DNA of 64,000 nucleotides, from positions 806,001 through 870,000 of the forward strand of contig NC_015416.1 of the NCBI RefSeq assembly GCF_000204415.1, in the 5' to 3' direction. The first letter of the stretch is position 1; every line of letters starts with the position of its first letter. Shown piece after piece: positions 1-64,000 of the stretch. The position numbers and the translations under genes were made by a program. The notes under the pieces were generated by a model. That model ran no database searches, was not told the origin of the DNA, and saw only the letters and a program-made list of their open reading frames with translations. This DNA is from Methanothrix soehngenii GP6 (GTDB lineage Archaea; Halobacteriota; Methanosarcinia; Methanotrichales; Methanotrichaceae).

Positions 1-213
1 GATAGGGAGCGAGTGCCGCGTCAGTTCTCAATTCAGGGCAAGATCTTCGAGGTTAGGGTCAAGACGTCATATGTTGATGGAAAGATAATAAGCATAAAGC
101 CTGAGTACGAGGATCTGAAAAAGATGGCTGAATGCCTGAACATTCCTTTGAACCATGTGACGGAAGCCGTCAAGAGGGAACTGCCCGGGCTGGCTCGCCT
201 TGATGATGCCTAA
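1..213 (+). CDS. larC: LarC-type nickel insertion protein, C-terminal end (partial)
   Basis: The frame is open from base 1 and ends at 213, so only the last 70 codons are inside the window. The tail reads RVKTSYVDGKIISIKPEYED and then a short helix, which matches the C-terminal domain of LarC (DUF111), the enzyme that inserts nickel into the pyridinium bisthiocarboxylate mononucleotide pincer cofactor. The GTG at 13 is internal to the frame and is not taken as a start. The gene converges on the minus-strand binding-protein genes that follow. Family assignment is by recognition of the tail only; the catalytic region is not visible. Confidence 0.75.
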   Translation, partial: DRERVPRQFSIQGKIFEVRVKTSYVDGKIISIKPEYEDLKKMAECLNIPLNHVTEAVKRELPGLARLDDA

Positions 214-312
214 GGGTGGACCTTGGGCCGAATGCACTAAATATTTTTCCAGCAGGCCTTGGCGATGACCATCGCCTCGATCGGGTACTCAAGACGCTTT
301 GCCCAGTTGTAA

Positions 313-2043
313 CCTAACCTCCCGAAAAGTTCAGGCGCACAGGTTTAGCGCCTGAAGTATTTCCCTCTGTTTTTTTGTCATTTCGGTGACTAATATCTGT
401 CCGTCCGCCAAAGTGATTTTTCTCAATTTCTCCAATTGCAGAAGCAAGAGTTCAACAGAATACTTATCCAGTAGCTTCGCTTCTCTCATCATATTGATCA
501 ACCTCGTCCTAATGATTAGACTCAGGAAAGCGACGAAGATGAAGCCTCTTGTTGTCTTTTCACTATGAGTATTCAGCGGAAGGATATCGATTTCGTTCTT
601 CAGAGCCTTAAAGCTTTTTTCGATTTCATCGCGCTCCCGATAAAGAGAAAGACAATTTAGCCAGTCGAAGTCCCCTGAGTAGAACAGGATATACTTACCC
701 ATTTTATTCATTCTTTGAGTCACAGCATTCTGTTTAATCGAAACATCAAAGCGATTATCTACCACATTCCATTCAAAGAAGTTTCCGAATCCTCGCGCTT
801 TCTCTTTAAAAGCCACTTGAGGACTGCTATTCTTCTTCAAGCGAACCTTGAGCAGCTCTTCTCGAATATCGTACAACCTGCTAAGAAGGGTCTGCTTCTC
901 GTTTTGCTCCAATTTAGGATCATAATACACGTACCCGCGGACTTCCATATTATCAATATTATATGTCATTGGCTTAGCAAAAATTGGCTCGTTGTTAAAC
1001 TTATGCAGGTATTTTACGTCATCGATGTCCTTTTGCGCTTCGGTCATTAGTTGCTTCAGATCATTCAACTGCAACTTAGCAGCCATGACAAACGAAATTT
1101 TATTGTCCAACAACTCACAGAGATTGCCCAAGCTAAAGAATCCCCGATCCATCACAGCAACATAGTTTTGGACTCCGTGAGCCTTAATCTTTTTCAAAGT
1201 GCCGGAAAGCGTACTGACATCAGAAATGCTTCCAGGGAAGATGTCATACATCACAGGGATTCCTTTGTCCTTATCCATAATCAAGGACATATTAATTTGC
1301 GGAAGATCCACTCCATCGCGATTATATCCGTACTCAAGAAGGTTGATAAGTTGAGAGTAACTTGATAGGCTTGTAATATCGTAAATGAGAGTGCTTTTGG
1401 TGCTGGTTCCTTCAATCAGTTGGGACATAAAGCGGTCAGGGATATTGCTTTCACCCACCCGGCAGAGAAGTTCACTTACTCGCTGGCTGGCAAGGTCGAT
1501 TTGAGGAGATTCAAGAGCAAGAGCGGTCCCTTCGAACCATGAATCGACGTTCTTCATTGCCGTAGGTCTTATGATTCGGTTGAATACCAATGCGCGAATC
1601 ATGGACGCCTCGGTTGAGGGTAATAGGTTCTCTAGATAGCGATCTAAGTTAAGTTCTTCCATTATTGACTGGTGCACAAGTATAGAACCATAATCAAAAG
1701 ATGACTTGACTTCTGCAGTTTTCTTCTTTGTCTTCTCTTTGATCTCAGATGGAGCGGAACGCATCCGGACCGGCTGGCCATCGACGTTTCTGCCTAAATA
1801 TTTTGATCTATGTCTGATCTGCTTCTTCTCCTTATCATAATAGGGTGTTTCTTCATACCAATATTCGATACCATTTTTCACTTTGATTCTTCTAGTGGGT
1901 TTCATTATGTGCCCCAATATAAGTAGGCGCATAAAGTATAAATACCTTTCGCCACGCAAGGCTAATATGAGTTATTTCTCAAAATAGAGGCTTCATAATT
2001 GATATTGATCGGTTTATGCTCCTATTTGATCCGGGAGGTTAGG
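313..2043 (-). mobile_element. IS1634-like insertion sequence, apparently complete
   Basis: Ends are imperfect inverted repeats beginning CCTAACCTCCCG at 313-324 and its complement at 2032-2043. They are flanked by a 6-bp target duplication TTGTAA at 307-312 and 2044-2049. Removing the element and one duplication rejoins the C-terminal coding frame of the interrupted binding protein, apart from its own nonsense codon. One long transposase gene fills the element. A second, diverged member of the same type is at 36478, also with a 6-bp duplication. Confidence 0.92.
331..1905 (-). CDS. IS1634-type transposase (DDE)
   Basis: About 524 residues from the ATG at 1905; an upstream in-frame start at 1959 would add 18 residues that look non-conserved. 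The catalytic acidic residues are visible in the contexts YDITS (D194 counted from the longer start), VMDRGFF (D271) and the RDEIEKSFKALK segment near residue 445, which gives the YREK-like signature of IS4/IS1634 transposases. Length is normal for IS1634 and there are no frameshifts, so the enzyme is probably active. Confidence 0.9.
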   Translation of the reverse strand: MKPTRRIKVKNGIEYWYEETPYYDKEKKQIRHRSKYLGRNVDGQPVRMRSAPSEIKEKTKKKTAEVKSSFDYGSILVHQSIMEELNLDRYLENLLPSTEASMIRALVFNRIIRPTAMKNVDSWFEGTALALESPQIDLASQRVSELLCRVGESNIPDRFMSQLIEGTSTKSTLIYDITSLSSYSQLINLLEYGYNRDGVDLPQINMSLIMDKDKGIPVMYDIFPGSISDVSTLSGTLKKIKAHGVQNYVAVMDRGFFSLGNLCELLDNKISFVMAAKLQLNDLKQLMTEAQKDIDDVKYLHKFNNEPIFAKPMTYNIDNMEVRGYVYYDPKLEQNEKQTLLSRLYDIREELLKVRLKKNSSPQVAFKEKARGFGNFFEWNVVDNRFDVSIKQNAVTQRMNKMGKYILFYSGDFDWLNCLSLYRERDEIEKSFKALKNEIDILPLNTHSEKTTRGFIFVAFLSLIIRTRLINMMREAKLLDKYSVELLLLQLEKLRKITLADGQILVTEMTKKQREILQALNLCA

Positions 2044-3048
2044 TTGTAAGGAATCTAGGGCAGAGCATAGACCCGTCCATTTTTCATCGCTGAAAGCTCC
2101 TGTAGATTCTGGTAGTAGGGAGCGGTGTACAGCTCGCTTGCCGGGTGATAGCCCTGTGCCGTCGGGAGGACAATGACATCCGGGTCCATTGTCAGAATTT
2201 GCCCCGTGGCGACTACAACGAAGGCACCTGTCCCCTCGTATGCGTTCTTGGCATTTGCTGTATCCTCGATGAAGTACGACTCGATGGTATCGAGGCCCCA
2301 GGCCATGCCAGCACCTCCTCCTTCCCTTGCTCTAGGCGAGAGCCCCAGCTGCATCATACGAACCTTTTCCTCCACTGGGACATCTTTGGTACGACTGCGT
2401 ATCTCATCGATTTGCGATTCCAGGTAAGAGGCGATATCATCAGCATCCTTCTCTCGAGAAAAGACCTCACCCACCAGCCGGATCTCATCTCCGATGCGAT
2501 CCACAATTGGCTGCTCCTGAAATAGCGGGCCGACCAGTATTACCAGCGGAATTCCGAGCGATTGAATCGATGCAATGGTCTTCTCGATCTTCTCATCAGA
2601 TCCTGCAGAAAACGCCCGTGACCCCCCGGAGGAAAACTACATCTGCTTACAGGGAGGCAAGCGTCTCGTAGTTGACAGCAGTTGCGCCTTAGACCAAAAC
2701 CGGGAGTTTGGCTAACTCCGGCATGAGGTATTTAACAGGATTCATGCCGTTCTTGAATTCGTAGCTGCTGCCGTCTACCGTCTCGAAGGAATAATCGTAG
2801 TCGTTCTTGCAGCAGGGAGCGCCCAGAGCTACAATCTTGTCCTGTATCCCCAGCCGATACATGATGCCCTCGACAAAACCATCATCGATGGCGACTACTC
2901 GCTCGATATTCGATGGAACTTCGACACTCAGTCCAAGCATATCGGTTACGGTTTTGTGCTCTTCTGCCGAGATGGGCACCGCCAATGAAAAGCCCATTGT
3001 CACCAGAAGAAGCAAAAAAAATTGTGTCTTTCTGTTCTTGATCATCAT

Positions 3049-4230
3049 TCAATCCTCCGTCGTCCAGTCCATCCACTGGGCCGATCGCAGCTTTTCAGCC
3101 GTCTCCCGGTCAACTCCGTAGACATTCTTGTAGAAGTCCAGCAGCCACTGGGCCAGGTCTATGTCCTGGAATTGGTCCGGATAGGCAGCCTTGGCTATGA
3201 CCATCACGTCGATAGGATACTCCAACCGCTTGGCGCAGTTGCACGGAGACCAGGGGAGAGCGGTCACGTTCCTGTCCTTTACCGCCCTCATCTCCTGCAG
3301 GTTCTGGTAGTACGGAGCCTCGTAGAGCTCTCGCGGCGGATGATATCCAGATGCTGTGCAGAGCACGATGGCATCAGGATCCAGGGCCAAAAGCTGCTCG
3401 GCGTTAAGGGTCTTGAAGTAACCGGGGTCATGGTAGGCATTTTCAGCGTGAACCAGATTTTCAATGAAATAGGACTCTATAGTATCCAGGCCGAAGACCT
3501 GTCCTGCACCGCCCTCTTTCCGGGCAGAGGGAGACAGCCCCAGGATGAGTACTTTTGGCTTTTGCTCTTCTGAGACATCTTCAGTCCTCTGACTTACCAG
3601 ATCCACCTGGACCTCCAGGTATTCTGCCAGCTCATCTGCCTCCGCCTCCTTGCCAAAAACGCTGCCGATGATTCTGATTTCGTCGGATATGGTAGAAATA
3701 TCCTTGTTTTGCTCCTCATTGAAGTTGTGAGCGTATAGCACCACCAGAGGTATTCGCAGTGCTTCGAAGCTGGATATGGTCTTTTGGGCGGTCTCATCGT
3801 TGTACCTTAAGGAGCAGTCGCCGGCTCTCAGGATAACAACATCCGGTTCCAGCTCGGCGATGGCCTCGAAGTTGGGCGCCGCGTCGCCATTGGCCACAAT
3901 TGGAAGCTCTCTTAAATGGGGATAGAGGAGGCTGACCGGATTTGCTCCATCCTGGTAGATGATGGGCTCGCCTTTTACGCTCTCGTAGGTGTAATTCCAG
4001 ATTTTGGGAAGACAGGTGGAGCCAATGCCCACAATCTTATCCTCCTCTCCCAGGACCAACATCGTTCCTTCAATCAGGCCGTCGCTGATGGTCACTACAC
4101 GATCGATATCGGCCGGGACGTCTACTGCCACGCCACGGCTGTCTGTTACCTCTCTTGTTTCTTCCGCGGCCCCCTGTAAACAGAGGACAATCATCAAGAG
4201 GGCTAAAGCCCAAAACTTATGCTTGCTCAA
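3049..4230 (-). CDS. Metal-complex ABC transporter substrate-binding protein (FepB/BtuF-like)
   Basis: 393 residues with an N-terminal signal segment (hydrophobic residues 6-20, ending near AAEE), then the two lobes of the TroA/BtuF fold, with RGVAVDVPADIDRVV at the start and PDVVIL and DPDAIVL lobe strands. It should sit outside the membrane and hand a metal chelate to the FecCD permease encoded at 8679-9761. Four cysteines are shared with the paralog at 5136: C73 (STCLPK), C139 (RAGDC), and C330 and C332 (SPCNC). Cys-rich binding proteins of this kind are unusual outside the cell and could ligate metal. The start of the next gene abuts its stop. Substrate unknown. Confidence 0.85.
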   Translation of the reverse strand: MSKHKFWALALLMIVLCLQGAAEETREVTDSRGVAVDVPADIDRVVTISDGLIEGTMLVLGEEDKIVGIGSTCLPKIWNYTYESVKGEPIIYQDGANPVSLLYPHLRELPIVANGDAAPNFEAIAELEPDVVILRAGDCSLRYNDETAQKTISSFEALRIPLVVLYAHNFNEEQNKDISTISDEIRIIGSVFGKEAEADELAEYLEVQVDLVSQRTEDVSEEQKPKVLILGLSPSARKEGGAGQVFGLDTIESYFIENLVHAENAYHDPGYFKTLNAEQLLALDPDAIVLCTASGYHPPRELYEAPYYQNLQEMRAVKDRNVTALPWSPCNCAKRLEYPIDVMVIAKAAYPDQFQDIDLAQWLLDFYKNVYGVDRETAEKLRSAQWMDWTTED

Positions 4231-4257
4231 TTTATCACCACCAAAGATTGGATTCAG

Positions 4258-5097
4258 CTAATTCTTCTCCCACCAGAGCATCATATTGGTCGCACGATAT
4301 GGCAAAATCCACTGGCCATTGCGCTCTTCTAGAATCTGTGGAAGAACATCTTTTAGCACTGATCGTTGAGTCGAGGATAGAGCATTGAACTTTCCAGCGA
4401 AGTAATCTGCAGCCCCGTCCAGGGAGGTGAAGCGGTGGAGCATCTCAAAGCGGAAGACCCGGATATTGGGATAGATGCCCATCTGGTAAAGCACATTGAA
4501 GATTATGTCGCTTTTAGGCATGGTTTGATAGTCGCTCTTTCCAAATAGTGCAGCGCTGAGCTTTCTGTAATCTGCATCCCAGGAAGGCTCTCCCGCAAAC
4601 CACATCAGACAAATGTACCTCGACGAGGCCTCAATCATCTTTGAAACGGCCTCTCGAAGATCCAGAAATCCCAGGGAGAAAGATGCCACGACCAGCTCGT
4701 ATTTCATTAACAGATCAGTCGGGATTTCAACATCTTCCCACCGTTTCTGAATGCAATCGATGTTTTCGATCTTATGCCTCTTGAGATCATCGTTCAATAC
4801 CTCTAGCATCTGTGCTGACGGCTCTACCGCTGTAACCCTGGAAGCAATCCTGGAGAACGGTATAGCAAGCCTTCCAGTGCCTGCTCCGATGTCTAGAACT
4901 GCAAACGGAGAAGATAGAGCCATGATGTCCCTGAATGGCGCGATCGACTGCAGATCCTCCTCCTCAAGCATCCGGCCGTAATTGCTGGCCTCATGCTTAT
5001 TGCTCCAGTTGTCCACACAGTCCCTTCCTCTACCCGATTCTATGGACTTGGCCATTCTCTCTTTCCATACTTCATTCCAATCCAATGATGTAATCAT
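4258..5097 (-). CDS. Class I SAM-dependent methyltransferase
   Basis: 279 residues. Motif I is AVLDIGAGTGRLAIPF, followed by VTAVEPS, typical of the class I Rossmann fold. The ATG at 5097 is chosen because a good ribosome site (GGGAGAGG) lies just upstream; the longer frame starting at 5160 would overlap the upstream gene by 25 bases. It sits between two binding-protein genes in one operon-like run, so its substrate may be the ligand those proteins handle, or a precursor. No domain fixes the substrate. Confidence 0.82.
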   Translation of the reverse strand: MITSLDWNEVWKERMAKSIESGRGRDCVDNWSNKHEASNYGRMLEEEDLQSIAPFRDIMALSSPFAVLDIGAGTGRLAIPFSRIASRVTAVEPSAQMLEVLNDDLKRHKIENIDCIQKRWEDVEIPTDLLMKYELVVASFSLGFLDLREAVSKMIEASSRYICLMWFAGEPSWDADYRKLSAALFGKSDYQTMPKSDIIFNVLYQMGIYPNIRVFRFEMLHRFTSLDGAADYFAGKFNALSSTQRSVLKDVLPQILEERNGQWILPYRATNMMLWWEKN

Positions 5098-5135
5098 ACA
5101 GCCCTCTCCCAGAACATTTGGTTCGAGACCTGGCT

Positions 5136-6317
5136 CTACTCCGCCGTCCAGTCCATCCATTGAGCGGAGCGCAGACCTTCAGCCGTCTCACGATCTACGC
5201 CGTAAACATTCTGATAGAACTCCAGCAGCCACTCTCCGAGATCGATGTCCTTAAAGCGATCAGGGTATGCGGCCTTGGCCATCACCATCACATCGATTGG
5301 ATACTCCAGCCGCTTATCGCAGTTGCAGGGCGACCAGGGGAGTGCCATAACCCTTTTGTTCTTAATCGCATCCAGCTCCTGTAGGTTCTGATAATAGGGC
5401 GCTTCATAAATCTCTCTCGGGGGATGATAGCCAAAATCCGTGGGCAGCACAATTGCATCAGGATTAATGGCCAGCACACGCTCTGCATTCACTACCTCGG
5501 TCGAGACCTGCTCATGGAATGCGTTGCGAGCGTTTACGATATTTTCCAAGAAATATGATTCAATGGTGTTCAGTCCCCAAGCATCCCCAGCAGCACCCTT
5601 ACCTCTGGTTTGAGGCGATAGCCCAAACAAGAGCATGCTCGGCTTTTCGCTGTTCGGGATATCTCTTGTTCTCTCCCTTACTGTATCGACCTCGCTTTCA
5701 AGATATCTTGCAAGTTTATCTGCTTGGTCTTCCTTGCCGAATACCTGACCGACGATCCTAAGTTCTTCAGACAGCTTATCCAGGCTGGGCTTCTCGCAGG
5801 TGTTGGGACCATAGGTGACCACCAGGGGAATTCCAAGAGACTCTATGGAATCGATGGCCTTTTTCATGCCGTCTTTATCCTTCCAGAATGTGCAATCACC
5901 GGCCCTTACGATGATGACATCGGGTTTCAGGCCTGCAAGAACCTCGTAATTGGGGGCCACACCGCTTTTAGCAACCAGGGGCAGATCTTTGATCTTTGGA
6001 TTTAGATAATTGACAACATTCATCCCATCATGGTAGCTGAAGTTTCCGCCATTCACAGTAGGATAATCGATCTGCCAGACTTTAGGCAGACATTCGGACC
6101 CGAGGCCAACCAGCTTATCTTGCACACCCAAGACAGTCATCACTTCCTCCACCAATCCATCGCTGATGGTCACCACTCGATCGATCTCTGCAGGTACCTG
6201 AACTGATGCTCCCCTGCCATCTACAACAGTTCTCGTTTCCTCAGACGCTAATGCCGCTCCCAATATGAAACAAAAACATATTGAGGCGAGCTTACAAAGT
6301 TTCATATATTTTATCAT
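5136..6317 (-). CDS. Metal-complex ABC transporter substrate-binding protein (FepB/BtuF-like)
   Basis: 393 residues, closely related to the protein at 3049-4230. Signal peptide in the first 25 residues (ATG at 6317; a second ATG at 6305 is also possible). The same four cysteines appear: C76 (SECLPK), C142 (RAGDC), C331 and C333 (SPCNC). Shared stretches include LEYPIDVMVMAKAAYPD and EAPYYQNLQEL. Retention of these cysteines in tandem paralogs points to a structural or ligand-binding role. Predicted to feed the single FecCD/FecE transporter downstream; the cargo is not known. Confidence 0.85.
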   Translation of the reverse strand: MIKYMKLCKLASICFCFILGAALASEETRTVVDGRGASVQVPAEIDRVVTISDGLVEEVMTVLGVQDKLVGLGSECLPKVWQIDYPTVNGGNFSYHDGMNVVNYLNPKIKDLPLVAKSGVAPNYEVLAGLKPDVIIVRAGDCTFWKDKDGMKKAIDSIESLGIPLVVTYGPNTCEKPSLDKLSEELRIVGQVFGKEDQADKLARYLESEVDTVRERTRDIPNSEKPSMLLFGLSPQTRGKGAAGDAWGLNTIESYFLENIVNARNAFHEQVSTEVVNAERVLAINPDAIVLPTDFGYHPPREIYEAPYYQNLQELDAIKNKRVMALPWSPCNCDKRLEYPIDVMVMAKAAYPDRFKDIDLGEWLLEFYQNVYGVDRETAEGLRSAQWMDWTAE

Positions 6318-6495
6318 AGTGTCACCTGCGCTGTCTGCCGCTAGACTTCACATTCCTGAGCACCACATCCGTTGGAAGGACCGTCCTTGTTTTGCCGATA
6401 CGTCCTTTGCATTTCTGAAAAGTCGTATTCCTGGTCAGAGTCCCGCCACTCTGATGCCACAAAAAAATTTTTGCATTTCCACATTAAATTCACCA

Positions 6496-7827
6496 TCAAA
6501 ATCCCGTATCGTCAAGCCATTCCAGACACAAGCCCCTCTTTATCTCCTGAGCTGTCTCCTCATCTATGCCGTAAAGCTTCACGTGGTAGTCAATCAGCCA
6601 CTCTCCGACATTTACATCCTGGAACCTATCGGGATAGGTGAATTTGGCCTCGATCATCAGGCTGACGGGGAAATCCAGCCTCTCGGTCCTGCAGCCGATG
6701 AGTGGAAGTCCTGTGACCTTCCTTTCCTTGATGGCCCTGAGATCCTGCAGATCTTTGAAGCTCTCGTTGTTGTAAAGCTCATCAGGAGTGTGAACGCCCT
6801 GAGCTGTTGGCAGATATATGACATCAGGGTCAAGAGTCAATAGCTGCTCAGCAGACATAAGCTGTCGGCCCTCTCCTTTGAATTCATTCTTCGCATTGAC
6901 GATGTTTTCAATCAGAATAGGCTCAAGGATATTTTCCCCATCGACATAAGCGACACCACCCTTTCCCGCACTGTAACTGGATAGCTCCAGATAAAGGAAG
7001 CTCTTCTTCTCGTCTTCAGGAATATCTGCAGTCCGGCTCTTGATGAAATCCACCTGTTCTTTGAGAAGATTTATTATCTCTTCTGCTTTATCCTCTTTCT
7101 CAAATATTTTTCCGAGAAGCTCTACCTCAGTATAGACAGCTTCAGTCTCATCTCCATCGTATTTTGCGACTTGATTGAGGACGACAACCGGGACTCCCAG
7201 CGTTCTCATTGTCTCTATGCTCTTGAGATATGTCTCTCCGCTGTCCCTCCCCCACTGCCTGGTGCTTACAATGATGATATCCGGGTTAGTGCTGGCAATA
7301 GTTTCATAATTCTCCTTACCGATGGAGCCGCTGAACGGTATGGCTTCATCATCCAACATCTTTGGATACAGAATCCCTTCTATACACCACGGTGTGTTAT
7401 GGCTGTAGCTCTTACCGTTATAAGTAAAGCTTCTGGTGGTAGTTCCGCTTTTAGTGCAGCCCCCCTTCCCTACGATCTTCTCTGCATCTCCGAAGGCATA
7501 CATTGTTGTGGCAATAAGGCCGGTACTTATCTGAAATACCCTCTCGGGCGGCTTATAAATCGTGACCTCTGTGCCAGTGGCATCGATTATGATCCTGGGA
7601 TAATTCTCCTTGATATGGCGGATCTTGTCCAGCTCCTCTGTCGAAATTTCTCCTTTCTTGTAGGACTCTTCGGCTGCCTTCAACTCATCGTCTGAGACCT
7701 TATTGTCCCCGTCAGTGTCTCCTGGAACACTTGCGTGACTGGATACAGCGCCTTCAGATGCGCTTGCTACTGCAAGCAACAAGACCAGGCATGCTGCTCC
7801 TAGCATAAAACACAACTGTTTCGACAT
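6496..7827 (-). CDS. EF-hand-containing substrate-binding protein (FepB/BtuF-like)
   Basis: 443 residues. After a signal peptide (1-24) there is a 12-residue EF-hand loop at 37-48 (DTDGDNKVSDDE) with acidic or polar residues at positions 1, 3, 5, 9 and 12, then a helical linker and a TroA/BtuF-type binding domain from about residue 70. Cysteines occur in GKGGCTKSG, TPWCIEG and LIGCRTERL, only partly matching the paralogs. The gene is 9 bases upstream of the ATPase gene, so they were probably co-transcribed. The EF-hand suggests calcium-dependent stability or docking. Confidence 0.83.
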   Translation of the reverse strand: MSKQLCFMLGAACLVLLLAVASASEGAVSSHASVPGDTDGDNKVSDDELKAAEESYKKGEISTEELDKIRHIKENYPRIIIDATGTEVTIYKPPERVFQISTGLIATTMYAFGDAEKIVGKGGCTKSGTTTRSFTYNGKSYSHNTPWCIEGILYPKMLDDEAIPFSGSIGKENYETIASTNPDIIIVSTRQWGRDSGETYLKSIETMRTLGVPVVVLNQVAKYDGDETEAVYTEVELLGKIFEKEDKAEEIINLLKEQVDFIKSRTADIPEDEKKSFLYLELSSYSAGKGGVAYVDGENILEPILIENIVNAKNEFKGEGRQLMSAEQLLTLDPDVIYLPTAQGVHTPDELYNNESFKDLQDLRAIKERKVTGLPLIGCRTERLDFPVSLMIEAKFTYPDRFQDVNVGEWLIDYHVKLYGIDEETAQEIKRGLCLEWLDDTGF

Positions 7828-7836
7828 ATTAACACC

Positions 7837-8682
7837 TCAAACCTGCTGTCTGCTCATGCATTCTCTTGATTGGTCCCATCTCCCAAAGCCCTCCATCTCC
7901 TGTCGGAGCGCCACATCCCTTGGCAGCACCATCCTTATGCCGCCAATGCTCCTTACAGAGCATACATCCTGGTAGATCTCGTCCATTGTATCCTCAGTGA
8001 TGACGCTCTGTGATGTTCCCTCCTTCAGGATGCGGTTGTCCTTCATCACCACCACCTTGTCGCAGAACCAGCTAACATGGTTGGGGTCGTGGCTACAGGC
8101 CAGAATGGTCACTCCCCTCTCCGCAACCATTCGCATTATCCTCCAGATTCGGATCTGGTTACTGAAGTCCAGCGCAGATGTCGGCTCATCCAGGAACATG
8201 AGCGGCGTCTCCTGAGCGATGGCCCTGGCCATCAGTATCATCTGGCGCTGGCCTCCTGATAGCTGATTATAAGGATAGTCAGCCAGCTCTGTAAGACCCA
8301 GGAGATCCAGGGCCTCGGCCGCCTTCATCTTATCCTCCCGGCTGATGCCGAAGAATCCATTAAGCCGAGGCGTTCTGCCCATCAAGACCACCTCCCTGGC
8401 CAGATAGGGGAATGGAGGCTTGTGCTCCTGGGGCACATAGGCCACGATCTTGGCCATATCCTCGACCCTGAGGTCCTTGACGTCTTTACCGTCCATGCGG
8501 ATAGATCCGAGATGGGATTTCAAGAAGTTCAGGCAGCACTTGAAGAGCGTCGTCTTTCCGCAGCCATTGGGGCCAAATAGGCCGCATAGCTCGCCCTCGT
8601 TCACATCGAAGGACACGCCCTTGAGTATCGTGGTGTTTCCATAGTTGAAGTGAAGATCTTTGACCTCGAGCATTGGCGTCAT
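7837..8682 (-). CDS. ABC transporter ATP-binding protein, FecE/BtuD type
   Basis: 281 residues with all nucleotide-binding motifs: Walker A GPNGCGKTT (37-45), Q-loop Q85, signature LSGGQRQ (141-147), Walker B LMFLDEP (161-167) and switch histidine H198 in CSHDP. This is the cytoplasmic motor of an iron-chelate/cobalamin type importer. Its start overlaps the permease stop by four bases (ATGA), so translation is coupled. It is the only such ATPase in the window and is presumably shared by the several binding proteins. Confidence 0.93.
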   Translation of the reverse strand: MTPMLEVKDLHFNYGNTTILKGVSFDVNEGELCGLFGPNGCGKTTLFKCCLNFLKSHLGSIRMDGKDVKDLRVEDMAKIVAYVPQEHKPPFPYLAREVVLMGRTPRLNGFFGISREDKMKAAEALDLLGLTELADYPYNQLSGGQRQMILMARAIAQETPLMFLDEPTSALDFSNQIRIWRIMRMVAERGVTILACSHDPNHVSWFCDKVVVMKDNRILKEGTSQSVITEDTMDEIYQDVCSVRSIGGIRMVLPRDVALRQEMEGFGRWDQSRECMSRQQV

Positions 8683-9761
8683 CCCAGCATCGCCTTCCCT
8701 CTGGTCCTGAGAAGATAGAACAGGTACGGCGCACCGAGGATGGAGGTGATGATTCCTACAGGAATCTCAGCGCTGGTGAGCGTTCGTGCCATGGTATCGC
8801 AGACCAAAAGATAAGATCCTCCAAGCATTGCTGATGCAGGAATCACATATCGATGATCGGGTCCAAGCATCATGCGAGTGGCGTGAGGCATCATCAGGCC
8901 CACCCAGGCGATAATTCCCACGGTAGATACTGCAAGAGAGGTAACAAGAGTGGCCAGGGTTATCAGGACAAACTTGTATTTCTCCGGGTTGACTCCAAGG
9001 GCTCTGGCCTCGTCATCGCCCATGGAAAGGATGTTGAGCTTCCAGCCCAGGGCCCACATAATAAGGAAGCTGGGGATTATTATGGGCACGAGCAGATGGA
9101 CATCATTCCATGTGGCGTAATAGAAGCCGCCCATCAGCCAGAATACAATTTCCCGCAAAGCCGCATCTGTGGCTATGTACTTGAGAATGGAGACCATTGC
9201 AGAAAAGATGGAGCCAATGATCACACCTGCCAGGATCAATGTCACTATGGGCGTCTCCTTTCTGACCCTGGCCAGGAAGTAGGCCATGGCCACAGCCATA
9301 GACCCAAAGATAAATGCAGAGAGCTGAATGGACAGGAAGAAGCTGGAAAAGACTATGCCCATAGCAGCGCCAAAGGCAGCCCCAGAGGAGATGCCGAGGA
9401 TATAAGGCTCGACCAGTGGATTTCTGAAGCAACCCTGAAATACTGCGCCTGCCGTGGCCAGGGCTGTGCCTACAGCCACGGCCAGGAGGACTCGGGGGAT
9501 TCTCAGTTCCCAAACAATGGTGTTATGGAGCTTGGTGACACTGGATAGGTCTCCGAAAGGCGACAGATGAGCCAGTACGATTCCATAAACATCAACAATG
9601 GAGATGCTATAGGCTCCAAAGGTTATAGCCACCCCCACCGTGATAAGAAGCAATACGAAGAGAGCTGAGAGGATCAGGACCTTTCTCCCTTCTGAGTAAC
9701 CATATGCGATGTCAAAGCCCAACCGCTCCCACAAGCTTGTTTTTCTGATCATATCTGACAA
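8679..9761 (-). CDS. ABC transporter permease, FecCD family
   Basis: 360 residues with about nine to ten hydrophobic helices. FecCD hallmarks include RIPRVLLAVAVGTALATAGAVFQ, NPLVEPYILGISSGAAFGA and VGIIAWVGLMMPHATRM. It forms a homodimeric channel for siderophore, heme or corrinoid-type metal complexes. It is the first gene of the run permease-ATPase-EF-hand binding protein, all on the minus strand, with the promoter region between 9762 and 10137. Confidence 0.93.
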   Translation of the reverse strand: MSDMIRKTSLWERLGFDIAYGYSEGRKVLILSALFVLLLITVGVAITFGAYSISIVDVYGIVLAHLSPFGDLSSVTKLHNTIVWELRIPRVLLAVAVGTALATAGAVFQGCFRNPLVEPYILGISSGAAFGAAMGIVFSSFFLSIQLSAFIFGSMAVAMAYFLARVRKETPIVTLILAGVIIGSIFSAMVSILKYIATDAALREIVFWLMGGFYYATWNDVHLLVPIIIPSFLIMWALGWKLNILSMGDDEARALGVNPEKYKFVLITLATLVTSLAVSTVGIIAWVGLMMPHATRMMLGPDHRYVIPASAMLGGSYLLVCDTMARTLTSAEIPVGIITSILGAPYLFYLLRTRGKAMLG

Positions 9762-10137
9762 TACTGAACACCGCCGCCTTTATCGAATCCGATCATCTTC
9801 ATTACCGCCACGCACTTCCTGCGAAAGATTAACAATTGATATTAACCTTGCATATAATCGTAGCAAAAGATACATATTTCGTATATAAGGTTGCTGCTAT
9901 AATCCCGAGCGTTGTGAGATAGCATATAAAATTTTGCAGGATTCGAGATCGTTTGATTGAGATCCTTATTATTATTCAACGAGTGCTACGGCGCAATCAA
10001 ATTTGAGAGGAAAAATATGATATCTGCAATTAATGTCCATCAGCTCACCAAGGTTCACGACGGACGGATAAGATCCTTGGATAAAATTGGGCTGATAGCG
10101 GCCTTTTTCCGCTATTTCGCCCCCAAAATAGTTGCAT
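9762..10137 (-). promoter_or_regulatory. Upstream region of the FecCD operon
   Basis: This 376-base gap has no convincing gene. On the minus strand there is an AT-rich box CCTTATATACG near 9885-9895 preceding the permease, and a small inverted repeat ATAC...GTAT surrounds it (around 9869-9884). The distance to the permease start is over 100 bases, so a leader of that length is implied if this is the promoter. The part nearest 10137 is simply downstream of the NikA-like gene. The assignment is by eye. Confidence 0.35.
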
Positions 10138-11736
10138 TCACTTCACGAAGGACTGTTTGTTCTGCGCTATTGGAGTTCCCATGGCGATCCCCCGCTTGGT
10201 GTAATACATGTCGATCAGACCATCGTGCGCCCAGCAGGAATCGGCATAATACAGGGGCAGCATCGGCAGATCCTGAGCATGCAACACTTGGACCTCATCG
10301 ACGAGTTCCTTGCGGCGATCGGGGTCCATCTCAGAAACCTCCCGGCTTAAGAGATCATTTAACTCCTGGTTCTCAAAGTAGCGGGCGCTGTTGAACGAAA
10401 ATCCTTCGCCTATAAGCCTGCTCAGGATTTCAGGATCTGCTCCCATTCCTCCGTGACTGTTTAAGGCCAGATCGAAGTCCCACTCAGAAACCAGGCTGTC
10501 CCGTGCCTTGGAGTCGAGGCTTCTAAGAGTCACCTTGAACCCAGTCTGCTCTAGCTGCTGCTTTATCATCTCTCCTGCTCGCTCGTCAGTGGCCGTGACC
10601 AGCATCTCCATTTCCAGGGGCTCACCGTCTTTGGTGAAGTACTGGCCGTCCTTGGTGTAGCCCAGCTCTTCCAGAAGCTCCCCGGCCCTGGCCGGATCAT
10701 AATCGTATGTCTCCACATTGGGATTGCATAAATCGTTATCATGGGCTAGGAGGCCGGGGCTGGCGATGATTCCGTAGCCGCGCAAGACCGTATCCACAAG
10801 AGCCTGTCTGTCGATGGCGTAGTACAGAGCCTGTCTGAACCTTGCGTCGGAGAATGGCTCCTTCCTGTGGTTGACCATGAGCTTGGTGATGCCGTCGTGT
10901 GAACCTCTCAGGACATCAAAGCCCGCCACCCCCAGATCCTCAGCCTTCTCGGGAGGGACTGTCGCTGCATCGACATCGCCTTTCTCCAGTGCCGCAGCCG
11001 CCATCTCATTGCTAACCTTTACGAACCTGAGTTGCTTGACCTTTGGAGCGCCCAGGTAGTAATCGTCATAGGCCTCGTAGAGGTATGTCCCCTGCGCCCT
11101 GTCGTAATCGACCAGCTTGAAGGGACCCATGCCGGTTAAGGCTTCATCCTCCAGGAACTCGGCAGGATTGGCCACATTGCTGTAGATGTGCTCAGGAAGT
11201 ATGGGGAGCGCTCCCGCAACCATCTCGATGAACGGGGCATAAGAGCCATTAAGATAGAGCTTGACGGTATAGTCGTCCAGAGCCTCGGCAGACTTCACAA
11301 GTTTTGGGCTTACCAGAGGGTAAGGATGTTCTTTGGTATAATCGATTGTGAAAACCACATCATTAGCGGTGAAGGGCTCTCCGTCCTGCCAGGTCGCGTT
11401 CTTTCTCAGGTCAAAGACGTAAGCGTCGTCCTCCAGCTGCCAGCTCTCCGCGAGAGCAGGAACGTAGCCGTTCTGGTCCTTCCATACGAGTGTGTCGAAG
11501 ATCAGGCTCATTCTGATATATCCAGGCCCTCTCGGGTAATGGCCGTAAGGAGAGGGAAATCCCCAGTCGCCGGTTGGGTCGGCAATTGTAAACATGTCTA
11601 TGGTCTCATCGGAAGCCGCTGCCATGTTGCAGAAAATGAGAAGCAACAGGCCCACGACCGCAAATCCGAGGGCAAGGGGAACTTTTGAGGACAAAGCTCC
11701 ACGAGTCCCTTTAATCGGCAGATTTTTCCTAATCAA
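10138..11736 (-). CDS. NikA/DppA-like substrate-binding protein (SBP_bac_5)
   Basis: 532 residues, the normal length for this family. A hydrophobic segment at about 20-42 is the signal or anchor. Family features include the opening YGHYPRGPGYI...FDTLVWKD, then WQDGEPFTANDVVFT and FRQALYYAIDRQALVD. Relatives bind dipeptides, Ni(His)2 or nickel metallophores. No Dpp/Nik permease or ATPase lies in the window, so the protein is either an orphan receptor or uses a transporter elsewhere. It is the last gene of the cassette PadR-FmdE-methyltransferase-NikA. Confidence 0.88.
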   Translation of the reverse strand: MIRKNLPIKGTRGALSSKVPLALGFAVVGLLLLIFCNMAAASDETIDMFTIADPTGDWGFPSPYGHYPRGPGYIRMSLIFDTLVWKDQNGYVPALAESWQLEDDAYVFDLRKNATWQDGEPFTANDVVFTIDYTKEHPYPLVSPKLVKSAEALDDYTVKLYLNGSYAPFIEMVAGALPILPEHIYSNVANPAEFLEDEALTGMGPFKLVDYDRAQGTYLYEAYDDYYLGAPKVKQLRFVKVSNEMAAAALEKGDVDAATVPPEKAEDLGVAGFDVLRGSHDGITKLMVNHRKEPFSDARFRQALYYAIDRQALVDTVLRGYGIIASPGLLAHDNDLCNPNVETYDYDPARAGELLEELGYTKDGQYFTKDGEPLEMEMLVTATDERAGEMIKQQLEQTGFKVTLRSLDSKARDSLVSEWDFDLALNSHGGMGADPEILSRLIGEGFSFNSARYFENQELNDLLSREVSEMDPDRRKELVDEVQVLHAQDLPMLPLYYADSCWAHDGLIDMYYTKRGIAMGTPIAQNKQSFVK

Positions 11737-11774
11737 AATTCCTCCTACAAATTTTGCTAACTAAAAAAATGCTA

Positions 11775-12956
11775 TTAGCTCTGCGTTTTATTCGGTGATT
11801 TGCCTTTATTTACCTCTTCTTGAAGGCGTTGCATCCATTCAGGGATGTGGACATCTTCCTGCGGGAAAAAGTCCTTGACGTAAGGCTTTATATCGATAAC
11901 AGGGCTTCCATCAACAGCGTCGAGGCCGAGGACCTCCAGGACGTTTCCCTTTCGTCCCTTCAGATGGACGACGGTCATAAGCACCGGATTGGGCCTTGCA
12001 GGGCTACAGGTGCAGAAAATGCCTTTTTCGGGAATATCTTCTCTGCCCATGGGGTGCACCCTCGTAAGCGACCGGCCCTCTTCGGGGACTTTATGCGCCC
12101 AATATAAAATTACAAGATGAGAATACTCCTCAATTCCGTCCAGGATGCCATCCAGACCTTCGTAGATGATGATATTCGAGATTTCTCCAGGCATCTCATG
12201 AATTTTAACTACGGCATCTTTGAGGTCGCCCTGCATTTTTAGTCCCTCTTCACCGGCAACAAGGAATGGTTTCTCTATCTTGCTTCTTATAATACCCACC
12301 GGATGCAGTACAATGCTGGCATCTTTTTGTTTCAACAAATCGGTCAACTCCTCGGGGATTTTTCTGAACTGAATCAAGTAGTTATAGCCTAGGTCGCACA
12401 AGCTCAACTTTCTAAAACCGTGTTTTGTTATCGTTCTTTCCAGCTCTTCAGCTGATATGCGCATATCAATCGGCGGTCCGCATGGCTGGTCCTCTTTCTT
12501 GCATTCGATAATTGCCAGCCGCCCCTCAGGTTTTAAAACACGCCCTATTTCGCTAAACAGGGTGCTCTCTACATCGGCCAGATTGAGGGAGTGAAGCACG
12601 GTAGATATGAAACAAATGTCTACACAACTATCCTTGACCGGCAGAGGACCGGAAATATCACAGACCTCAGCCTTAATATTCTTTAATCCTTCTGAAACGA
12701 CCTTATCCCTTAAATCAACTATCGCATCCTGGTTTTTATCCAGAGCGTACGCTCTACCGGTATCGCCTATAAGCCTCGAGGCTCGAATGGAATAATCTCC
12801 CGGCCCGCTGCCCAAATCTAGAAAGCAGTCTCCTCTCTGCAGATCAAGCCCGCCGAAAACCAGATCCGGGTCCTGCATCCAGAAGCTGCTTTTTCCCTTT
12901 TTATGTCTGTTCGGCCTATCGCATTGACGCCCGCAAGTCGTATCTGTTGCATCCAT
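11775..12956 (-). CDS. Fusion of a class I methyltransferase with a TrmO/TsaA-like domain
   Basis: 393 residues. The first 200 are a class I SAM methyltransferase (CFLDLGSGPGDYSIRASRLIG as motif I, VLKPEGRLAIIE later), closely similar to the stand-alone enzyme at 18982-19584. From about residue 215 there is a TrmO/TsaA (UPF0066) domain, recognised by HPVGIIRS, CTCSPARPNPVLMTVVHL and LGLDAVDGSPVIDIKPY. TrmO uses SAM to methylate t6A37 in tRNA, but TrmO-like domains fused or placed by metal-transport genes may act on something else. Two different SAM-binding folds in one chain is unusual. It lies 38 bases upstream of the NikA-like gene. Confidence 0.88.
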   Translation of the reverse strand: MDATDTTCGRQCDRPNRHKKGKSSFWMQDPDLVFGGLDLQRGDCFLDLGSGPGDYSIRASRLIGDTGRAYALDKNQDAIVDLRDKVVSEGLKNIKAEVCDISGPLPVKDSCVDICFISTVLHSLNLADVESTLFSEIGRVLKPEGRLAIIECKKEDQPCGPPIDMRISAEELERTITKHGFRKLSLCDLGYNYLIQFRKIPEELTDLLKQKDASIVLHPVGIIRSKIEKPFLVAGEEGLKMQGDLKDAVVKIHEMPGEISNIIIYEGLDGILDGIEEYSHLVILYWAHKVPEEGRSLTRVHPMGREDIPEKGIFCTCSPARPNPVLMTVVHLKGRKGNVLEVLGLDAVDGSPVIDIKPYVKDFFPQEDVHIPEWMQRLQEEVNKGKSPNKTQS

Positions 12957-12980
12957 TTCTCTCTCACCAGGATATTTGGG

Positions 12981-13775
12981 TCAGCTCTTGGTTGAAGCAG
13001 ATGGTCTTTCAGATTCTTTGGCAACAATGCCTCTTCCCTCGACCTGACGATAAGCTTCTCCTGCACACATGAAACAGAGACCGCCCACGGTTTTAGTGGC
13101 CATGATCATCTCGCCGCAGTTGGAGCAGACGATGCTCTCCGTAATTGGAGCGTATTCAGGCAGCAGAGGCCGAAAGGTCTCGACTGCAAATAGCTCATCG
13201 AATGGTAGCTGGATGACGCCGAAGGCCGCCTGCCTCCCCGCTTTTCGAAATGCTGCTTTTTCCCTTGCGCCGCCCTCCCGATTCTTGATGACCTTTTCCA
13301 TCAGAGGGTAGAACTCCGGGGAGGCCTTGGCCACGCTAGAGCTGAAATCGGGCTGAACCCTTATGCGGACTCCGGTCTCCTTTCCTCGAATGGCGAAGGT
13401 AACTGCCAGCCTTCCCAGATCGCGGTAGACCAGGGCGTTGTTCCCCAAGGTGCAGCCGGATACGGCCTGCACTCCGTCGGCGAAGCATGCGTTTGTTTCT
13501 ACAACGGCCATGAGGTCCTCTAATCCGTCGGAAGAGATCGAATCCAGGCCCAGAAGATTCAGGCCATGCACCGAAGCCATGACGCCAAGAGCGCTTCCCG
13601 GACAGAAGTGCCCGTGGATCTCAGCAGTCTTCACGAGGCAGCGGGCCATATCTTTCTCACGTATGGCCTGAAGAAATTCTCCTCTAGGGTTTTGCTTAAA
13701 GTCTTCAATTCGTCTATCTTCTGCAAATATCTGTTCTGTATTCATTTCGCTCAATCCAACCATCTCCGAATCCAA
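12981..13775 (-). CDS. FmdE-like metal-binding protein
   Basis: About 264 residues (TTG at 13775; ATGs at 13763 and 13745 are alternatives, and no ribosome site clearly decides). It has the FmdE core with IHGHFCPGSALG (H54, H56, C58) and NACFADGVQAVSGCTLGNN, and a C-terminal zinc ribbon CSNC...CFMC (about C217, C220, C234, C237). FmdE proteins co-purify with formylmethanofuran dehydrogenase, but many paralogs sit with transport genes and their role is unclear. This one lies between PadR and the methyltransferase-TrmO fusion, implying a job tied to that cassette rather than methanogenesis. Confidence 0.87.
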   Translation of the reverse strand: MDSEMVGLSEMNTEQIFAEDRRIEDFKQNPRGEFLQAIREKDMARCLVKTAEIHGHFCPGSALGVMASVHGLNLLGLDSISSDGLEDLMAVVETNACFADGVQAVSGCTLGNNALVYRDLGRLAVTFAIRGKETGVRIRVQPDFSSSVAKASPEFYPLMEKVIKNREGGAREKAAFRKAGRQAAFGVIQLPFDELFAVETFRPLLPEYAPITESIVCSNCGEMIMATKTVGGLCFMCAGEAYRQVEGRGIVAKESERPSASTKS

Positions 13776-13785
13776 CTGTCTCTGA

Positions 13786-14280
13786 TTATATCTTCTTCAG
13801 CTCATCTATGGCTCTTAGAATTACAGACCGGACCCTCTCTCGATCCGTGTCGGTTTCCAGATGATCCGCAACCTGATGAATCAGCGGAGCGAGCAGCTCT
13901 ATCTGTTCTTTTACGGGAACTCTCATTCCCCTGTGAAGGTCATGCATGTCTTTCATGAGATCCTGCACATCGGCATCTTCGAACGTTTCGCTGGCCAGAG
14001 CTATAGATTGATGGAGCTTTTTGATGAAATCATGTTTAACCTCATTTATCTGAGCAACATGCTCTTTGCCGATCTCAGTCAAGCTGTAGTAGGTCTTGCC
14101 GTCTTCGGCTCTTCCTGAGATCCAGCCTTCTCGCTCCATCTTTTTCAATAGCGGATAGATCGATCCCGTGCTGGGTTTCTTTCCGCTAATCGCTTCCACT
14201 TTCTTTATTATATCGTAGCCGGATGCTTCACCATCTTTCATGATGTGAAGCATAATCATCTTCAAGATACCAGTTGCCAT
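13786..14280 (-). CDS. PadR family transcriptional regulator
   Basis: 164 residues from ATG 14280, chosen because the paralog at 20132 begins with the same MATG(I/L)LKM. The N-terminal winged helix is typical of PadR (SGYDIIKKVEAISG, STGSIYPLLKKMEREGW, YYSLTEIGKEH), followed by a long helical dimerisation domain. It is the first gene of the FmdE/methyltransferase/NikA cassette, and a palindrome lies in its leader, so autoregulation and control of the cassette are likely. The ligand is unknown. Confidence 0.9.
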   Translation of the reverse strand: MATGILKMIMLHIMKDGEASGYDIIKKVEAISGKKPSTGSIYPLLKKMEREGWISGRAEDGKTYYSLTEIGKEHVAQINEVKHDFIKKLHQSIALASETFEDADVQDLMKDMHDLHRGMRVPVKEQIELLAPLIHQVADHLETDTDRERVRSVILRAIDELKKI

Positions 14281-14307
14281 TATATCAGTATCGCTATATC
14301 GATGCAT

Positions 14308-14659
14308 ATATCGCTGTTGGTTATACTTCCATTCGATCTATTCACTCAATCAGCTTCCATGTCTATGTATCGATTTAGACATATCAATCCAGATATATAT
14401 ACTTTTTGAGCCTGTGTGCATATAAAGTATGAATAGAATTCTATAATTTCATAAAAAATTAGAAGAGATGAAAATGATTGCCATCTCCACCAATCGGTTC
14501 TTGATATACCTCAGACACTTGCTGCCAGGATGTCTATAGCAAGATCGATCAAGTCGCAGGATATCGATACTATTTTGCAGTAATTTTTGTCATACTACCC
14601 GAATTTTTGAAAAAATGAACTGACTGCAGCTTATCGGGCCGCAGCAACAGTATCCAATT
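14308..14659. other. Intergenic region between the PadR gene and the broken NikA-like gene
   Basis: Apart from the promoter and operator near 14359-14407 this region is AT-rich and contains no gene that I can support. A second TATA-like stretch occurs near 14418. The rest is the 3' flank of the disrupted NikA-like gene. Confidence 0.5.
14359..14407 (-). promoter_or_regulatory. PadR promoter with candidate operator
   Basis: On the minus strand an AAAAAGTATATATATC box (14393-14407) looks like a BRE plus TATA element. About 25 bases downstream, where transcription should start, is a perfect 7-bp inverted repeat ATGTCTA-N10-TAGACAT at 14359-14382. A bound dimer there would block initiation. The start codon is about 80 bases further on. 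Binding by PadR is inference from position and symmetry. Confidence 0.55.
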
Positions 14660-15117
14660 TTAAACAAAGGCCATCTTGTTCAATGCCGTTGGCGTTCCCA
14701 TGGCCACTCCTCCGTAAGTATAGTAGAAGCTCACCCTGTCATCAGAGGCCCAAAAGGAGTCGATATAGAACAAAGGCAGAGATGGCAGGTCGCATGCGAT
14801 GATCTCCTGAGCCTGACTGACCAGCTCTTTGCGCCTGGCAGGGTCCATCTCTGAAACCTGCTCATTTAGCAGATCAACAAGCTGCACATCTTCAGCGTAG
14901 CGTGAGCTGTAGAGCCCTGTTCCAATGATGATACGATTTAGGACTGAAGGATCAGCACCCATGCCGCCGTGATAGTTTATTGCCAGGTCGAACTTCCAGT
15001 CGTCAACCATGCTATCCTTGGTCTTCAAATCCATGCTGCGCAGGTTGACCGTGATGCCGCCAGACTCAAGCTGATGCTCGATCAGCTCTCCGAGGCGCTC
15101 TTCAGTGGGAGCTACTA

Positions 15118-16436
15118 GTACAGCCGGGCTGAGATGAACCTAACGATAAGGTTTTATATATAATCATTGACAGATACTCTACAACAGGGGAGTATCAATG
15201 CCGGGTCCGAAACCACCAGCAATCAACTTGAACGACGTCGAGCGCCAAGGGTTGGAATTGCTTGTTCGTCGGTATACTACAGGGCAGCAAAAAGTTATCC
15301 GAGCACGGATTGTTTTGCTGGCTGCGATGGGTAAGAACAATCGTGAAATCGCTAATGAATTAGAGGTTTCCTTGGACACTGCTCGATTATGGCGACGACG
15401 ATGGCTGGACTTGCAGCCGATTTCTTTGGATGATCTGAGTATTGAAGAACGCTTGGATGACCTGCCAAGACCAGGAGTACCACCTCGTTTAACTGCAAAC
15501 CAGATTTGTCAGATCCAACAGCTGGCTTGTGAGAAACCTGAAGAATCGGGACGTCCAATTAGCCAATGGACAAGCCGTGAGATTGCAGCAGAAGTAATAA
15601 AGCGGGGCATTGTAGATACGATTTCAGCTCGTCATTCTGCCAGGATTCTAAAAAAAATGACCTCCAACCGCACTTGATTCGTTACTGGCTAACACCTGCT
15701 CCGGACGATCAATTCGACGAAAAGGTAGACGATATCAATTCACTGTATCAACAAGCCATTAATTTGGCTCAAAAAGGTGAAGTCGTAATGAGCATCGATG
15801 AAATGACTGGGGTACAAGCTCTCGAACGCAAACACCCTGGATTGCCAATGGCACCAGGAAAAGTGGAACGCAGGGAGTTTGAATACATCAGGCATGGAAC
15901 TCAATCATTCATCGTGAGCTTTGCGGTAGCCAAGGGAAAGGTTGACACCATTTCTTGCGGCGATACGCGCAATGAAGATGACTTCGTATCCCATATCAAG
16001 GAGGTGGTAGAAAGATCCTTATCCACATCCCGCTGGCACTTTGTCGCCGACAATCTCAATATCCATAAATCAGAGTCTCTTGTGAGGTATGTGGCAGATG
16101 TATCCGACTTGGACATCGACTTAGGAATCAAAGGCAGAGATGGTATTCTGAAGTCAATCGAAACTCGCGAATCATTCTTGGCCGATCCATCTCACTCAAT
16201 TGTCTTTCACTACACGCCGATACACGCTTCTTGGATGAACCAGGTCGAAATATGGTTTAGCATTTTGGTCAGGAAGCTGCTCAGGCGGGCCAGCTTTGCT
16301 TCTATCAATGATCTGAACGCCAAGGTTCTGGCGTTTGTCGAGTACTTCAACAAGACAATGGCAAAGCCATTCAAATGGACATATCGAGGGAAGGCACTTA
16401 CTATCTAAAATTGGGCTTATTTAAGCCCGGCTGTAC
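15118..16436 (+). mobile_element. IS630 family insertion sequence, complete
   Basis: 1319 bases bounded by a 13-bp inverted repeat starting GTACAGCCGGGCT. The insertion is in CTAG with the central TA duplicated (15116-15117 and 16437-16438), the classic IS630 target choice. A promoter-like TTTTATATATAATC precedes the transposase gene. The element is opposite in orientation to the gene it interrupts. Confidence 0.92.
15198..16408 (+). CDS. IS630 transposase, made by -1 frameshifting
   Basis: Two overlapping frames. The first (15198-15677) has the helix-turn-helix DNA-binding part; the second (15674-16408) has the DDE catalytic part: [15 protein letters not shown] and NQVEIWF. The run of eight A at 15650-15657 makes an A AAA AAA slippery heptamer. 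Reading it in the -1 frame gives [16 protein letters not shown], the continuous sequence expected for an IS630 enzyme. The full product would be about 400 residues. The ATG near 15674 is therefore probably not a true start. Confidence 0.88.
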
Positions 16437-17593
16437 TAGCAGCTCTATCTCCAGGCGTTCTCCATCCTTAGAGAAGTACTGACCATCTTTGGAATATCCC
16501 ATTTCCTTCAGCAGTTCCTCTGCCTTTGCCGGGTCAAAGGAATACTGCTCCTGGTCGGGATTATACCATGGATGGTCTGAAGGCAGGATCCCGGGACAGC
16601 CTGCACAGCCAAAGCCCCGAAGGAAGATATCCACCAGAGCCTGGCGATCGATGGCGTAGTAGATGGCCTTCCTGAACCTGACATCAGAGAATGGTTCCTT
16701 TTTATGGTTTATGGCCATGATCATGGTCGTGTCATGTGACTCTTTGATATCAAATCCTTCTTTTTCCAGTGGTTCCGTTGTTTCAGCTGGCACGCTGGCA
16801 GCGTCGATGTCACCCTTCTTTAAGGATGCAGACGCCATCTCATTGCTGACCTTTACGAACTTGAGCTGCTTGACCCTTGGAGATCCCTGATAGTAATCCT
16901 CATTGGCCTTGTAGAAGTAGGTCCCTTGTGTCTGGTCATAGTCAACCAACCGGAAGGGACCAGTGCCTGTAAGTGCTTTTTCATCCTTGTAGTCATCGGG
17001 ATCGCTCATATTCCTGTAGATGTGCAGAGGCAGGATTGGCTGAGCACCTGCCACCTGGTCCAGGAAGGGCGCATAGCTCTTTGTGAGGACGATCTTAACG
17101 GTGTTCTCGTCTATGGCTTCCGCCTTGTCAATGATGCTTGAGTCCACCAGCGGATAGGGATGATCTTTAGTATACTGGAAGGTAAAGGCCACATCATCTG
17201 CAGTGAAGGGCTCGCCATCGTTCCAAGTAACGCCTTTTCTCAGGTGGAAGAGATAGGCGTTCTCATCCGGCAGATATTTCCATGTCTCTGCCAGAGCGGG
17301 CACAAAGCCGTTCTGATCCTTCCATATCAATGTGTCGAAGATGAAGCTCATCATGATATACCCTCCGCCATGCGGGTAATGGCCGTAGGGCGAGGGGAAT
17401 CCCTGATCGCCGCTTAGTGCGGCAACCGTAAGCGTATCCACTTTTTCATCGGCGGCCAGGACGTTGCTGCTGAGAATGAAGACCAGCAGGCCCATGACAG
17501 CAAAGCCGAGGGTAAGCGGGACTCTCATGAACGGTACCGCCCTATGCACACCACAGGGTCTAATTTTTTTCGTATTATCTCCTCCTGTCAATT

Positions 17594-18985
17594 TTATGCC
17601 TCCATTTGAATAATCTTTTGATCAATCACTCTTTTGACTGTTTTTTCTCTATACATTATAATTCGATTAAGCGTATAAATTGCAACAATGCTTGAGACCA
17701 AATACGATACAGGGAGTGCGAGAAATACGCCCCAAAGGCCAATCAGGAGAGAGCCAACATAAGCCATTGGGATGTACAAAATAAATGCTTGAGTAAGTGT
17801 CAAAATTGCTGCGTGTATTGGCTTTTTTAATACGCTCATTGCAGATGTTGAAATTGCCACAATCCCATACAGGCCATATCCTATTGGAACAATTGACAGA
17901 TAAAGGCCTGTAACTGAAATAACCTCAGGATCATCGCTGAATATCGATCCAACTGTGCCACCCAAAAATGCAAACACTATGAACATAATCAAGCCCCATA
18001 TCAGGGAAAATCGGTAACTGAATTTCGTCCCAGATTTGATGCGATCGAACTTACCTGCGCCCCAATTCTGACCGATAAAAGGACCTACCACGCTTGCGAG
18101 AGCCATAATAACTATAAGGGCAAACGAATCCATTCGAGTCGCAATGCCAAAACCAGCAACAGCGTCCGAGCCATAAGTAGCCACTATTCTGGTAATAAAT
18201 CCGGCAGCAAGGGGGGTGATTATCATTGCTCCTGCATTGGGCAAACCTATGTAGAGAATTTGAATCCAGGAAACAAGGATGGAATTTAACGAGGGAATAT
18301 CAAACGAAAGCATCCTCTCGTTATAATACAGAAAATACAATGACATAATCAGGGTTAGGGCCCGTGCGATTACTGTGGCCATTGCAGCGCCCGCAATTTC
18401 AAGACGTGGAACCGGGCCGATTCCAAAAATCAAAATTGGGTCTAAAATAATATTTGCGCCAGCTGCAAACATCATGATGAATGCGGGTGTTTTTGTATCT
18501 CCGGCTGCTCTAATTGCGTTGGTTCCAACCATTGGGACTACAATGAAAACCAAACCGAGATACCATATTACCATATACTCTCTGATATACGTTATGATTT
18601 CTAAGGAAGCTCCTAAGAAATGGAATAAAGGGTTGATGGTAAGAAGACCAATTGGCACAATGAAGCCCACGAGTAACAGCGATAGAACTATGCTATCCGT
18701 CGTCAGTCTTTTTACTTTATTGCGATTTCCCTCACCGATTGAATGTGAAATCACAGCAGAGGCTCCAATGGCAACTGCGTGGGCCAAATTGTTTACGAAA
18801 AGGACAACAGGGAAGGTGAAGCTCATCGCCGCTAGCTGGCCGGTTCCCAGCTGGCCGACAAAAAAGGTATCTGTCAAATTAAAAATAATCATGCTAATAG
18901 TTCCAAAAATCATGGGGATTGTCAGCATGATCAATGTTTTTGGTATGGGCCCTTCAATCAACCGAGAATTCCTGTCCGTCATCAT
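17594..18985 (-). CDS. MATE family efflux transporter
   Basis: 463 residues with about twelve hydrophobic helices. MATE features include PIPKTLIMLTIPMIFGTIS, LTDTFFVGQLGTGQLAAMSF and GFGIATRMDSFALIV in the second half. MATE proteins export organic compounds in exchange for Na+ or H+. The start overlaps the methyltransferase stop by four bases (ATGA), so the two are translationally coupled. In this cassette it takes the place of FmdE and could export a methylated compound. No sign of damage. Confidence 0.92.
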   Translation of the reverse strand: MMTDRNSRLIEGPIPKTLIMLTIPMIFGTISMIIFNLTDTFFVGQLGTGQLAAMSFTFPVVLFVNNLAHAVAIGASAVISHSIGEGNRNKVKRLTTDSIVLSLLLVGFIVPIGLLTINPLFHFLGASLEIITYIREYMVIWYLGLVFIVVPMVGTNAIRAAGDTKTPAFIMMFAAGANIILDPILIFGIGPVPRLEIAGAAMATVIARALTLIMSLYFLYYNERMLSFDIPSLNSILVSWIQILYIGLPNAGAMIITPLAAGFITRIVATYGSDAVAGFGIATRMDSFALIVIMALASVVGPFIGQNWGAGKFDRIKSGTKFSYRFSLIWGLIMFIVFAFLGGTVGSIFSDDPEVISVTGLYLSIVPIGYGLYGIVAISTSAMSVLKKPIHAAILTLTQAFILYIPMAYVGSLLIGLWGVFLALPVSYLVSSIVAIYTLNRIIMYREKTVKRVIDQKIIQMEA

Positions 18986-19584
18986 TTTTTAATAAATTGG
19001 ATCATATAATTGAACCCAAGATCCGCTAGGCTTGTCTTTTCAAAGCCGTAACTATTGATACATCCTTCGAGCTCTTCTGGTGACTGACGCATATGCACCG
19101 GCGGACCGAAAGGCTGGATTTCTCTCTTGCAGTTGATGATTACAATTCGCCCACCGGGCTTTAAGACGCGGCGAATCTCGTTGAACAAAACGCCTTCTAC
19201 ATCGGCCAGTTTGAATATGTGAAGCACTGTCGCCAGGAAACAAACATCGATGCTGCCATCTTCGATGGGCAACGGGGCGGTGATATCTGCGGCGATTGCC
19301 CTTAAATTATTCAACCTAAGAGAACCGGCTTTTTCAGTCAGATCATCTATGCCGTCTTGCCACCTATCCAGCGCAAATACCTTGCCTGAATTCCCGACGA
19401 TCTCTGAAGCTCGAATGGCATAATCTCCAGATCCACATCCCATGTCGAGGAAGCAGTCGCCCTCTCTGAGATTAAGCTCACTGAAGACCTGCTCGGGATC
19501 GTGTATCCAGAAGCTACTTCGGCATCGTCTGTGTCCGTTTTGTCCATAGCGATTTTCACCATCATAATGATTCAGATCAGTCAT
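18982..19584 (-). CDS. Class I SAM-dependent methyltransferase
   Basis: 200 residues, similar throughout to the first half of the fusion at 11775-12956: both share RCRSSFWIHDPEQVF-type openings, CFLDMGCGSGDYAIRASEIVG as motif I, and the ending FNYMIQF. It has no TrmO-like domain. Second gene of the cassette PadR-methyltransferase-MATE-NikA. Substrate not determinable; the context suggests a small molecule rather than RNA. Confidence 0.87.
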   Translation of the reverse strand: MTDLNHYDGENRYGQNGHRRCRSSFWIHDPEQVFSELNLREGDCFLDMGCGSGDYAIRASEIVGNSGKVFALDRWQDGIDDLTEKAGSLRLNNLRAIAADITAPLPIEDGSIDVCFLATVLHIFKLADVEGVLFNEIRRVLKPGGRIVIINCKREIQPFGPPVHMRQSPEELEGCINSYGFEKTSLADLGFNYMIQFIKK

Positions 19585-19634
19585 AGTTGCCCTCTACACC
19601 TGAAGCCAAAACTCAGTTTTCTTTTGAAATACTT

Positions 19635-20132
19635 CTAATCAAGTTTTTTTAGCTCATCCCTGGCCTGCAAGAGGATGGATTCTATTTTTCCTCGCCCAAC
19701 ACCTCTACGCGAAAGCTCAGCGACTTCACGAATTAATGACTCAAGGAGTTTCAACTGTTCTATGTCCTGAGAATGAACACCTCTATGAGTGTCATGCATC
19801 TCATTCATGAGGGCCTGGATATCGCTATCTTCAAAGGTTTCGTTGGCCAAAGCTATTGATTGATGAATCTTCTTGATAAACTCGTGTTTTGCCTCTTTTA
19901 TCTGAGCTATGTGCTCTTTGCCGGTCTCAGTCAGGCTGTAGTAGGTCTTGCCATCTTCGAACCTGCCTAAGACCCAGCCTTCCCTCTCCATCTTTTTTAG
20001 TAATGGGTAGATCGATCCTGTGCTGGGTTTCTCTCCCGTGATTGCTTCCACTTTCTTTATTAAATCATAGCCGGATACTTCACCCCCTTTTATGATATGA
20101 AGCATCAACATCTTCAAGAGACCAGTTGCCAT
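19635..20132 (-). CDS. PadR family transcriptional regulator (second copy)
   Basis: 165 residues, paralog of 13786-14280, with nearly the same recognition region (KPSTGSIYPLLKKMEREGWVLG, YYSLTETGKEHIAQI). This suggests both proteins bind related operators. It heads the methyltransferase-MATE-NikA cassette. The TATA box is so close to the ATG that the mRNA is probably nearly leaderless. Confidence 0.9.
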   Translation of the reverse strand: MATGLLKMLMLHIIKGGEVSGYDLIKKVEAITGEKPSTGSIYPLLKKMEREGWVLGRFEDGKTYYSLTETGKEHIAQIKEAKHEFIKKIHQSIALANETFEDSDIQALMNEMHDTHRGVHSQDIEQLKLLESLIREVAELSRRGVGRGKIESILLQARDELKKLD

Positions 20133-20174
20133 TATATCGATAACGACATGTCAGTATAGATATATATGCCTTTT
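20133..20174 (-). promoter_or_regulatory. Promoter of second PadR cassette with two short palindromes
   Basis: Minus-strand AAAGGCATATATATC (around 20158-20173) is a likely BRE/TATA. Its centre is about 30 bases from the ATG at 20132, so transcription should start within a few bases of the start codon. Between them lie two perfect 8-bp palindromes, GACATGTC (20145-20152) and TATCGATA (20135-20142). TATCGAT also occurs in the centre of the operator candidate at 14359-14382. Confidence 0.5.
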
Positions 20175-20293
20175 GGTTAACACTTATCCGAGTTTTGGTA
20201 TTGATTAGTATGAATATATTACAACTACTTCATATAAAAGCTATCAACATCTCGCTCATAATTTTAAAAAAAATAGATTAGAATCACGCCCTC

Positions 20294-21307
20294 TTATTTT
20301 CGAGCAATGTCGATATCCATTGGTCCCCATCCGGTTCGAAGAGTGCGAGACCGCACCGATCTGAATCCAGCATTCAGCATGGCATCGGCAATGAAGCCCT
20401 GCTCGAAGGCCATCATCGGGCCGTTCATGGCCCAGCCCACAGTACAGAGCACATAGAAGTCCGGCTTCGTTCCCTCATCAGTAAGGCCTTCAGAAAGGTT
20501 CACGAAAAGGCCGCCGGGATTGAGGGCCTCGTAGATCTTCTTCATCACAGAGTCCATATTCTCCCGGGCGAAGTTGAGGGTGGCACTTGCCCAGATGAGA
20601 TCGTAACCCTCGCCAATGGGATCAAGATTGTAATCTCCTGCAAGAACCTCCATCCGGTCCTCCATTCCATACTCTTTGATGAACCTCTCCGCAACTTCGA
20701 CTACAGGCTTTCGGTCAAAGATCACTCCCCTCATGGTGGGATGCTTTGCGACCATTGAAATTCCAAAGATGCCTGGACCGCCGCCCAGATCCAGCATCTT
20801 TCGAAATGATGCAAACTCAGGCTGCAGAGAGATCAGCTCTGACATCTGCTGGGCAATGCCCGCGCGCTCATTATTGGCCATCCAGGATGCAAACTGGCTC
20901 CATTTTTGAGGATCGGCATCGTCCTCCGGAGGCTTTGCCGGCGGTCCCTCTCGGATCATCTTTGTCAGGTTTGCCAGCATCGCATCGGTCATGGAGGCCT
21001 GATGGGCAAACCCCTCTCCTAAGTAGGTTGGGCTTCCCTCAACCAGAAAAGCCTGTGCAATTGGTGCGTTCCGATAGAGGCCGTTATGCTTTTCTATCAG
21101 GCCGCAGGCAGCCAGGCCATTTAAAAATAGCATGGTGTTCCGGGATTGACCTCGGATCTCCTTCGCCACCTCCTCTGCCGATTTGGGCTCGGATAGCTGG
21201 TTAAAGACATTTAGCTCGATTCCACTCATCATCAGCTTAGCTTTAATAGGAGCATAAAGCATCCTGTAAAGCTCCTCGCAGCTGACATTTACCTCTGGCA
21301 GATTCAT
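20294..21307 (-). CDS. O-methyltransferase-like SAM enzyme with winged-helix dimerisation domain
   Basis: 337 residues. The first 90 are a winged-helix dimerisation domain (SGIELNVFNQLSEPKSAEEVA, FLNGLAACGLIEKHNGLY). The catalytic fold follows with MLDLGGGPGIFGISM near residue 170 and LNPGGLFVNLSEG later. This is the architecture of plant-type and bacterial small-molecule O-methyltransferases. It follows the truncated binding-protein gene at 21362 by about 55 bases, same strand. It could modify the ligand handled by the island; substrate unknown. Confidence 0.85.
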   Translation of the reverse strand: MNLPEVNVSCEELYRMLYAPIKAKLMMSGIELNVFNQLSEPKSAEEVAKEIRGQSRNTMLFLNGLAACGLIEKHNGLYRNAPIAQAFLVEGSPTYLGEGFAHQASMTDAMLANLTKMIREGPPAKPPEDDADPQKWSQFASWMANNERAGIAQQMSELISLQPEFASFRKMLDLGGGPGIFGISMVAKHPTMRGVIFDRKPVVEVAERFIKEYGMEDRMEVLAGDYNLDPIGEGYDLIWASATLNFARENMDSVMKKIYEALNPGGLFVNLSEGLTDEGTKPDFYVLCTVGWAMNGPMMAFEQGFIADAMLNAGFRSVRSRTLRTGWGPMDIDIARK

Positions 21308-21361
21308 TGAAATTTCTCCTATTTCTGAAGTTGTATTGGGCGATCACTTGACAAGATCAAT

Positions 21362-22441
21362 TCAGGTTATTTCCAGGTAGCGCAGAAGCAGCGCGTCCAT
21401 AAGCTCGTTTGCCTTCTCATCGTCCACGCCGTAAAGCTCTTTGAAGTAATTGCCAATCCACTCTTCAAGATCTATGTCCTCGAAGCGATCCGGATAGATA
21501 GCTTTCGCCGCTATCATCAAGTTAATTGGAAACTCCAGTCTCTCGTCCATTATCGGTGTGGCCGTAAGGGAATAAACCCGCCTATCTTTAAGGGCCCTAA
21601 GTTCCTGGACTTTCCCAAATTGCTCTTCATTGTACATCACACTGGGAGGATGGTAGCCGGAGTATGTCGGCAATATTATTACATCGGGATCTATGGATAA
21701 AAGGCGCTCGGCGGAGATTAGCTCGGTATTGTCGCCGTCATAAGCGTTCTTGGCATTGATTATGTCCTCCAGGAAAGCAGACTCTATGGTATCTGTGCCG
21801 AAAGCATAGCCTGCGCCTCCCCTATCCTTTGCATAGGATGGTGCGCCGAAGTACAGCACTCGTGGCTTGTCTTCATCTGCAATGTCTTTGGTCCGCTCCC
21901 TGATCAGTTCTACCTGCTCGTTCATGAGGGCGACAATTTCCTCTGCCTTCTCCTGTTTTCCAAATACCTCTCCCAAGAGCCTGATCTCTTCATATATGGT
22001 GCCGACGCTGATATCATCGTAGCAGTCCGCATACTTCAGCACAACTACGGGAATCTCCAGGCGCTTTGCGGCGTCCAGGAACTTAGCTGTGTTTTCCTCA
22101 TCTGCGCCCTGATCCCTCATTATCACCAGGTCTGGATTAAGTGAGGCCACAACCTCTACGTTGGGTGCAACTCCTAGGGGCCCGCCAAAAGCTCCCACAT
22201 TGGTGAGATTCCGATAATCCGGATTGAGCAGGAAGGAGATAAAGGGGCATATGCGATGGGTCTCGTTGTCGTATGTGTAGTTGCCATACCCACTATCTTT
22301 GTTGTATACGCTCCCGCCTACCAGCTTGTCCTGCACGCCGAATGAGTACATGGCAGTGTCTATGATTCCTCGGCTGATCGCGATGACCCTATGCGGATCC
22401 TCCGGGATCGAAACCTGGACTCCGCGCATGTCGGTTACTGT
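21362..22441 (-). pseudogene. FepB/BtuF-like substrate-binding protein lacking its N-terminus
   Basis: The frame starts just after a TAG with HTVTDMRGVQVSIPEDPHRVI, which aligns with residues around 28-45 of the intact paralogs; the signal peptide is missing. The remaining lobes are undamaged, to YFKELYGVDDEKA. Translation from the internal ATG at 22429 would give a 355-residue protein that could not be exported. The break lies at about 22444, immediately before a plus-strand toxin-antitoxin module. It lacks the paralog cysteines except C in HRICPF. Confidence 0.75.
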
Positions 22442-22520
22442 ATGCTAACTTATGGGCTTAAATGGATGTGTCAGCCGGAGAAGAGACTTTAAGTATGCAT
22501 TCAGCCAATATGTTAATCTA

Positions 22521-22691
22521 ATGAGTGCAGTAGTTCAGCCAGCCTCAAAGAAGGAAAAATCTTCCTTAGAAGATCTTCAGGCAAATGAGTTCGCGTCAGG
22601 AGTTATTAGAGGCATAAAAGAGTTTAAGGCTGGGAAGGGAAAAGGCTATAGTGACAAAGATGAATTCTTGAACTCGCTCAGAGAACTGTAA
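22521..22691 (+). CDS. Antitoxin of a RelBE-like pair
   Basis: 56 residues from ATG 22521 (a longer frame from 22452 overlaps the boundary of the broken gene and looks unnatural). The acidic-basic N-terminus is followed by GVIRGIKEFKAGKGKGYSDKDEFLNSL, a segment repeated in other antitoxins in this window (for example KTFKTKEDFLDHLKN at 56759). It is 9 bases upstream of the toxin gene. Confidence 0.75.
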   Translation: MSAVVQPASKKEKSSLEDLQANEFASGVIRGIKEFKAGKGKGYSDKDEFLNSLREL

Positions 22692-22700
22692 CCAAATTTT

Positions 22701-23033
22701 ATGAGATGTATTTATTATAGAGTCCCTGAGTTTGACAGGCAATTTATTAAGTTAACAAGGAAAAACAAGGCGCTTAAAGACAGGTTCATTAATAAAATAG
22801 ATCAGATTCTGATCAATCCTGATATGGGAGAGCCCAAAAGCCATAGGCTTAAAGGGGTCCGTGCTGTGCATGTCGATCCTTTTGTTATAGCATATACGAT
22901 TATAGATGATTGCATTGTGTTTTTGTATTTAGGGCATCACAATGAAGCCTATGGGAAGACGGAGGAGATCCTTCAAAAGGACAGAACAATTGAGCTGTTG
23001 AAGGAAATAAACCTCCTATACGATTATCTGTAA
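22701..23033 (+). CDS. RelE/ParE-superfamily toxin
   Basis: 110 residues: EFDRQFIKLTRKNKALKDRFINKI, then NPDMGEPKSHRLKGVRAVHVDPFVIAYTI and CIVFLYLGHHNEAY, the standard RelE/YafQ-type fold of ribosome-dependent mRNA nucleases. The protein at 56457-56753 is a paralog. It follows its antitoxin and the gene is intact. Confidence 0.87.
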   Translation: MRCIYYRVPEFDRQFIKLTRKNKALKDRFINKIDQILINPDMGEPKSHRLKGVRAVHVDPFVIAYTIIDDCIVFLYLGHHNEAYGKTEEILQKDRTIELLKEINLLYDYL

Positions 23034-23233
23034 CAGATAGGAGAGGATGTCTTTTTCATTTAGTGTGAACCACCTCTGGGTATCGAATATTAGCGGCCGG
23101 AGAATCATCAGTTTGCAGTCGTCTTGATTCGTACCGAATTGGCCAATGGAGAATGGTGACAAGGGCGGCAGAAGAGATCAAGAAGAGGGCTCTTGACCTC
23201 GATTCAATGTCGCTAGAGCTATCTTAGAGCTGG

Positions 23234-23254
23234 GATCGGCTAAGCGAGCCGATC
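23234..23254. other. Strong hairpin before the tRNA gene
   Basis: Perfect 8-bp stem GATCGGCT / AGCCGATC with loop AAGCG. It stands about 20 bases upstream of the tRNA at 23273 and 200 bases after the toxin gene. It may terminate the toxin-antitoxin transcript or mark a processing site. There is no T-run after it. Confidence 0.4.
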
Positions 23255-23272
23255 TATAACTCATATTTGCGA

Positions 23273-23359
23273 GCGGGGGTTTTCCACGCCCGTGTCAAAG
23301 GAGCAAGGTTGAGGGCCCTGTCGCGCGGGCGTTCGCGGGTTCGAATCCCGTCCCCCGCA
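23273..23359 (+). tRNA. tRNA-Leu (GAG)
   Basis: 87 bases with a 7-bp acceptor stem GCGGGGG / CCCCCGC and discriminator A. The anticodon loop is TTGAGGG (anticodon GAG), with a long variable arm as in Leu tRNAs and a T-arm GCGGGTTCGAATCCCGT. The anticodon stem contains one A-C mismatch and the D-stem (TTCC/GGAG) is not the usual GCC/GGC, so a slightly degenerate copy is possible. CCA is not encoded. Confidence 0.75.
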
Positions 23360-23515
23360 CTAATTTCTCTTTCTTGATATCGCTTATTGGGCTTCTCCTA
23401 GATTTGTCTCCAAGCCTGTTATACATTGCTTAGGAAGGCTTTGCACCTGGCATTCATCAGCCTAGACCCGGGACGGCAGCCAGCGCATTCGGGAATGAGC
23501 TTATAGCAATTTCCT

Positions 23516-25000
23516 TTAGCCCAGCTCATCTCCGATTCGAACTACTTCTCGCGCCAATAAGTCAAAGTCGCTCTGAAGGCTCCGATGATTTGTTATTGCA
23601 GCATGCAGGTACTTTTTGCCTTTGATGGTAACAATCGAGGGAACGGCAATCCCCTTTTCCTGAAGTTCTACCTCAATTTGCTTGTTGAGAAGATCGAGCA
23701 TGGAATCGCTCATGTTTGATCGGATATATCGGAAGCAGACTACGTTAAGCGAAACTGGCAATGCCATCTCAAGCTGAGGAGATTTCTCGACCAAGCTAGC
23801 TAGATAATGAGCCTGGTCGATATTCTGTTGGATGAGGCGTCCATATTTCTCTGTGCCTTGTTCCTTAATAGTCATCCATGCCTTGAGAGCTTGAAAGCCG
23901 CGCGACAGTTCAAAACCGTAGTCAGAGAGCCAGGGCACGTCGATACCTGTCAATCCGCGCTCTCCTTCACCGTGTGCGAGATACGTCGGTGTCAGTGAGA
24001 ACGTGCGACGGTGTTCATCGGCGTCTCTAATAAACACGCAGCCGATAGGATACGACAGGTACATCCATTTATGGAGATCGAACGCCAGAGAGTCAGCTCT
24101 TTCTATGCCGGCGACAAGGTGTTTCGACCTCGGTGCTATGGCCGCCCATGCACCGAATGCACCGTCGACATGCAGCCACAAACCCTCCTTACTGCATATT
24201 TCTGCAAGAGCCTCAAGATCGTCAATGGCTCCGGTGTTGGTAGTTCCAGCGACTCCAACAACACAAATTGGATGGTACCCACCCTCGCGATCGGTCTTGA
24301 TTGCTTCCTTTAAGGATTCCAGGTCGATTTGCATGGATTCGTTTACAGGTACGCGGCGCAGCGCTCTGCTTCCAAAGCCGAGCAGCTCAACAGCTTTCTG
24401 GATCGATGAGTGAGCTTCTTCTGAGCAGTAGAGAGTCATTAGCTGCGGTGCAGCCCGCATGCCCTTGCTTCGCAGGTCAAACTGGGCTTTAGCATTTCGA
24501 GCTACTGCTAATCCGATGAGGTTCGAAGCGGAGCATCCACTTGTAATAAGGCCGCTGGCAGTGGCAGGGTAGCCAAGCATAGTCTTGCACCAGTCTAGAA
24601 CCTGCATCTCCACGTAGTTGTTGCTGAGGTAGGAAAAGGAGCCACTAACGGCATCAGTTGCAGCCGATATCAGCTCCGCAAACATCCCCATCACGGTTCC
24701 GGTTCCAGCTACCCAGCCCCAAAAACGCGGATGGCTGTTGCCGATCTGGTAAGGCAGTATGTACTGAGTGAACTCCTGATAGATCTCTTCTGGTGTTTGG
24801 GGGATAACAGGGGGAGATCCCGCAAAATGTGCCTTTACATCAACCGGCGCATGTTGCCAGGCCGGTCGGTCCCGCAGCGTCTCCAGATAGTCCATCATGT
24901 CGTCTAGAATTCGGTGGCCTAACATGCGCATGGATTCCCAGTCCTCAGGGTCAAGAGATTCTTCTGCCGATTTTCCTGGCATCACATCGGTCTCCTTCAT
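23516..25000 (-). CDS. PLP-dependent aromatic-L-amino-acid-type decarboxylase
   Basis: About 494 residues from the ATG at 25000 (25006 also possible). Group II decarboxylase features: SNLIGLAVARNAK, EEAHSSIQKA with H199, GTTNTGAIDD, HVDGAFGAWAAI with D281, and the PLP lysine K313 in DLHKWMY. These enzymes make amines such as tryptamine, tyramine or related products. It lies at the edge of the metal-ligand island, beyond a tRNA gene, so a link with it is possible but not shown. Confidence 0.9.
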   Translation of the reverse strand: MKETDVMPGKSAEESLDPEDWESMRMLGHRILDDMMDYLETLRDRPAWQHAPVDVKAHFAGSPPVIPQTPEEIYQEFTQYILPYQIGNSHPRFWGWVAGTGTVMGMFAELISAATDAVSGSFSYLSNNYVEMQVLDWCKTMLGYPATASGLITSGCSASNLIGLAVARNAKAQFDLRSKGMRAAPQLMTLYCSEEAHSSIQKAVELLGFGSRALRRVPVNESMQIDLESLKEAIKTDREGGYHPICVVGVAGTTNTGAIDDLEALAEICSKEGLWLHVDGAFGAWAAIAPRSKHLVAGIERADSLAFDLHKWMYLSYPIGCVFIRDADEHRRTFSLTPTYLAHGEGERGLTGIDVPWLSDYGFELSRGFQALKAWMTIKEQGTEKYGRLIQQNIDQAHYLASLVEKSPQLEMALPVSLNVVCFRYIRSNMSDSMLDLLNKQIEVELQEKGIAVPSIVTIKGKKYLHAAITNHRSLQSDFDLLAREVVRIGDELG

Positions 25001-25191
25001 GATCATATTCTCCTCCTAAGCGTATTTTCAAGGTAGTGATTTGCAGAGGGTAGAAATTACTCGCGTCTATCCCTGCTACTTCTGATAGATTCACTCCTAT
25101 CATCTCATTTATTCTTGCACATAGGATTAAGGCAATGAGAACTTTTAAGATCCTGGTCTGCAACGTGGCTGATTAAGAAAGATTGGTAAAC

Positions 25192-25470
25192 ATGCCTGTA
25201 AAACCATCATACGACTCCAAATCCCTTATTCGGGCTTATAACTGCCATGTCAAAATAACGTCTACACCAAGGGATTTCTATAACGAAGTTGCCAGGCACT
25301 ACAACACCCCACGCCCTTCATTTCAGCAGTTGCTCAGCTATGGGCGGCACCACTTTACAAACTATGAGCAGCTATGCAGGCAGTTGCATGATGACGGCAA
25401 GGCAGTCTCTCAACTTAGAGAGAAGGCGAATGATATCTTGCTGGCTGCCCCATGGTGGCCAAGGCGGTAA
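25192..25470 (+). CDS. Hypothetical small protein
   Basis: 92 residues from ATG 25192 (MPVKPSYDSKSLIRAYNCHV). It contains a helical segment STPRDFYNEVARHYNTPRPSFQQLLSYG and is rich in charged and aromatic residues; no signal peptide or membrane segment. Family not recognised. It is divergent from the decarboxylase gene, and the composition looks like genuine coding sequence. Confidence 0.5.
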   Translation: MPVKPSYDSKSLIRAYNCHVKITSTPRDFYNEVARHYNTPRPSFQQLLSYGRHHFTNYEQLCRQLHDDGKAVSQLREKANDILLAAPWWPRR

Positions 25471-25552
25471 ATGATGCAGTGTCATGGCATGGAGGGAGGA
25501 AGGCGGAAGAATTCTATTTAAAGACTTCATTTGGGCCGCATTTCCCGCCAGG

Positions 25553-26272
25553 CTATCGCCGGACCTCATAGCGCAGCCACATCACATCACCTTTGAGCTT
25601 CTCTGTCTTCATGAGTTGGAGCGAGATCGTGCCCTCTGCCCCCTGGCCAGGAGCCCCATCCGCGGCGGCCGGCAGGTCGGGGGCGCGAAAGATGCTGCTC
25701 GTCGTCTCTCCCCCTACGAGGCTGGGATAGATGAGCACGCTTACCTCATTTACCAGCCCCTGGCGGAGGAGCAGGCCGTTCAATGTGCCGCCCGCATCCG
25801 CCCGCACCACCCTTACGGCATAGCGAGAGCACAGCTCCTCCAGGGCCGTCCTCAGGTCCACATGATCCTCGCCGGTGACTATGCAGTCGATATGCCTCTG
25901 TTTGAGATATTCGAGATAATCATCGGGCGTTGACTTTGAGCACAGGGCCACAAAATGGCGCCAGTAGGGAAGAGTCCTCAGATAATGCCAGGTGCGTATG
26001 CGCCCGCGGCTGTCAGGGATGACCAGAATCGCCCTCTTGTCGCCCGGATCCATTTTAGGCGGGACAAAAGCGCTCTCATCTTCCGGCGGGGCAACGCTCG
26101 CGGCCTGGAGAAAGGTGTGAGATCCGGCAAGTGTGGCATCCTCCTTCCATATGGAAATCAGCTCGTAGTACTGTTGCAGGTCCATGGGAAAGCCGTCTAT
26201 CCTGCCGTCCAGGCTGACGGCATTATGCAAAATTACACGGGGCAACATAAGATCAGCCACCCTCTTGCACAC
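25553..26272 (-). CDS. RibD C-terminal/dihydrofolate reductase-like reductase
   Basis: 239 residues; ATG at 26251 (MLPRVILHNAVSLDGRIDGF) is the likelier start. The opening LHNAVSLDGRIDG, then DATLAGSHTF and VRVVRADAGGTLNGLLLRQGLVNEVSVLIYPSLVGG, are typical of the RibD_C fold that reduces the ribosyl group of riboflavin precursors or related NADPH-dependent reactions. In archaea the family serves flavin and F420 precursor synthesis, but this protein is divergent. The next gene on the strand is a small membrane protein. Confidence 0.83.
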   Translation of the reverse strand: MCKRVADLMLPRVILHNAVSLDGRIDGFPMDLQQYYELISIWKEDATLAGSHTFLQAASVAPPEDESAFVPPKMDPGDKRAILVIPDSRGRIRTWHYLRTLPYWRHFVALCSKSTPDDYLEYLKQRHIDCIVTGEDHVDLRTALEELCSRYAVRVVRADAGGTLNGLLLRQGLVNEVSVLIYPSLVGGETTSSIFRAPDLPAAADGAPGQGAEGTISLQLMKTEKLKGDVMWLRYEVRR

Positions 26273-26278
26273 GCTGGT

Positions 26279-26548
26279 TTAAATCTTTTTCAGCAATCCG
26301 GAAAGGCGGGATCGCCAATCGACTTTCCGATACTTTGCTATCGCCTCGCGGCCCAGGATGAGGACCGAGAGCCAGAATGAACCCTCCGCTAAAACGACCA
26401 CGGCGGCGGAGAATGCTATCTTGCCCTCAGCGGAGAACGGGGTGAGCGGCACGAGAAGCAGGAATCCGTAGAAGGCGAAGGAGAGAATGAATAGGGCCAT
26501 TCCCAACCAGCGCTTCAGAATTTGAGCATCATATTTCATGGGTCCCAC
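26279..26548 (-). CDS. Small two-helix membrane protein (transporter suffix domain type)
   Basis: 89 residues with two hydrophobic helices (LGMALFILSFAFYGFLLLVP and AFSAAVVVLAEGSFWLSVLI) followed by GREAIAKYRK. This pattern matches the small transporter suffix domain proteins. It ends 7 bases before the RibD-like gene on the same strand, so co-transcription is likely. Function unknown. Confidence 0.65.
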   Translation of the reverse strand: MGPMKYDAQILKRWLGMALFILSFAFYGFLLLVPLTPFSAEGKIAFSAAVVVLAEGSFWLSVLILGREAIAKYRKVDWRSRLSGLLKKI

Positions 26549-27098
26549 ATCCTAGTGGCTCTGAAAGCACTTGAATTCTAGCATTAAGGATGTTGCTGGG
26601 ATCGAAGAGTACAAGGCCGGAGCCGTCAGGGTGATACATCTCGTCCTGGTTTGATTCATGACGCCCTATCCCAGGCGGCGGATCGGCGTTGGGCCAGGGA
26701 TATGATGGCGGGCACGGCGGGATAACCGGAAGAGGCAGAGGATCCCGACATCAGGCTGGCGGAGCTGTCTTAAGATCTGCTGAATAACGGAAGGCCGATC
26801 TCTGGCAGCCGGCTTTGCTGCCCCGGGAAATTCGTTGGCTGGATATAGAGCGGCCAAAAGACATTGGAACTGCCACATTTGAAACCTTGCGGATCTGCGA
26901 GAAGAGTTCGAATTACTCGGATGGAGGATTATCCTTCTGGAGGCAACGACCCGAGCATGCAACTAAAGGATCGCTCAACCGTTAAAGAAAAGGAGCCTCA
27001 TGGTTGCAGCGCGAAAATCATCGAAAAATGTCTGAAGATCTCTTAGGGAAAGGGTAATAGATGAGCATGTCTAAAAGATGGCCACTAGGAGAACTCGT
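26549..27098. other. Intergenic region without supported genes
   Basis: No frame here has convincing coding character. Short open stretches on the plus strand around 26600-26780 (for example ADRRWARDMMAGTAG followed by a stop) look like the remains of a decayed gene, but I could not assign a family. Confidence 0.4.
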
Positions 27099-27281
27099 AT
27101 GACTCTGAAAGTAGAAATCAAGGAAAATAAGCTCTTCATAGAAATTGACCTGGAAAAACCAACCCCATCGTCGTCCGGCAAAACCCTTGTTGTTGCAAGT
27201 ACACATGGGAATATCGTTACTACCGCTAAAGTTGATGATAAGCCGATTACCCTCGGATTGAATGCCTATATTAAGCCTTGA
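27099..27281 (+). CDS. Small conserved hypothetical protein
   Basis: 60 residues from ATG 27099, preceded by GGAG. The sequence contains LKVEIKENKLFIEIDLE and GKTLVVASTHGNIVTT, and ends with ITLGLNAYIKP. Small proteins with this pattern (Thr/Ser-rich linker, VVASTHGN, final NAYIK) occur in other prokaryotes; I recall them only as uncharacterised. Likely a small beta-rich protein. Confidence 0.65.
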   Translation: MTLKVEIKENKLFIEIDLEKPTPSSSGKTLVVASTHGNIVTTAKVDDKPITLGLNAYIKP

Positions 27282-28119
27282 GCAACTGCAGAGCTTCTCT
27301 TGCCATGCGGCGGGCTCAGGTCGAGGTGAAGGTGGAAAGGGTTATATTTCTCGACCATCGCTCCTCGTTTGTGAGCTTTAATAAAGGTCTCTACAAAAAA
27401 GGGAGAAGCTATTGGCTTATCGCTAAATCTAATTGCTGACGCCGTGCATCTCCAGCGGCTCCCGTTGCTCATTCACAGCCCGCATCAGATCTCAGTCTGA
27501 CGGCTGGATTCCGAGGGCCCTCAGGAGCTGATAGTCATGTCTCGGTCCTCGTCGGAGCACCGCAAGGAGTTCCCGGTCAATCTGTCGTTCTCTGGAAGTT
27601 AGCAGCATTCATTGCAACCTCCTGGAGGCGCTTTGCCTCTCTTTTGTATTTCTCCGAAAGCTGGGTCTGGATGTACAGCCTTTCTTTCAGCCTGTCATTC
27701 TCTTCTCTCAGCTCTTCGATTGCTGTTGAAGAGTTATTCCTCTTCGGCCGGGTTGTATTGTCTTTCCCGGGCGGCCTCGATCACAGAAAGGAGATATTTG
27801 GAAAGGGGAGCTCCCGCGTTTTCGGCGATCTTTGATGTCTTTCTACATCAGCTGCAGAGGGGGCAATCAGTTGGATGACGCGGCCTTTATATTGTATGGG
27901 GGGCATGCATGAAAACGGTGGAGAAAACATATAGCAATTATGAAAAAAAGGGAGAGAAAAAGCTTATACCATCAGATCAATCAACACCATCGTATGCTGC
28001 TGCCCTCCCAGGGCTCTGAAATGATAGCCGCAGTGATGGCAAAGTGGTAGCGATTTGATAATAGATATGAAGAGATAAAGCGAAGAATGAGCTGCTGACG
28101 TCTGGGTTTAAAAAGAAAA
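27282..28119. other. Gap between small gene and phosphatase gene
   Basis: Apart from the frameshifted remnant at 27480-27880 I see no gene. The stretch 27900-28119 leads into the phosphatase gene and is AT-rich with possible promoter boxes, none outstanding. Confidence 0.4.
27480..27880 (-). pseudogene. Frameshifted remnant of a coiled-coil protein gene
   Basis: Three successive minus-strand pieces in different frames read like one protein: KTSKIAENAGAPLSKYLLSV, then IEELREENDRLKERLYIQTQ (coiled coil), then RQIDRELLAVLRRGP and DYQLLRALGI. The breaks are one-base shifts near 27745 and 27595. The first part resembles ribbon-helix-helix or mobilisation-type regulators. No single frame exceeds about 60 codons, so it is non-functional. 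Confidence 0.45.
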
Positions 28120-30174
28120 ATGGAAAGAATGGCTGGCATCAAAGGATTGGGATTCAAGATTTTCGTGATTTTGGCAGCCTTTGCCCTCTTGCCGCTCTTT
28201 TACGTGGGCATCGTTTCTCTCCTTGAGATGGATCAGGCATCCCGTGATGTTCAAGAGAACATAACACAACTCAGCGTATCCCTGAACCGCTCCGCTCTAT
28301 TGGTGATGCCCAATGAGGCTGATCAGGTTCAGCTCGCCATTGCCAAGGCCAATCAGTATAACGAGTTCTTCGGGAGTCTGGCTCATCAGAATGAGCTGGT
28401 GGCCAGTTATGCCAGCAGCTTCTCGGAGAGCGATAGCTGCGTTCCGCCTGGCATATGGATTGCGCCAACCAGCTCAAATTTCACTCCTGGGATGAGGAAT
28501 GCCACCATAAGATCCTTGTGCGTTCCTGCAAGGGTCATGCAGTCGTTGCATGAGACCGAGCCTGTGCTCACCCTCTCCTACATTGGAACAGAAGACGGGG
28601 TGCTGGTCACCTGGCCTTATAGCACTGATTCCTTGAAGAGCACTGCTCCATTCAGCTACAAGGACACGCCCAATTATGCATTGGCCAAATCCAGAAAGAA
28701 GACCATCTGGACAGGACCCTATGAGAATGATGAGGGCGACAGGATGATGACGATCACCACACCCTTCTTCCGAGAGGGCGAATTCGCGGGCATCATGGGG
28801 ATGGATGTGTCAATCGAGTCCATCTTCACAGATCTCTCCATGATGAGAGGCAGAGGCTATCCATTCATTATCGACGGGACTGGCCTGATAGTAGCTCGGT
28901 CCAATAACAAGCCGGACGAGCCACTAAATATCATATTCGGCTCGGAAAACCTATCTGAGGCTGCCAGTCCTGAGGTAAGGGCGGTAGCAAAGAAGATGCT
29001 TAAAGGAAGCTCTGGATCTGCCATTGTTGCTTTGGGGAGAGATGATGGATATGTGGCATATTCGCCCATAACCACCCCTGGCTGGATCCTGGGCATTGCT
29101 TATGCCTCGGAGGAGATGAGCCTTCCCGCCCGGTTCATCGATGCCGGCATCAAGGAGGTGGCTAGCAGTGCGACCCAGGGATTGAGCGACTCCTCGCGAA
29201 GAGTAAGGGATATGGCCCTCAGTGCTTTTGCCATAACCGTCATTGCAGTGCTGGGAGCAGGATTCCTGATTGGCAGGAGGATTGAGGAGGACATCGATTC
29301 TTTAGCCCGGATGGCGGAGAAGATCTCGCGAGGAGATTTCGATGTCCGGGCGAATACCTCAGGAGAGCTGGCGGATCTGGCTTGGGCCTTCAACAGCATG
29401 GCATCAGACCTGAAGCATTACGCAGCTGCTCTGGATACAGATGCCCTCAAGCTGAGCGGCTCGGGCATGAAGACCGACTTTATCGATGAGGTAAAGCTCA
29501 GTTTAGTGTCTTCCGTTCTTCCTGAGGAGGAGGGATATGAGATCGAGGCTCTCTACAATCCCTCAAGCACGAATCGTTTCGATCTTTATGATGTCTCTAG
29601 AATGGATGATAAGATCGCCTTGGCCATGGCGGGAGTGGGAGGAGATGGGATTCAGGCGGCCATGCTCGCCATTATGTCGCGAGCTCTCATCCGCGCCTGT
29701 CCGGAAAAGATGGGGCCATCCAATACCATAAGCAAGCTCAACTCTCAGATCAGCCAGTACGGTCGGGGCACGAATCTGGCCTGCTTTTATGCCCTCCTTG
29801 ATCCTTCCAATCATATCTTAGAGTATGTGAATGCCGGTTTTAATCCGCCTTTTATCGTTGATCCTGGTGGTATGGTGGATACGCTGGGTGGAGGAGGAAT
29901 AGCATTGGGCATGCTAGATCGGCTGGAGTTGGAGGAGACGTGCATACCCGTTCAACCTGGGGATGTCATGGTCATATATTCTGATGGGGTTGTCGAGGCC
30001 GAGAACGAAGATGGGGAGCCTTTCGGATTGGAGAGGCTCATTAATCTGGTCATAAACAATCGCACTCTATCCGCAGAGGAGATTCTATGGATCGCAGAGA
30101 AGGAGATTCAGGGTTTCTCGGTGGGGTCAATGAATCCAGTTGATCTCGCTATGATAGTTATCAAGCGAAGATGA
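28120..30174 (+). CDS. Cache-HAMP-SpoIIE (PP2C) membrane phosphatase
   Basis: 684 residues. First membrane helix at about 13-34, then an extracytoplasmic double-Cache sensor (YSTDSLKSTAPFSYKDTPNY, GIMGMDVSIESIF, TPGWILGIAYASEEMSLP), second helix near 370 (FAITVIAVLGAGFLIGRR), a HAMP region (MAEKISRGDFDVRAN), and a C-terminal SpoIIE/RsbU-type phosphatase domain (DLYDVSRMDDKIALAMAGVGGDG, VNAGFNPPFIV, VMVIYSDGVVEAENEDGEPFG). In bacteria these control anti-sigma partner switches; in an archaeon the target must differ. It lies directly upstream of the rRNA operon, same strand. Confidence 0.9.
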   Translation: MERMAGIKGLGFKIFVILAAFALLPLFYVGIVSLLEMDQASRDVQENITQLSVSLNRSALLVMPNEADQVQLAIAKANQYNEFFGSLAHQNELVASYASSFSESDSCVPPGIWIAPTSSNFTPGMRNATIRSLCVPARVMQSLHETEPVLTLSYIGTEDGVLVTWPYSTDSLKSTAPFSYKDTPNYALAKSRKKTIWTGPYENDEGDRMMTITTPFFREGEFAGIMGMDVSIESIFTDLSMMRGRGYPFIIDGTGLIVARSNNKPDEPLNIIFGSENLSEAASPEVRAVAKKMLKGSSGSAIVALGRDDGYVAYSPITTPGWILGIAYASEEMSLPARFIDAGIKEVASSATQGLSDSSRRVRDMALSAFAITVIAVLGAGFLIGRRIEEDIDSLARMAEKISRGDFDVRANTSGELADLAWAFNSMASDLKHYAAALDTDALKLSGSGMKTDFIDEVKLSLVSSVLPEEEGYEIEALYNPSSTNRFDLYDVSRMDDKIALAMAGVGGDGIQAAMLAIMSRALIRACPEKMGPSNTISKLNSQISQYGRGTNLACFYALLDPSNHILEYVNAGFNPPFIVDPGGMVDTLGGGGIALGMLDRLELEETCIPVQPGDVMVIYSDGVVEAENEDGEPFGLERLINLVINNRTLSAEEILWIAEKEIQGFSVGSMNPVDLAMIVIKRR

Positions 30175-30207
30175 ATTGGCGAAGGAAGCAGGCATTTAGC
30201 CTGTTTG

Positions 30208-30575
30208 CGGCAACTTTAAATAGCATTGTCTGAATGGGGTAGAGGCCGATGTGGTGGGTTCACTGGATCGTCATTTGGCTCCGATCATAACCGGAATGTT
30301 TGAATGGCGAAATCCTTAAATAGGAACTTCGATCACAACTCGGAGCCGAAAGAGTTCATCCTTTTGGCCTGATCCGCGAATTCACTTGAGGATTGCTCAG
30401 ATGAATCTCGCAAAGGTCACAAAATATAAATAGGAGAAACTCCTTTGGCGATGGGCCAATACTGGATGCAGAACAAAGCTCGCTGAAAGGCAAGCTTTAA
30501 ATAATAGAGCTGCCTACAGTAATGGGCCGCTTAGGCATCGCATCCCTAAGGCTGCGACCCTGATTTAATGATGGG
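30208..30575 (+). promoter_or_regulatory. Tandem rRNA promoters
   Basis: Four TATA boxes in series: CTTTAAATAG (30214-30223), CCTTAAATAG (30314-30323), ATATAAATAGG (30424-30434) and CTTTAAATAATAG (30495-30507). The last two are followed at about 20-25 bases by ATGGGCC (30450, 30522), which is repeated again at 30566. This fits several start sites with a common initiator upstream of a strongly transcribed rRNA operon. Confidence 0.65.
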
Positions 30576-30657
30576 CCGACTTCCAGGTTGCGATATACGG
30601 AACAAGTGGAGACGCGAGTTTTTTCGTGTCTGACAATGGTCTTGGCGACTCAGCCAA

Positions 30658-30667
30658 TTCCGATTGG
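30658..30667 (+). other. 16S processing stem, 5' strand
   Basis: TTCCGATTGG here pairs with CCAATCGGAA at 32207-32216, after the 16S. Flanking CAGC / GCTG extends the helix across a 3-base bulge, as in the bulge-helix-bulge motif cut by archaeal tRNA splicing endonuclease during rRNA maturation. Confidence 0.7.
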
Positions 30668-30696
30668 TTCGGAATATAACGAAAACTTCCTAGAGA

Positions 30697-32167
<1,471 letters not shown>

Positions 32168-32292
32168 AACGTTACGAGCATGCAAAACAGCATGCCGCTC
32201 TCTGAGCCAATCGGAAGCTGAAATGTCGATCAAGACCATAGAAAAAGAAATCTATCCAGCCAAATTGATAATCATCTGCTGGGCAGGATTTG

Positions 32293-32365
32293 GGGCTTGT
32301 AGCTCAGCTGGTAGAGCGCCGCCTTTGCAAGGCGGAGGCCCTGGGTCCGAATCCCAGCAAGTCCA
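32293..32365 (+). tRNA. tRNA-Ala (TGC)
   Basis: 73 bases; acceptor GGGCTTG / CAAGTCC with one G-T pair, anticodon loop CTTTGCAAG with TGC, T-arm CTGGGTCCGAATCCCAG. This is the usual archaeal 16S-23S spacer tRNA. Confidence 0.96.
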
Positions 32366-32443
32366 TTTGAACTAATGCACACATCGAGGCAGACTCGATG
32401 TGGAAGGGCCGAGGTCCGTAATCCGCAAGATTACGGTCCAAGG

Positions 32444-32466
32444 AAGCCGTGCACAAGCTTTGCGAC
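32444..32466 (+). other. 23S processing stem, 5' strand
   Basis: AAGCCGTGCA (32444-32453) and GCTTTGCGAC (32457-32466) pair with TGCACGGCTT (35434-35443) and GTCGCAAAGC (35417-35426) downstream of the 23S, with short bulges between the helices. This is a typical processing stem for 23S excision. Confidence 0.75.
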
Positions 32467-32489
32467 CAGACGCTCACTGAGTTTAGTGG

Positions 32490-35395
<2,906 letters not shown>

Positions 35396-35448
35396 CTAAG
35401 CTCGGGCGAAATCTGTGTCGCAAAGCAACGATATGCACGGCTTATAAG

Positions 35449-35508
35449 CCAAGATCCCTGGACTTAGGTCTAGGGTGGCAGAAATACCGGTTCGATTCCG
35501 GATCTTGG
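35449..35508 (+). ncRNA. tRNA-like three-way fold between 23S and 5S
   Basis: A perfect 7-bp acceptor-like stem CCAAGAT / ATCTTGG encloses a long hairpin (35456-35475, eight pairs, loop TTAG) and a T-arm-like hairpin CCGG-TTCGATT-CCGG directly against the 3' strand. There is no anticodon arm and the total is only 60 bases. It may be a decayed tRNA (the acceptor and GTGGCAGA recall tRNA-Cys) or a structured processing element. Expression unknown. Confidence 0.5.
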
Positions 35509-35512
35509 AATC

Positions 35513-35639
35513 GAGCATGGCGGCCAGAGCGACAGGGAAACTCCTGAACCCATTCCGAACTCAGAAGATAAGCCTGTCCACGTTCTGCATTGTACTTAGG
35601 TGCGCGAGCCCTCGGGAACTGTAGATCGCTGCCATGCTC
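35513..35639 (+). rRNA. 5S ribosomal RNA
   Basis: About 127 bases closed by a terminal helix GAGCATGGCGGC / GCTGCCATGCTC, with the conserved core CCTGAACCCATTCCGAACTCAG. A T-rich stretch follows (TATCTTTTTATT), which serves as archaeal terminator. Confidence 0.95.
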
Positions 35640-35735
35640 ACCTAATATCTTTTTATTAGAGCTTCAAGCCGAGCTTGGGCTCCAGAATTACTGCACATTA
35701 AACCCAACTTATCCTCGCTGCACGGATGACGGTTT

Positions 35736-35880
35736 CCATCTTATCGATACTGCACGGTCGATCGGGCTGCTGTGCGCCCGGAAAGGCGGCCGGACGGAGA
35801 GCTGCCGTGCTCACCTAACTTTCTTTTTTTAACCACAACTGGAGCTTAGGGCTCTCCGAATTGCTATTATCACAAATCCA
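35736..35880 (+). repeat. Degenerate copy of 5S 3' end plus terminator (copy 1)
   Basis: GGTCGATCGGGCTGCTGTGC, CCCGGAAA, then GAGAGCTGCCGTGCTCACCTAA and a T-tract parallel the real 5S end (ATCGCTGCCATGCTCACCTAA, T-tract). The similarity continues past the T-tract as GGAGCTTAGGGCTC...AATTGCT. The 5' half of 5S is not recognisable. Confidence 0.6.
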
Positions 35881-35897
35881 GGCAACCATGCCGCATC

Positions 35898-36125
35898 CTA
35901 TCTCTTCAGCAAATCCAGAAATTCCTTTTTGTTCATCCCGACATCATTCATGATCTCCCTCAGTATTCCTCGCCCAAGTTCTTCTCCAGGATGCACGGAG
36001 ACTACGGTTTTCCTTCCATCTGGATGCTTCATGATGAGGTGGCTGCCCTTCTGTCTTACCGGCTGAAAGCCTATCTTGACGAGAGCTTTAATCACTATTT
36101 CGGCTTCAAGCGGTCTCAACTTCAA
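35898..36125 (-). CDS. hicA: HicA-like mRNA interferase toxin
   Basis: About 75 residues from a TTG at 36125 (a TTG at 36143 is alternative; there is no ATG). The double-stranded-RNA-binding-like fold shows KALVKIGFQPVRQKGSHLIMKHPDGRKTVVSVHPGEELGRGILREI, with the catalytic histidine in GSHLIM. It overlaps the antitoxin gene by about 20 bases, antitoxin first. It stands about 260 bases after 5S rRNA, on the opposite strand. Confidence 0.85.
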   Translation of the reverse strand: MKLRPLEAEIVIKALVKIGFQPVRQKGSHLIMKHPDGRKTVVSVHPGEELGRGILREIMNDVGMNKKEFLDLLKR

Positions 36126-36315
36126 CGACTTGCACTCCCACAAAGCTTCCCGCTGTACTGCCGCCTTCCGTTTCCAGATAGAGCGAAATTGCCTCTTTTA
36201 TCCGGTTCATCAGATCGTCCAAGCTCTTGGCCTGAGTATGACAGCCTGGAAGTTCAGGAACGGTGGCAACGTAATAGCCATCCTCATCCGTTCTTACAAC
36301 GACCTCGAAACGCAT
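36106..36315 (-). CDS. hicB: HicB-like antitoxin
   Basis: 69 residues: FEVVVRTDEDGYYVATVPELPGCHTQAKSLDDLMNRIKEAI is the standard partial RNase H fold of HicB (PELPGCHTQ). The C-terminus is short and lacks a clear DNA-binding domain. Paired with the HicA toxin downstream. A second HicBA pair is at 62300-62726. Confidence 0.87.
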   Translation of the reverse strand: MRFEVVVRTDEDGYYVATVPELPGCHTQAKSLDDLMNRIKEAISLYLETEGGSTAGSFVGVQVVEVETA

Positions 36316-36371
36316 GCTCTAATATCCTGCCAATTTATTAAATGAATTTGTTGGTGGTTGTCTTACTTTGC

Positions 36372-36477
36372 AGCCTGGCCATGCAGCATGGTCGATGGGG
36401 CTGCTGTGCGTCCGGAAAAGACACCAAACGGGAAAGCTTCTGTGCTCTACCTAAATATCTTTTCTACGACTTCAAAT
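36372..36477 (+). repeat. Degenerate copy of 5S 3' end plus terminator (copy 2)
   Basis: GGTCGATGGGGCTGCTGTGC, GTCCGGAAA and GCTTCTGTGCTCTACCTAAATATC match copy 1. Its tail is cut at TTCAAAT by the IS1634-type element; the continuation GGTGTCTGGGCTCCC is found inverted below 41270. Confidence 0.6.
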
Positions 36478-37729
36478 CCCACATCCCGCAGGTGGCATTT
36501 CTTTTATGAAACATTTTTATGTTGACATGATCTTTTAAGTGGAAAAGGGATATGAAGGGGCTTGAAATGAAATTATCAACGCTATCGCTTGACCACTTAG
36601 GTTTAGTTGCCGCGATATTCGATGCTTTGGGAATTTCAGAGGTGATTGATGAATCGATTCCTAAGACTCGTAACTGCAAACTGAGCCATTCTGCGATAAT
36701 AAAAGCAATGGTGATCAACGGATTGGGTTTCGCGGAACGCAGACTGTATATATTTCCCAGCTACTTTGAAAATTTAGCGCTAGAACGTCTTTTTAATCCT
36801 GGTGTTGTCCCAGAAGATTTTAACGAGGATGTTGTCGGCAGAACCCTCGACCGGATCAATAAATTTGGCTCGACGGCTCTTTTCAATAATATAGCCATGA
36901 AATGCATGCAACAGCTCGCTTTTGGCACTAATATCTACCATGTTGATACCACGAGTTTTGGTGTTCATGGCGATTACGAAGGACTGGACTGCAATCCTGC
37001 TATGGAGATAACTCTTGGTCATCCTAAAGACGGTCGCTGGGATCTAAAACAGTTCATTGTGAGCATGGTGACCAATCAATGCGGTATTCCTCTCTTTGTC
37101 CAGGCCCATTCAGGAAATAAATCGGATAAGAAAACTCTTATTGAGACGATTCAGATGTTCAAGTCTAATCTGGACTTCTCCGGAAAGAACTACTTTGCGG
37201 CAGATAGCGCCCTCTTCAGTTCCGAGAATATTCGTCTTCTTGGCGATAGCACTCTATGGATAACTCGCGTTCCAACAACCGTTCGTGAGGTTAAAGATCT
37301 TCAGAGACTAGATCTAGAGATGAAAACATGCTCTGATGATCGATATAGTATCTTTGAGACGGAAATTAACTATGGAGGAATAGATCAGAAGTGGGTTGTG
37401 GTCGATTCCAGAGAAATGCATGCTAGTAAGGCAAAGACTTTCGATAGACGGATCGGCAAAGAGTTCACTGAAGCGCGAAAATCGCTTAAGAAACTGGGAT
37501 ATATAGTTTTTGCGTGTGAAGCTGATGCCAGAAAGGCTGCAGATCGATGGATATCGGAAAATCCTCATTTCACACTAACTGGCTTAAGTATATGTGAAAT
37601 CTCCAAACGCATCGACTCAAAGAGAGGCCGTCCAAAGAAGGATGAGCAGCTTGAGAAAGGCTATCTCATTGAAGGAGAAGTTCAGCGAAATGAGGCAACG
37701 ATCGCTAACGAGAGATCTAGACTTGGCAG
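36478..37729 (+). mobile_element. IS1634-type element, left part (split by IS3 and inversion)
   Basis: Left end repeat CCCACATCCCGCA at 36478, preceded by target duplication TCAAAT (36472-36477). The other end and its duplication (ATTTGA, 41265-41270) are now in the same orientation 4.8 kb away at 41271-41728, because the segment between two IS3 copies was inverted. An IS3 element interrupts it at CAG. Confidence 0.9.
36552..37729 (+). pseudogene. IS1634-type transposase, N-terminal three quarters
   Basis: About 392 residues of transposase (LSLDHLGLVAAIFDALGI, YHVDTTSFGVHGD, ALFSSENIRLL) cut at RSRLG by the IS3 element. The missing end RFVLASNDKTLEGELMLQYY...EKGFRFLKD is on the other strand at 41728-41290. 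Rejoining them gives about 537 residues, normal for the family. The stop now used lies in IS3. Confidence 0.9.
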
Positions 37730-37790
37730 TGGAGTGAACCCCTCCGAGTGGACAAAAAGTTAAGCAATGCCGACTCATGGAGGGAAGTGC

Positions 37791-38120
37791 ATGAAGAAGA
37801 CCAGGCGGCGTTACGACCGGGACTTCAAGATATCAGTATTAGCCGAACTTGAGGCAGGCAAGCCACTTGCTCAGATCGCCCGCGAATATGGCATCCATCC
37901 GAGTCTTCCTTGCCGATGGAAGGCAGAGCTGGCTGAAAATCCCGAAAAAGCATTCATGGGTAACGGAAACAAGTACAAAGATCAGGCGAAGATTGCAGAA
38001 TTGGAGAGACTTCTGGGCCAGGCTCATGCTGAAATTGACCTTTTAAAAAAAGCCTTCGCCATGACCCAGAAGAAGGTCCGCGAGGAGAGACGAAAGCCGA
38101 TGTTGAGGGACGACATATGA
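37791..38120 (+). CDS. IS3 OrfA (helix-turn-helix, leucine zipper)
   Basis: 109 residues from ATG 37791 (frame open from 37767). YDRDFKISVLAELEAGKPLAQIAREYGI is the DNA-binding helix-turn-helix and the C-terminal part is a coiled coil. An A AAA AAA G heptamer at 38045-38051 (LLKKA codons) allows -1 slippage into OrfB, giving OrfAB transposase; the -1 frame is open all the way. Confidence 0.9.
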   Translation: MKKTRRRYDRDFKISVLAELEAGKPLAQIAREYGIHPSLPCRWKAELAENPEKAFMGNGNKYKDQAKIAELERLLGQAHAEIDLLKKAFAMTQKKVREERRKPMLRDDI

Positions 38121-38995
38121 TCATTCAGGAAGCTCAATCAGATGGCCTTCTGTTGCCAATATCTCACTCCTGCTTGGCGCTGGATGTGAGTCGCAGCGGT
38201 TACTACGAGTGGTTGAAGCGGTCCGAAAAGTTCACTGCGGAGAATAGCGAATCTTCGGATCTGGTTAACCAGATTCAAGAGATAGCTTTGGAGTTTCCTT
38301 ATTACGGGTACAGGAGAATTACAGCAGAACTTCAAAATCGCGGCTATGCGGTCAACCATAAGCGCGTGCTGAGGCTCATGCGCCAGGAGAAGTTGCTTTG
38401 CTATAAGAAGAAGTTCAAGCCGGTAACAACCGATTCCACTCATGGTCTGCCGGTCTATCCTAACCTTCTAAAAGGCAGGGAAATCACGGGACTGAACCAG
38501 GCATGGGCTTCTGATATCACTTATGTCCAGCTGCAGCACGAGCATATCTTTCTCGCGGTTATCCTGGATCTCTACAGCAGAAAGTGCATCGGGTGGGAGC
38601 TGAGCAGGAGCATAAGAAGCGATCTGGCCATGAGTGCTCTGGCAAAGGCATTGAAGAACCGTTCCAAGGAATCCCTTGAGGGTCTTATTCATCATTCTGA
38701 TCAAGGCGTTCAGTATGCGTCCAAGGATTATGTAGACTGTCTTAAGGCGCATGACATCCAGATCAGCATGTCGAGAAAAGGAAATCCTTATGACAATGCT
38801 TTTGCTGAGAGTTTTATAAAAACACTGAAGGTCGAGGAGGTATATCTCAATGAATATGAGACATTTGAAGATGCATTCAGGAACATATGCAACTTTATTG
38901 AAAATGTGTACAACCATAAGAGGCTGCATTCAGCTCTCAATTACAGATCTCCGGTTCAGTTCGAAGTGGAGGTTGCCTTAAATACCATTGCTTAA
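38117..38995 (+). CDS. IS3 OrfB (DDE catalytic domain)
   Basis: 292 residues with the rve integrase core: AWASDITYVQ, LIHHSDQGVQY, and NAFAESFIKTLKVEEV, giving D, D and E. Overlaps OrfA by four bases (ATGA) but is probably mainly made as the OrfAB frameshift fusion. No internal damage. Confidence 0.92.
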   Translation: MIIQEAQSDGLLLPISHSCLALDVSRSGYYEWLKRSEKFTAENSESSDLVNQIQEIALEFPYYGYRRITAELQNRGYAVNHKRVLRLMRQEKLLCYKKKFKPVTTDSTHGLPVYPNLLKGREITGLNQAWASDITYVQLQHEHIFLAVILDLYSRKCIGWELSRSIRSDLAMSALAKALKNRSKESLEGLIHHSDQGVQYASKDYVDCLKAHDIQISMSRKGNPYDNAFAESFIKTLKVEEVYLNEYETFEDAFRNICNFIENVYNHKRLHSALNYRSPVQFEVEVALNTIA

Positions 38996-39025
38996 CTATT
39001 TGTCCATTATCAGGGGTGCAGTCCA

Positions 39026-39864
39026 CCAATCTCTCGATTCTGCATGCATCAAGTTGGCCTCAGTTATCTCTGATATTTTTGGCAAGTCCGGGATGTACCT
39101 CTTGAATTGCGTTCTAGAAGGAAGAGAGATTGATGATATAATTGACGGCATTCCATCTGGACGACTTAAGAAAAAGGCGGATCAAATTAAAGAGTCTATC
39201 AAGAGTCGTCTGGATGTCTCTCAGGTCATTTTGATTAGGGGCTCTCTGAGCTTGATGAAATCCATCCAGGAGAGGATAGATGAGCTGGATGGGGAGATTA
39301 GCGCCAGAATTCAATATCGTAAGAATGATTTAGCCATTGCAATGTCTATACCTGGGACAGGTTTTGTTTCTGCTACTGCCATTCTGGCGGAAATTGGCAA
39401 CTATACTGATTTCGAAAAGCCAGAGCAGCTTGCCGCATGGTGTGGCCTTGTTCCTTCTTTATATCAGTCAGCAGAAAAGACAATCCTTGGAGGGATAACC
39501 AAACAAGGCTCCAAGCATATCCGAAGAATGCTGATTCAGGTCGCCTATGCCATATCGAGAACCAAGGATTCCAAGCTGAAGAAATTCTTCTTGAGGATTC
39601 AAGCCAAGAAGGGATCTAAAGTAGCAGCGGTTGCTCTGGCAAGAAAGGTCCTATGCATTCTTCACCATCTTCTCATAAATCAAGAAATGTATCTTGAAGA
39701 CAGAGATAAGAAGAATATGCATCATAAGCCCTTAATACCGCCGTCTCCTATTGAGATGTCGATCCAAGAGATGATTGACTACATCGTGCGGGCAGGTTAT
39801 GTTGTTACGAAGAGCGATAGCATAGGAGGGTTCGGTTAAATCAATTTTTCGGGTTTTTCATGCG
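39026..39864 (+). pseudogene. IS110 transposase, C-terminal part (first IS110 copy)
   Basis: From 39026 the frame HQSLDSACIKLASVISDIFGK onward is the Tnp_20 half of an IS110 transposase, ending at 39839 (IGGFG). It includes PGTGFVSATAILAEIGNYTDF and the catalytic serine region GLVPSLYQSAEK. The N-terminal half lies on the minus strand at 43464-43025 beyond IS3 copy B. The element's right end is ...GGGTTTTTCATGCG at 39864. Confidence 0.9.
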
Positions 39865-40990
39865 AATGGATGTGAACAGGTTGCCATAGAATCAACTGGA
39901 ATCTATTGGCATCCTGTTCACTCTGTTCTTGAGGGAAAGATCGACTTGATTGTGGCGAATTCCTACAAAATTAAGCACACGCCAGGAAGAAAGACTGATG
40001 TCAGCGATTCCGAATGGATTGCTGAACTTTGTCTCAACGGCATGATTGAGCCTTCCAGGATTTTTCCTAAAGATGATCGAGAGTTAAGAAGGCTAACCAG
40101 AGCCAGAGAGGGTTACGTCAAGCAGATGACTCAGGAAAAGAACAAGATACACCAATCTCTCGATTCTGCATGCATCAAGTTGGCCTCAGTTATCTCTGAT
40201 ATTTTTGGCAAGTCCGGGATGTACCTCTTGAATTGCGTTCTAGAAGGAAGAGAGATTGATGATATAATTGACGGCATTCCATCTGGACGACTTAAGAAAA
40301 AGGCGGATCAAATTAAAGAGTCTATCAAGAGTCGTCTGGATGTCTCTCAGGTCATTTTGATTAGGGGTTCTCTGAGCTTGATGAAATCCATCCAGGAGAG
40401 GATAGATGAGCTGGATGGAGAGATTAGCGCCAGAATTCAATATCGTAAGAACGATTTAGCCATTGCAATGTCTATACCTGGGACAGGTTTTGTTTCTGCA
40501 ACTGCCATTCTGGCGGAAATTGGCAACTATACTGATTTCAAAAAGCCAGAGCAGCTTGCCGCATGGTGTGGCCTTGTTCCTTCTTTATATCAGTCAGCAG
40601 AAAAGACAATCCTTGGAGGGATAACCAAACAAGGCTCCAAGCATATCCGAAGAATGCTGATCCAGGTCGCCTATGCCATATCGAGAACCAAGGATTCCAA
40701 GCTGAAGAAATTCTTCCTGAGGATTCAAGCCAAGAAGGGATCTAAAGTAGCAGCGGTTGCTCTGGCAAGAAAGGTCCTGTGCATTCTTCACCATCTTCTC
40801 ATAAATCAAGAAATGTATATTGAAGACAGAGATAAGAAGAATATGCGTCAGAAGCCCTTAATACCGCCGTCTCCTATTGAGATGTCGATCCAAGAGATGA
40901 TTGACTGCATCGTGCGGGCAGGTTATGTTGTTACGAAGAGCGATAGCATAGGAGGGTTCGGTTAAATCAATTTTTCGGGTTTTTCATGCG
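39865..40990 (+). pseudogene. Second IS110 copy, lacking its left end
   Basis: Starts abruptly inside the transposase gene (NGCEQVAIESTGIYWHP), directly after the right end of the previous copy, and runs intact to its stop at 40965 and right end GGGTTTTTCATGCG at 40990. About 55 N-terminal residues with the first catalytic Asp and the left non-coding region are missing. It is nearly identical to the first copy, with scattered base changes. Confidence 0.88.
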
Positions 40991-41043
40991 AAACGGCGGC
41001 GACGCACCTCGCTGCAAGCAGACGGGGCATCCGAGGCGTCGCC
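40991..41043. other. Long GC-rich imperfect hairpin at the IS110 right end
   Basis: GCGGCGACG...CCTCG pairs with CGAGG-CGTCGCCGC, about 14 pairs with a 2-base bulge. It lies immediately next to the IS110 end at 40990. It may be the original target hairpin, since IS110 relatives often enter repeated hairpins, or a terminator. Confidence 0.5.
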
Positions 41044-41129
41044 GCAAAAAGATAGTACTACTCGGATCTGATTCAATCCCTAAGTTGGACACGGATGCCC
41101 TTTATCCCCGATGCAAGCATCAGGGTATT

Positions 41130-41215
41130 CGCTTAAAAATAAAAATGTGTTAGGTGAGCGTGGCAGTTCCTTGCAGCTTGCCATCAGGGCGCTCAGTAGC
41201 CCAACGACCATGAAA
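41130..41215 (-). repeat. Degenerate copy of 5S 3' end plus terminator (copy 3, inverted)
   Basis: On the minus strand: GTCGTTGGGCTACTGAGCGCC, then ACTGCCACGCTCACCTAACA and ATTTTTATTTTTAA, the same order as in the real 5S tail. Its present orientation is explained by the IS3-mediated inversion. Confidence 0.55.
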
Positions 41216-41270
41216 TATGGCTATGTGGGATTTTGTGATACTAAATTTAGGGAGCCCAGACACCATTTGA

Positions 41271-41728
41271 CCCACATCCCGCATGTCTCTCATCCGATAT
41301 AGCATTTTTCACATCCTAGGCCGAACAACTTGATAATTTTAATTTGTTCTTCATTTAGATTAATGACCTCTCGATGAACCGATCCCTTCAGTTCAATAAT
41401 TGCCTCATTTATATTCCTGAACTTTTGGAATATCCATTTCAACGTAGGACATTGCGTGGGTTTCCCTAGCTGGTTTAACACAGTTTCTCCTGATTCTTTC
41501 AGCCTCTTCCGAATCATCCATTCTGCAATCGAATAGATCAACAGAGATAGAACCATTATCATGGATAGAGCTTCGATCCTTTCCTCTTTCTTGAGATAGA
41601 CTTCTGCCACTCGGAAGCTTTTGTCTTTTAGGAATCGAAAGCCTTTCTCGACAGCGTTTTGGCCTTTGTAATATTGAAGCATCAATTCCCCCTCGAGAGT
41701 CTTATCGTTACTCGCCAGGACGAATCTG
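41271..41728 (-). pseudogene. IS1634-type transposase C-terminus and element end (inverted part)
   Basis: Minus-strand frame from RFVLASNDKTLEGELML to the stop at 41290, containing VEKGFRFLKDKSFRVAEVYL with the third catalytic Glu. End repeat CCCACATCCCGCA at 41271 and duplication ATTTGA at 41265-41270. It completes the fragment at 36552-37729. The first residues of the open frame here are coded by IS3. Confidence 0.9.
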
Positions 41729-41758
41729 TGGACTGCACCCCTGATAATGGACAAATAG

Positions 41759-42637
41759 TTAAGCAATGGTATTTAAGGCAACCTCCACTTCGAACTGAAC
41801 CGGAGATCTGTAATTGAGAGCTGAATGCAGCCTCTTATGGTTGTACACATTTTCAATAAAGTTGCATATGTTCCTGAATGCATCTTCAAATGTCTCATAT
41901 TCATTGAGATATACCTCCTCGACCTTCAGTGTTTTTATAAAACTCTCAGCAAAAGCATTGTCATAAGGATTTCCTTTTCTCGACATGCTGATCTGGATGT
42001 CATGCGCCTTAAGACAGTCTACATAATCCTTGGACGCATACTGAACGCCTTGATCAGAATGATGAATAAGACCCTCAAGGGATTCCTTGGAACGGTTCTT
42101 CAATGCCTTTGCCAGAGCACTCATGGCCAGATCGCTTCTTATGCTCCTGCTCAGCTCCCACCCGATGCACTTTCTGCTGTAGAGATCCAGGATAACCGCG
42201 AGAAAGATATGCTCGTGCTGCAGCTGGACATAAGTGATATCAGAAGCCCATGCCTGGTTCAGTCCCGTGATTTCCCTGCCTTTTAGAAGGTTAGGATAGA
42301 CCGGCAGACCATGAGTGGAATCGGTTGTTACCGGCTTGAACTTCTTCTTATAGCAAAGCAACTTCTCCTGGCGCATGAGCCTCAGCACGCGCTTATGGTT
42401 GACCGCATAGCCGCGATTTTGAAGTTCTGCTGTAATTCTCCTGTACCCGTAATAAGGAAACTCCAAAGCTATCTCTTGAATCTGGTTAACCAGATCCGAA
42501 GATTCGCTATTCTCCGCAGTGAACTTTTCGGACCGCTTCAACCACTCGTAGTAACCGCTGCGACTCACATCCAGCGCCAAGCAGGAGTGAGATATTGGCA
42601 ACAGAAGGCCATCTGATTGAGCTTCCTGAATGATCAT
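41759..42637 (-). CDS. IS3 OrfB (copy B)
   Basis: Identical in translation to OrfB of copy A, with the same D, D, E motifs (SDITYV, HSDQGV, FAESFI). The complete identity of the two copies suggests recent transposition or gene conversion. Confidence 0.92.
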   Translation of the reverse strand: MIIQEAQSDGLLLPISHSCLALDVSRSGYYEWLKRSEKFTAENSESSDLVNQIQEIALEFPYYGYRRITAELQNRGYAVNHKRVLRLMRQEKLLCYKKKFKPVTTDSTHGLPVYPNLLKGREITGLNQAWASDITYVQLQHEHIFLAVILDLYSRKCIGWELSRSIRSDLAMSALAKALKNRSKESLEGLIHHSDQGVQYASKDYVDCLKAHDIQISMSRKGNPYDNAFAESFIKTLKVEEVYLNEYETFEDAFRNICNFIENVYNHKRLHSALNYRSPVQFEVEVALNTIA

Positions 42638-42963
42638 ATGTCGTCCCTCAACATCGGCTTTCGTCTCTCCTCGCGGACCTTCTTCTGGGTCATGGCGAAG
42701 GCTTTTTTTAAAAGGTCAATTTCAGCATGAGCCTGGCCCAGAAGTCTCTCCAATTCTGCAATCTTCGCCTGATCTTTGTACTTGTTTCCGTTACCCATGA
42801 ATGCTTTTTCGGGATTTTCAGCCAGCTCTGCCTTCCATCGGCAAGGAAGACTCGGATGGATGCCATATTCGCGGGCGATCTGAGCAAGTGGCTTGCCTGC
42901 CTCAAGTTCGGCTAATACTGATATCTTGAAGTCCCGGTCGTAACGCCGCCTGGTCTTCTTCAT
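42634..42963 (-). CDS. IS3 OrfA (copy B)
   Basis: Identical in translation to the OrfA of copy A, including the slippery A-run before the overlap with OrfB. Start ATG at 42963 corresponds to 37791 in copy A. Confidence 0.9.
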   Translation of the reverse strand: MKKTRRRYDRDFKISVLAELEAGKPLAQIAREYGIHPSLPCRWKAELAENPEKAFMGNGNKYKDQAKIAELERLLGQAHAEIDLLKKAFAMTQKKVREERRKPMLRDDI

Positions 42964-43024
42964 GCACTTCCCTCCATGAGTCGGCATTGCTTAACTTTTT
43001 GTCCACTCGGAGGGGTTCACTCCA

Positions 43025-43464
43025 TGGTGTATCTTGTTCTTTTCCTGAGTCATCTGCTTGACGTAACCCTCTCTGGCTCTGGTTAGCCTTCTTAACTCTC
43101 GATCATCTTTAGGAAAAATCCTGGAAGGCTCAATCATGCCGTTGAGACAAAGTTCAGCAATCCATTCGGAATCGCTGACATCAGTCTTTCTTCCTGGCGT
43201 GTGCTTAATTTTGTAGGAATTCGCCACAATCAAGTCGATCTTTCCCTCAAGAACAGAGTGAACAGGATGCCAATAGATTCCAGTTGATTCTATGGCAACC
43301 TGTTCACATCCATTTTCGATAACCCAATCTCTAAATTTTAAGAGATCTTCCAGGGTAACGCTAAAGCGTTGAGTATCCTTCTTCCCGTCTCGGCAAAGGA
43401 TTGTTGCTATCAGAAATCGTTTGTGCACGTCAATGCCACAAACTTTATTCCTCTGCAGTTCCAT
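43025..43464 (-). pseudogene. IS110 transposase, N-terminal part (first IS110 copy)
   Basis: ATG at 43464 (MELQRNKVCGIDVHKRFLIA). The DEDD catalytic residues include D in GIDVHK, E in ESTGIYW and D residues in KTDVSDSEW. The frame runs into IS3 after KNKIH. It continues at 39026 on the plus strand. Confidence 0.9.
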
Positions 43465-43664
43465 GATTGTTCCCGTCCTGATATGGGCGGATAACTTAAT
43501 CCTCAAAGGGTGCTCATTCGCATTCGCGTTCTACTGACGCATTCTTGCATCCGCGGGATTTGGCTAGTTTCACTAACGAGGTCTACGCCCCTAAACGGCG
43601 GACTGCCTTCACCGCCCATATCAAAGCAATTAATGGCTTTGCAATGATATCAGGTTTTCATCCT
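43465..43664 (-). ncRNA. Candidate IS110 bridge RNA region (first copy)
   Basis: About 200 non-coding bases between the transposase start and the presumed left end (a degenerate CATGAAAACC-like motif near 43650-43664). IS110 elements of the classic type carry their bridge (seek) RNA in exactly this place. The segment contains short self-complementary runs. No loop sequence was matched to target and donor, so this is position-based. Confidence 0.4.
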
Positions 43665-44077
43665 TCTTGCATGAGCAATGTGCTCATGTGGGTTTCACTA
43701 AAAACACAGGATTTAAACGAAAGGTCTCTGAATTGAGGTTTTTTAAGTTCCAGGTCTCCAACACGCGTTTTAAGAGATCGCTCTTTATAGCCATTGCGTT
43801 GAGTTGTTCGCGTGTCATTTCGCTCATAGGGCTCGGCTCCTGATTGCTGTATCGCCTCTAATTGCATGACCAGGTTCAAGAACCAGGTCAGTAGCTTCTT
43901 TAATCCGTCATCCTGATCTTTCACCTACGGGGAAAGAGTCCCGATCGCAATCGGGACATTGACAAGGTAATCTTCTAGCAGATCAAATATCTCCATGGCT
44001 CTGTATCCTCCTTGTTTCCAAACATATAGTGGGTACAGGGCCTTTATATCATTTTACAGAAAAGGAAATACACTACC
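43665..44077 (-). pseudogene. IS256 family remnant
   Basis: The minus-strand frame from 43924 reads LKKLLTWFLNLVMQLEAIQQ, EPYERNDTRTTQRNGYKERS, LKTRVGDLELKKPQFRDL, the N-terminus of an IS256 (Mutator-type) transposase. The end GGTAGTGTATTTCC near 44064-44077 resembles the terminal repeat of the IS256 at 59326. The catalytic part is gone, cut off where the IS110 left end begins. Confidence 0.75.
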
Positions 44078-44335
44078 CCCTCTTTTATTGCTTATGTTCT
44101 GCATACAGTAGAGCATTATTTATATAATCATGACGGTTCCTGGCATGATTATATATCCTAATGAAAATATATAATTTTAAATTACTAAAACATTCCACAT
44201 GCCAGAAAACTCTATTTACCTTCAAGCAGATATCAATCCGGAGCGAATATCCTGTTTGAGATCTTAATACTGCCCATCACAGTCATCATCCTGCTTCTGA
44301 TCCTAGCCCTGCCCCTGATATTCATCTTCCTCTTT
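44078..44335. other. Leader of the DUF1614-like gene
   Basis: AT-rich, with several TATA-like stretches (TTTATATAATC, GATTATATATCC). ATG at 44199 opens a frame (MPENSIYLQADINPER) that would enter the membrane-protein frame only after a one-base shift near 44250. Confidence 0.4.
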
Positions 44336-45010
44336 TTGCATCTATCCCGGTCCGCCTTCGAGATGGTCGGCTTCAGCCACTGGACTGCCACCCTGGCAGT
44401 CTTCGGCTGCATTCTGGGAAGCCTGGTGGACATCCCACTCATGGAGTCCCCAATCTCCGCTTACCCTGGATGGTACATGACGGCGATGAGCCAATACCCG
44501 GCAGCATTTCCCACCACCTTTCATCCCCTCTATCTAGCGGTGAACGTCGGAGGTTGCATCATACCTCTGGTCGTCTCCGCACATCTCATCCTCCGGGGCC
44601 GGGCATCGTTTTTCAAATCCGTCCTCGGCGTGGCGGTGGTGGCCGCCGTCACCTACTATGTCGCAGAGGCCATTCCCGGCGAGGGAATAGTCCTGCCCTT
44701 CTGGCTCTCCCCTCTTCTGGCAGCGGTAATGGGCTTGGCCCTGGCCAGAGGATATCGCCGCTCCCCTCCTCTGGCTTATATCAGCGGCACCATAGGAACA
44801 TTGATTGGAGCGGACATCCTCAGCCTGCTCACCCCAGGGATCCTGCCTGCCCTATCCCCCCTGCAGCTTCTCCGCGCTCAGCCGGTTGTGCTGTCCATAG
44901 GCGGAGCAGGGGTCTTCGATGGCATCTTTCTCACCGGAATCATCGCCGTCCTCTTAGCAGCTGGCATCGTCTGCCTCTTTCGAGGCTCATGCGAGGAAGC
45001 AAACGATTGA
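44336..45010 (+). CDS. DUF1614-like membrane protein
   Basis: At least 224 residues from a TTG at 44336; the frame is open further upstream and codes a strong helix (ILPITVIILLLILALPLIFIFLF), so the true protein is longer. Six or more further helices follow, with VAVVAAVTYYVAEAIPGEGI, YISGTIGTLIGADIL and IGGAGVFDGIFLTGIIAVLLA. The last pattern is typical of DUF1614 proteins of methanogens. No upstream in-frame ATG exists, so either a rare start or a frameshift near 44250 must be assumed. Function unknown. Confidence 0.7.
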   Translation: MHLSRSAFEMVGFSHWTATLAVFGCILGSLVDIPLMESPISAYPGWYMTAMSQYPAAFPTTFHPLYLAVNVGGCIIPLVVSAHLILRGRASFFKSVLGVAVVAAVTYYVAEAIPGEGIVLPFWLSPLLAAVMGLALARGYRRSPPLAYISGTIGTLIGADILSLLTPGILPALSPLQLLRAQPVVLSIGGAGVFDGIFLTGIIAVLLAAGIVCLFRGSCEEAND

Positions 45011-45079
45011 TCAGAGCAAGCTAAAAAAGGCTACTCGCTATTTGGTATGGGCAGACTTGAATCGGAAATTCTCTGTGTC

Positions 45080-45112
45080 TTTTTGCCTCAGTGGAAAGCT
45101 GCTGTGCTCTGA
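45080..45112 (+). repeat. Short copy of the 5S-tail repeat (copy 4)
   Basis: CAGTGGAAAGCTGCTGTGCTCTGACC resembles GGGAAAGCTTCTGTGCTCTACC of copy 2. It is shorter and lacks the T-tract. Similarity by eye only. Confidence 0.35.
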
Positions 45113-45129
45113 CCCAACCACAAAGAGCC

Positions 45130-45153
45130 CATGATCCTCAGGCGGGGATCATG
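45130..45153. other. Perfect 8-bp hairpin at the border of the third IS110 element
   Basis: CATGATCC / GGATCATG with an 8-base loop. It lies just outside the presumed IS110 left end (CATGAAAAACCC at 45161) and may be the target structure or the right-end hairpin of a lost IS605-type element. Confidence 0.4.
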
Positions 45154-45159
45154 CCCAAA

Positions 45160-45345
45160 GCATGAAAAACCCATAGAGCCATAGGCAAGGCTGATATGGG
45201 CAGTGAAGGTTGATCTGTGACCTGAGACATGATCTCGACACAAAGACAACCATGATCTCGTGGATGCCCAAATGCGTCTTTGAACGCGTATGTGAAGTTG
45301 CACGCACGAGTGATCATCATCTGCCCATATCAGGCAAGTGAGACG
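45160..45345 (+). ncRNA. Candidate IS110 bridge RNA region (third element)
   Basis: About 185 non-coding bases between the left end (CATGAAAAAC, the complement of GTTTTTCATG at the right end near 48091-48100) and the transposase start at 45346. Contains TGCCCATATCAGGCAAG and repeated TGGATGCCCAAATG-type runs able to fold. Assigned by position only, as for the first copy. Confidence 0.4.
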
Positions 45346-46455
45346 ATGGACTCAGATAAGGAAATAGTTTGCGGAGCAGATATCCACAGGGATTTTCTTA
45401 TTGCTACAATGATATCCCGAAGTGGATTGAAGCTCCAAGAACGTTTTAATATGAACCAAGATGGCCTCTTGGCATTCAGATCCTGGATAATAAACCACAG
45501 ATGCCAGAGGCTGGCTGTAGAATCCACGGGAGGTTTTTGGTATCCTATCTTCACCATTCTAGAAGGTCATGTCGAATTTATCCTGGCCAATGCATATCAG
45601 ATCCGGAATATTGAGCACAAGAAAACCGATAAACTTGATTCGGAACGAATCGCGATATATTGTCTCAATAATCTCATCACGCCCTCCAGAATCTATCCAA
45701 AAGACTACCGAGATCTAAGAAGCATAACTCGTGCTCGTGAGACACTGGTCAATGCAAGGTCCAAAATCAAGAACCAGATTCATCAATCACTTTCGACCTG
45801 CTGCATCAAGCTCTCCTCAGTCATATCCGACTCTTTTGGCAAATCTGGAAGATATATCATTGATAGGCTTCTGGAAGGAAAGACGATCGATCAGATCATA
45901 TCTGGAATACCTTCGAAGAGGATTCGGAAAAAGGAGGACGAACTCAGAGAAGCCATCAAGAATGGATTAGATCCCGTTCAGGTATTTTTGATCAAGGCAA
46001 ATCTTGATGTCATAGATGATATTAGCAAGAAGATAAAAATTCTGGAAGCTGAGATCGCCGAAAAAGTCAAACCCTTCGAGGATGATTTGAAAATTATTTT
46101 GTCTGTTCCAGGTGTTGGATTCATTTCGGCAGCTACCATTATTGCAGAAATGGGAGATTACAGGGACTTTCCGAGTGCGGATAAGATGGCAAAATACTTC
46201 GGTATTGTGCCTTCGGTCTACCAATCGGCAGGGAAGCTGCGAACTGGGAAGATCACTAAGACGGGATCTAAGCATATGCGAAGGATCTTGGTGGAAGTTG
46301 CAAAAGCCATATCCAGGACCAAGAAGAATTCAAGGTTAATGAGATTCTTCCAGAGGATATTGGCAAGGTGCGGAAAGAAGAATATTGCAACCGTTGCGCT
46401 CGCCAGAAAAGTGCTCTGCATCATCTATCATTTGCTTATGAATCACGAGAATTAT

Positions 46456-47915
46456 CCATGCGTCTTCGGTTAAGACCACAATCCCTCCCTGAATCGTTCT
46501 CTATTGACATGCGGATCAAGTGCCTCACTTGAACACACATTTAAGACTGTAGAGAAATCATGCTCTATTCCAAGGTAATCCAATATCGCAGACAATAGAT
46601 GCGAGGAATTTTGGACAAAGATGTTACTCCATCTCAATTGAGTAAAGCGAACCATTTTGGCACCGGGATTTAGTTTTCGCACTATCGAATACAATTTTCT
46701 GCTGACAAGAAGCGTCAAAATTGAGACCCAGATTAAGGCCTCAATCGCGTATGGGCTCTTTGTTGTTATCTGATCTAGCGCATATCTGCTCTTCAATTCT
46801 TTGAAGATGAGTTCGACTTCCCATCTCCCAGAATAAACCGCTGCAACCTCTGAAGCATTTAATATATCTGATGAAATATTAGTTAGATAAAAGTGATGTT
46901 CTTCTGCTTCGGTATTATAAATGGCGACTAATCTAAATATCTTATTATCTTTTTTGCTCTCGCCGCGATAGGATCTTCGGTCAAATGATACTTCCACATT
47001 TACATCAAAAATATCATCGGATTTTTCTAGTTTAATATCTTTCAAATGTTTCCCGTTTAGATCAACGCCACGGGTATTGCGTACCTGATTTGTTCCTACT
47101 ATTAAGGGATTTGCATTGCTCTTGAGGCGAGAGACAAAGGATCCGCCGTTTTCAACTATCCTGCTGAACAGTTGATATTTGTAAAATCCTAGATCTATTA
47201 ATAATATTATATCTTTTACCCAGGGACCTATTTTTAAGGTCTTTACATCGTTGGTATTCTCAGGCAGTATCGAAATGCTTTTTGGACTATTGGCTATGGC
47301 ACTTGTTAAAAATGCCACTTTTACTCCTGCAGCCACTTTTCGGGAACGAGTGGCTGGCCACTTATCAGCAAGGCTTTTATGAAGCCGAATAATAGTGCTA
47401 TCTTGAATCATTACATCCCGAAAGCTAGCTAGACGGTCACCCAAAATCCTACTGGGTTCTTCAGAAATGTGCTCTATGCCGTGAATCACACATTCTCTGA
47501 GAAATTTTACCAGTTCTGGAGTGAAACGATCATGCCAACTGCTGTCTGAAATTGATACTTTCCCTCTGACTTCGTAAACGCGTTTCAACTCCACTATAGT
47601 TCGATACAACTGTGAGCCATAGCCGATAGCGAGAGTCCAAAACATTATCACTGGATCAATCTTTCTTTCTCTTTCGATCAATCCGCTCTCTCTTGCTTTA
47701 TCTCGAATCCACTTGGATTCAAACATCCTGGTTAGTTCTTGCTCGACTATATCTTTCTCAATTTGTGATACTCCTTTTCGCATGCTAATCCCTTGGATTG
47801 AATATAGTATCACATATTCCATATAAATCTTATTAGATGAACTATTTCAGAAGATAAATTAATGTGCATTTATAACGATTGTGCTAGGAATGATCTGCTA
47901 ACCGAAGACGCATGG
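46456..47915 (-). mobile_element. IS4-like element (ISH8-type)
   Basis: 1460 bases, terminal repeats CCATGCGTCTTCGGTTA and complement (17 bp), flanked by an 8-bp duplication AGAATTAT at 46448-46455 and 47916-47923. Removing it restores the IS110 frame exactly (NHENYQEPEV). Confidence 0.93.
46470..47783 (-). CDS. IS4-like transposase
   Basis: 437 residues from ATG 47783 (MRKGVSQIEKDIVEQ); 47822 would add 13 residues. DDE residues appear in VMIQDSTIIRLH, LLIDLGFYKY and the Y(2)R(3)E(6)K-like segment YSGRWEVELIFKELKS. Frame intact, probably active. Confidence 0.9.
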   Translation of the reverse strand: MRKGVSQIEKDIVEQELTRMFESKWIRDKARESGLIERERKIDPVIMFWTLAIGYGSQLYRTIVELKRVYEVRGKVSISDSSWHDRFTPELVKFLRECVIHGIEHISEEPSRILGDRLASFRDVMIQDSTIIRLHKSLADKWPATRSRKVAAGVKVAFLTSAIANSPKSISILPENTNDVKTLKIGPWVKDIILLIDLGFYKYQLFSRIVENGGSFVSRLKSNANPLIVGTNQVRNTRGVDLNGKHLKDIKLEKSDDIFDVNVEVSFDRRSYRGESKKDNKIFRLVAIYNTEAEEHHFYLTNISSDILNASEVAAVYSGRWEVELIFKELKSRYALDQITTKSPYAIEALIWVSILTLLVSRKLYSIVRKLNPGAKMVRFTQLRWSNIFVQNSSHLLSAILDYLGIEHDFSTVLNVCSSEALDPHVNRERFREGLWS

Positions 47916-48099
47916 AGAATTATCAAGAACCAGAGGTCACGAAAACCAAACCAAAAATTCCCAGCTCTGTTTCGCCCATAAGAATGATGGATATCGACGA
48001 GATGATAAAGATCATCAGTCAGGCAGGATACTTGGTGGAGAAAGATTTGAAGGAGGGATGCGGATGATCCGCAGCATCTTGTTTTTTTAAGTTTTTCAT

Positions 48100-49197
48100 G
48101 TGAAGTCTCAGATAGCCAAGATGGAGCGAACGCTGGACTTGTGCCGATGGACATACAACCAGACTCTAGCATACAGAAAGAACGCCTGGGAGAATGAAGG
48201 CAAATCAGTTTCCAAATATGAAACGAACGCTCTTCTTCCCGGTTGGAAAGAGGATAAACCCGAACTGAGAGACGTATATGCTCAGACCCTTCAGAATGTT
48301 CAGGAGCGGGTAGATCTAGCCTTTAAAGCCTTTTTCAGAAGGGTTAAGGCGGGAGAAGAATCCGGATATCCCAGATTCCGAGGGAAGGGTTGGTACGATT
48401 CATTTACTTATCCACAACCTGAGAAGGGCGGCAATCTTGTTAACGGCATGGTACGTCTTCCCAAGATAGGCGATATCAAGATCAAGCTACATCGCCAGAT
48501 AGAAGGCAAGATCAAACGGCTGACCGTCAGAAGGACAGCCACAGGCAAATGGTTTGCATGCTTCTCCGTCGAAACTGAAGATGTTCCTCTCCCTCCCTGG
48601 AAAGATGGGGCTGTAGTAGGTATTGATGTCGGCCTTGAGAGCTTCGCCACCTTTTCCAATGGTGAGACGATAGCTAATCCTCGATTCTTCCGAGAAGAAG
48701 AACAGGAGTTAGCTAGAGCCCAAAGGAAACTCTCTAAGGCTCCTAAAGGAACTCCAGATCGCAAGAAAGCTCTTAAGGTTGTTGAGCGAGTCCATGAGCG
48801 GATAGCTAACAAGCGATATGAGTTTGCCCATCAGGTTAGTCATAACTTGGTAGATAGATTTGGTCTAATAGCTTTTGAAGATCTTAACATCAAAGGCATG
48901 GTTCATAATCATTGCCTGGCTAAAAGCATCTCAGACGTAGCTTGGAACATGCTAGTGACTTTAACCTCTTACAAGGCTGCAAGTGCCGGTTCGGTGGTGG
49001 TCCTGGTAGATCCAAGGAATACGTCTAAGATGTGTTCCAGGTGTGGTACTCTCATTGAAAAGTCGCTGTCCGATAGAGTCCATAACTGCACTCAGTGCGG
49101 GCTGTCGATGGACCGGGATTGGAACGCAGCGATAAATATTCTCAGATTGGGATTGCAATCTGTCGGCACAGGAAGCCGTGGAAGCCCTGCTCTTTAG
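48100..49197 (+). CDS. tnpB: TnpB RNA-guided nuclease (IS200/IS605), N-terminus trimmed
   Basis: 365 residues from a GTG created at the border of the IS110 right end. The usual first 15-20 residues (the KYRLYP segment) are missing; the rest is complete: ERTLDLCRWTYNQTLAYRK, RuvC acidic residues in VVGIDVGLESF, LIAFEDLNIKGM and SMDRDWNAAINIL, and a zinc ribbon CSRCG...CTQCG. TnpB cuts DNA under guidance of an RNA from the element's 3' end. Loss of the N-terminal strand may inactivate it. No tnpA in sight. Confidence 0.88.
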   Translation: MKSQIAKMERTLDLCRWTYNQTLAYRKNAWENEGKSVSKYETNALLPGWKEDKPELRDVYAQTLQNVQERVDLAFKAFFRRVKAGEESGYPRFRGKGWYDSFTYPQPEKGGNLVNGMVRLPKIGDIKIKLHRQIEGKIKRLTVRRTATGKWFACFSVETEDVPLPPWKDGAVVGIDVGLESFATFSNGETIANPRFFREEEQELARAQRKLSKAPKGTPDRKKALKVVERVHERIANKRYEFAHQVSHNLVDRFGLIAFEDLNIKGMVHNHCLAKSISDVAWNMLVTLTSYKAASAGSVVVLVDPRNTSKMCSRCGTLIEKSLSDRVHNCTQCGLSMDRDWNAAINILRLGLQSVGTGSRGSPAL

Positions 49198-49233
49198 GGC
49201 GGGGAGCAGTCACCAAAAGGCTTTTTGTGTGTT
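49080..49233 (+). ncRNA. Candidate omega RNA and guide of TnpB
   Basis: The tnpB stop overlaps the element's right end, GCCCTGCTCTTTAGGGCGGG and GAGCAGTCAC, a typical archaeal IS605 3' end with hairpin GCCCT/AGGGC and the TCAC cleavage border at 49213. By analogy the omega RNA runs from the end of tnpB across this border, with a guide of about 20 bases beginning at 49214 (CAAAAGGC...). The 5' limit is a guess. Confidence 0.5.
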
Positions 49234-51972
49234 AGGTGGTTGGATATCCGAGGGGAGACTGATTTGGCGGCACCTAAAGAGATCGTGGAGCTTGTGGAGA
49301 GGTTCGAGAGCAATCGGGAGGCCTACAAGTCAGGGCACTACAATGAGACCCAGGTTCGACGAGAGTTTGTCGATCCTCTCTTCAAGGCCCTGGGCTGGGA
49401 TATCGATAACGAGCAGGGGTTTGCCGAGGCCTACAAGGATGTGATCCATGAGGACGCCATCAGGGTGGGCGGCACCACCAGGGCTCCGGACTACTCTTTT
49501 CGCATCGGCGGCCAGCGCAAGTTCTTTTTGGAGACCAAGAAGCCCTCGGTGGACATCAGAGAGGACATTCACCCTGCCTTCCAGCTGCGACGATATGCCT
49601 GGACGGCAAAGCTGCCCCTGTCCATCCTCACCGACTTCGAGGAGTTCTCTGTCTACGACTGCACTGTGAAGCCGGACAAGAAGGATATGCCCTCCAAAGG
49701 GCGGATACTCTATCTGACTTGCAGGGATTATCTGGAGCAGTGGGATGAGATTGCGGCCATATTCTCCAAGAACGCCATCCTTAAAGGCTCTTTTGATAAA
49801 TATGCCCGGGATAAAAGGGGCAAGAGAGGCACGGCCCAGGTGGATTCTGCCTTCCTGGAGGAGATCGCCGGCTGGAGGGAGATCCTGGCCAGAAATATCG
49901 CCCTGCGAAATCCGGAGCTGGACACCAGGGAGCTCAACTATGCAGTTCAGGCGACGGTCAACCGCATAGTCTTCCTCAGGATATGCGAGGACCGGGGGAT
50001 TGAGAGGCTGATGAAGATGGAGGACCTCCTCTCTGGGGAGAGGGTCTACCCCAGGCTCTGTGAGCTGTTCCGTCGGGCGGACGAGCGCTACAACTCCGGC
50101 ATATTCCATTTCGAAAAAGAATCGGGCAGGGAAAATCCGGACACTCTCAGCCTGCGGCTAAATATCGATGACAAACCTTTAAAAGACATTATCCGCCGGC
50201 TCTACTATCCGGACAGCCCTTATGAGTTCTCAGTCCTGCCGGCGGAGATCTTAGGCCAGGTGTATGAGCAGTTTTTGGGAAAGGTCATTCGCCTCACCGA
50301 CGGCCACCGGGCGGTGGTGGAGGACAAGCCCGAGGTGAAAAAAGCGGGCGGGGTCAAGTACACCCCGGCCTACATCGTGGACTATATTGTGAAGAACACC
50401 CTGTGGCCCACATTGGAAGAGAAGACGCCGTCGGATGCAACGAAGATAAGCGTTCTTGATCCGGCCTGCGGCTCGGGCTCATTTCTCATTGTGGCCTATC
50501 AGCATCTGCTGGACTGGCATAGAGAATGGTATGTGCAAAACCTTGTGCCGTTGCTGGAGAGCGGCCTGAGGCCATCGTCCATCCAGATAAGGCATATGCT
50601 GCCGGGAATTGAGGGGGCGAGTAAGGGCAGGAAGAAGGAGAGGGAGCCGGAGCTGCCAGTCTTTCAGGGCCGGGGCGGGGAGTGGAGGCTGACCACGGCG
50701 GAGAGAAAGAGGATTCTCTTGAATAACATCTACGGAGTGGACATCGACCGCCAGGCGGTGGAGGTGACCAAGCTCTCGCTTCTCCTGAAGGTGCTGGAGG
50801 GGGAGAACGAGGAGACGATCTCCAAGCAGCTCACGCTCTTTTCTGAAAGGGCGCTGCCGGATCTAAGCAAGAACATCAAGTGCGGGAATTCATTGATCGG
50901 CTGGGACATCCTGGAGGACAATCCGGATCTTGGACAGGAGGATATCGAGAGGATCAATCCGTTTGACTGGGTGATGGAGTTTCCATATGCCATGCAAAGA
51001 GGCGGATTCAATGTGATCATTGGAAACCCGCCTTATTTATATTCTGCCGGACAAGTAAATTTAGAATATTTCACTAAGAAGTATAAATTAGCCCAATATC
51101 AGACGGACTTCTATGTCTATTTCATAGATAGATCCCTATCATTATCCAATCCTGGCAGTATGTTCTCGTTTATAATACCTGACTCATGGCTCAATTCAGA
51201 GTACTTTTCAAAAGTTCGCAATCACTTACTAGAAAAACATAATATTAAATCAATATCAATATTTGATTACCCTGTATTCGACAAAGTAACCATTGAAAAT
51301 TCCATATTTTTGGTTGACGTTTCTGGTCCACCTAGTTTGATAAGTATAGATCGCTTTTTCACACCAAAAATCCATGAAACCATAAACGAAATAGACCCTA
51401 ATCAGTGCATAGTAGATGGTTTAATCAATCCCAGAAAGAATTCTAATTTTGATAAAATAATCAAAAAAATGGAATATGATTCTGAACCACTTAGTCAAGA
51501 CTTTAAGATCAACAGAGGGATTCATGCTTATAGGACAGACGGATACGGTAAATCTAAATTCGGCACAGGTCCACAAACATTAAAAGACAAAGAGGTTTGC
51601 TCGTATCATGCAGATAGACCTTTAGATGATACATATCTGCTAGAAATAAAAGGCAAACATGTAGATCGTTTTACATTCAGCTCAAACGATACATATATTT
51701 CTTACGGGCCATGGTTGGCTGAACCAAGGTCTCCAGAATTCTTCTTTAAGCCTAAACTAGCCATCCGAAAAATTATAGGTACGAAGCTTCACGGTATGCT
51801 CTTTGAAGGTGCAGTTGCGTTAGATCAATCACTATATATAATTATATCTGAAAGAGATGATATAGATGAATTGAAACATATCTTGGGCATACTACTTTCC
51901 CGTATTTGTTCATGGTACTTAGTAAACAAGTATTCGATTCATGATAAATTATACCCATGGTTTACAAAAAAG

Positions 51973-53397
51973 GTACGTGTTTAGCTGGCTAGTCTTATGG
52001 TTAACATTTGGAGACAATCCAATCCTCTTTGTCCCCATGTTGCCAGCACCGTCATGATTAGCTCATGAATAGCAGTTCCCTTTCTATTTCTCAAAGTTCC
52101 CAAGATTTTTCTCAGCACAACATGTGGCCGCAAAGCTCTCTCTGCCCTATTATTGGTTGTCTCCACACCTGGATTAAGAATGAACGTGAACCAGTAGTCA
52201 AAGCCATTGCTGATTTTTCCAATGAATTTCCTGACCTTAACTTCCAAGTACTCTCTGTCGATCCAATGCTGTAGCACTTCTCGTGCCGATTGCCAGATAT
52301 TCATTCTCACCTCTGGCGGAGGCTCGCATTCTAGAGACTTGGTCAGCGATTCATAGAGACCCTTGAGTGCTTCATGTAAAGGAACCGCTTCACCAAACTT
52401 CTCAGAAAGATCTTTCGATTCTCGAAGTAGATGGGCCCAACATCGCTGCAAGTTCTTTGTGAATCTAGCATACGGTTTCCATCCGTCACATACGATTATC
52501 CCTCTGAATCTGCGCGTCAAGACTTCTATCAGGACATTCGTTCCTCGGCTCTTCCGAATCACAAAAAATGTCTCAGATGGCGTAGTGAATGTCCAGATCC
52601 AGTGCTTTTCTCCCTGGACATGAATTCCCGTTTCATCCACGTAAAGGATCGGAGCGCCACGAATCCGTTCCAAGATAGCATCGTATTCCGGCCGAACTGC
52701 TTCGCCAGCACGGCGAGTTAAATCGAATATCGTGGCAGGGCTCAATGCCAGGCCATGAATTCGTTTCAGTGTATCCTGAATCTTTCTGTGAGGCAGCCGG
52801 TCTTCGTATCTCATCAAGGTCGCCTGCGCGATAACGTTATTTCCGAATTTGCCTTCATGCGGGCAATTTGCATCGCGAGCAACGACTTCTTTCCGGCAGC
52901 ATGGACATATGTAATGGGCTATTTTGTATTCAGTGACTATGACCGGTTGTGGTTCGGGAATTTCCTCGATAACCTTAGATTCAAATCGAAAAGGAAGGTT
53001 AAGCTTTGCTCCGCAATCCGGACATCGATCGGCTGTAACCTCCACTTGGCTATCAGGGATAGCCAACGGTCTGGTCATACCTTTATGCCCGACCTTTTGG
53101 CCGGGCTTTCCCTTGTTGGTCTTATCCTTTTTGAGATTGCGGCCACGTCGAAGACTTGGCGGAGTATGGGCATTCTCGTATTTAGCTAATCGGGCTTCTA
53201 GCTCACGGATCCTGGCTTTGAGCATTTCATTCTCAAGCCTTAATAACTCATTTTGCTCTCGAAGTTGCCGGATAATCTCGGATTCGTCCATACTCTCAAT
53301 AAAAGAATATTACCATAATATTACTTAATTTTTCTGGTCTAATTTATTTCTGTTTGGTGGCTAAATCTTAAAAAGCAAGTGTGAGCTAAACACGTAC
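51973..53397 (-). mobile_element. IS66-like element with a single gene
   Basis: 1425 bases, inverted ends GTACGTGTTTAGCT / AGCTAAACACGTAC, 8-bp duplication CAAAAAAG at 51965-51972 and 53398-53405. Only a tnpC-type gene is present; the accessory tnpA and tnpB of standard IS66 are absent, as in the ISBst12-like subgroup. Confidence 0.92.
51981..53291 (-). CDS. tnpC: IS66-type transposase (TnpC)
   Basis: 436 residues. N-terminal leucine-zipper (IIRQLREQNELLRLENEMLKAR), zinc-finger region CPDCGAKLNL...CPCC, then DDE core: ILYVDETGIHV, IIVCDGWKPYARF, NNRAERALRPHVV. Intact. Confidence 0.92.
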   Translation of the reverse strand: MDESEIIRQLREQNELLRLENEMLKARIRELEARLAKYENAHTPPSLRRGRNLKKDKTNKGKPGQKVGHKGMTRPLAIPDSQVEVTADRCPDCGAKLNLPFRFESKVIEEIPEPQPVIVTEYKIAHYICPCCRKEVVARDANCPHEGKFGNNVIAQATLMRYEDRLPHRKIQDTLKRIHGLALSPATIFDLTRRAGEAVRPEYDAILERIRGAPILYVDETGIHVQGEKHWIWTFTTPSETFFVIRKSRGTNVLIEVLTRRFRGIIVCDGWKPYARFTKNLQRCWAHLLRESKDLSEKFGEAVPLHEALKGLYESLTKSLECEPPPEVRMNIWQSAREVLQHWIDREYLEVKVRKFIGKISNGFDYWFTFILNPGVETTNNRAERALRPHVVLRKILGTLRNRKGTAIHELIMTVLATWGQRGLDCLQMLTIRLAS

Positions 53398-53645
53398 CAA
53401 AAAAGCAACTTGCTGCATTCCCCGTAAAGAGGGAGGATTCACGCATGGTCTCCCTGGTGGATCGGATGCTTGCCCTTCACAAGCAGCTCCAGGAGGCCCG
53501 CACGCCCCATGACGAGACCGCCCTCCAGCGGCAAATTGAGGTCACCGACCGGCAGATAGATGGCCTGGTCTACGAGCTTTATGGGCTGACGGAGGATGAA
53601 AAAAAGATAGTTGAAGACAGCACGAAGTAATCAGGAGGAAATAAA

Positions 53646-55199
53646 GTGGTAGCACTTACGGTTTATGATGGAGCCAATGGCATAGGAGGAAACAAGCTAT
53701 ATCTTGAAGAAGGAGGCAAAGGGGTTCTTCTGGATTTTGGGAAAAACTTCGGGAAATATGGGGCCTTTTACGAAGAGTTTCTAAAGAACCGTGATACTCG
53801 CGGTATCCACGACCTCATTTATCTAGACCTCATGCCAAAGCTCAATATCTATCGACCGGATCTCATTCCCAGTGATCTTTCTATCAGCCAATACCCATCA
53901 TTAAATGTTGCTGCTGTTCTCCTCTCTCACGCCCATATGGATCACTGCGGAAACATCGGAATGCTTCGAAAAGACATTCCTATTGTAGCTTCGCCGGAAA
54001 CCATAGTCATCATGAAAGGAATGCAGGATACCGCCAGCACATCACTAGAAGGTGATACTACTTATTTTTCTCCCAGGCAGCCATCTGATGAGATGGGTTT
54101 GTATCTTTCTTCAGTTGCCACCATAAACTACCAGGGCAGAGACTTCTGCTGTACCAAGAAGCCATCCGAGGAGTTGACTAACTTTCTTTCAAGAAGGCCA
54201 GGACAAGACGGCAAGAGAGCAAAGAAATTGGAGCCAGGAACATGCAGCTTCTATGATAATGCCGCCTACCCATTCGAGATCTCAGCACATCCTGTGGATC
54301 ACTCCATCTTTGGGGCAACCGCTTATATCCTGCAAGGAGACACTACAATAGCATACACAGGAGACTTCAGGCTACACGGGAGGAATGGAGACGCAACGCG
54401 CGATTTTGTTAAAAAGGCAAAAGACGCATCTATCTTAATCACAGAGGGAACTCGTGCCGGGCGGAATGATTCACCAGATAACGGAACAACATCAGAGAAG
54501 TCCGTATGCGAAGTTTGCAGGGACAAGGTAGGGTCAGCATCAGGTCTTATTATCGCAGATTTTTCCGCTCGGAACTTTGAGCGTCTTGAATCCTTCCAAA
54601 ATATTGCAGAGAAGATGGGCAGAGAGCTTGTAGTGCCAGCTAAGGACATTTATATGCTCCAGGCTCTTGCTTGCATAGATAATGCATGTAAAATGGATTC
54701 CTTGCGGGTATACAGCGAGATTGGAAATAAGTCGCGAAAATGGGAGCAGGAAGTAGTTCAACCGTTATTCTTTGATCAATATGTTAACCATGAAACGATA
54801 CGAGAGAATCCCGATAACTTTATTCTCTGCTTTTCATTCTTCGATATGAAACATCTTCTCGATATAAAACCGAATGGCGGCACTTACATCTATTCTGCTT
54901 GCGAGGCGTTCAGCGAGGAAATGGAGATCGATTTTGTGCGGCTTTGGCATTGGCTGGAGCATTTCAAGATAGATCCGGTTGGGTTTTCTGTGGAGAAAGA
55001 AGATGGCGGCAATTACTATCCAACCTTTGATAAGCGGTTTCATGCTTCGGGCCATGCATCTCGCGAGGATCTTAAATGGGTTATTGATCAAGTAGATCCA
55101 GATTATTTAGTTCCAATTCATACCGAATCGAGAGATTGGTTCGTCAAGAATTTTGAGAATGTAATATTGGTAGATGAAGGGATACCATATGACTTCTGA
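53646..55199 (+). CDS. RNase J-like metallo-beta-lactamase fold protein
   Basis: 517 residues from a GTG at 53646, preceded by AGGAGG. Motif 2 HAHMDH (95-100), then SAHPVDHSIFG, YTGDFRLHG, and C-terminal FHASGHASREDLKWVI and VPIHTE, the pattern of RNase J and related MBL/beta-CASP nucleases. A divergent middle (residues 150-210) is unlike housekeeping RNase J. It starts 15 bases after the restriction-modification gene, so the two were one operon and the protein probably belongs to the defence locus. The gene is undamaged although its neighbours are broken. Confidence 0.85.
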   Translation: MVALTVYDGANGIGGNKLYLEEGGKGVLLDFGKNFGKYGAFYEEFLKNRDTRGIHDLIYLDLMPKLNIYRPDLIPSDLSISQYPSLNVAAVLLSHAHMDHCGNIGMLRKDIPIVASPETIVIMKGMQDTASTSLEGDTTYFSPRQPSDEMGLYLSSVATINYQGRDFCCTKKPSEELTNFLSRRPGQDGKRAKKLEPGTCSFYDNAAYPFEISAHPVDHSIFGATAYILQGDTTIAYTGDFRLHGRNGDATRDFVKKAKDASILITEGTRAGRNDSPDNGTTSEKSVCEVCRDKVGSASGLIIADFSARNFERLESFQNIAEKMGRELVVPAKDIYMLQALACIDNACKMDSLRVYSEIGNKSRKWEQEVVQPLFFDQYVNHETIRENPDNFILCFSFFDMKHLLDIKPNGGTYIYSACEAFSEEMEIDFVRLWHWLEHFKIDPVGFSVEKEDGGNYYPTFDKRFHASGHASREDLKWVIDQVDPDYLVPIHTESRDWFVKNFENVILVDEGIPYDF

Positions 55200-55276
55200 G
55201 AACAAGGTACGATTTTCTTGGGTTCCACAGGATTGTCGAAGAATCGCAATAGCAATACAAATCTGGAGGTCAGATA

Positions 55277-56095
55277 ATGGCAGTTCCTGATTATCAGAGC
55301 TTCATGCTGCCGCTGCTCAATTTCGCAGCCGACGGCCTTGAGCACAAACAGAGAGAGGCAAGAGATGCACTCTCCCGCAATTTCAATATAACCGAATCCG
55401 ATCGAAGGGAGATGCTTCCCAGCGGAAGAATATCATATCAGATATATCTCAATCCAATCAACGGCTCACCTCGTTGTATCCAAGCCACCCCGGCGTTGAG
55501 GGGGCCCAGGGCACTCCCGCGGGAGGGCCGGAGGCCCGACTCGCGTCGCCCACTAAAAAATAGTTTGCGTTGATTTAAATTAGCCATAATAATGGCCTGA
55601 ATTTCTTATAGCGCAGTTCAAACGTTGGCTGAGCCCGCCTGAAGAATTTTTGCATTAAAGTATCACTCCACTTTGAGCATCTGGTGGTGGAGTTATTGGT
55701 GGCCATGGGCTATGGCAGCTCTCGCCAGGACGCCGGAGAAGCGGTGGGCGGAAGCGGCGATGGCGGAGTGGACGGCATCATCAAAGAGGACCGGCTCGGT
55801 TTGGATGCCATCTATCTGCAGGCCAAGAGATGGGAGGGAGAACTATTGGCAGGCAGGTGGTGCAGGCCTTTGCCGGGAGCCTGGAGGGACACAGAGCCCG
55901 AAAAGGCGTGCTCATCACGACATCGCAATTCAGCCCGGATGCACTGGATTACGTCACCAGGATTGAGAAGAAGATCGTGCTGATTGACGGAGAGAAGCTT
56001 GCCGAGCTAATGATAGACTATGGGATTGGTGTAACGAATGATGTGACCTATGAGATCAAAAGGCTGGATGCAGACTACTTTGAAGAGGAATTATA
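55277..56095 (+). pseudogene. mrr: Mrr restriction endonuclease, broken
   Basis: N-terminal Mrr_N winged helix (MAVPDYQSFMLPLLNFAADG, REMLPSGR) from 55277. After about residue 60 the similarity stops; the catalytic domain resumes near 55670 in another frame (FEHLVVELLVAMGYG, GGVDGIIKED, IYLQAKRWEG) and shifts once more near 55840 to QVVQAFAGSLEGHRARKGVL, ending at 56095 (YFEEEL). The D...QAK nuclease residues are visible. The middle has been replaced by about 200 unrelated bases, so no functional enzyme is made. Confidence 0.85.
55460..55665. repeat. Unexplained GC-rich then AT-rich block inside mrr
   Basis: Replaces the linker region of Mrr. Contains a perfect 12-bp palindrome CTCCCGCGGGAG at 55514-55525 flanked by further GGGCC/GGCCC complementarity. 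No coding character. It may be the scar of a small mobile element. Confidence 0.4.
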
Positions 56096-56155
56096 GAACT
56101 GCTCTTGGCATCAACACCGAAAAATGCTTAACGAATTGGATTGAAGATCAGATAG

Positions 56156-56440
56156 ATGAATGCGAAAGTCGCCGAGATGCCTGGAAAGAAAACGGTACCA
56201 CCAGAGGAGAATCCAAGAATAGTGGCCGGAACCCTGGAAGGAGAGTCTGAGATCAGAGCAGGTCTAGGAAAGCGATTTCGCAATGCAGATGAGTTTATAG
56301 ATCATCTAGAGAAACATAAGACTTCGATGGCGTACATTCAGCGTTTATCGCCCGCATTGATCGGAACTTCAAGCGTCTGACCAAGAAGAACAGAGACCTG
56401 AGGGATAGGGCGCTAAGAATATCATTGTATTCGGCGTGCA
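56156..56440 (+). pseudogene. Remnant of a RelBE-like toxin-antitoxin pair
   Basis: The first part codes an antitoxin-like protein with VAGTLEGESEIRAGLGKRFRNADEFIDHLEKH. Shortly after, in another frame, IARIDRNFKRLTKKNRDLRDRALRIS matches the start of the RelE-like toxins at 22701 and 56457 and stops early. Toxin lost, antitoxin frame fused out of register. Confidence 0.65.
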
Positions 56441-56456
56441 TCTAAAACATTATTAT

Positions 56457-56753
56457 TTAATCTCCGATTTCCATTTCCCATCTTGCCATGATTTCCGATG
56501 CCTTCTGATAAACAAAATCATGATGATCTACATATAAAAATGTGATTATGTCGCCTTTGACTGCATAGACGATTACATATGGATCCACGTGGGAGCCGCG
56601 AGCGTGTCTAAGCTGGTGAAGCTTTGGGGTGCCGATCGATGGATTATCAAGGATTTGCCTTATCTTTTTGAGAAGTCGCACCTCCAGCGCCCTGTTCTTC
56701 CTGATGAGCTTCGAAAATTGCTCATCAAACTCGGGTGTGGAGTCGTATTCCAT
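56457..56753 (-). CDS. RelE/ParE-superfamily toxin
   Basis: 98 residues: EFDEQFSKLIRKNRALEVRLLKKIRQIL, NPSIGTPKLHQLRHARGSHVDPYVIVYAV and IITFLYVDHHDFVY. Paralog of the toxin at 22701-23033. Starts 5 bases after the antitoxin stop. Confidence 0.87.
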   Translation of the reverse strand: MEYDSTPEFDEQFSKLIRKNRALEVRLLKKIRQILDNPSIGTPKLHQLRHARGSHVDPYVIVYAVKGDIITFLYVDHHDFVYQKASEIMARWEMEIGD

Positions 56754-56758
56754 GAGGC

Positions 56759-56935
56759 TTACTCAAGGTTCTTCAGGTGGTCTAAGAAATCCTCTTTGGT
56801 CTTGAAGGTCTTAACTAAACCAGCTTTGTATTGACTGATGCTTCGGGCAAGGCCCGCTTCAAACTCCTGCAAGGCGGCCTCGTTTGCATCCTGGATAACT
56901 TCTTGGTTGACTTCTTGGTTCTTTGCCTCTGCCAT
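56759..56935 (-). CDS. Antitoxin of the RelE-like toxin
   Basis: 58 residues from ATG 56935 (MAEAKNQEVNQEVIQD). It ends in LVKTFKTKEDFLDHLKNLE, the toxin-binding tail also seen in the other antitoxins here. It directly precedes the toxin on the same strand. Confidence 0.8.
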   Translation of the reverse strand: MAEAKNQEVNQEVIQDANEAALQEFEAGLARSISQYKAGLVKTFKTKEDFLDHLKNLE

Positions 56936-57080
56936 GAATAGATAATCCTAACTGAAACGGATATATCCCTTTCGGCCTATGGTCCTTCTTGGTAGTCTCC
57001 CCAATACGCGTTGTTGATTTCAGGAACAACTAACACCTGGCTACCAAGATTTTAATAGCAAGAATTACCAGGTAATATCG

Positions 57081-57233
57081 ATGTGCGAGGTTCTAGAGCG
57101 CCGGATCATAACCCAAGATCTCACTTACGACCTGGAGGAATCTGGCGGTGAGAGAGAGATCACCAGAGGACTTATGAGGCTCTCGCAGCAGGCGCTATCT
57201 AAATATGTAGATAATGAGCCTGACATCTATTGA
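57081..57233 (+). CDS. Small antitoxin-like protein
   Basis: 50 residues, MCEVLERRIITQDLTYDLEE and ending LSKYVDNEPDIY. Its stop overlaps the start of the truncated MazF-like frame by one base (TGATG), the usual arrangement of mazEF-type pairs. The same frame is kept in the second copy with five or six substitutions. Confidence 0.55.
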   Translation: MCEVLERRIITQDLTYDLEESGGEREITRGLMRLSQQALSKYVDNEPDIY

Positions 57234-57337
57234 TGAGAGGAAAGATCGTTGTAGTTCCATTCCCTTTTACAAAATCGATTCTGAACCCAGATACCATAAA
57301 TGGTGCTGCAGACCTGGCCAGCCATTATGCCCCATAA
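57233..57337 (+). pseudogene. Truncated MazF/PemK-like toxin
   Basis: 34 codons, MRGKIVVVPFPFTKSILNPD then a stop. RGKIVVVPFPFT is the N-terminal strand of MazF toxins, but the remaining 75 or so residues are absent. The copy at 63853 ends at the same point, so the truncation predates the duplication. Confidence 0.65.
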
Positions 57338-57371
57338 CTCCTGAAATATGGATAAGAAGGAGGGAGGCAAA

Positions 57372-58094
57372 AGTCAATTGGATGTAGGAGGGAAAAATAG
57401 CCATCGACTTTCGCCAATATACTATACGTCAATTGCCGAGATAAAAGCCTTTCGCTTCAGTGCTGAAAAGATCAATTCCACCCCAAAGAGATCATCAAGA
57501 GAATGAGATCTCAAGTCCCAGGCGGGCCAGCGCCGAAATCCACAGCGCCCTTGTCGGAGGAGCCGATCACCGAAGTGATGGCCTGACCCTGCCCGAAGCT
57601 CGACGATATTTAAGCCGGGCTCGAGGCTCATTAGCACTGGAATTTTGCCACAGCGTCCAAATTGCAGGAACCCGAACTCACTGGGCCTAATGCTCGCCTC
57701 TCGCCTTTGGCCTTTGTGCCGCAACATGTCCCGGTCGTGTATTAGCGCGAGATGCTTTCGGCAGATTACTGCACCAGTTACAGTGCGCAACTTTTTTTTG
57801 CTGCCGAAGTTTCATCTCCCAGGCTCGTAGCCGAATGCAGTGCCACGACGACATGCATCTCCTGGAACAAGGAAAGCGATCCGATCTGTATGCGACCGCA
57901 AACTGCCCCCCATGGGGACAGCGCTTGAATCATCCTTGCCAAACAGAGCATTATCGGAATACGTTAAGCCCACGACACACCCGCCACCCTTTGCATGAAG
58001 CGGCAAACTATCTATATAATCGTTATATATACTTGTAGTTTGCGGTTGAATTCTGAACTTCGTATAAGAACCGAACGGTATCCTTTTTAACCAA
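57372..58094. other. Gap without supported genes
   Basis: Open frames exist on both strands (the longest 122 codons on the minus strand, 57790 to 57422) but their composition is Arg- and Leu-rich without recognisable motifs. A nested palindrome, GCAAACTA...TAGTTTGC (58003-58043) around TATATAATCGTTATATA, may be an operator or promoter. Confidence 0.4.
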
Positions 58095-59154
58095 AGAGGG
58101 TTTCGATTTAGCACCAATTAGAAGAGCTTTAAATTCCTGCGTTAATATTTTCAATCTTTATGGTTGTTTTTAGGTCAATTCATCCATTATGTAGCCTCTT
58201 TTTCTGCATTTTGCCTTGCTTTTTCTCTATTCTCTCGTGCACTTTCATAGCCTCCGCTATGTTGAAGGAACACGCCCTAAATATTTCAACTGCTCTATGT
58301 TGTAAACGATTGAATTCATCATGAATTTTATCCCTGCTCTGGCGATAGTCGTTACAGAAACATGACCTGCATTATGGGCTCGTTTCATAACCGCAAAACA
58401 TCTTTCGATTTGCGATCGCTTTCTACTGATCCTTTTATTTCTCAGAATGTCTTTGATTCCCAGCTTATGACCTCTTGCAGCTTTTTTCATCGCAGCATCG
58501 TATCCTTGTGTCTTGGCACCGCTATATCCTTTATCGGCGTAACGTGGTAATCCATTGATTCCAAGGTCCACCTGACTATCATGAAGAGATGCTGTTGTTG
58601 TCTCGATTTTTCGGATAAGATGGTACTCGGTATCGATTAGAATATGGCCCTTATAACCGAAAAATGATTTGCTGCCCTTTTTTGCCCAAGTCCCCTCATT
58701 TATTGGACCATCATCGAGTCTCTTTGGTTTGGCATTGCTGCTAACGATATTATTAGAAATATTGAGCAAGTCTTTATCAAAATCAGGAGTCGGTCTCGCC
58801 TTGATGGCTTCTAAATTGGGATCCTTTTTATCTTGGTCTTTCTGATCTTTTTTATTCCTCTTTTGCCCTGGATCAGATGTTATGAAAGTAGCATCCTGAA
58901 TTGTGCCCTTCTTTACGGCAAATCCTTTCTCATCAAGCTGATTCTGGAGCTCTTTCCAAAGATCCTCGTATCTGCCACATTCGATCAGTCGCTCGCGAAA
59001 TAGCCAAACTGTGCTGAAATCTGGAATCACTTCTGTGGTGCCAAGAAAAATTCGAAATGAGATTCTGTCCGTAACTTGGCGTTCCAGTTCTGGGTCTGAT
59101 AAACCAAACCAACTCTGAAGTACAAGTGCCTTCACCATAATTACAATATCAATG
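58095..59154 (-). mobile_element. IS5 family element, truncated copy
   Basis: Left end (A/G)GAGGGTTTCGATTTAGC at 58095, followed by about 160 non-coding bases and most of the transposase gene. It lacks the last 226 bases with the transposase start, being cut at 59154 where the left end of a second IS5 copy begins. Confidence 0.88.
58257..59150 (-). pseudogene. IS5 transposase lacking N-terminus
   Basis: Identical to the full protein at 60656-61717 from IDIVIMVKALVLQSWFGLSD on; the first 55 residues are missing and the open frame is instead continued by non-coding sequence of the neighbouring IS5 end. Catalytic residues (TIQDATF, YADKGYSG, QIERCFAVMK) remain. Confidence 0.87.
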
Positions 59155-59325
59155 GAGGGTTTCGATTTAGCACCAATTAGAAGAGCTTTAAATTCCTGCG
59201 TTAATATTTTCAATCTTTATGGTTGTTTTTAGGTCAATTCATCCATTATGTAGCCTCTTTTTCTGCATTTTGCCTTGCTTTTTCTCTATTCTCTCGTGCA
59301 CTTTCATAGCCTCCGCTATGTTGAA

Positions 59326-60660
59326 GGTAGCGTGCCATATCTGCTGTAATTTCACAGTGGCCCTGTATCCTGATTCCACTCTACTCTTCCAATGATAAAT
59401 ACCTTTTACCTGTTATCCAATCCTCGTTAATGTCCATCATGATGCAAACCGCCACCCTCAGAAGCGACTGATCATTTGAATAGGCTCCAGCCACACGACT
59501 TCTTCGTTTCAGCTCCTTGTTGATTCTCTCCAGGACGTTAGTTGTTCGGATCCTTTTCCAGTGCGATCTGGGAAACGATTTATAGTTCCAAAGGTCAAAT
59601 CGGAAGCTATCAATCGTATCCGCCGACTTTTTGAATCCTTTATCATCAAGAATGACAGCCAGCTCCTGCATCTTGAACTCATCTTCAATAGCATCCTTCA
59701 GCATGTAGGCGACCTCCTTTTTCTCTTTCTTAGGTATGTTCTTGAGCACAGCACGCATAAAGTGAAACATTACACATTTGCCAAGATGCTCCAAGAAATG
59801 ACTTCTGGACGGCTGCTTGTATCCCTTTATGCGCATCAGATATCACCAATTTGACTCCTTTAAGTCCTCGAGCCTTCAAGCTTTCAAAACAGTTTTCCCA
59901 ACAGGATTCATCTTCGCTATCATCCACCGTGGCACTGAGGATCTCGCGATATCCATCATCATGAATGGCAACGACAACGAGCAATGCCTTATTTACGTAT
60001 CTGCCATCTGTTCGGACCTTGAAGTAGCTTGCATCCACGAATATGTAGGGGATTGATCCTTCGATGGGCCTGTTCAAGAAATCTTTGACCAATTTATCCA
60101 GCTTTTTAGCAATTCTTGAGACTTCAGATGCAGATATGTTCTTTAATCCAAACTTCGAGAATACTTTCTCGACTTTTCTGGTTGATACTCCCTCAAAATA
60201 AGATTCTGCTACAGCAACTCTTAATGAGTCTTCCACACGAGAAAATCTCTCGAATACTGCGGTTTCGAATGGGAATTCTCGGATTTGAGGTTTATCAAGC
60301 TCTATCTCGCCGTAGATGGTCTTTAGTTTTCGCGATCTCGTTCCGTTGCGGTGTGCTCGTCTCTTGCCAGTCCGTTCATAGGGACGGGCCTGGATTTGAT
60401 TTTCAGCCTCAAGCTGCATTACCTCATTCAGAAAACCCGCGGTCAGCTTCTTCATGCCCTCTTTTCGATCGATAAGATAATCATCTGCTATGTCGGATAT
60501 ATTCATGGCTCTGTGTCCCTCCCAAAGTTTCGACGACTTGGGGATACAGGGCCAATTATAATATCTCATGAAGAAATAACTTGCTGTTATCTCGTGAAGA
60601 GCAAGTCAGTTCTTGTTACTGATATTTCTGCAAATTTTACAGCAAAAATGATACGCTACC
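59326..60660 (-). mobile_element. IS256 family element
   Basis: 1335 bases, ends GGTAGCGT / ACGCTACC, with an 8-bp duplication ATGTTGAA at 59318-59325 and 60661-60668. Inserted into the IS5 element at the end of its transposase gene. Confidence 0.92.
59381..60506 (-). pseudogene. IS256 transposase with a frameshift
   Basis: ATG 60506 (MNISDIADDYLIDRKEG). Mutator-type residues are present in YIFVDASYFKVR, LVISDAHKGI and, in the second frame, NVLERINKELKRRSR. The frame breaks after GASWQMCNV at about 59775, where one extra T shifts it; the rest (HFMRAVLKNIPKKEKKEV to the stop at 59381) continues in the other frame. Otherwise full length (about 375 residues). Confidence 0.88.
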
Positions 60661-61717
60661 ATGTTGAAGGAACACGCCCTAAATATTTCAACTGCTCTAT
60701 GTTGTAAACGATTGAATTCATCATGAATTTTATCCCTGCTCTGGCGATAGTCGTTACAGAAACATGACCTGCATTATGGGCTCGTTTCATAACCGCAAAA
60801 CATCTTTCGATTTGCGATCGCTTTCTACTGATCCTTTTATTTCTCAGAATGTCTTTGATTCCCAGCTTATGACCTCTTGCAGCTTTTTTCATCGCAGCAT
60901 CGTATCCTTGTGTCTTGGCACCGCTATATCCTTTATCGGCGTAACGTGGTAATCCATTGATTCCAAGGTCCACCTGACTATCATGAAGAGATGCTGTTGT
61001 TGTCTCGATTTTTCGGATAAGATGGTACTCGGTATCGATTAGAATATGGCCCTTATAACCGAAAAATGATTTGCTGCCCTTTTTTGCCCAAGTCCCCTCA
61101 TTTATTGGACCATCATCAAGTCTCTTTGGTTTGGCATTGCTGCTAACGATATTATTAGAAATATTGAGCAAGTCTTTATCAAAATCAGGAGTCGGTCTCG
61201 CCTTGATGGCTTCTAAATTGGGATCCTTTTTATCTTGGTCTTTCTGATCTTTTTTATTCCTCTTTTGCCCTGGATCAGATGTTATGAAAGTAGCATCCTG
61301 AATTGTGCCCTTCTTTACGGCAAATCCTTTCTCATCAAGCTGATTCTGGAGCTCTTTCCAAAGATCCTCGTATCTGCCACATTCGATCAGTCGCTCGCGA
61401 AATAGCCAAACTGTGCTGAAATCTGGAATCACTTCTGTGGTGCCAAGAAAAATTCGAAATGAGATTCTGTCCGTAACTTGGCGTTCCAGTTCTGGGTCTG
61501 ATAAACCAAACCAACTCTGAAGTACAAGTGCCTTCACCATAATTACAATATCAATGTTTGGACGACCTCCATGGCTAGTTTTATTCTTATAGATCAATGG
61601 TTCTAAAAATCTGAATCGATCCCAATTGATTAAAGAGTTAATATCGGAGAGATCATCGCCGAGAGCTTTAACCCGAGAATATTCTTCTCGCATGGCAAAA
61701 TCTATGAGCGTCCTCAT
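60656..61717 (-). CDS. IS5 transposase, full length
   Basis: 353 residues, DDE residues in GTIQDATFITSD, RYADKGYSG and SQIERCFAVMKR. The IS256 insertion hits the final codons: the original ends ...VPST-stop, the present frame reads ...VPSTW-stop with the stop supplied by the IS256 terminal repeat. The enzyme should be functional. Confidence 0.9.
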   Translation of the reverse strand: MRTLIDFAMREEYSRVKALGDDLSDINSLINWDRFRFLEPLIYKNKTSHGGRPNIDIVIMVKALVLQSWFGLSDPELERQVTDRISFRIFLGTTEVIPDFSTVWLFRERLIECGRYEDLWKELQNQLDEKGFAVKKGTIQDATFITSDPGQKRNKKDQKDQDKKDPNLEAIKARPTPDFDKDLLNISNNIVSSNAKPKRLDDGPINEGTWAKKGSKSFFGYKGHILIDTEYHLIRKIETTTASLHDSQVDLGINGLPRYADKGYSGAKTQGYDAAMKKAARGHKLGIKDILRNKRISRKRSQIERCFAVMKRAHNAGHVSVTTIARAGIKFMMNSIVYNIEQLKYLGRVPSTW

Positions 61718-61803
61718 ACATCAAATATTATGATATTAATAGTATATAAACATTTCGATTGATTAGTTTTTCGAAACCCTCCAAAGTTCACCATAATTAA
61801 CAT

Positions 61804-62148
61804 ATGGACGCTTCGAAGAAAGGAATGCCTCCGCCTGCGTCAGTATCAATAGGGGCAAAGATTGCGCCCGCTGAAGCAGCGCAGATCCGGGAGCTGCTCG
61901 AGGCGGGATTGTACCTCAATGAGTCCGATTTTGTCAGAGACGCCATCAGGCACAGATTGTCTGAAATCAAGGTCATCAAATGCAGGGAAGTCGATTTCCA
62001 GACGGCCAAGAAAGAGATTTTGGGCTACTACAAGGCCAGAGGGGAAGCCTATCCAGATGAGGCAGCAAGGGATCTTGAGCTTGATTTTGATCTGGTGATG
62101 AAAGCAACTGGCGAGCTGCGCCGGGAAGGCAGGCTGGTGGAAGCATAG
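61804..62148 (+). CDS. Ribbon-helix-helix regulator/antitoxin-like protein
   Basis: 114 residues. SIGAKIAPAEAAQIRELLEAGLYLNESDFVRDAIRHRLSEI is a typical ribbon-helix-helix DNA-binding domain; the C-terminal half (KKEILGYYKARGEAYPDEAARDLELDFDLVM) is helical and probably binds a partner. No toxin gene follows; only about 150 bases of apparently decayed sequence lie before the next gene. Confidence 0.75.
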   Translation: MDASKKGMPPPASVSIGAKIAPAEAAQIRELLEAGLYLNESDFVRDAIRHRLSEIKVIKCREVDFQTAKKEILGYYKARGEAYPDEAARDLELDFDLVMKATGELRREGRLVEA

Positions 62149-62299
62149 CAGACTGTCATGAGATAGGCGATACTCTGCATGCCTCGAAGATCTATGCCGA
62201 GGCCAGAAAGTTAGAAGGTCCGAGAGTCATTGTGAAGACTGGCAGTCATAAGGCTCTTTTGCGTAGATTTATATCTGAAAAAGGAGAAATTGAAGACCA

Positions 62300-62527
62300 A
62301 TGAAACGCCTTTATGACTACACTGTAATCCTTCGCCCCGAAGACAATGGTACATTTGTGGCCTATGTACCTGCAATTCCTGGCTGCCATGCCTGGGGCCA
62401 GACCCCCCAGGAGGCTCAGATGGAGCTGACAAACGTCTTCGAGATGATACGGGATGAGTACAAAGAAGAAGGGCGCATGCTTCCCGCGGATATTGATGCG
62501 TTGGCTACTCATGCCTGCCAAAGCTAA
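62300..62527 (+). CDS. hicB: HicB-like antitoxin
   Basis: 75 residues: YTVILRPEDNGTFVAYVPAIPGCHAWGQTPQEAQMELTNVFEMI, the partial RNase H fold of HicB. Preceded by AGGAG. Overlaps the toxin gene by 17 bases. Confidence 0.88.
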   Translation: MKRLYDYTVILRPEDNGTFVAYVPAIPGCHAWGQTPQEAQMELTNVFEMIRDEYKEEGRMLPADIDALATHACQS

Positions 62528-62726
62528 AGACCTGCAAAAAGCAGCCAGAAAACTTGGATTTCGAGTGGTAAGGCAAAAGGGCAGCCATGCCAGATGGAAA
62601 CATCCCGATGGCCGAGCCACAACCATTCCCATACATGGCAATAGCGAGATTGGAGGCTGGCTTTTGTACGAAATTTTAAAACAGCTTGAAATAACAGAGG
62701 AAGAATTTAGAAAGCTCTTAGAATAA
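62511..62726 (+). CDS. hicA: HicA-like mRNA interferase toxin
   Basis: 71 residues from ATG 62511: LQKAARKLGFRVVRQKGSHARWKHPDGRATTIPIHGNSEIGGWLLYEIL, with the conserved GSH histidine. Intact pair with the preceding HicB. This pair is antitoxin-first, like the one at 35898-36315. Confidence 0.88.
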   Translation: MPAKAKDLQKAARKLGFRVVRQKGSHARWKHPDGRATTIPIHGNSEIGGWLLYEILKQLEITEEEFRKLLE

Positions 62727-62860
62727 GGCGCGATGTTCTGGAGACAGACATCCCAACAGTAATCCACGCCCTCTGAGCAGATCCAGGTGGCAATCTCCGG
62801 CGCACACAAGTCTACGAGCCGCCCGCGGACACGGGAGTACCGTATGCAAACCCGAAGGTT

Positions 62861-62870
62861 TTTTAAATAG
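62861..62870 (+). promoter_or_regulatory. TATA box of the secreted repeat protein
   Basis: TTTTAAATAG, preceded by purines (CCCGAAGG). Expected start about 62893, 13 bases before the ATG at 62906, giving a short leader with AAAGGGATCGA. Confidence 0.6.
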
Positions 62871-62905
62871 ATCTTCCAGATAAAGACTGAGCATAAAGGG
62901 ATCGA

Positions 62906-63535
62906 ATGAGATCGATTATAATCTTAGCGTTATCTTTGTTCCTGATAGGGCCATGCATCGCATATGCGGAAACGATGGCCGAACCTGAGAATATCAGCAT
63001 TTCAGGAGATGGCCAGGAGGCATCACAGGAGTTTTTCCTGGATGAAGGCCTGTCGATATTCTCCATGAAGCACTCCGGTTCGAGCAACTTCGCCGTCTGG
63101 CTGCTGGATAGCAGTGGTAATAAAGTCGATCTGCTGGCCAATGAGGTCGAGGATTTTGATGGCGCAAAGGCCGTGGGGATATCTCAATCGGATGACTTTG
63201 TTTTGGATATAGAGGCTGATGGTCCATGGCTGGTGGATATAAGCCAACCAAGACCCGAGACTGCCCAAAGCGTTCCAATCACATTTAGCGGAACAGGACA
63301 ACAAGTCCCCCCATTATTCGAGTTAGGCCCGGGACTGGCACGGTTCGAAATGGAGCATGATGGGAAGAGAAATTTTGCCATATGGCTGCTGGATAGCAAT
63401 GGGGAGATGGTTGATCTCCTGGTAAACGAAATTGGCCCATTTGATGGATCAAAAGCAACAGGCATAGAAGATAGGGGAATATACTGCCTAGACATCAGTG
63501 CGGACGGCAATTGGAGGATAAATATCAGCCAATGA
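62906..63535 (+). CDS. Secreted protein of two tandem repeats
   Basis: 209 residues. Signal peptide at 1-20 (IIILALSLFLIGPCIAYAE). Then two repeats of about 83 residues each: GDGQEASQEFFLDEGLSIFSM...NFAVWLLDSSGNKVDLLANEV...VDISQ and GTGQQVPPLFELGPGLARFEM...NFAIWLLDSNGEMVDLLVNEI...INISQ. Each repeat looks like a beta-sandwich with acidic Asp-rich loops. No catalytic motif. Family not recognised; probably a cell-surface or extracellular binding module. Confidence 0.75.
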   Translation: MRSIIILALSLFLIGPCIAYAETMAEPENISISGDGQEASQEFFLDEGLSIFSMKHSGSSNFAVWLLDSSGNKVDLLANEVEDFDGAKAVGISQSDDFVLDIEADGPWLVDISQPRPETAQSVPITFSGTGQQVPPLFELGPGLARFEMEHDGKRNFAIWLLDSNGEMVDLLVNEIGPFDGSKATGIEDRGIYCLDISADGNWRINISQ

Positions 63536-63700
63536 AGACTCATAGATGTATGCTGCGGGCTGGAAAATCTCTTGTGTGTGGGTGGTGGAGAAGGTCAATC
63601 CCACAAAGAAAGGCAACCGGTCCTATCACTATTGGATGGCTATGAAAGCCACGTCCCTGGCTATTAAGATCTAAATAGCAAGAATTACCAGGTAATATCT

Positions 63701-63853
63701 ATGTGCGAGGTTCTAGAGCGCCGGATCATAACCCGAGATCTCCCTTACAACCTGGAGGAATCTAGCGGTGAGAGAGAAATCACCAGAGGACTTATGAGAC
63801 TCTCGCAGCAGGCGCTATCTAAATATGTAGATAATGAGCCTGACATCTATTGA
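63701..63853 (+). CDS. Small antitoxin-like protein (copy 2)
   Basis: 50 residues, MCEVLERRIITRDLPYNLEE to LSKYVDNEPDIY. The conserved frame and mainly conservative changes between copies suggest it was under selection for some time. Confidence 0.5.
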   Translation: MCEVLERRIITRDLPYNLEESSGEREITRGLMRLSQQALSKYVDNEPDIY

Positions 63854-63957
63854 TGAGAGGAAAGATCGTTGTGGTCCCATTCCCTTCTACAAAATCGATT
63901 CTGAACCCAGATACCATAAATGGAGCTTTTGGCCAGGCCAGCCATTATGCCCCATAA
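63853..63957 (+). pseudogene. Truncated MazF/PemK-like toxin (copy 2)
   Basis: 34 codons, MRGKIVVVPFPSTKSILNPD then a stop at the same position as in copy 1. Only the first strands of the MazF fold are present. Confidence 0.6.
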
Positions 63958-64000
63958 CTCCTGAAATATCTGAAATATGGATAAGAAGGAGGGAGGCAAA

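Follow-up and report, generated by a model that had tools for sequence, protein, structure and literature searches.

We propose, with confidence a little below even, that the locus studied here encodes a FecCD-type ABC importer and that the cleft thiolates of its receptor bind a soft metal for uptake, nickel or a nickel-sulfur species being the likeliest cargo. Methanogens have a high demand for nickel and iron, yet they live in habitats where sulfide removes both from solution, and a thiolate-cleft receptor could account for the acquisition of metal from sulfidic mud. If the proposal is true, this would be a rare case of an extracytoplasmic receptor that holds its cargo by cysteine ligands. 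The conserved receptor family occurs in genetically tractable or culturable relatives; in the literature we found nothing direct on a cysteine-ligated class III receptor or on this locus.

Transporter genes and receptors of the locus

The genes of interest in the window, by which we mean the whole 64-kb stretch of DNA analysed, are the following.

8679-9761, minus strand: FecCD/BtuC-type permease (Pfam FecCD, 9e-93)
7837-8682, minus strand: ABC ATPase, partner of the permease (Pfam ABC_tran, 1.4e-31)
6496-7827, minus strand: P1, Peripla_BP_2 receptor of 443 aa, without the quartet
5136-6317, minus strand: P2, quartet receptor of 393 aa (C76/C142/C331/C333)
4258-5160, minus strand: class I SAM methyltransferase, conserved operon partner
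3049-4230, minus strand: P3, quartet receptor of 393 aa (C73/C139/C330/C332)
2055-3048, minus strand: P4, receptor pseudogene of the C/W/Y/W (aromatic) subclade
331-1959: IS beside P4
10138-11736, minus strand: SBP_bac_5 (NikA/CntA-like) receptor, upstream of the permease and a frequent neighbour in relatives
11775-12956, minus strand: methyltransferase-TrmO_N fusion
12981-13775, minus strand: FmdE-family protein
13786-14307, minus strand: PadR-family regulator
20294-21307, minus strand: Methyltransf_2-type methyltransferase, of a family also at the operon head in L090
21362-22429, minus strand: P5, related receptor with its 5' end lost, without the quartet

P1, P2 and P3 score 61-70 bits against Pfam Peripla_BP_2 (PF01497), above the curated cut-off of 27.5, and the permease and the ATPase adjoin P1-P4, which completes the gene set of a FecCD-type ABC importer. 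The original prediction spoke of five related receptor genes that share one permease and one ATPase. Indeed, P1-P5 are all of the Peripla_BP_2 type and form one clade in the window, where the permease is the only one of the FecCD type. The further idea that several receptors feed one channel agrees with what we observed elsewhere: throughout the receptor family one permease is generally accompanied by several receptors, and the whole genome has 29 Peripla_BP_2 matches against 6 intact FecCD permeases. P2 and P3 had been described as intact tandem paralogs; both are intact and carry the quartet, but they are not directly adjacent, since the methyltransferase gene lies between them.

The remaining receptors are more diverse. 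P1 has an EF-hand-like N-terminal stretch, DTDGDNKVSDDE, and its cysteines are C124, C148, C379 and C434, of which C124 and C379 stand at loops similar to some of the quartet loops. P4 is damaged by internal stops, a frameshift and a 3' end cut off beside the IS. A CC in this broken gene had been taken for the first quartet site, a view that we abandon: the closest intact relative of P4 (L084:11341-12537) reads C/W/Y/W across the quartet positions, which means that the CC is no leftover of the quartet class. P5, with its 5' end missing, has no signal peptide.

Conservation and predicted position of the cysteine quartet

The cysteines of P2 and P3 are at the positions that had been claimed.

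6090-6092, minus strand: P2 Cys76 codon, N-lobe cleft loop GSEC
5892-5894, minus strand: P2 Cys142 codon, N-lobe cleft loop AGDC
5319-5327, minus strand: P2 Cys331-Asn-Cys333, C-lobe cleft loop SPCNC
4012-4014, minus strand: P3 Cys73 codon
3814-3816, minus strand: P3 Cys139 codon
3235-3243, minus strand: P3 Cys330-Asn-Cys332

All four are kept in 50 of 83 close relatives, and in 26 of 45 once these are thinned at 75% identity, so the pattern is not due to chance; judged from the aligned sequences, the quartet is a conserved trait of the receptor family. Carriers of the complete set belong to Methanothrix, Methanosarcinales, Methanomicrobiales and Desulfobacteria, and Methanosarcina members have it only in part. 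Many relatives possess two additional cleft-loop cysteines (columns 173 and 292). A second cysteine-rich receptor of the same genome (L030), 22% identical, carries its cysteines in the corresponding loops and keeps the same gene company.

The cysteines also covary across the lobes: among 62,481 pairs, C76-C331 ranked 4 and C142-C333 ranked 8, and when contrasts were taken on the tree, C331 tracked C76 in 4.9 of 8 independent contrasts and opposed it in none. Replacements at the four sites are coordinated, towards aromatic or small residues (CWYW, WWYW, GSRS), a pattern that marks these positions out as a specificity site.

The AlphaFold2 model of P2 (pLDDT 94, pTM 0.90) has two alpha/beta lobes and a single long connecting helix (196-217). 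C76 stands in the loop after strand 69-72, C142 in the loop after 134-139, and C331/C333 in the loop after 323-325. In this model these loops make up the cleft-facing edge of the fold, and the four cysteines are predicted to border the cleft between the lobes, the N lobe contributing C76 and C142 and the C lobe C331 and C333. Structure prediction had been put forward as a check on the quartet; it does not refute the idea, as it places the cysteines in cleft-facing loops of both lobes and not scattered over the surface.

All Foldseek matches of the model are class III SBPs, including MolA and H. pylori CeuE with Ni-His. The class III SBPs that work with FecCD/BtuC permeases (BtuF, FepB, FhuD, MolA, CeuE) share their Pfam family with the P2/P3 locus, which also matches them in two-lobe fold, connecting helix, and permease and ATPase partners. 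Unlike them, the present family has four to six cleft-loop cysteines that covary across lobes and a methyltransferase as standing operon partner, and the P2 model shows an additional beta hairpin (80-99) beside the first Cys loop. CeuE (PDB 4inp/4ls3) shares the fold (TM to target 0.79) as well as the transporter type, and its entries are nickel complexes of a class III receptor; however, they describe Ni or Ni-His complexes and no comparable thiolate site, and identity to P2 is just 16-17% over the aligned part. MolA (HI1472, 3psa), the molybdate/tungstate receptor of a BtuCD-type importer and the second best fold match, shows that class III receptors are able to take small inorganic species, but it binds oxyanions and shows no cysteine quartet at the aligned loops.

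Gene company and nickel context in relatives

The operon typically runs permease, ATPase, SAM methyltransferase, receptor, and the methyltransferase is present at 37 of the 49 loci fetched. Sequence searches gave the enzyme encoded at 4258-5160 no specific assignment; the sole hint is its modelled fold, closest by TM-score to the dithiol S-methyltransferases TmtA/GtmA at 14% identity. Of 15 genomes, 9 have a gene for a CooC-like ATPase, of a nickel-chaperone family, next to the locus (0.2 copies expected); the best PDB match of this ATPase is CooC1, and it keeps the CxC motif. It is in these respects a homolog of the CooC/AcsF nickel-insertion ATPases, but as a genomic partner in relatives it stands outside the transporter itself, and the gene is absent from the locus in the window. 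NikA-like receptor genes are also frequent neighbours, and in three relatives a gene for a thioredoxin-like/SfLAP membrane protein adjoins the operon.

In several relatives a 28-bp NikR-like dyad, with NikR geometry and of the form GTANTAC-N14-GTANTAC, lies upstream of the operon. NikR signals have been published (PMC545781, PMC7055735); our dyad was recognised post hoc, in a scan guided by the delta-proteobacterial signal of PMC545781. It was also found in three Methanosarcina genomes in front of CbiM, which had been held out from training; the training and test genomes are related. There is no such dyad in the window or in Desulfobacteria, and it is missing from most CbiM control regions; earlier scans using E. 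coli half-sites were equivocal. The nikR gene is present in 30 of 30 genomes. The locus recalls NikABCDE and NikMNQO under NikR in its adjoining NikA-like SBP_bac_5 genes and, in relatives, in the upstream dyad, but differs from them in receptor and permease families and in the lack of a dyad in the window. Taken together, the CooC-like, NikA-like and NikR-dyad context in relatives suggests a soft metal. A NiCoT match was found in just 5 of the 30 genomes. CbiM-type nickel/cobalt transporters occur in all genomes examined, so the locus is not their sole nickel route; this rules out the argument that it must be a nickel importer by default for want of any other nickel transporter.

Proposed mechanism and alternative readings

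We infer metal binding, nickel as the metal, a methyltransferase step and a delivery step. The FecCD-type (class III) ABC importer of the locus would be served by several extracytoplasmic receptors that can replace one another. In P2 and P3, four cysteines from both lobes would converge in the closed cleft, where their thiolates would coordinate a soft metal, nickel most likely, either as such or within a small metal-sulfur or metal-thiolate species. The closed receptor would pass its cargo to the single permease/ATPase, and the SAM methyltransferase may then act intracellularly on the ligand side, for example by S-methylating a thiol ligand, which would release the metal. In relatives, the CooC-like ATPase would carry nickel onward to CODH/ACS-type enzymes. 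A bolder form of this scheme, which we think unlikely, is that the receptor family of methanogens and sulfate reducers takes up nickel-sulfide or iron-sulfide species themselves, binding them directly to four to six thiolates of the cleft by exchange of ligands; methylation would drive their release after import, and the family would provide an uptake pathway dedicated to sulfide-locked metals.

The suggestion that the thiols are ligands of a soft metal gains from their cleft placement, the cross-lobe covariation and the nickel-type context, but strictly pairwise covariation of cysteines is a disulfide signature as well and also fits two disulfides. The quartet would then bind no metal: C76 could pair with C331 and C142 with C333 as disulfides between the lobes, or the four cysteines could act as a redox gate for opening and closing the cleft. 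Either pair can indeed disappear as a whole with the other one retained (SCxC types, CGCS), the receptor is extracytoplasmic, and the thioredoxin-like/SfLAP gene would suit such chemistry. We nevertheless regard this reading as unlikely, since two disulfides across the cleft would stop the hinge motion required of a receptor, lost pairs often become W/W, S/W or Y/W and not random residues, additional optional cleft cysteines exist, and the gene company is that of metal handling.

Other readings concern the cargo. An iron-sulfur species (an aqueous FeS cluster or FeS-thiolate) in place of nickel seems rather improbable to us: four to six cleft thiolates would fit a cluster and the hosts are methanogens and sulfate reducers, but the neighbouring CooC-like and NikA-like genes, together with the NikR-like dyad, favour nickel, and Methanosarcina members carry partial quartets. 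Internalisation of FeS(aq) by methanogens has been described as unknown, a gap that such a cargo would suit, and in M. barkeri a siderophore/cobalamin-type binding protein is up with FeS2 or sulfide (PMC10846266); however, that receptor was not matchable to this family. Alternatively, the cysteines might contact an organic thiol or disulfide, or else a chelate or cofactor that contains a thiol; the methyltransferase would modify this cargo, and any metal binding by the protein would be incidental. No partner is more constant than the methyltransferase, whose model is nearest to dithiol S-methyltransferases, and the aromatic-box paralogs hint at organic ligands; since a fold likeness at 14% identity is weak evidence and the CooC-like company suits a metal better, we give this reading little credence. 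It is very improbable that the locus is an ordinary ferric-siderophore or corrinoid importer with cysteines irrelevant to binding. In Pfam and NCBIfam it does match receptors and permeases for siderophores, heme and B12, but every score is far under the equivalog cut-offs, both for the FepB/FhuD/IsdE siderophore or heme receptors and for BtuFCD (permease 286.6 versus 461, ATPase 217 versus 537, BtuF 29.5 versus 234), and the four cysteines covary and are kept across genera and phyla. Salvage of F430 or corrinoids was rejected, since the corrinoid equivalog scores fail and the system also occurs in Desulfobacteria.

Receptor genes of the window

Methanothrix (Methanosaeta) soehngenii/concilii GP6 is a methanogen using acetate, whose genome consists of a chromosome of 3,008,626 bases, carrying the window, and one further small contig. 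On the minus strand of the window the genes run in the order PadR, FmdE, methyltransferase-TrmO fusion, NikA-like SBP_bac_5 receptor, FecCD permease and ATPase, followed by the receptors P1 and P2, a methyltransferase, the receptor P3, the broken receptor P4 and an IS.

21362-22429 (-): P5, fifth receptor
8679-9761 (-): FecCD permease
7837-8682 (-): ATPase
6496-7827 (-): P1, receptor, 443 aa
5136-6317 (-): P2, receptor, 393 aa
4258-5160 (-): class I SAM methyltransferase
3049-4230 (-): P3, receptor, 393 aa
2055-3048 (-): P4, broken receptor

The receptors belong to the class III receptor family, and the system to the FecCD importers. All five receptors are mutual closest relatives within the genome, P2 and P3 sharing 60% identity. 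As a BtuF, FepB, FhuD or IsdE equivalog the system scored below the cut-offs. The cysteine quartet that the original prediction placed in two of them is indeed found at C76/C142/C331/C333 in P2 and C73/C139/C330/C332 in P3. P4 has stops and shifts throughout, and its CC, previously counted with these cysteines, is not a decayed quartet, since the intact counterpart (L084:11341-12537, from a Methanotrichaceae MAG) carries C, W, Y and W at the four sites and falls in a clade of its own, which is fully supported and whose site is of an aromatic type. P5 is without the first part of the protein, signal peptide included, and is probably decayed as well. That several receptors feed one channel, as had been proposed, is reasonable because receptors outnumber permeases in the genome (29 Peripla_BP_2 matches versus only 6 intact FecCD permeases) and relatives commonly carry arrays in which one permease is accompanied by two to four receptors.

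P1 also carries an EF-hand/dockerin-like DTDGDNKVSDDELKAAEESY stretch, N-terminal to the receptor domain.

Conservation and placement of the four cysteines

Among 393 genomes searched within the phylum, 33 genomes of 20 genera have relatives; Desulfobacula, Desulfocicer and Desulfoluna emerged as further hosts when species genomes were scanned. All four cysteines are present in 50/83 members, counted at an identity of at least 43% (26/45 after thinning). On a maximum-likelihood tree inferred without the four cysteine columns, this CCCC type is scattered over the entire tree, with 19 changes of type. Most departures retain one cross-lobe pair (SCSC, SCMC, SCWC, TCYC, GCSC, CGCS), and the quartet is fully lost in the aromatic clade (CSYW, CWYW, WWYW), in GSRS/GSRA and in NG-Y. 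Extra cysteines occur at columns 173 and 292 (44/83 and 35/83 members), both in cleft-facing loops.

In an AlphaFold2 model of P2 built on a 103-sequence alignment (pLDDT 94, pTM 0.90), C76 and C142 follow strands 69-72 and 134-139 of the N lobe, and C331 and C333 follow strand 323-325 of the C lobe. Loops that follow these strands form the cleft lining in class III receptors. The closest fold matches were 4ovk, MolA (3psa), 2etv, YiuA and H. pylori CeuE; the quartet receptors resemble CeuE in fold and presumed metal, but their cysteine site is not described for any matched structure, CeuE included.

Mutual information with APC correction, a ranking independent of the model, placed C76-C331 at rank 4 and C142-C333 at rank 8 of 62,481 column pairs. 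Both pairs span the cleft, and the remaining pairs among the four are weak. C331 follows C76 in 4.9 of 8 phylogenetically independent contrasts and the opposite direction never occurs. These results show proximity and joint function within each cross-lobe pair, and they fit metal coordination and disulfides alike.

Gene partners, NikR-like dyads and the likely cargo

Neighbour clustering of 49 loci, which include some places taken twice, gave the permease in 44, the ATPase in 45 and the class I SAM methyltransferase in 37. The typical order is permease-ATPase-methyltransferase-receptor, and the genes often overlap. Sequence comparison gave no named function for the methyltransferase; the top TM-score matches of its model (pLDDT 87) are TmtA/GtmA, fungal S-methyltransferases of dithiols, a likeness that is no more than a hint of function. 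The other partner, a CooC homolog, has CooC1 from CODH maturation as its best PDB match, and the CxC motif of CooC aligns between them; in 9 of the 15 genomes with that CooC subfamily a copy lies at most 8 kb from a receptor locus (expected, 0.22 copies). NikA-like receptors often adjoin the receptor locus. A second locus of the window's genome (L030, G000:C1:419-425 kb) encodes a distant receptor whose nine cysteines include several in the three loops that carry the quartet; it is accompanied by FecCD, ATPase, CooC, an SBP_bac_5 gene and a methyltransferase from the family of the operon enzyme.

The L030 receptor (G000:C1:419011-420174) has C89, C91, C102, C105, C141, C317 and C322 among its cysteines, and a stomatin/SPFH-like gene is also present. 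At L065, L066 and L110, thioredoxin-like and SfLAP membrane protein genes adjoin the receptor operon, of which they are possible thiol-redox partners.

The NikR signal is GTATGA-N16-TCATAC in E. coli (PMC7055735) and GTGTTAC-N13/14-GTAACAC in delta-proteobacteria (PMC545781). A scan guided by these signals found 28-bp dyads, GTANTAC-N14-GTANTAC, at L068, L073, L076, L078, L090, L095, L102, L104 and their kin, where they precede a permease, receptor, NikA-like or methyltransferase gene by 6-116 bp. At a 14-bit cut-off, 12/14 sites with the N14 spacing lie just upstream of genes, most of them matrix-training sites; the 11-base spacing gave 9 sites, 7 of them upstream of genes. Most weight among the held-out tests falls on the dyad that scores 18.4-19.2 bits at CbiM of three Methanosarcina genomes, the three being orthologous; the scan found none in other CbiM regions, in Desulfobacteria or in the window. 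The presence of nikR alone is uninformative, because the gene was found in 30/30 genomes tested. The dyad moderately supports a role for nickel in the relatives, and the window itself adds no support.

FmdE-family proteins are encoded near the receptor locus (window 12981-13775; L089 10944), and at L089 the FmdE start and a NikR-like dyad overlap, by which FmdE may be linked to nickel.

In the best-supported account, backed by the gene content and gene company and by the conservation, cleft-loop placement and pairwise covariation of the cysteines, the quartet receptors of a FecCD-type importer would bind a soft metal, most likely nickel, or a metal-sulfur species by thiolates of both lobes; methylation could then release the cargo, and the metal might be handed to CooC. 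The main rival, in which a redox gate or a pair of disulfides between the lobes takes the place of the metal site, accounts for the pairwise covariation equally well but leaves the aromatic replacements and the metal-related gene company unexplained, and such disulfides would hinder the hinge. FeS as the cargo is a live alternative: the uptake route for FeS(aq) is stated as unknown and siderophore-type receptors rise with FeS2 or sulfide (PMC10846266); however, those receptors could not be matched to the quartet receptor family.

Insertion sequences and repeats in the window

An IS with a DDE_Tnp_1 transposase (331-1959) adjoins the pseudogene P4, immediately past its truncated 3' end. Another IS (15198-16408, with HTH and DDE_3 ORFs) interrupts an SBP_bac_5 (NikA-like) gene at 14660-17591, splitting it into an N-terminal part (16401-17591) and a C-terminal remnant (14660-15034). 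The stretches 10138-14307 and 16401-20132 look like an old duplication, because both contain SBP_bac_5, methyltransferase and PadR genes. Inverted repeats GTATGAATA...TTCATA, similar to each other, are present at 14427-14454 and 20208-20235, immediately upstream of the PadR-family genes 13786-14307 and 19635-20132, and are likely candidates for PadR operators.
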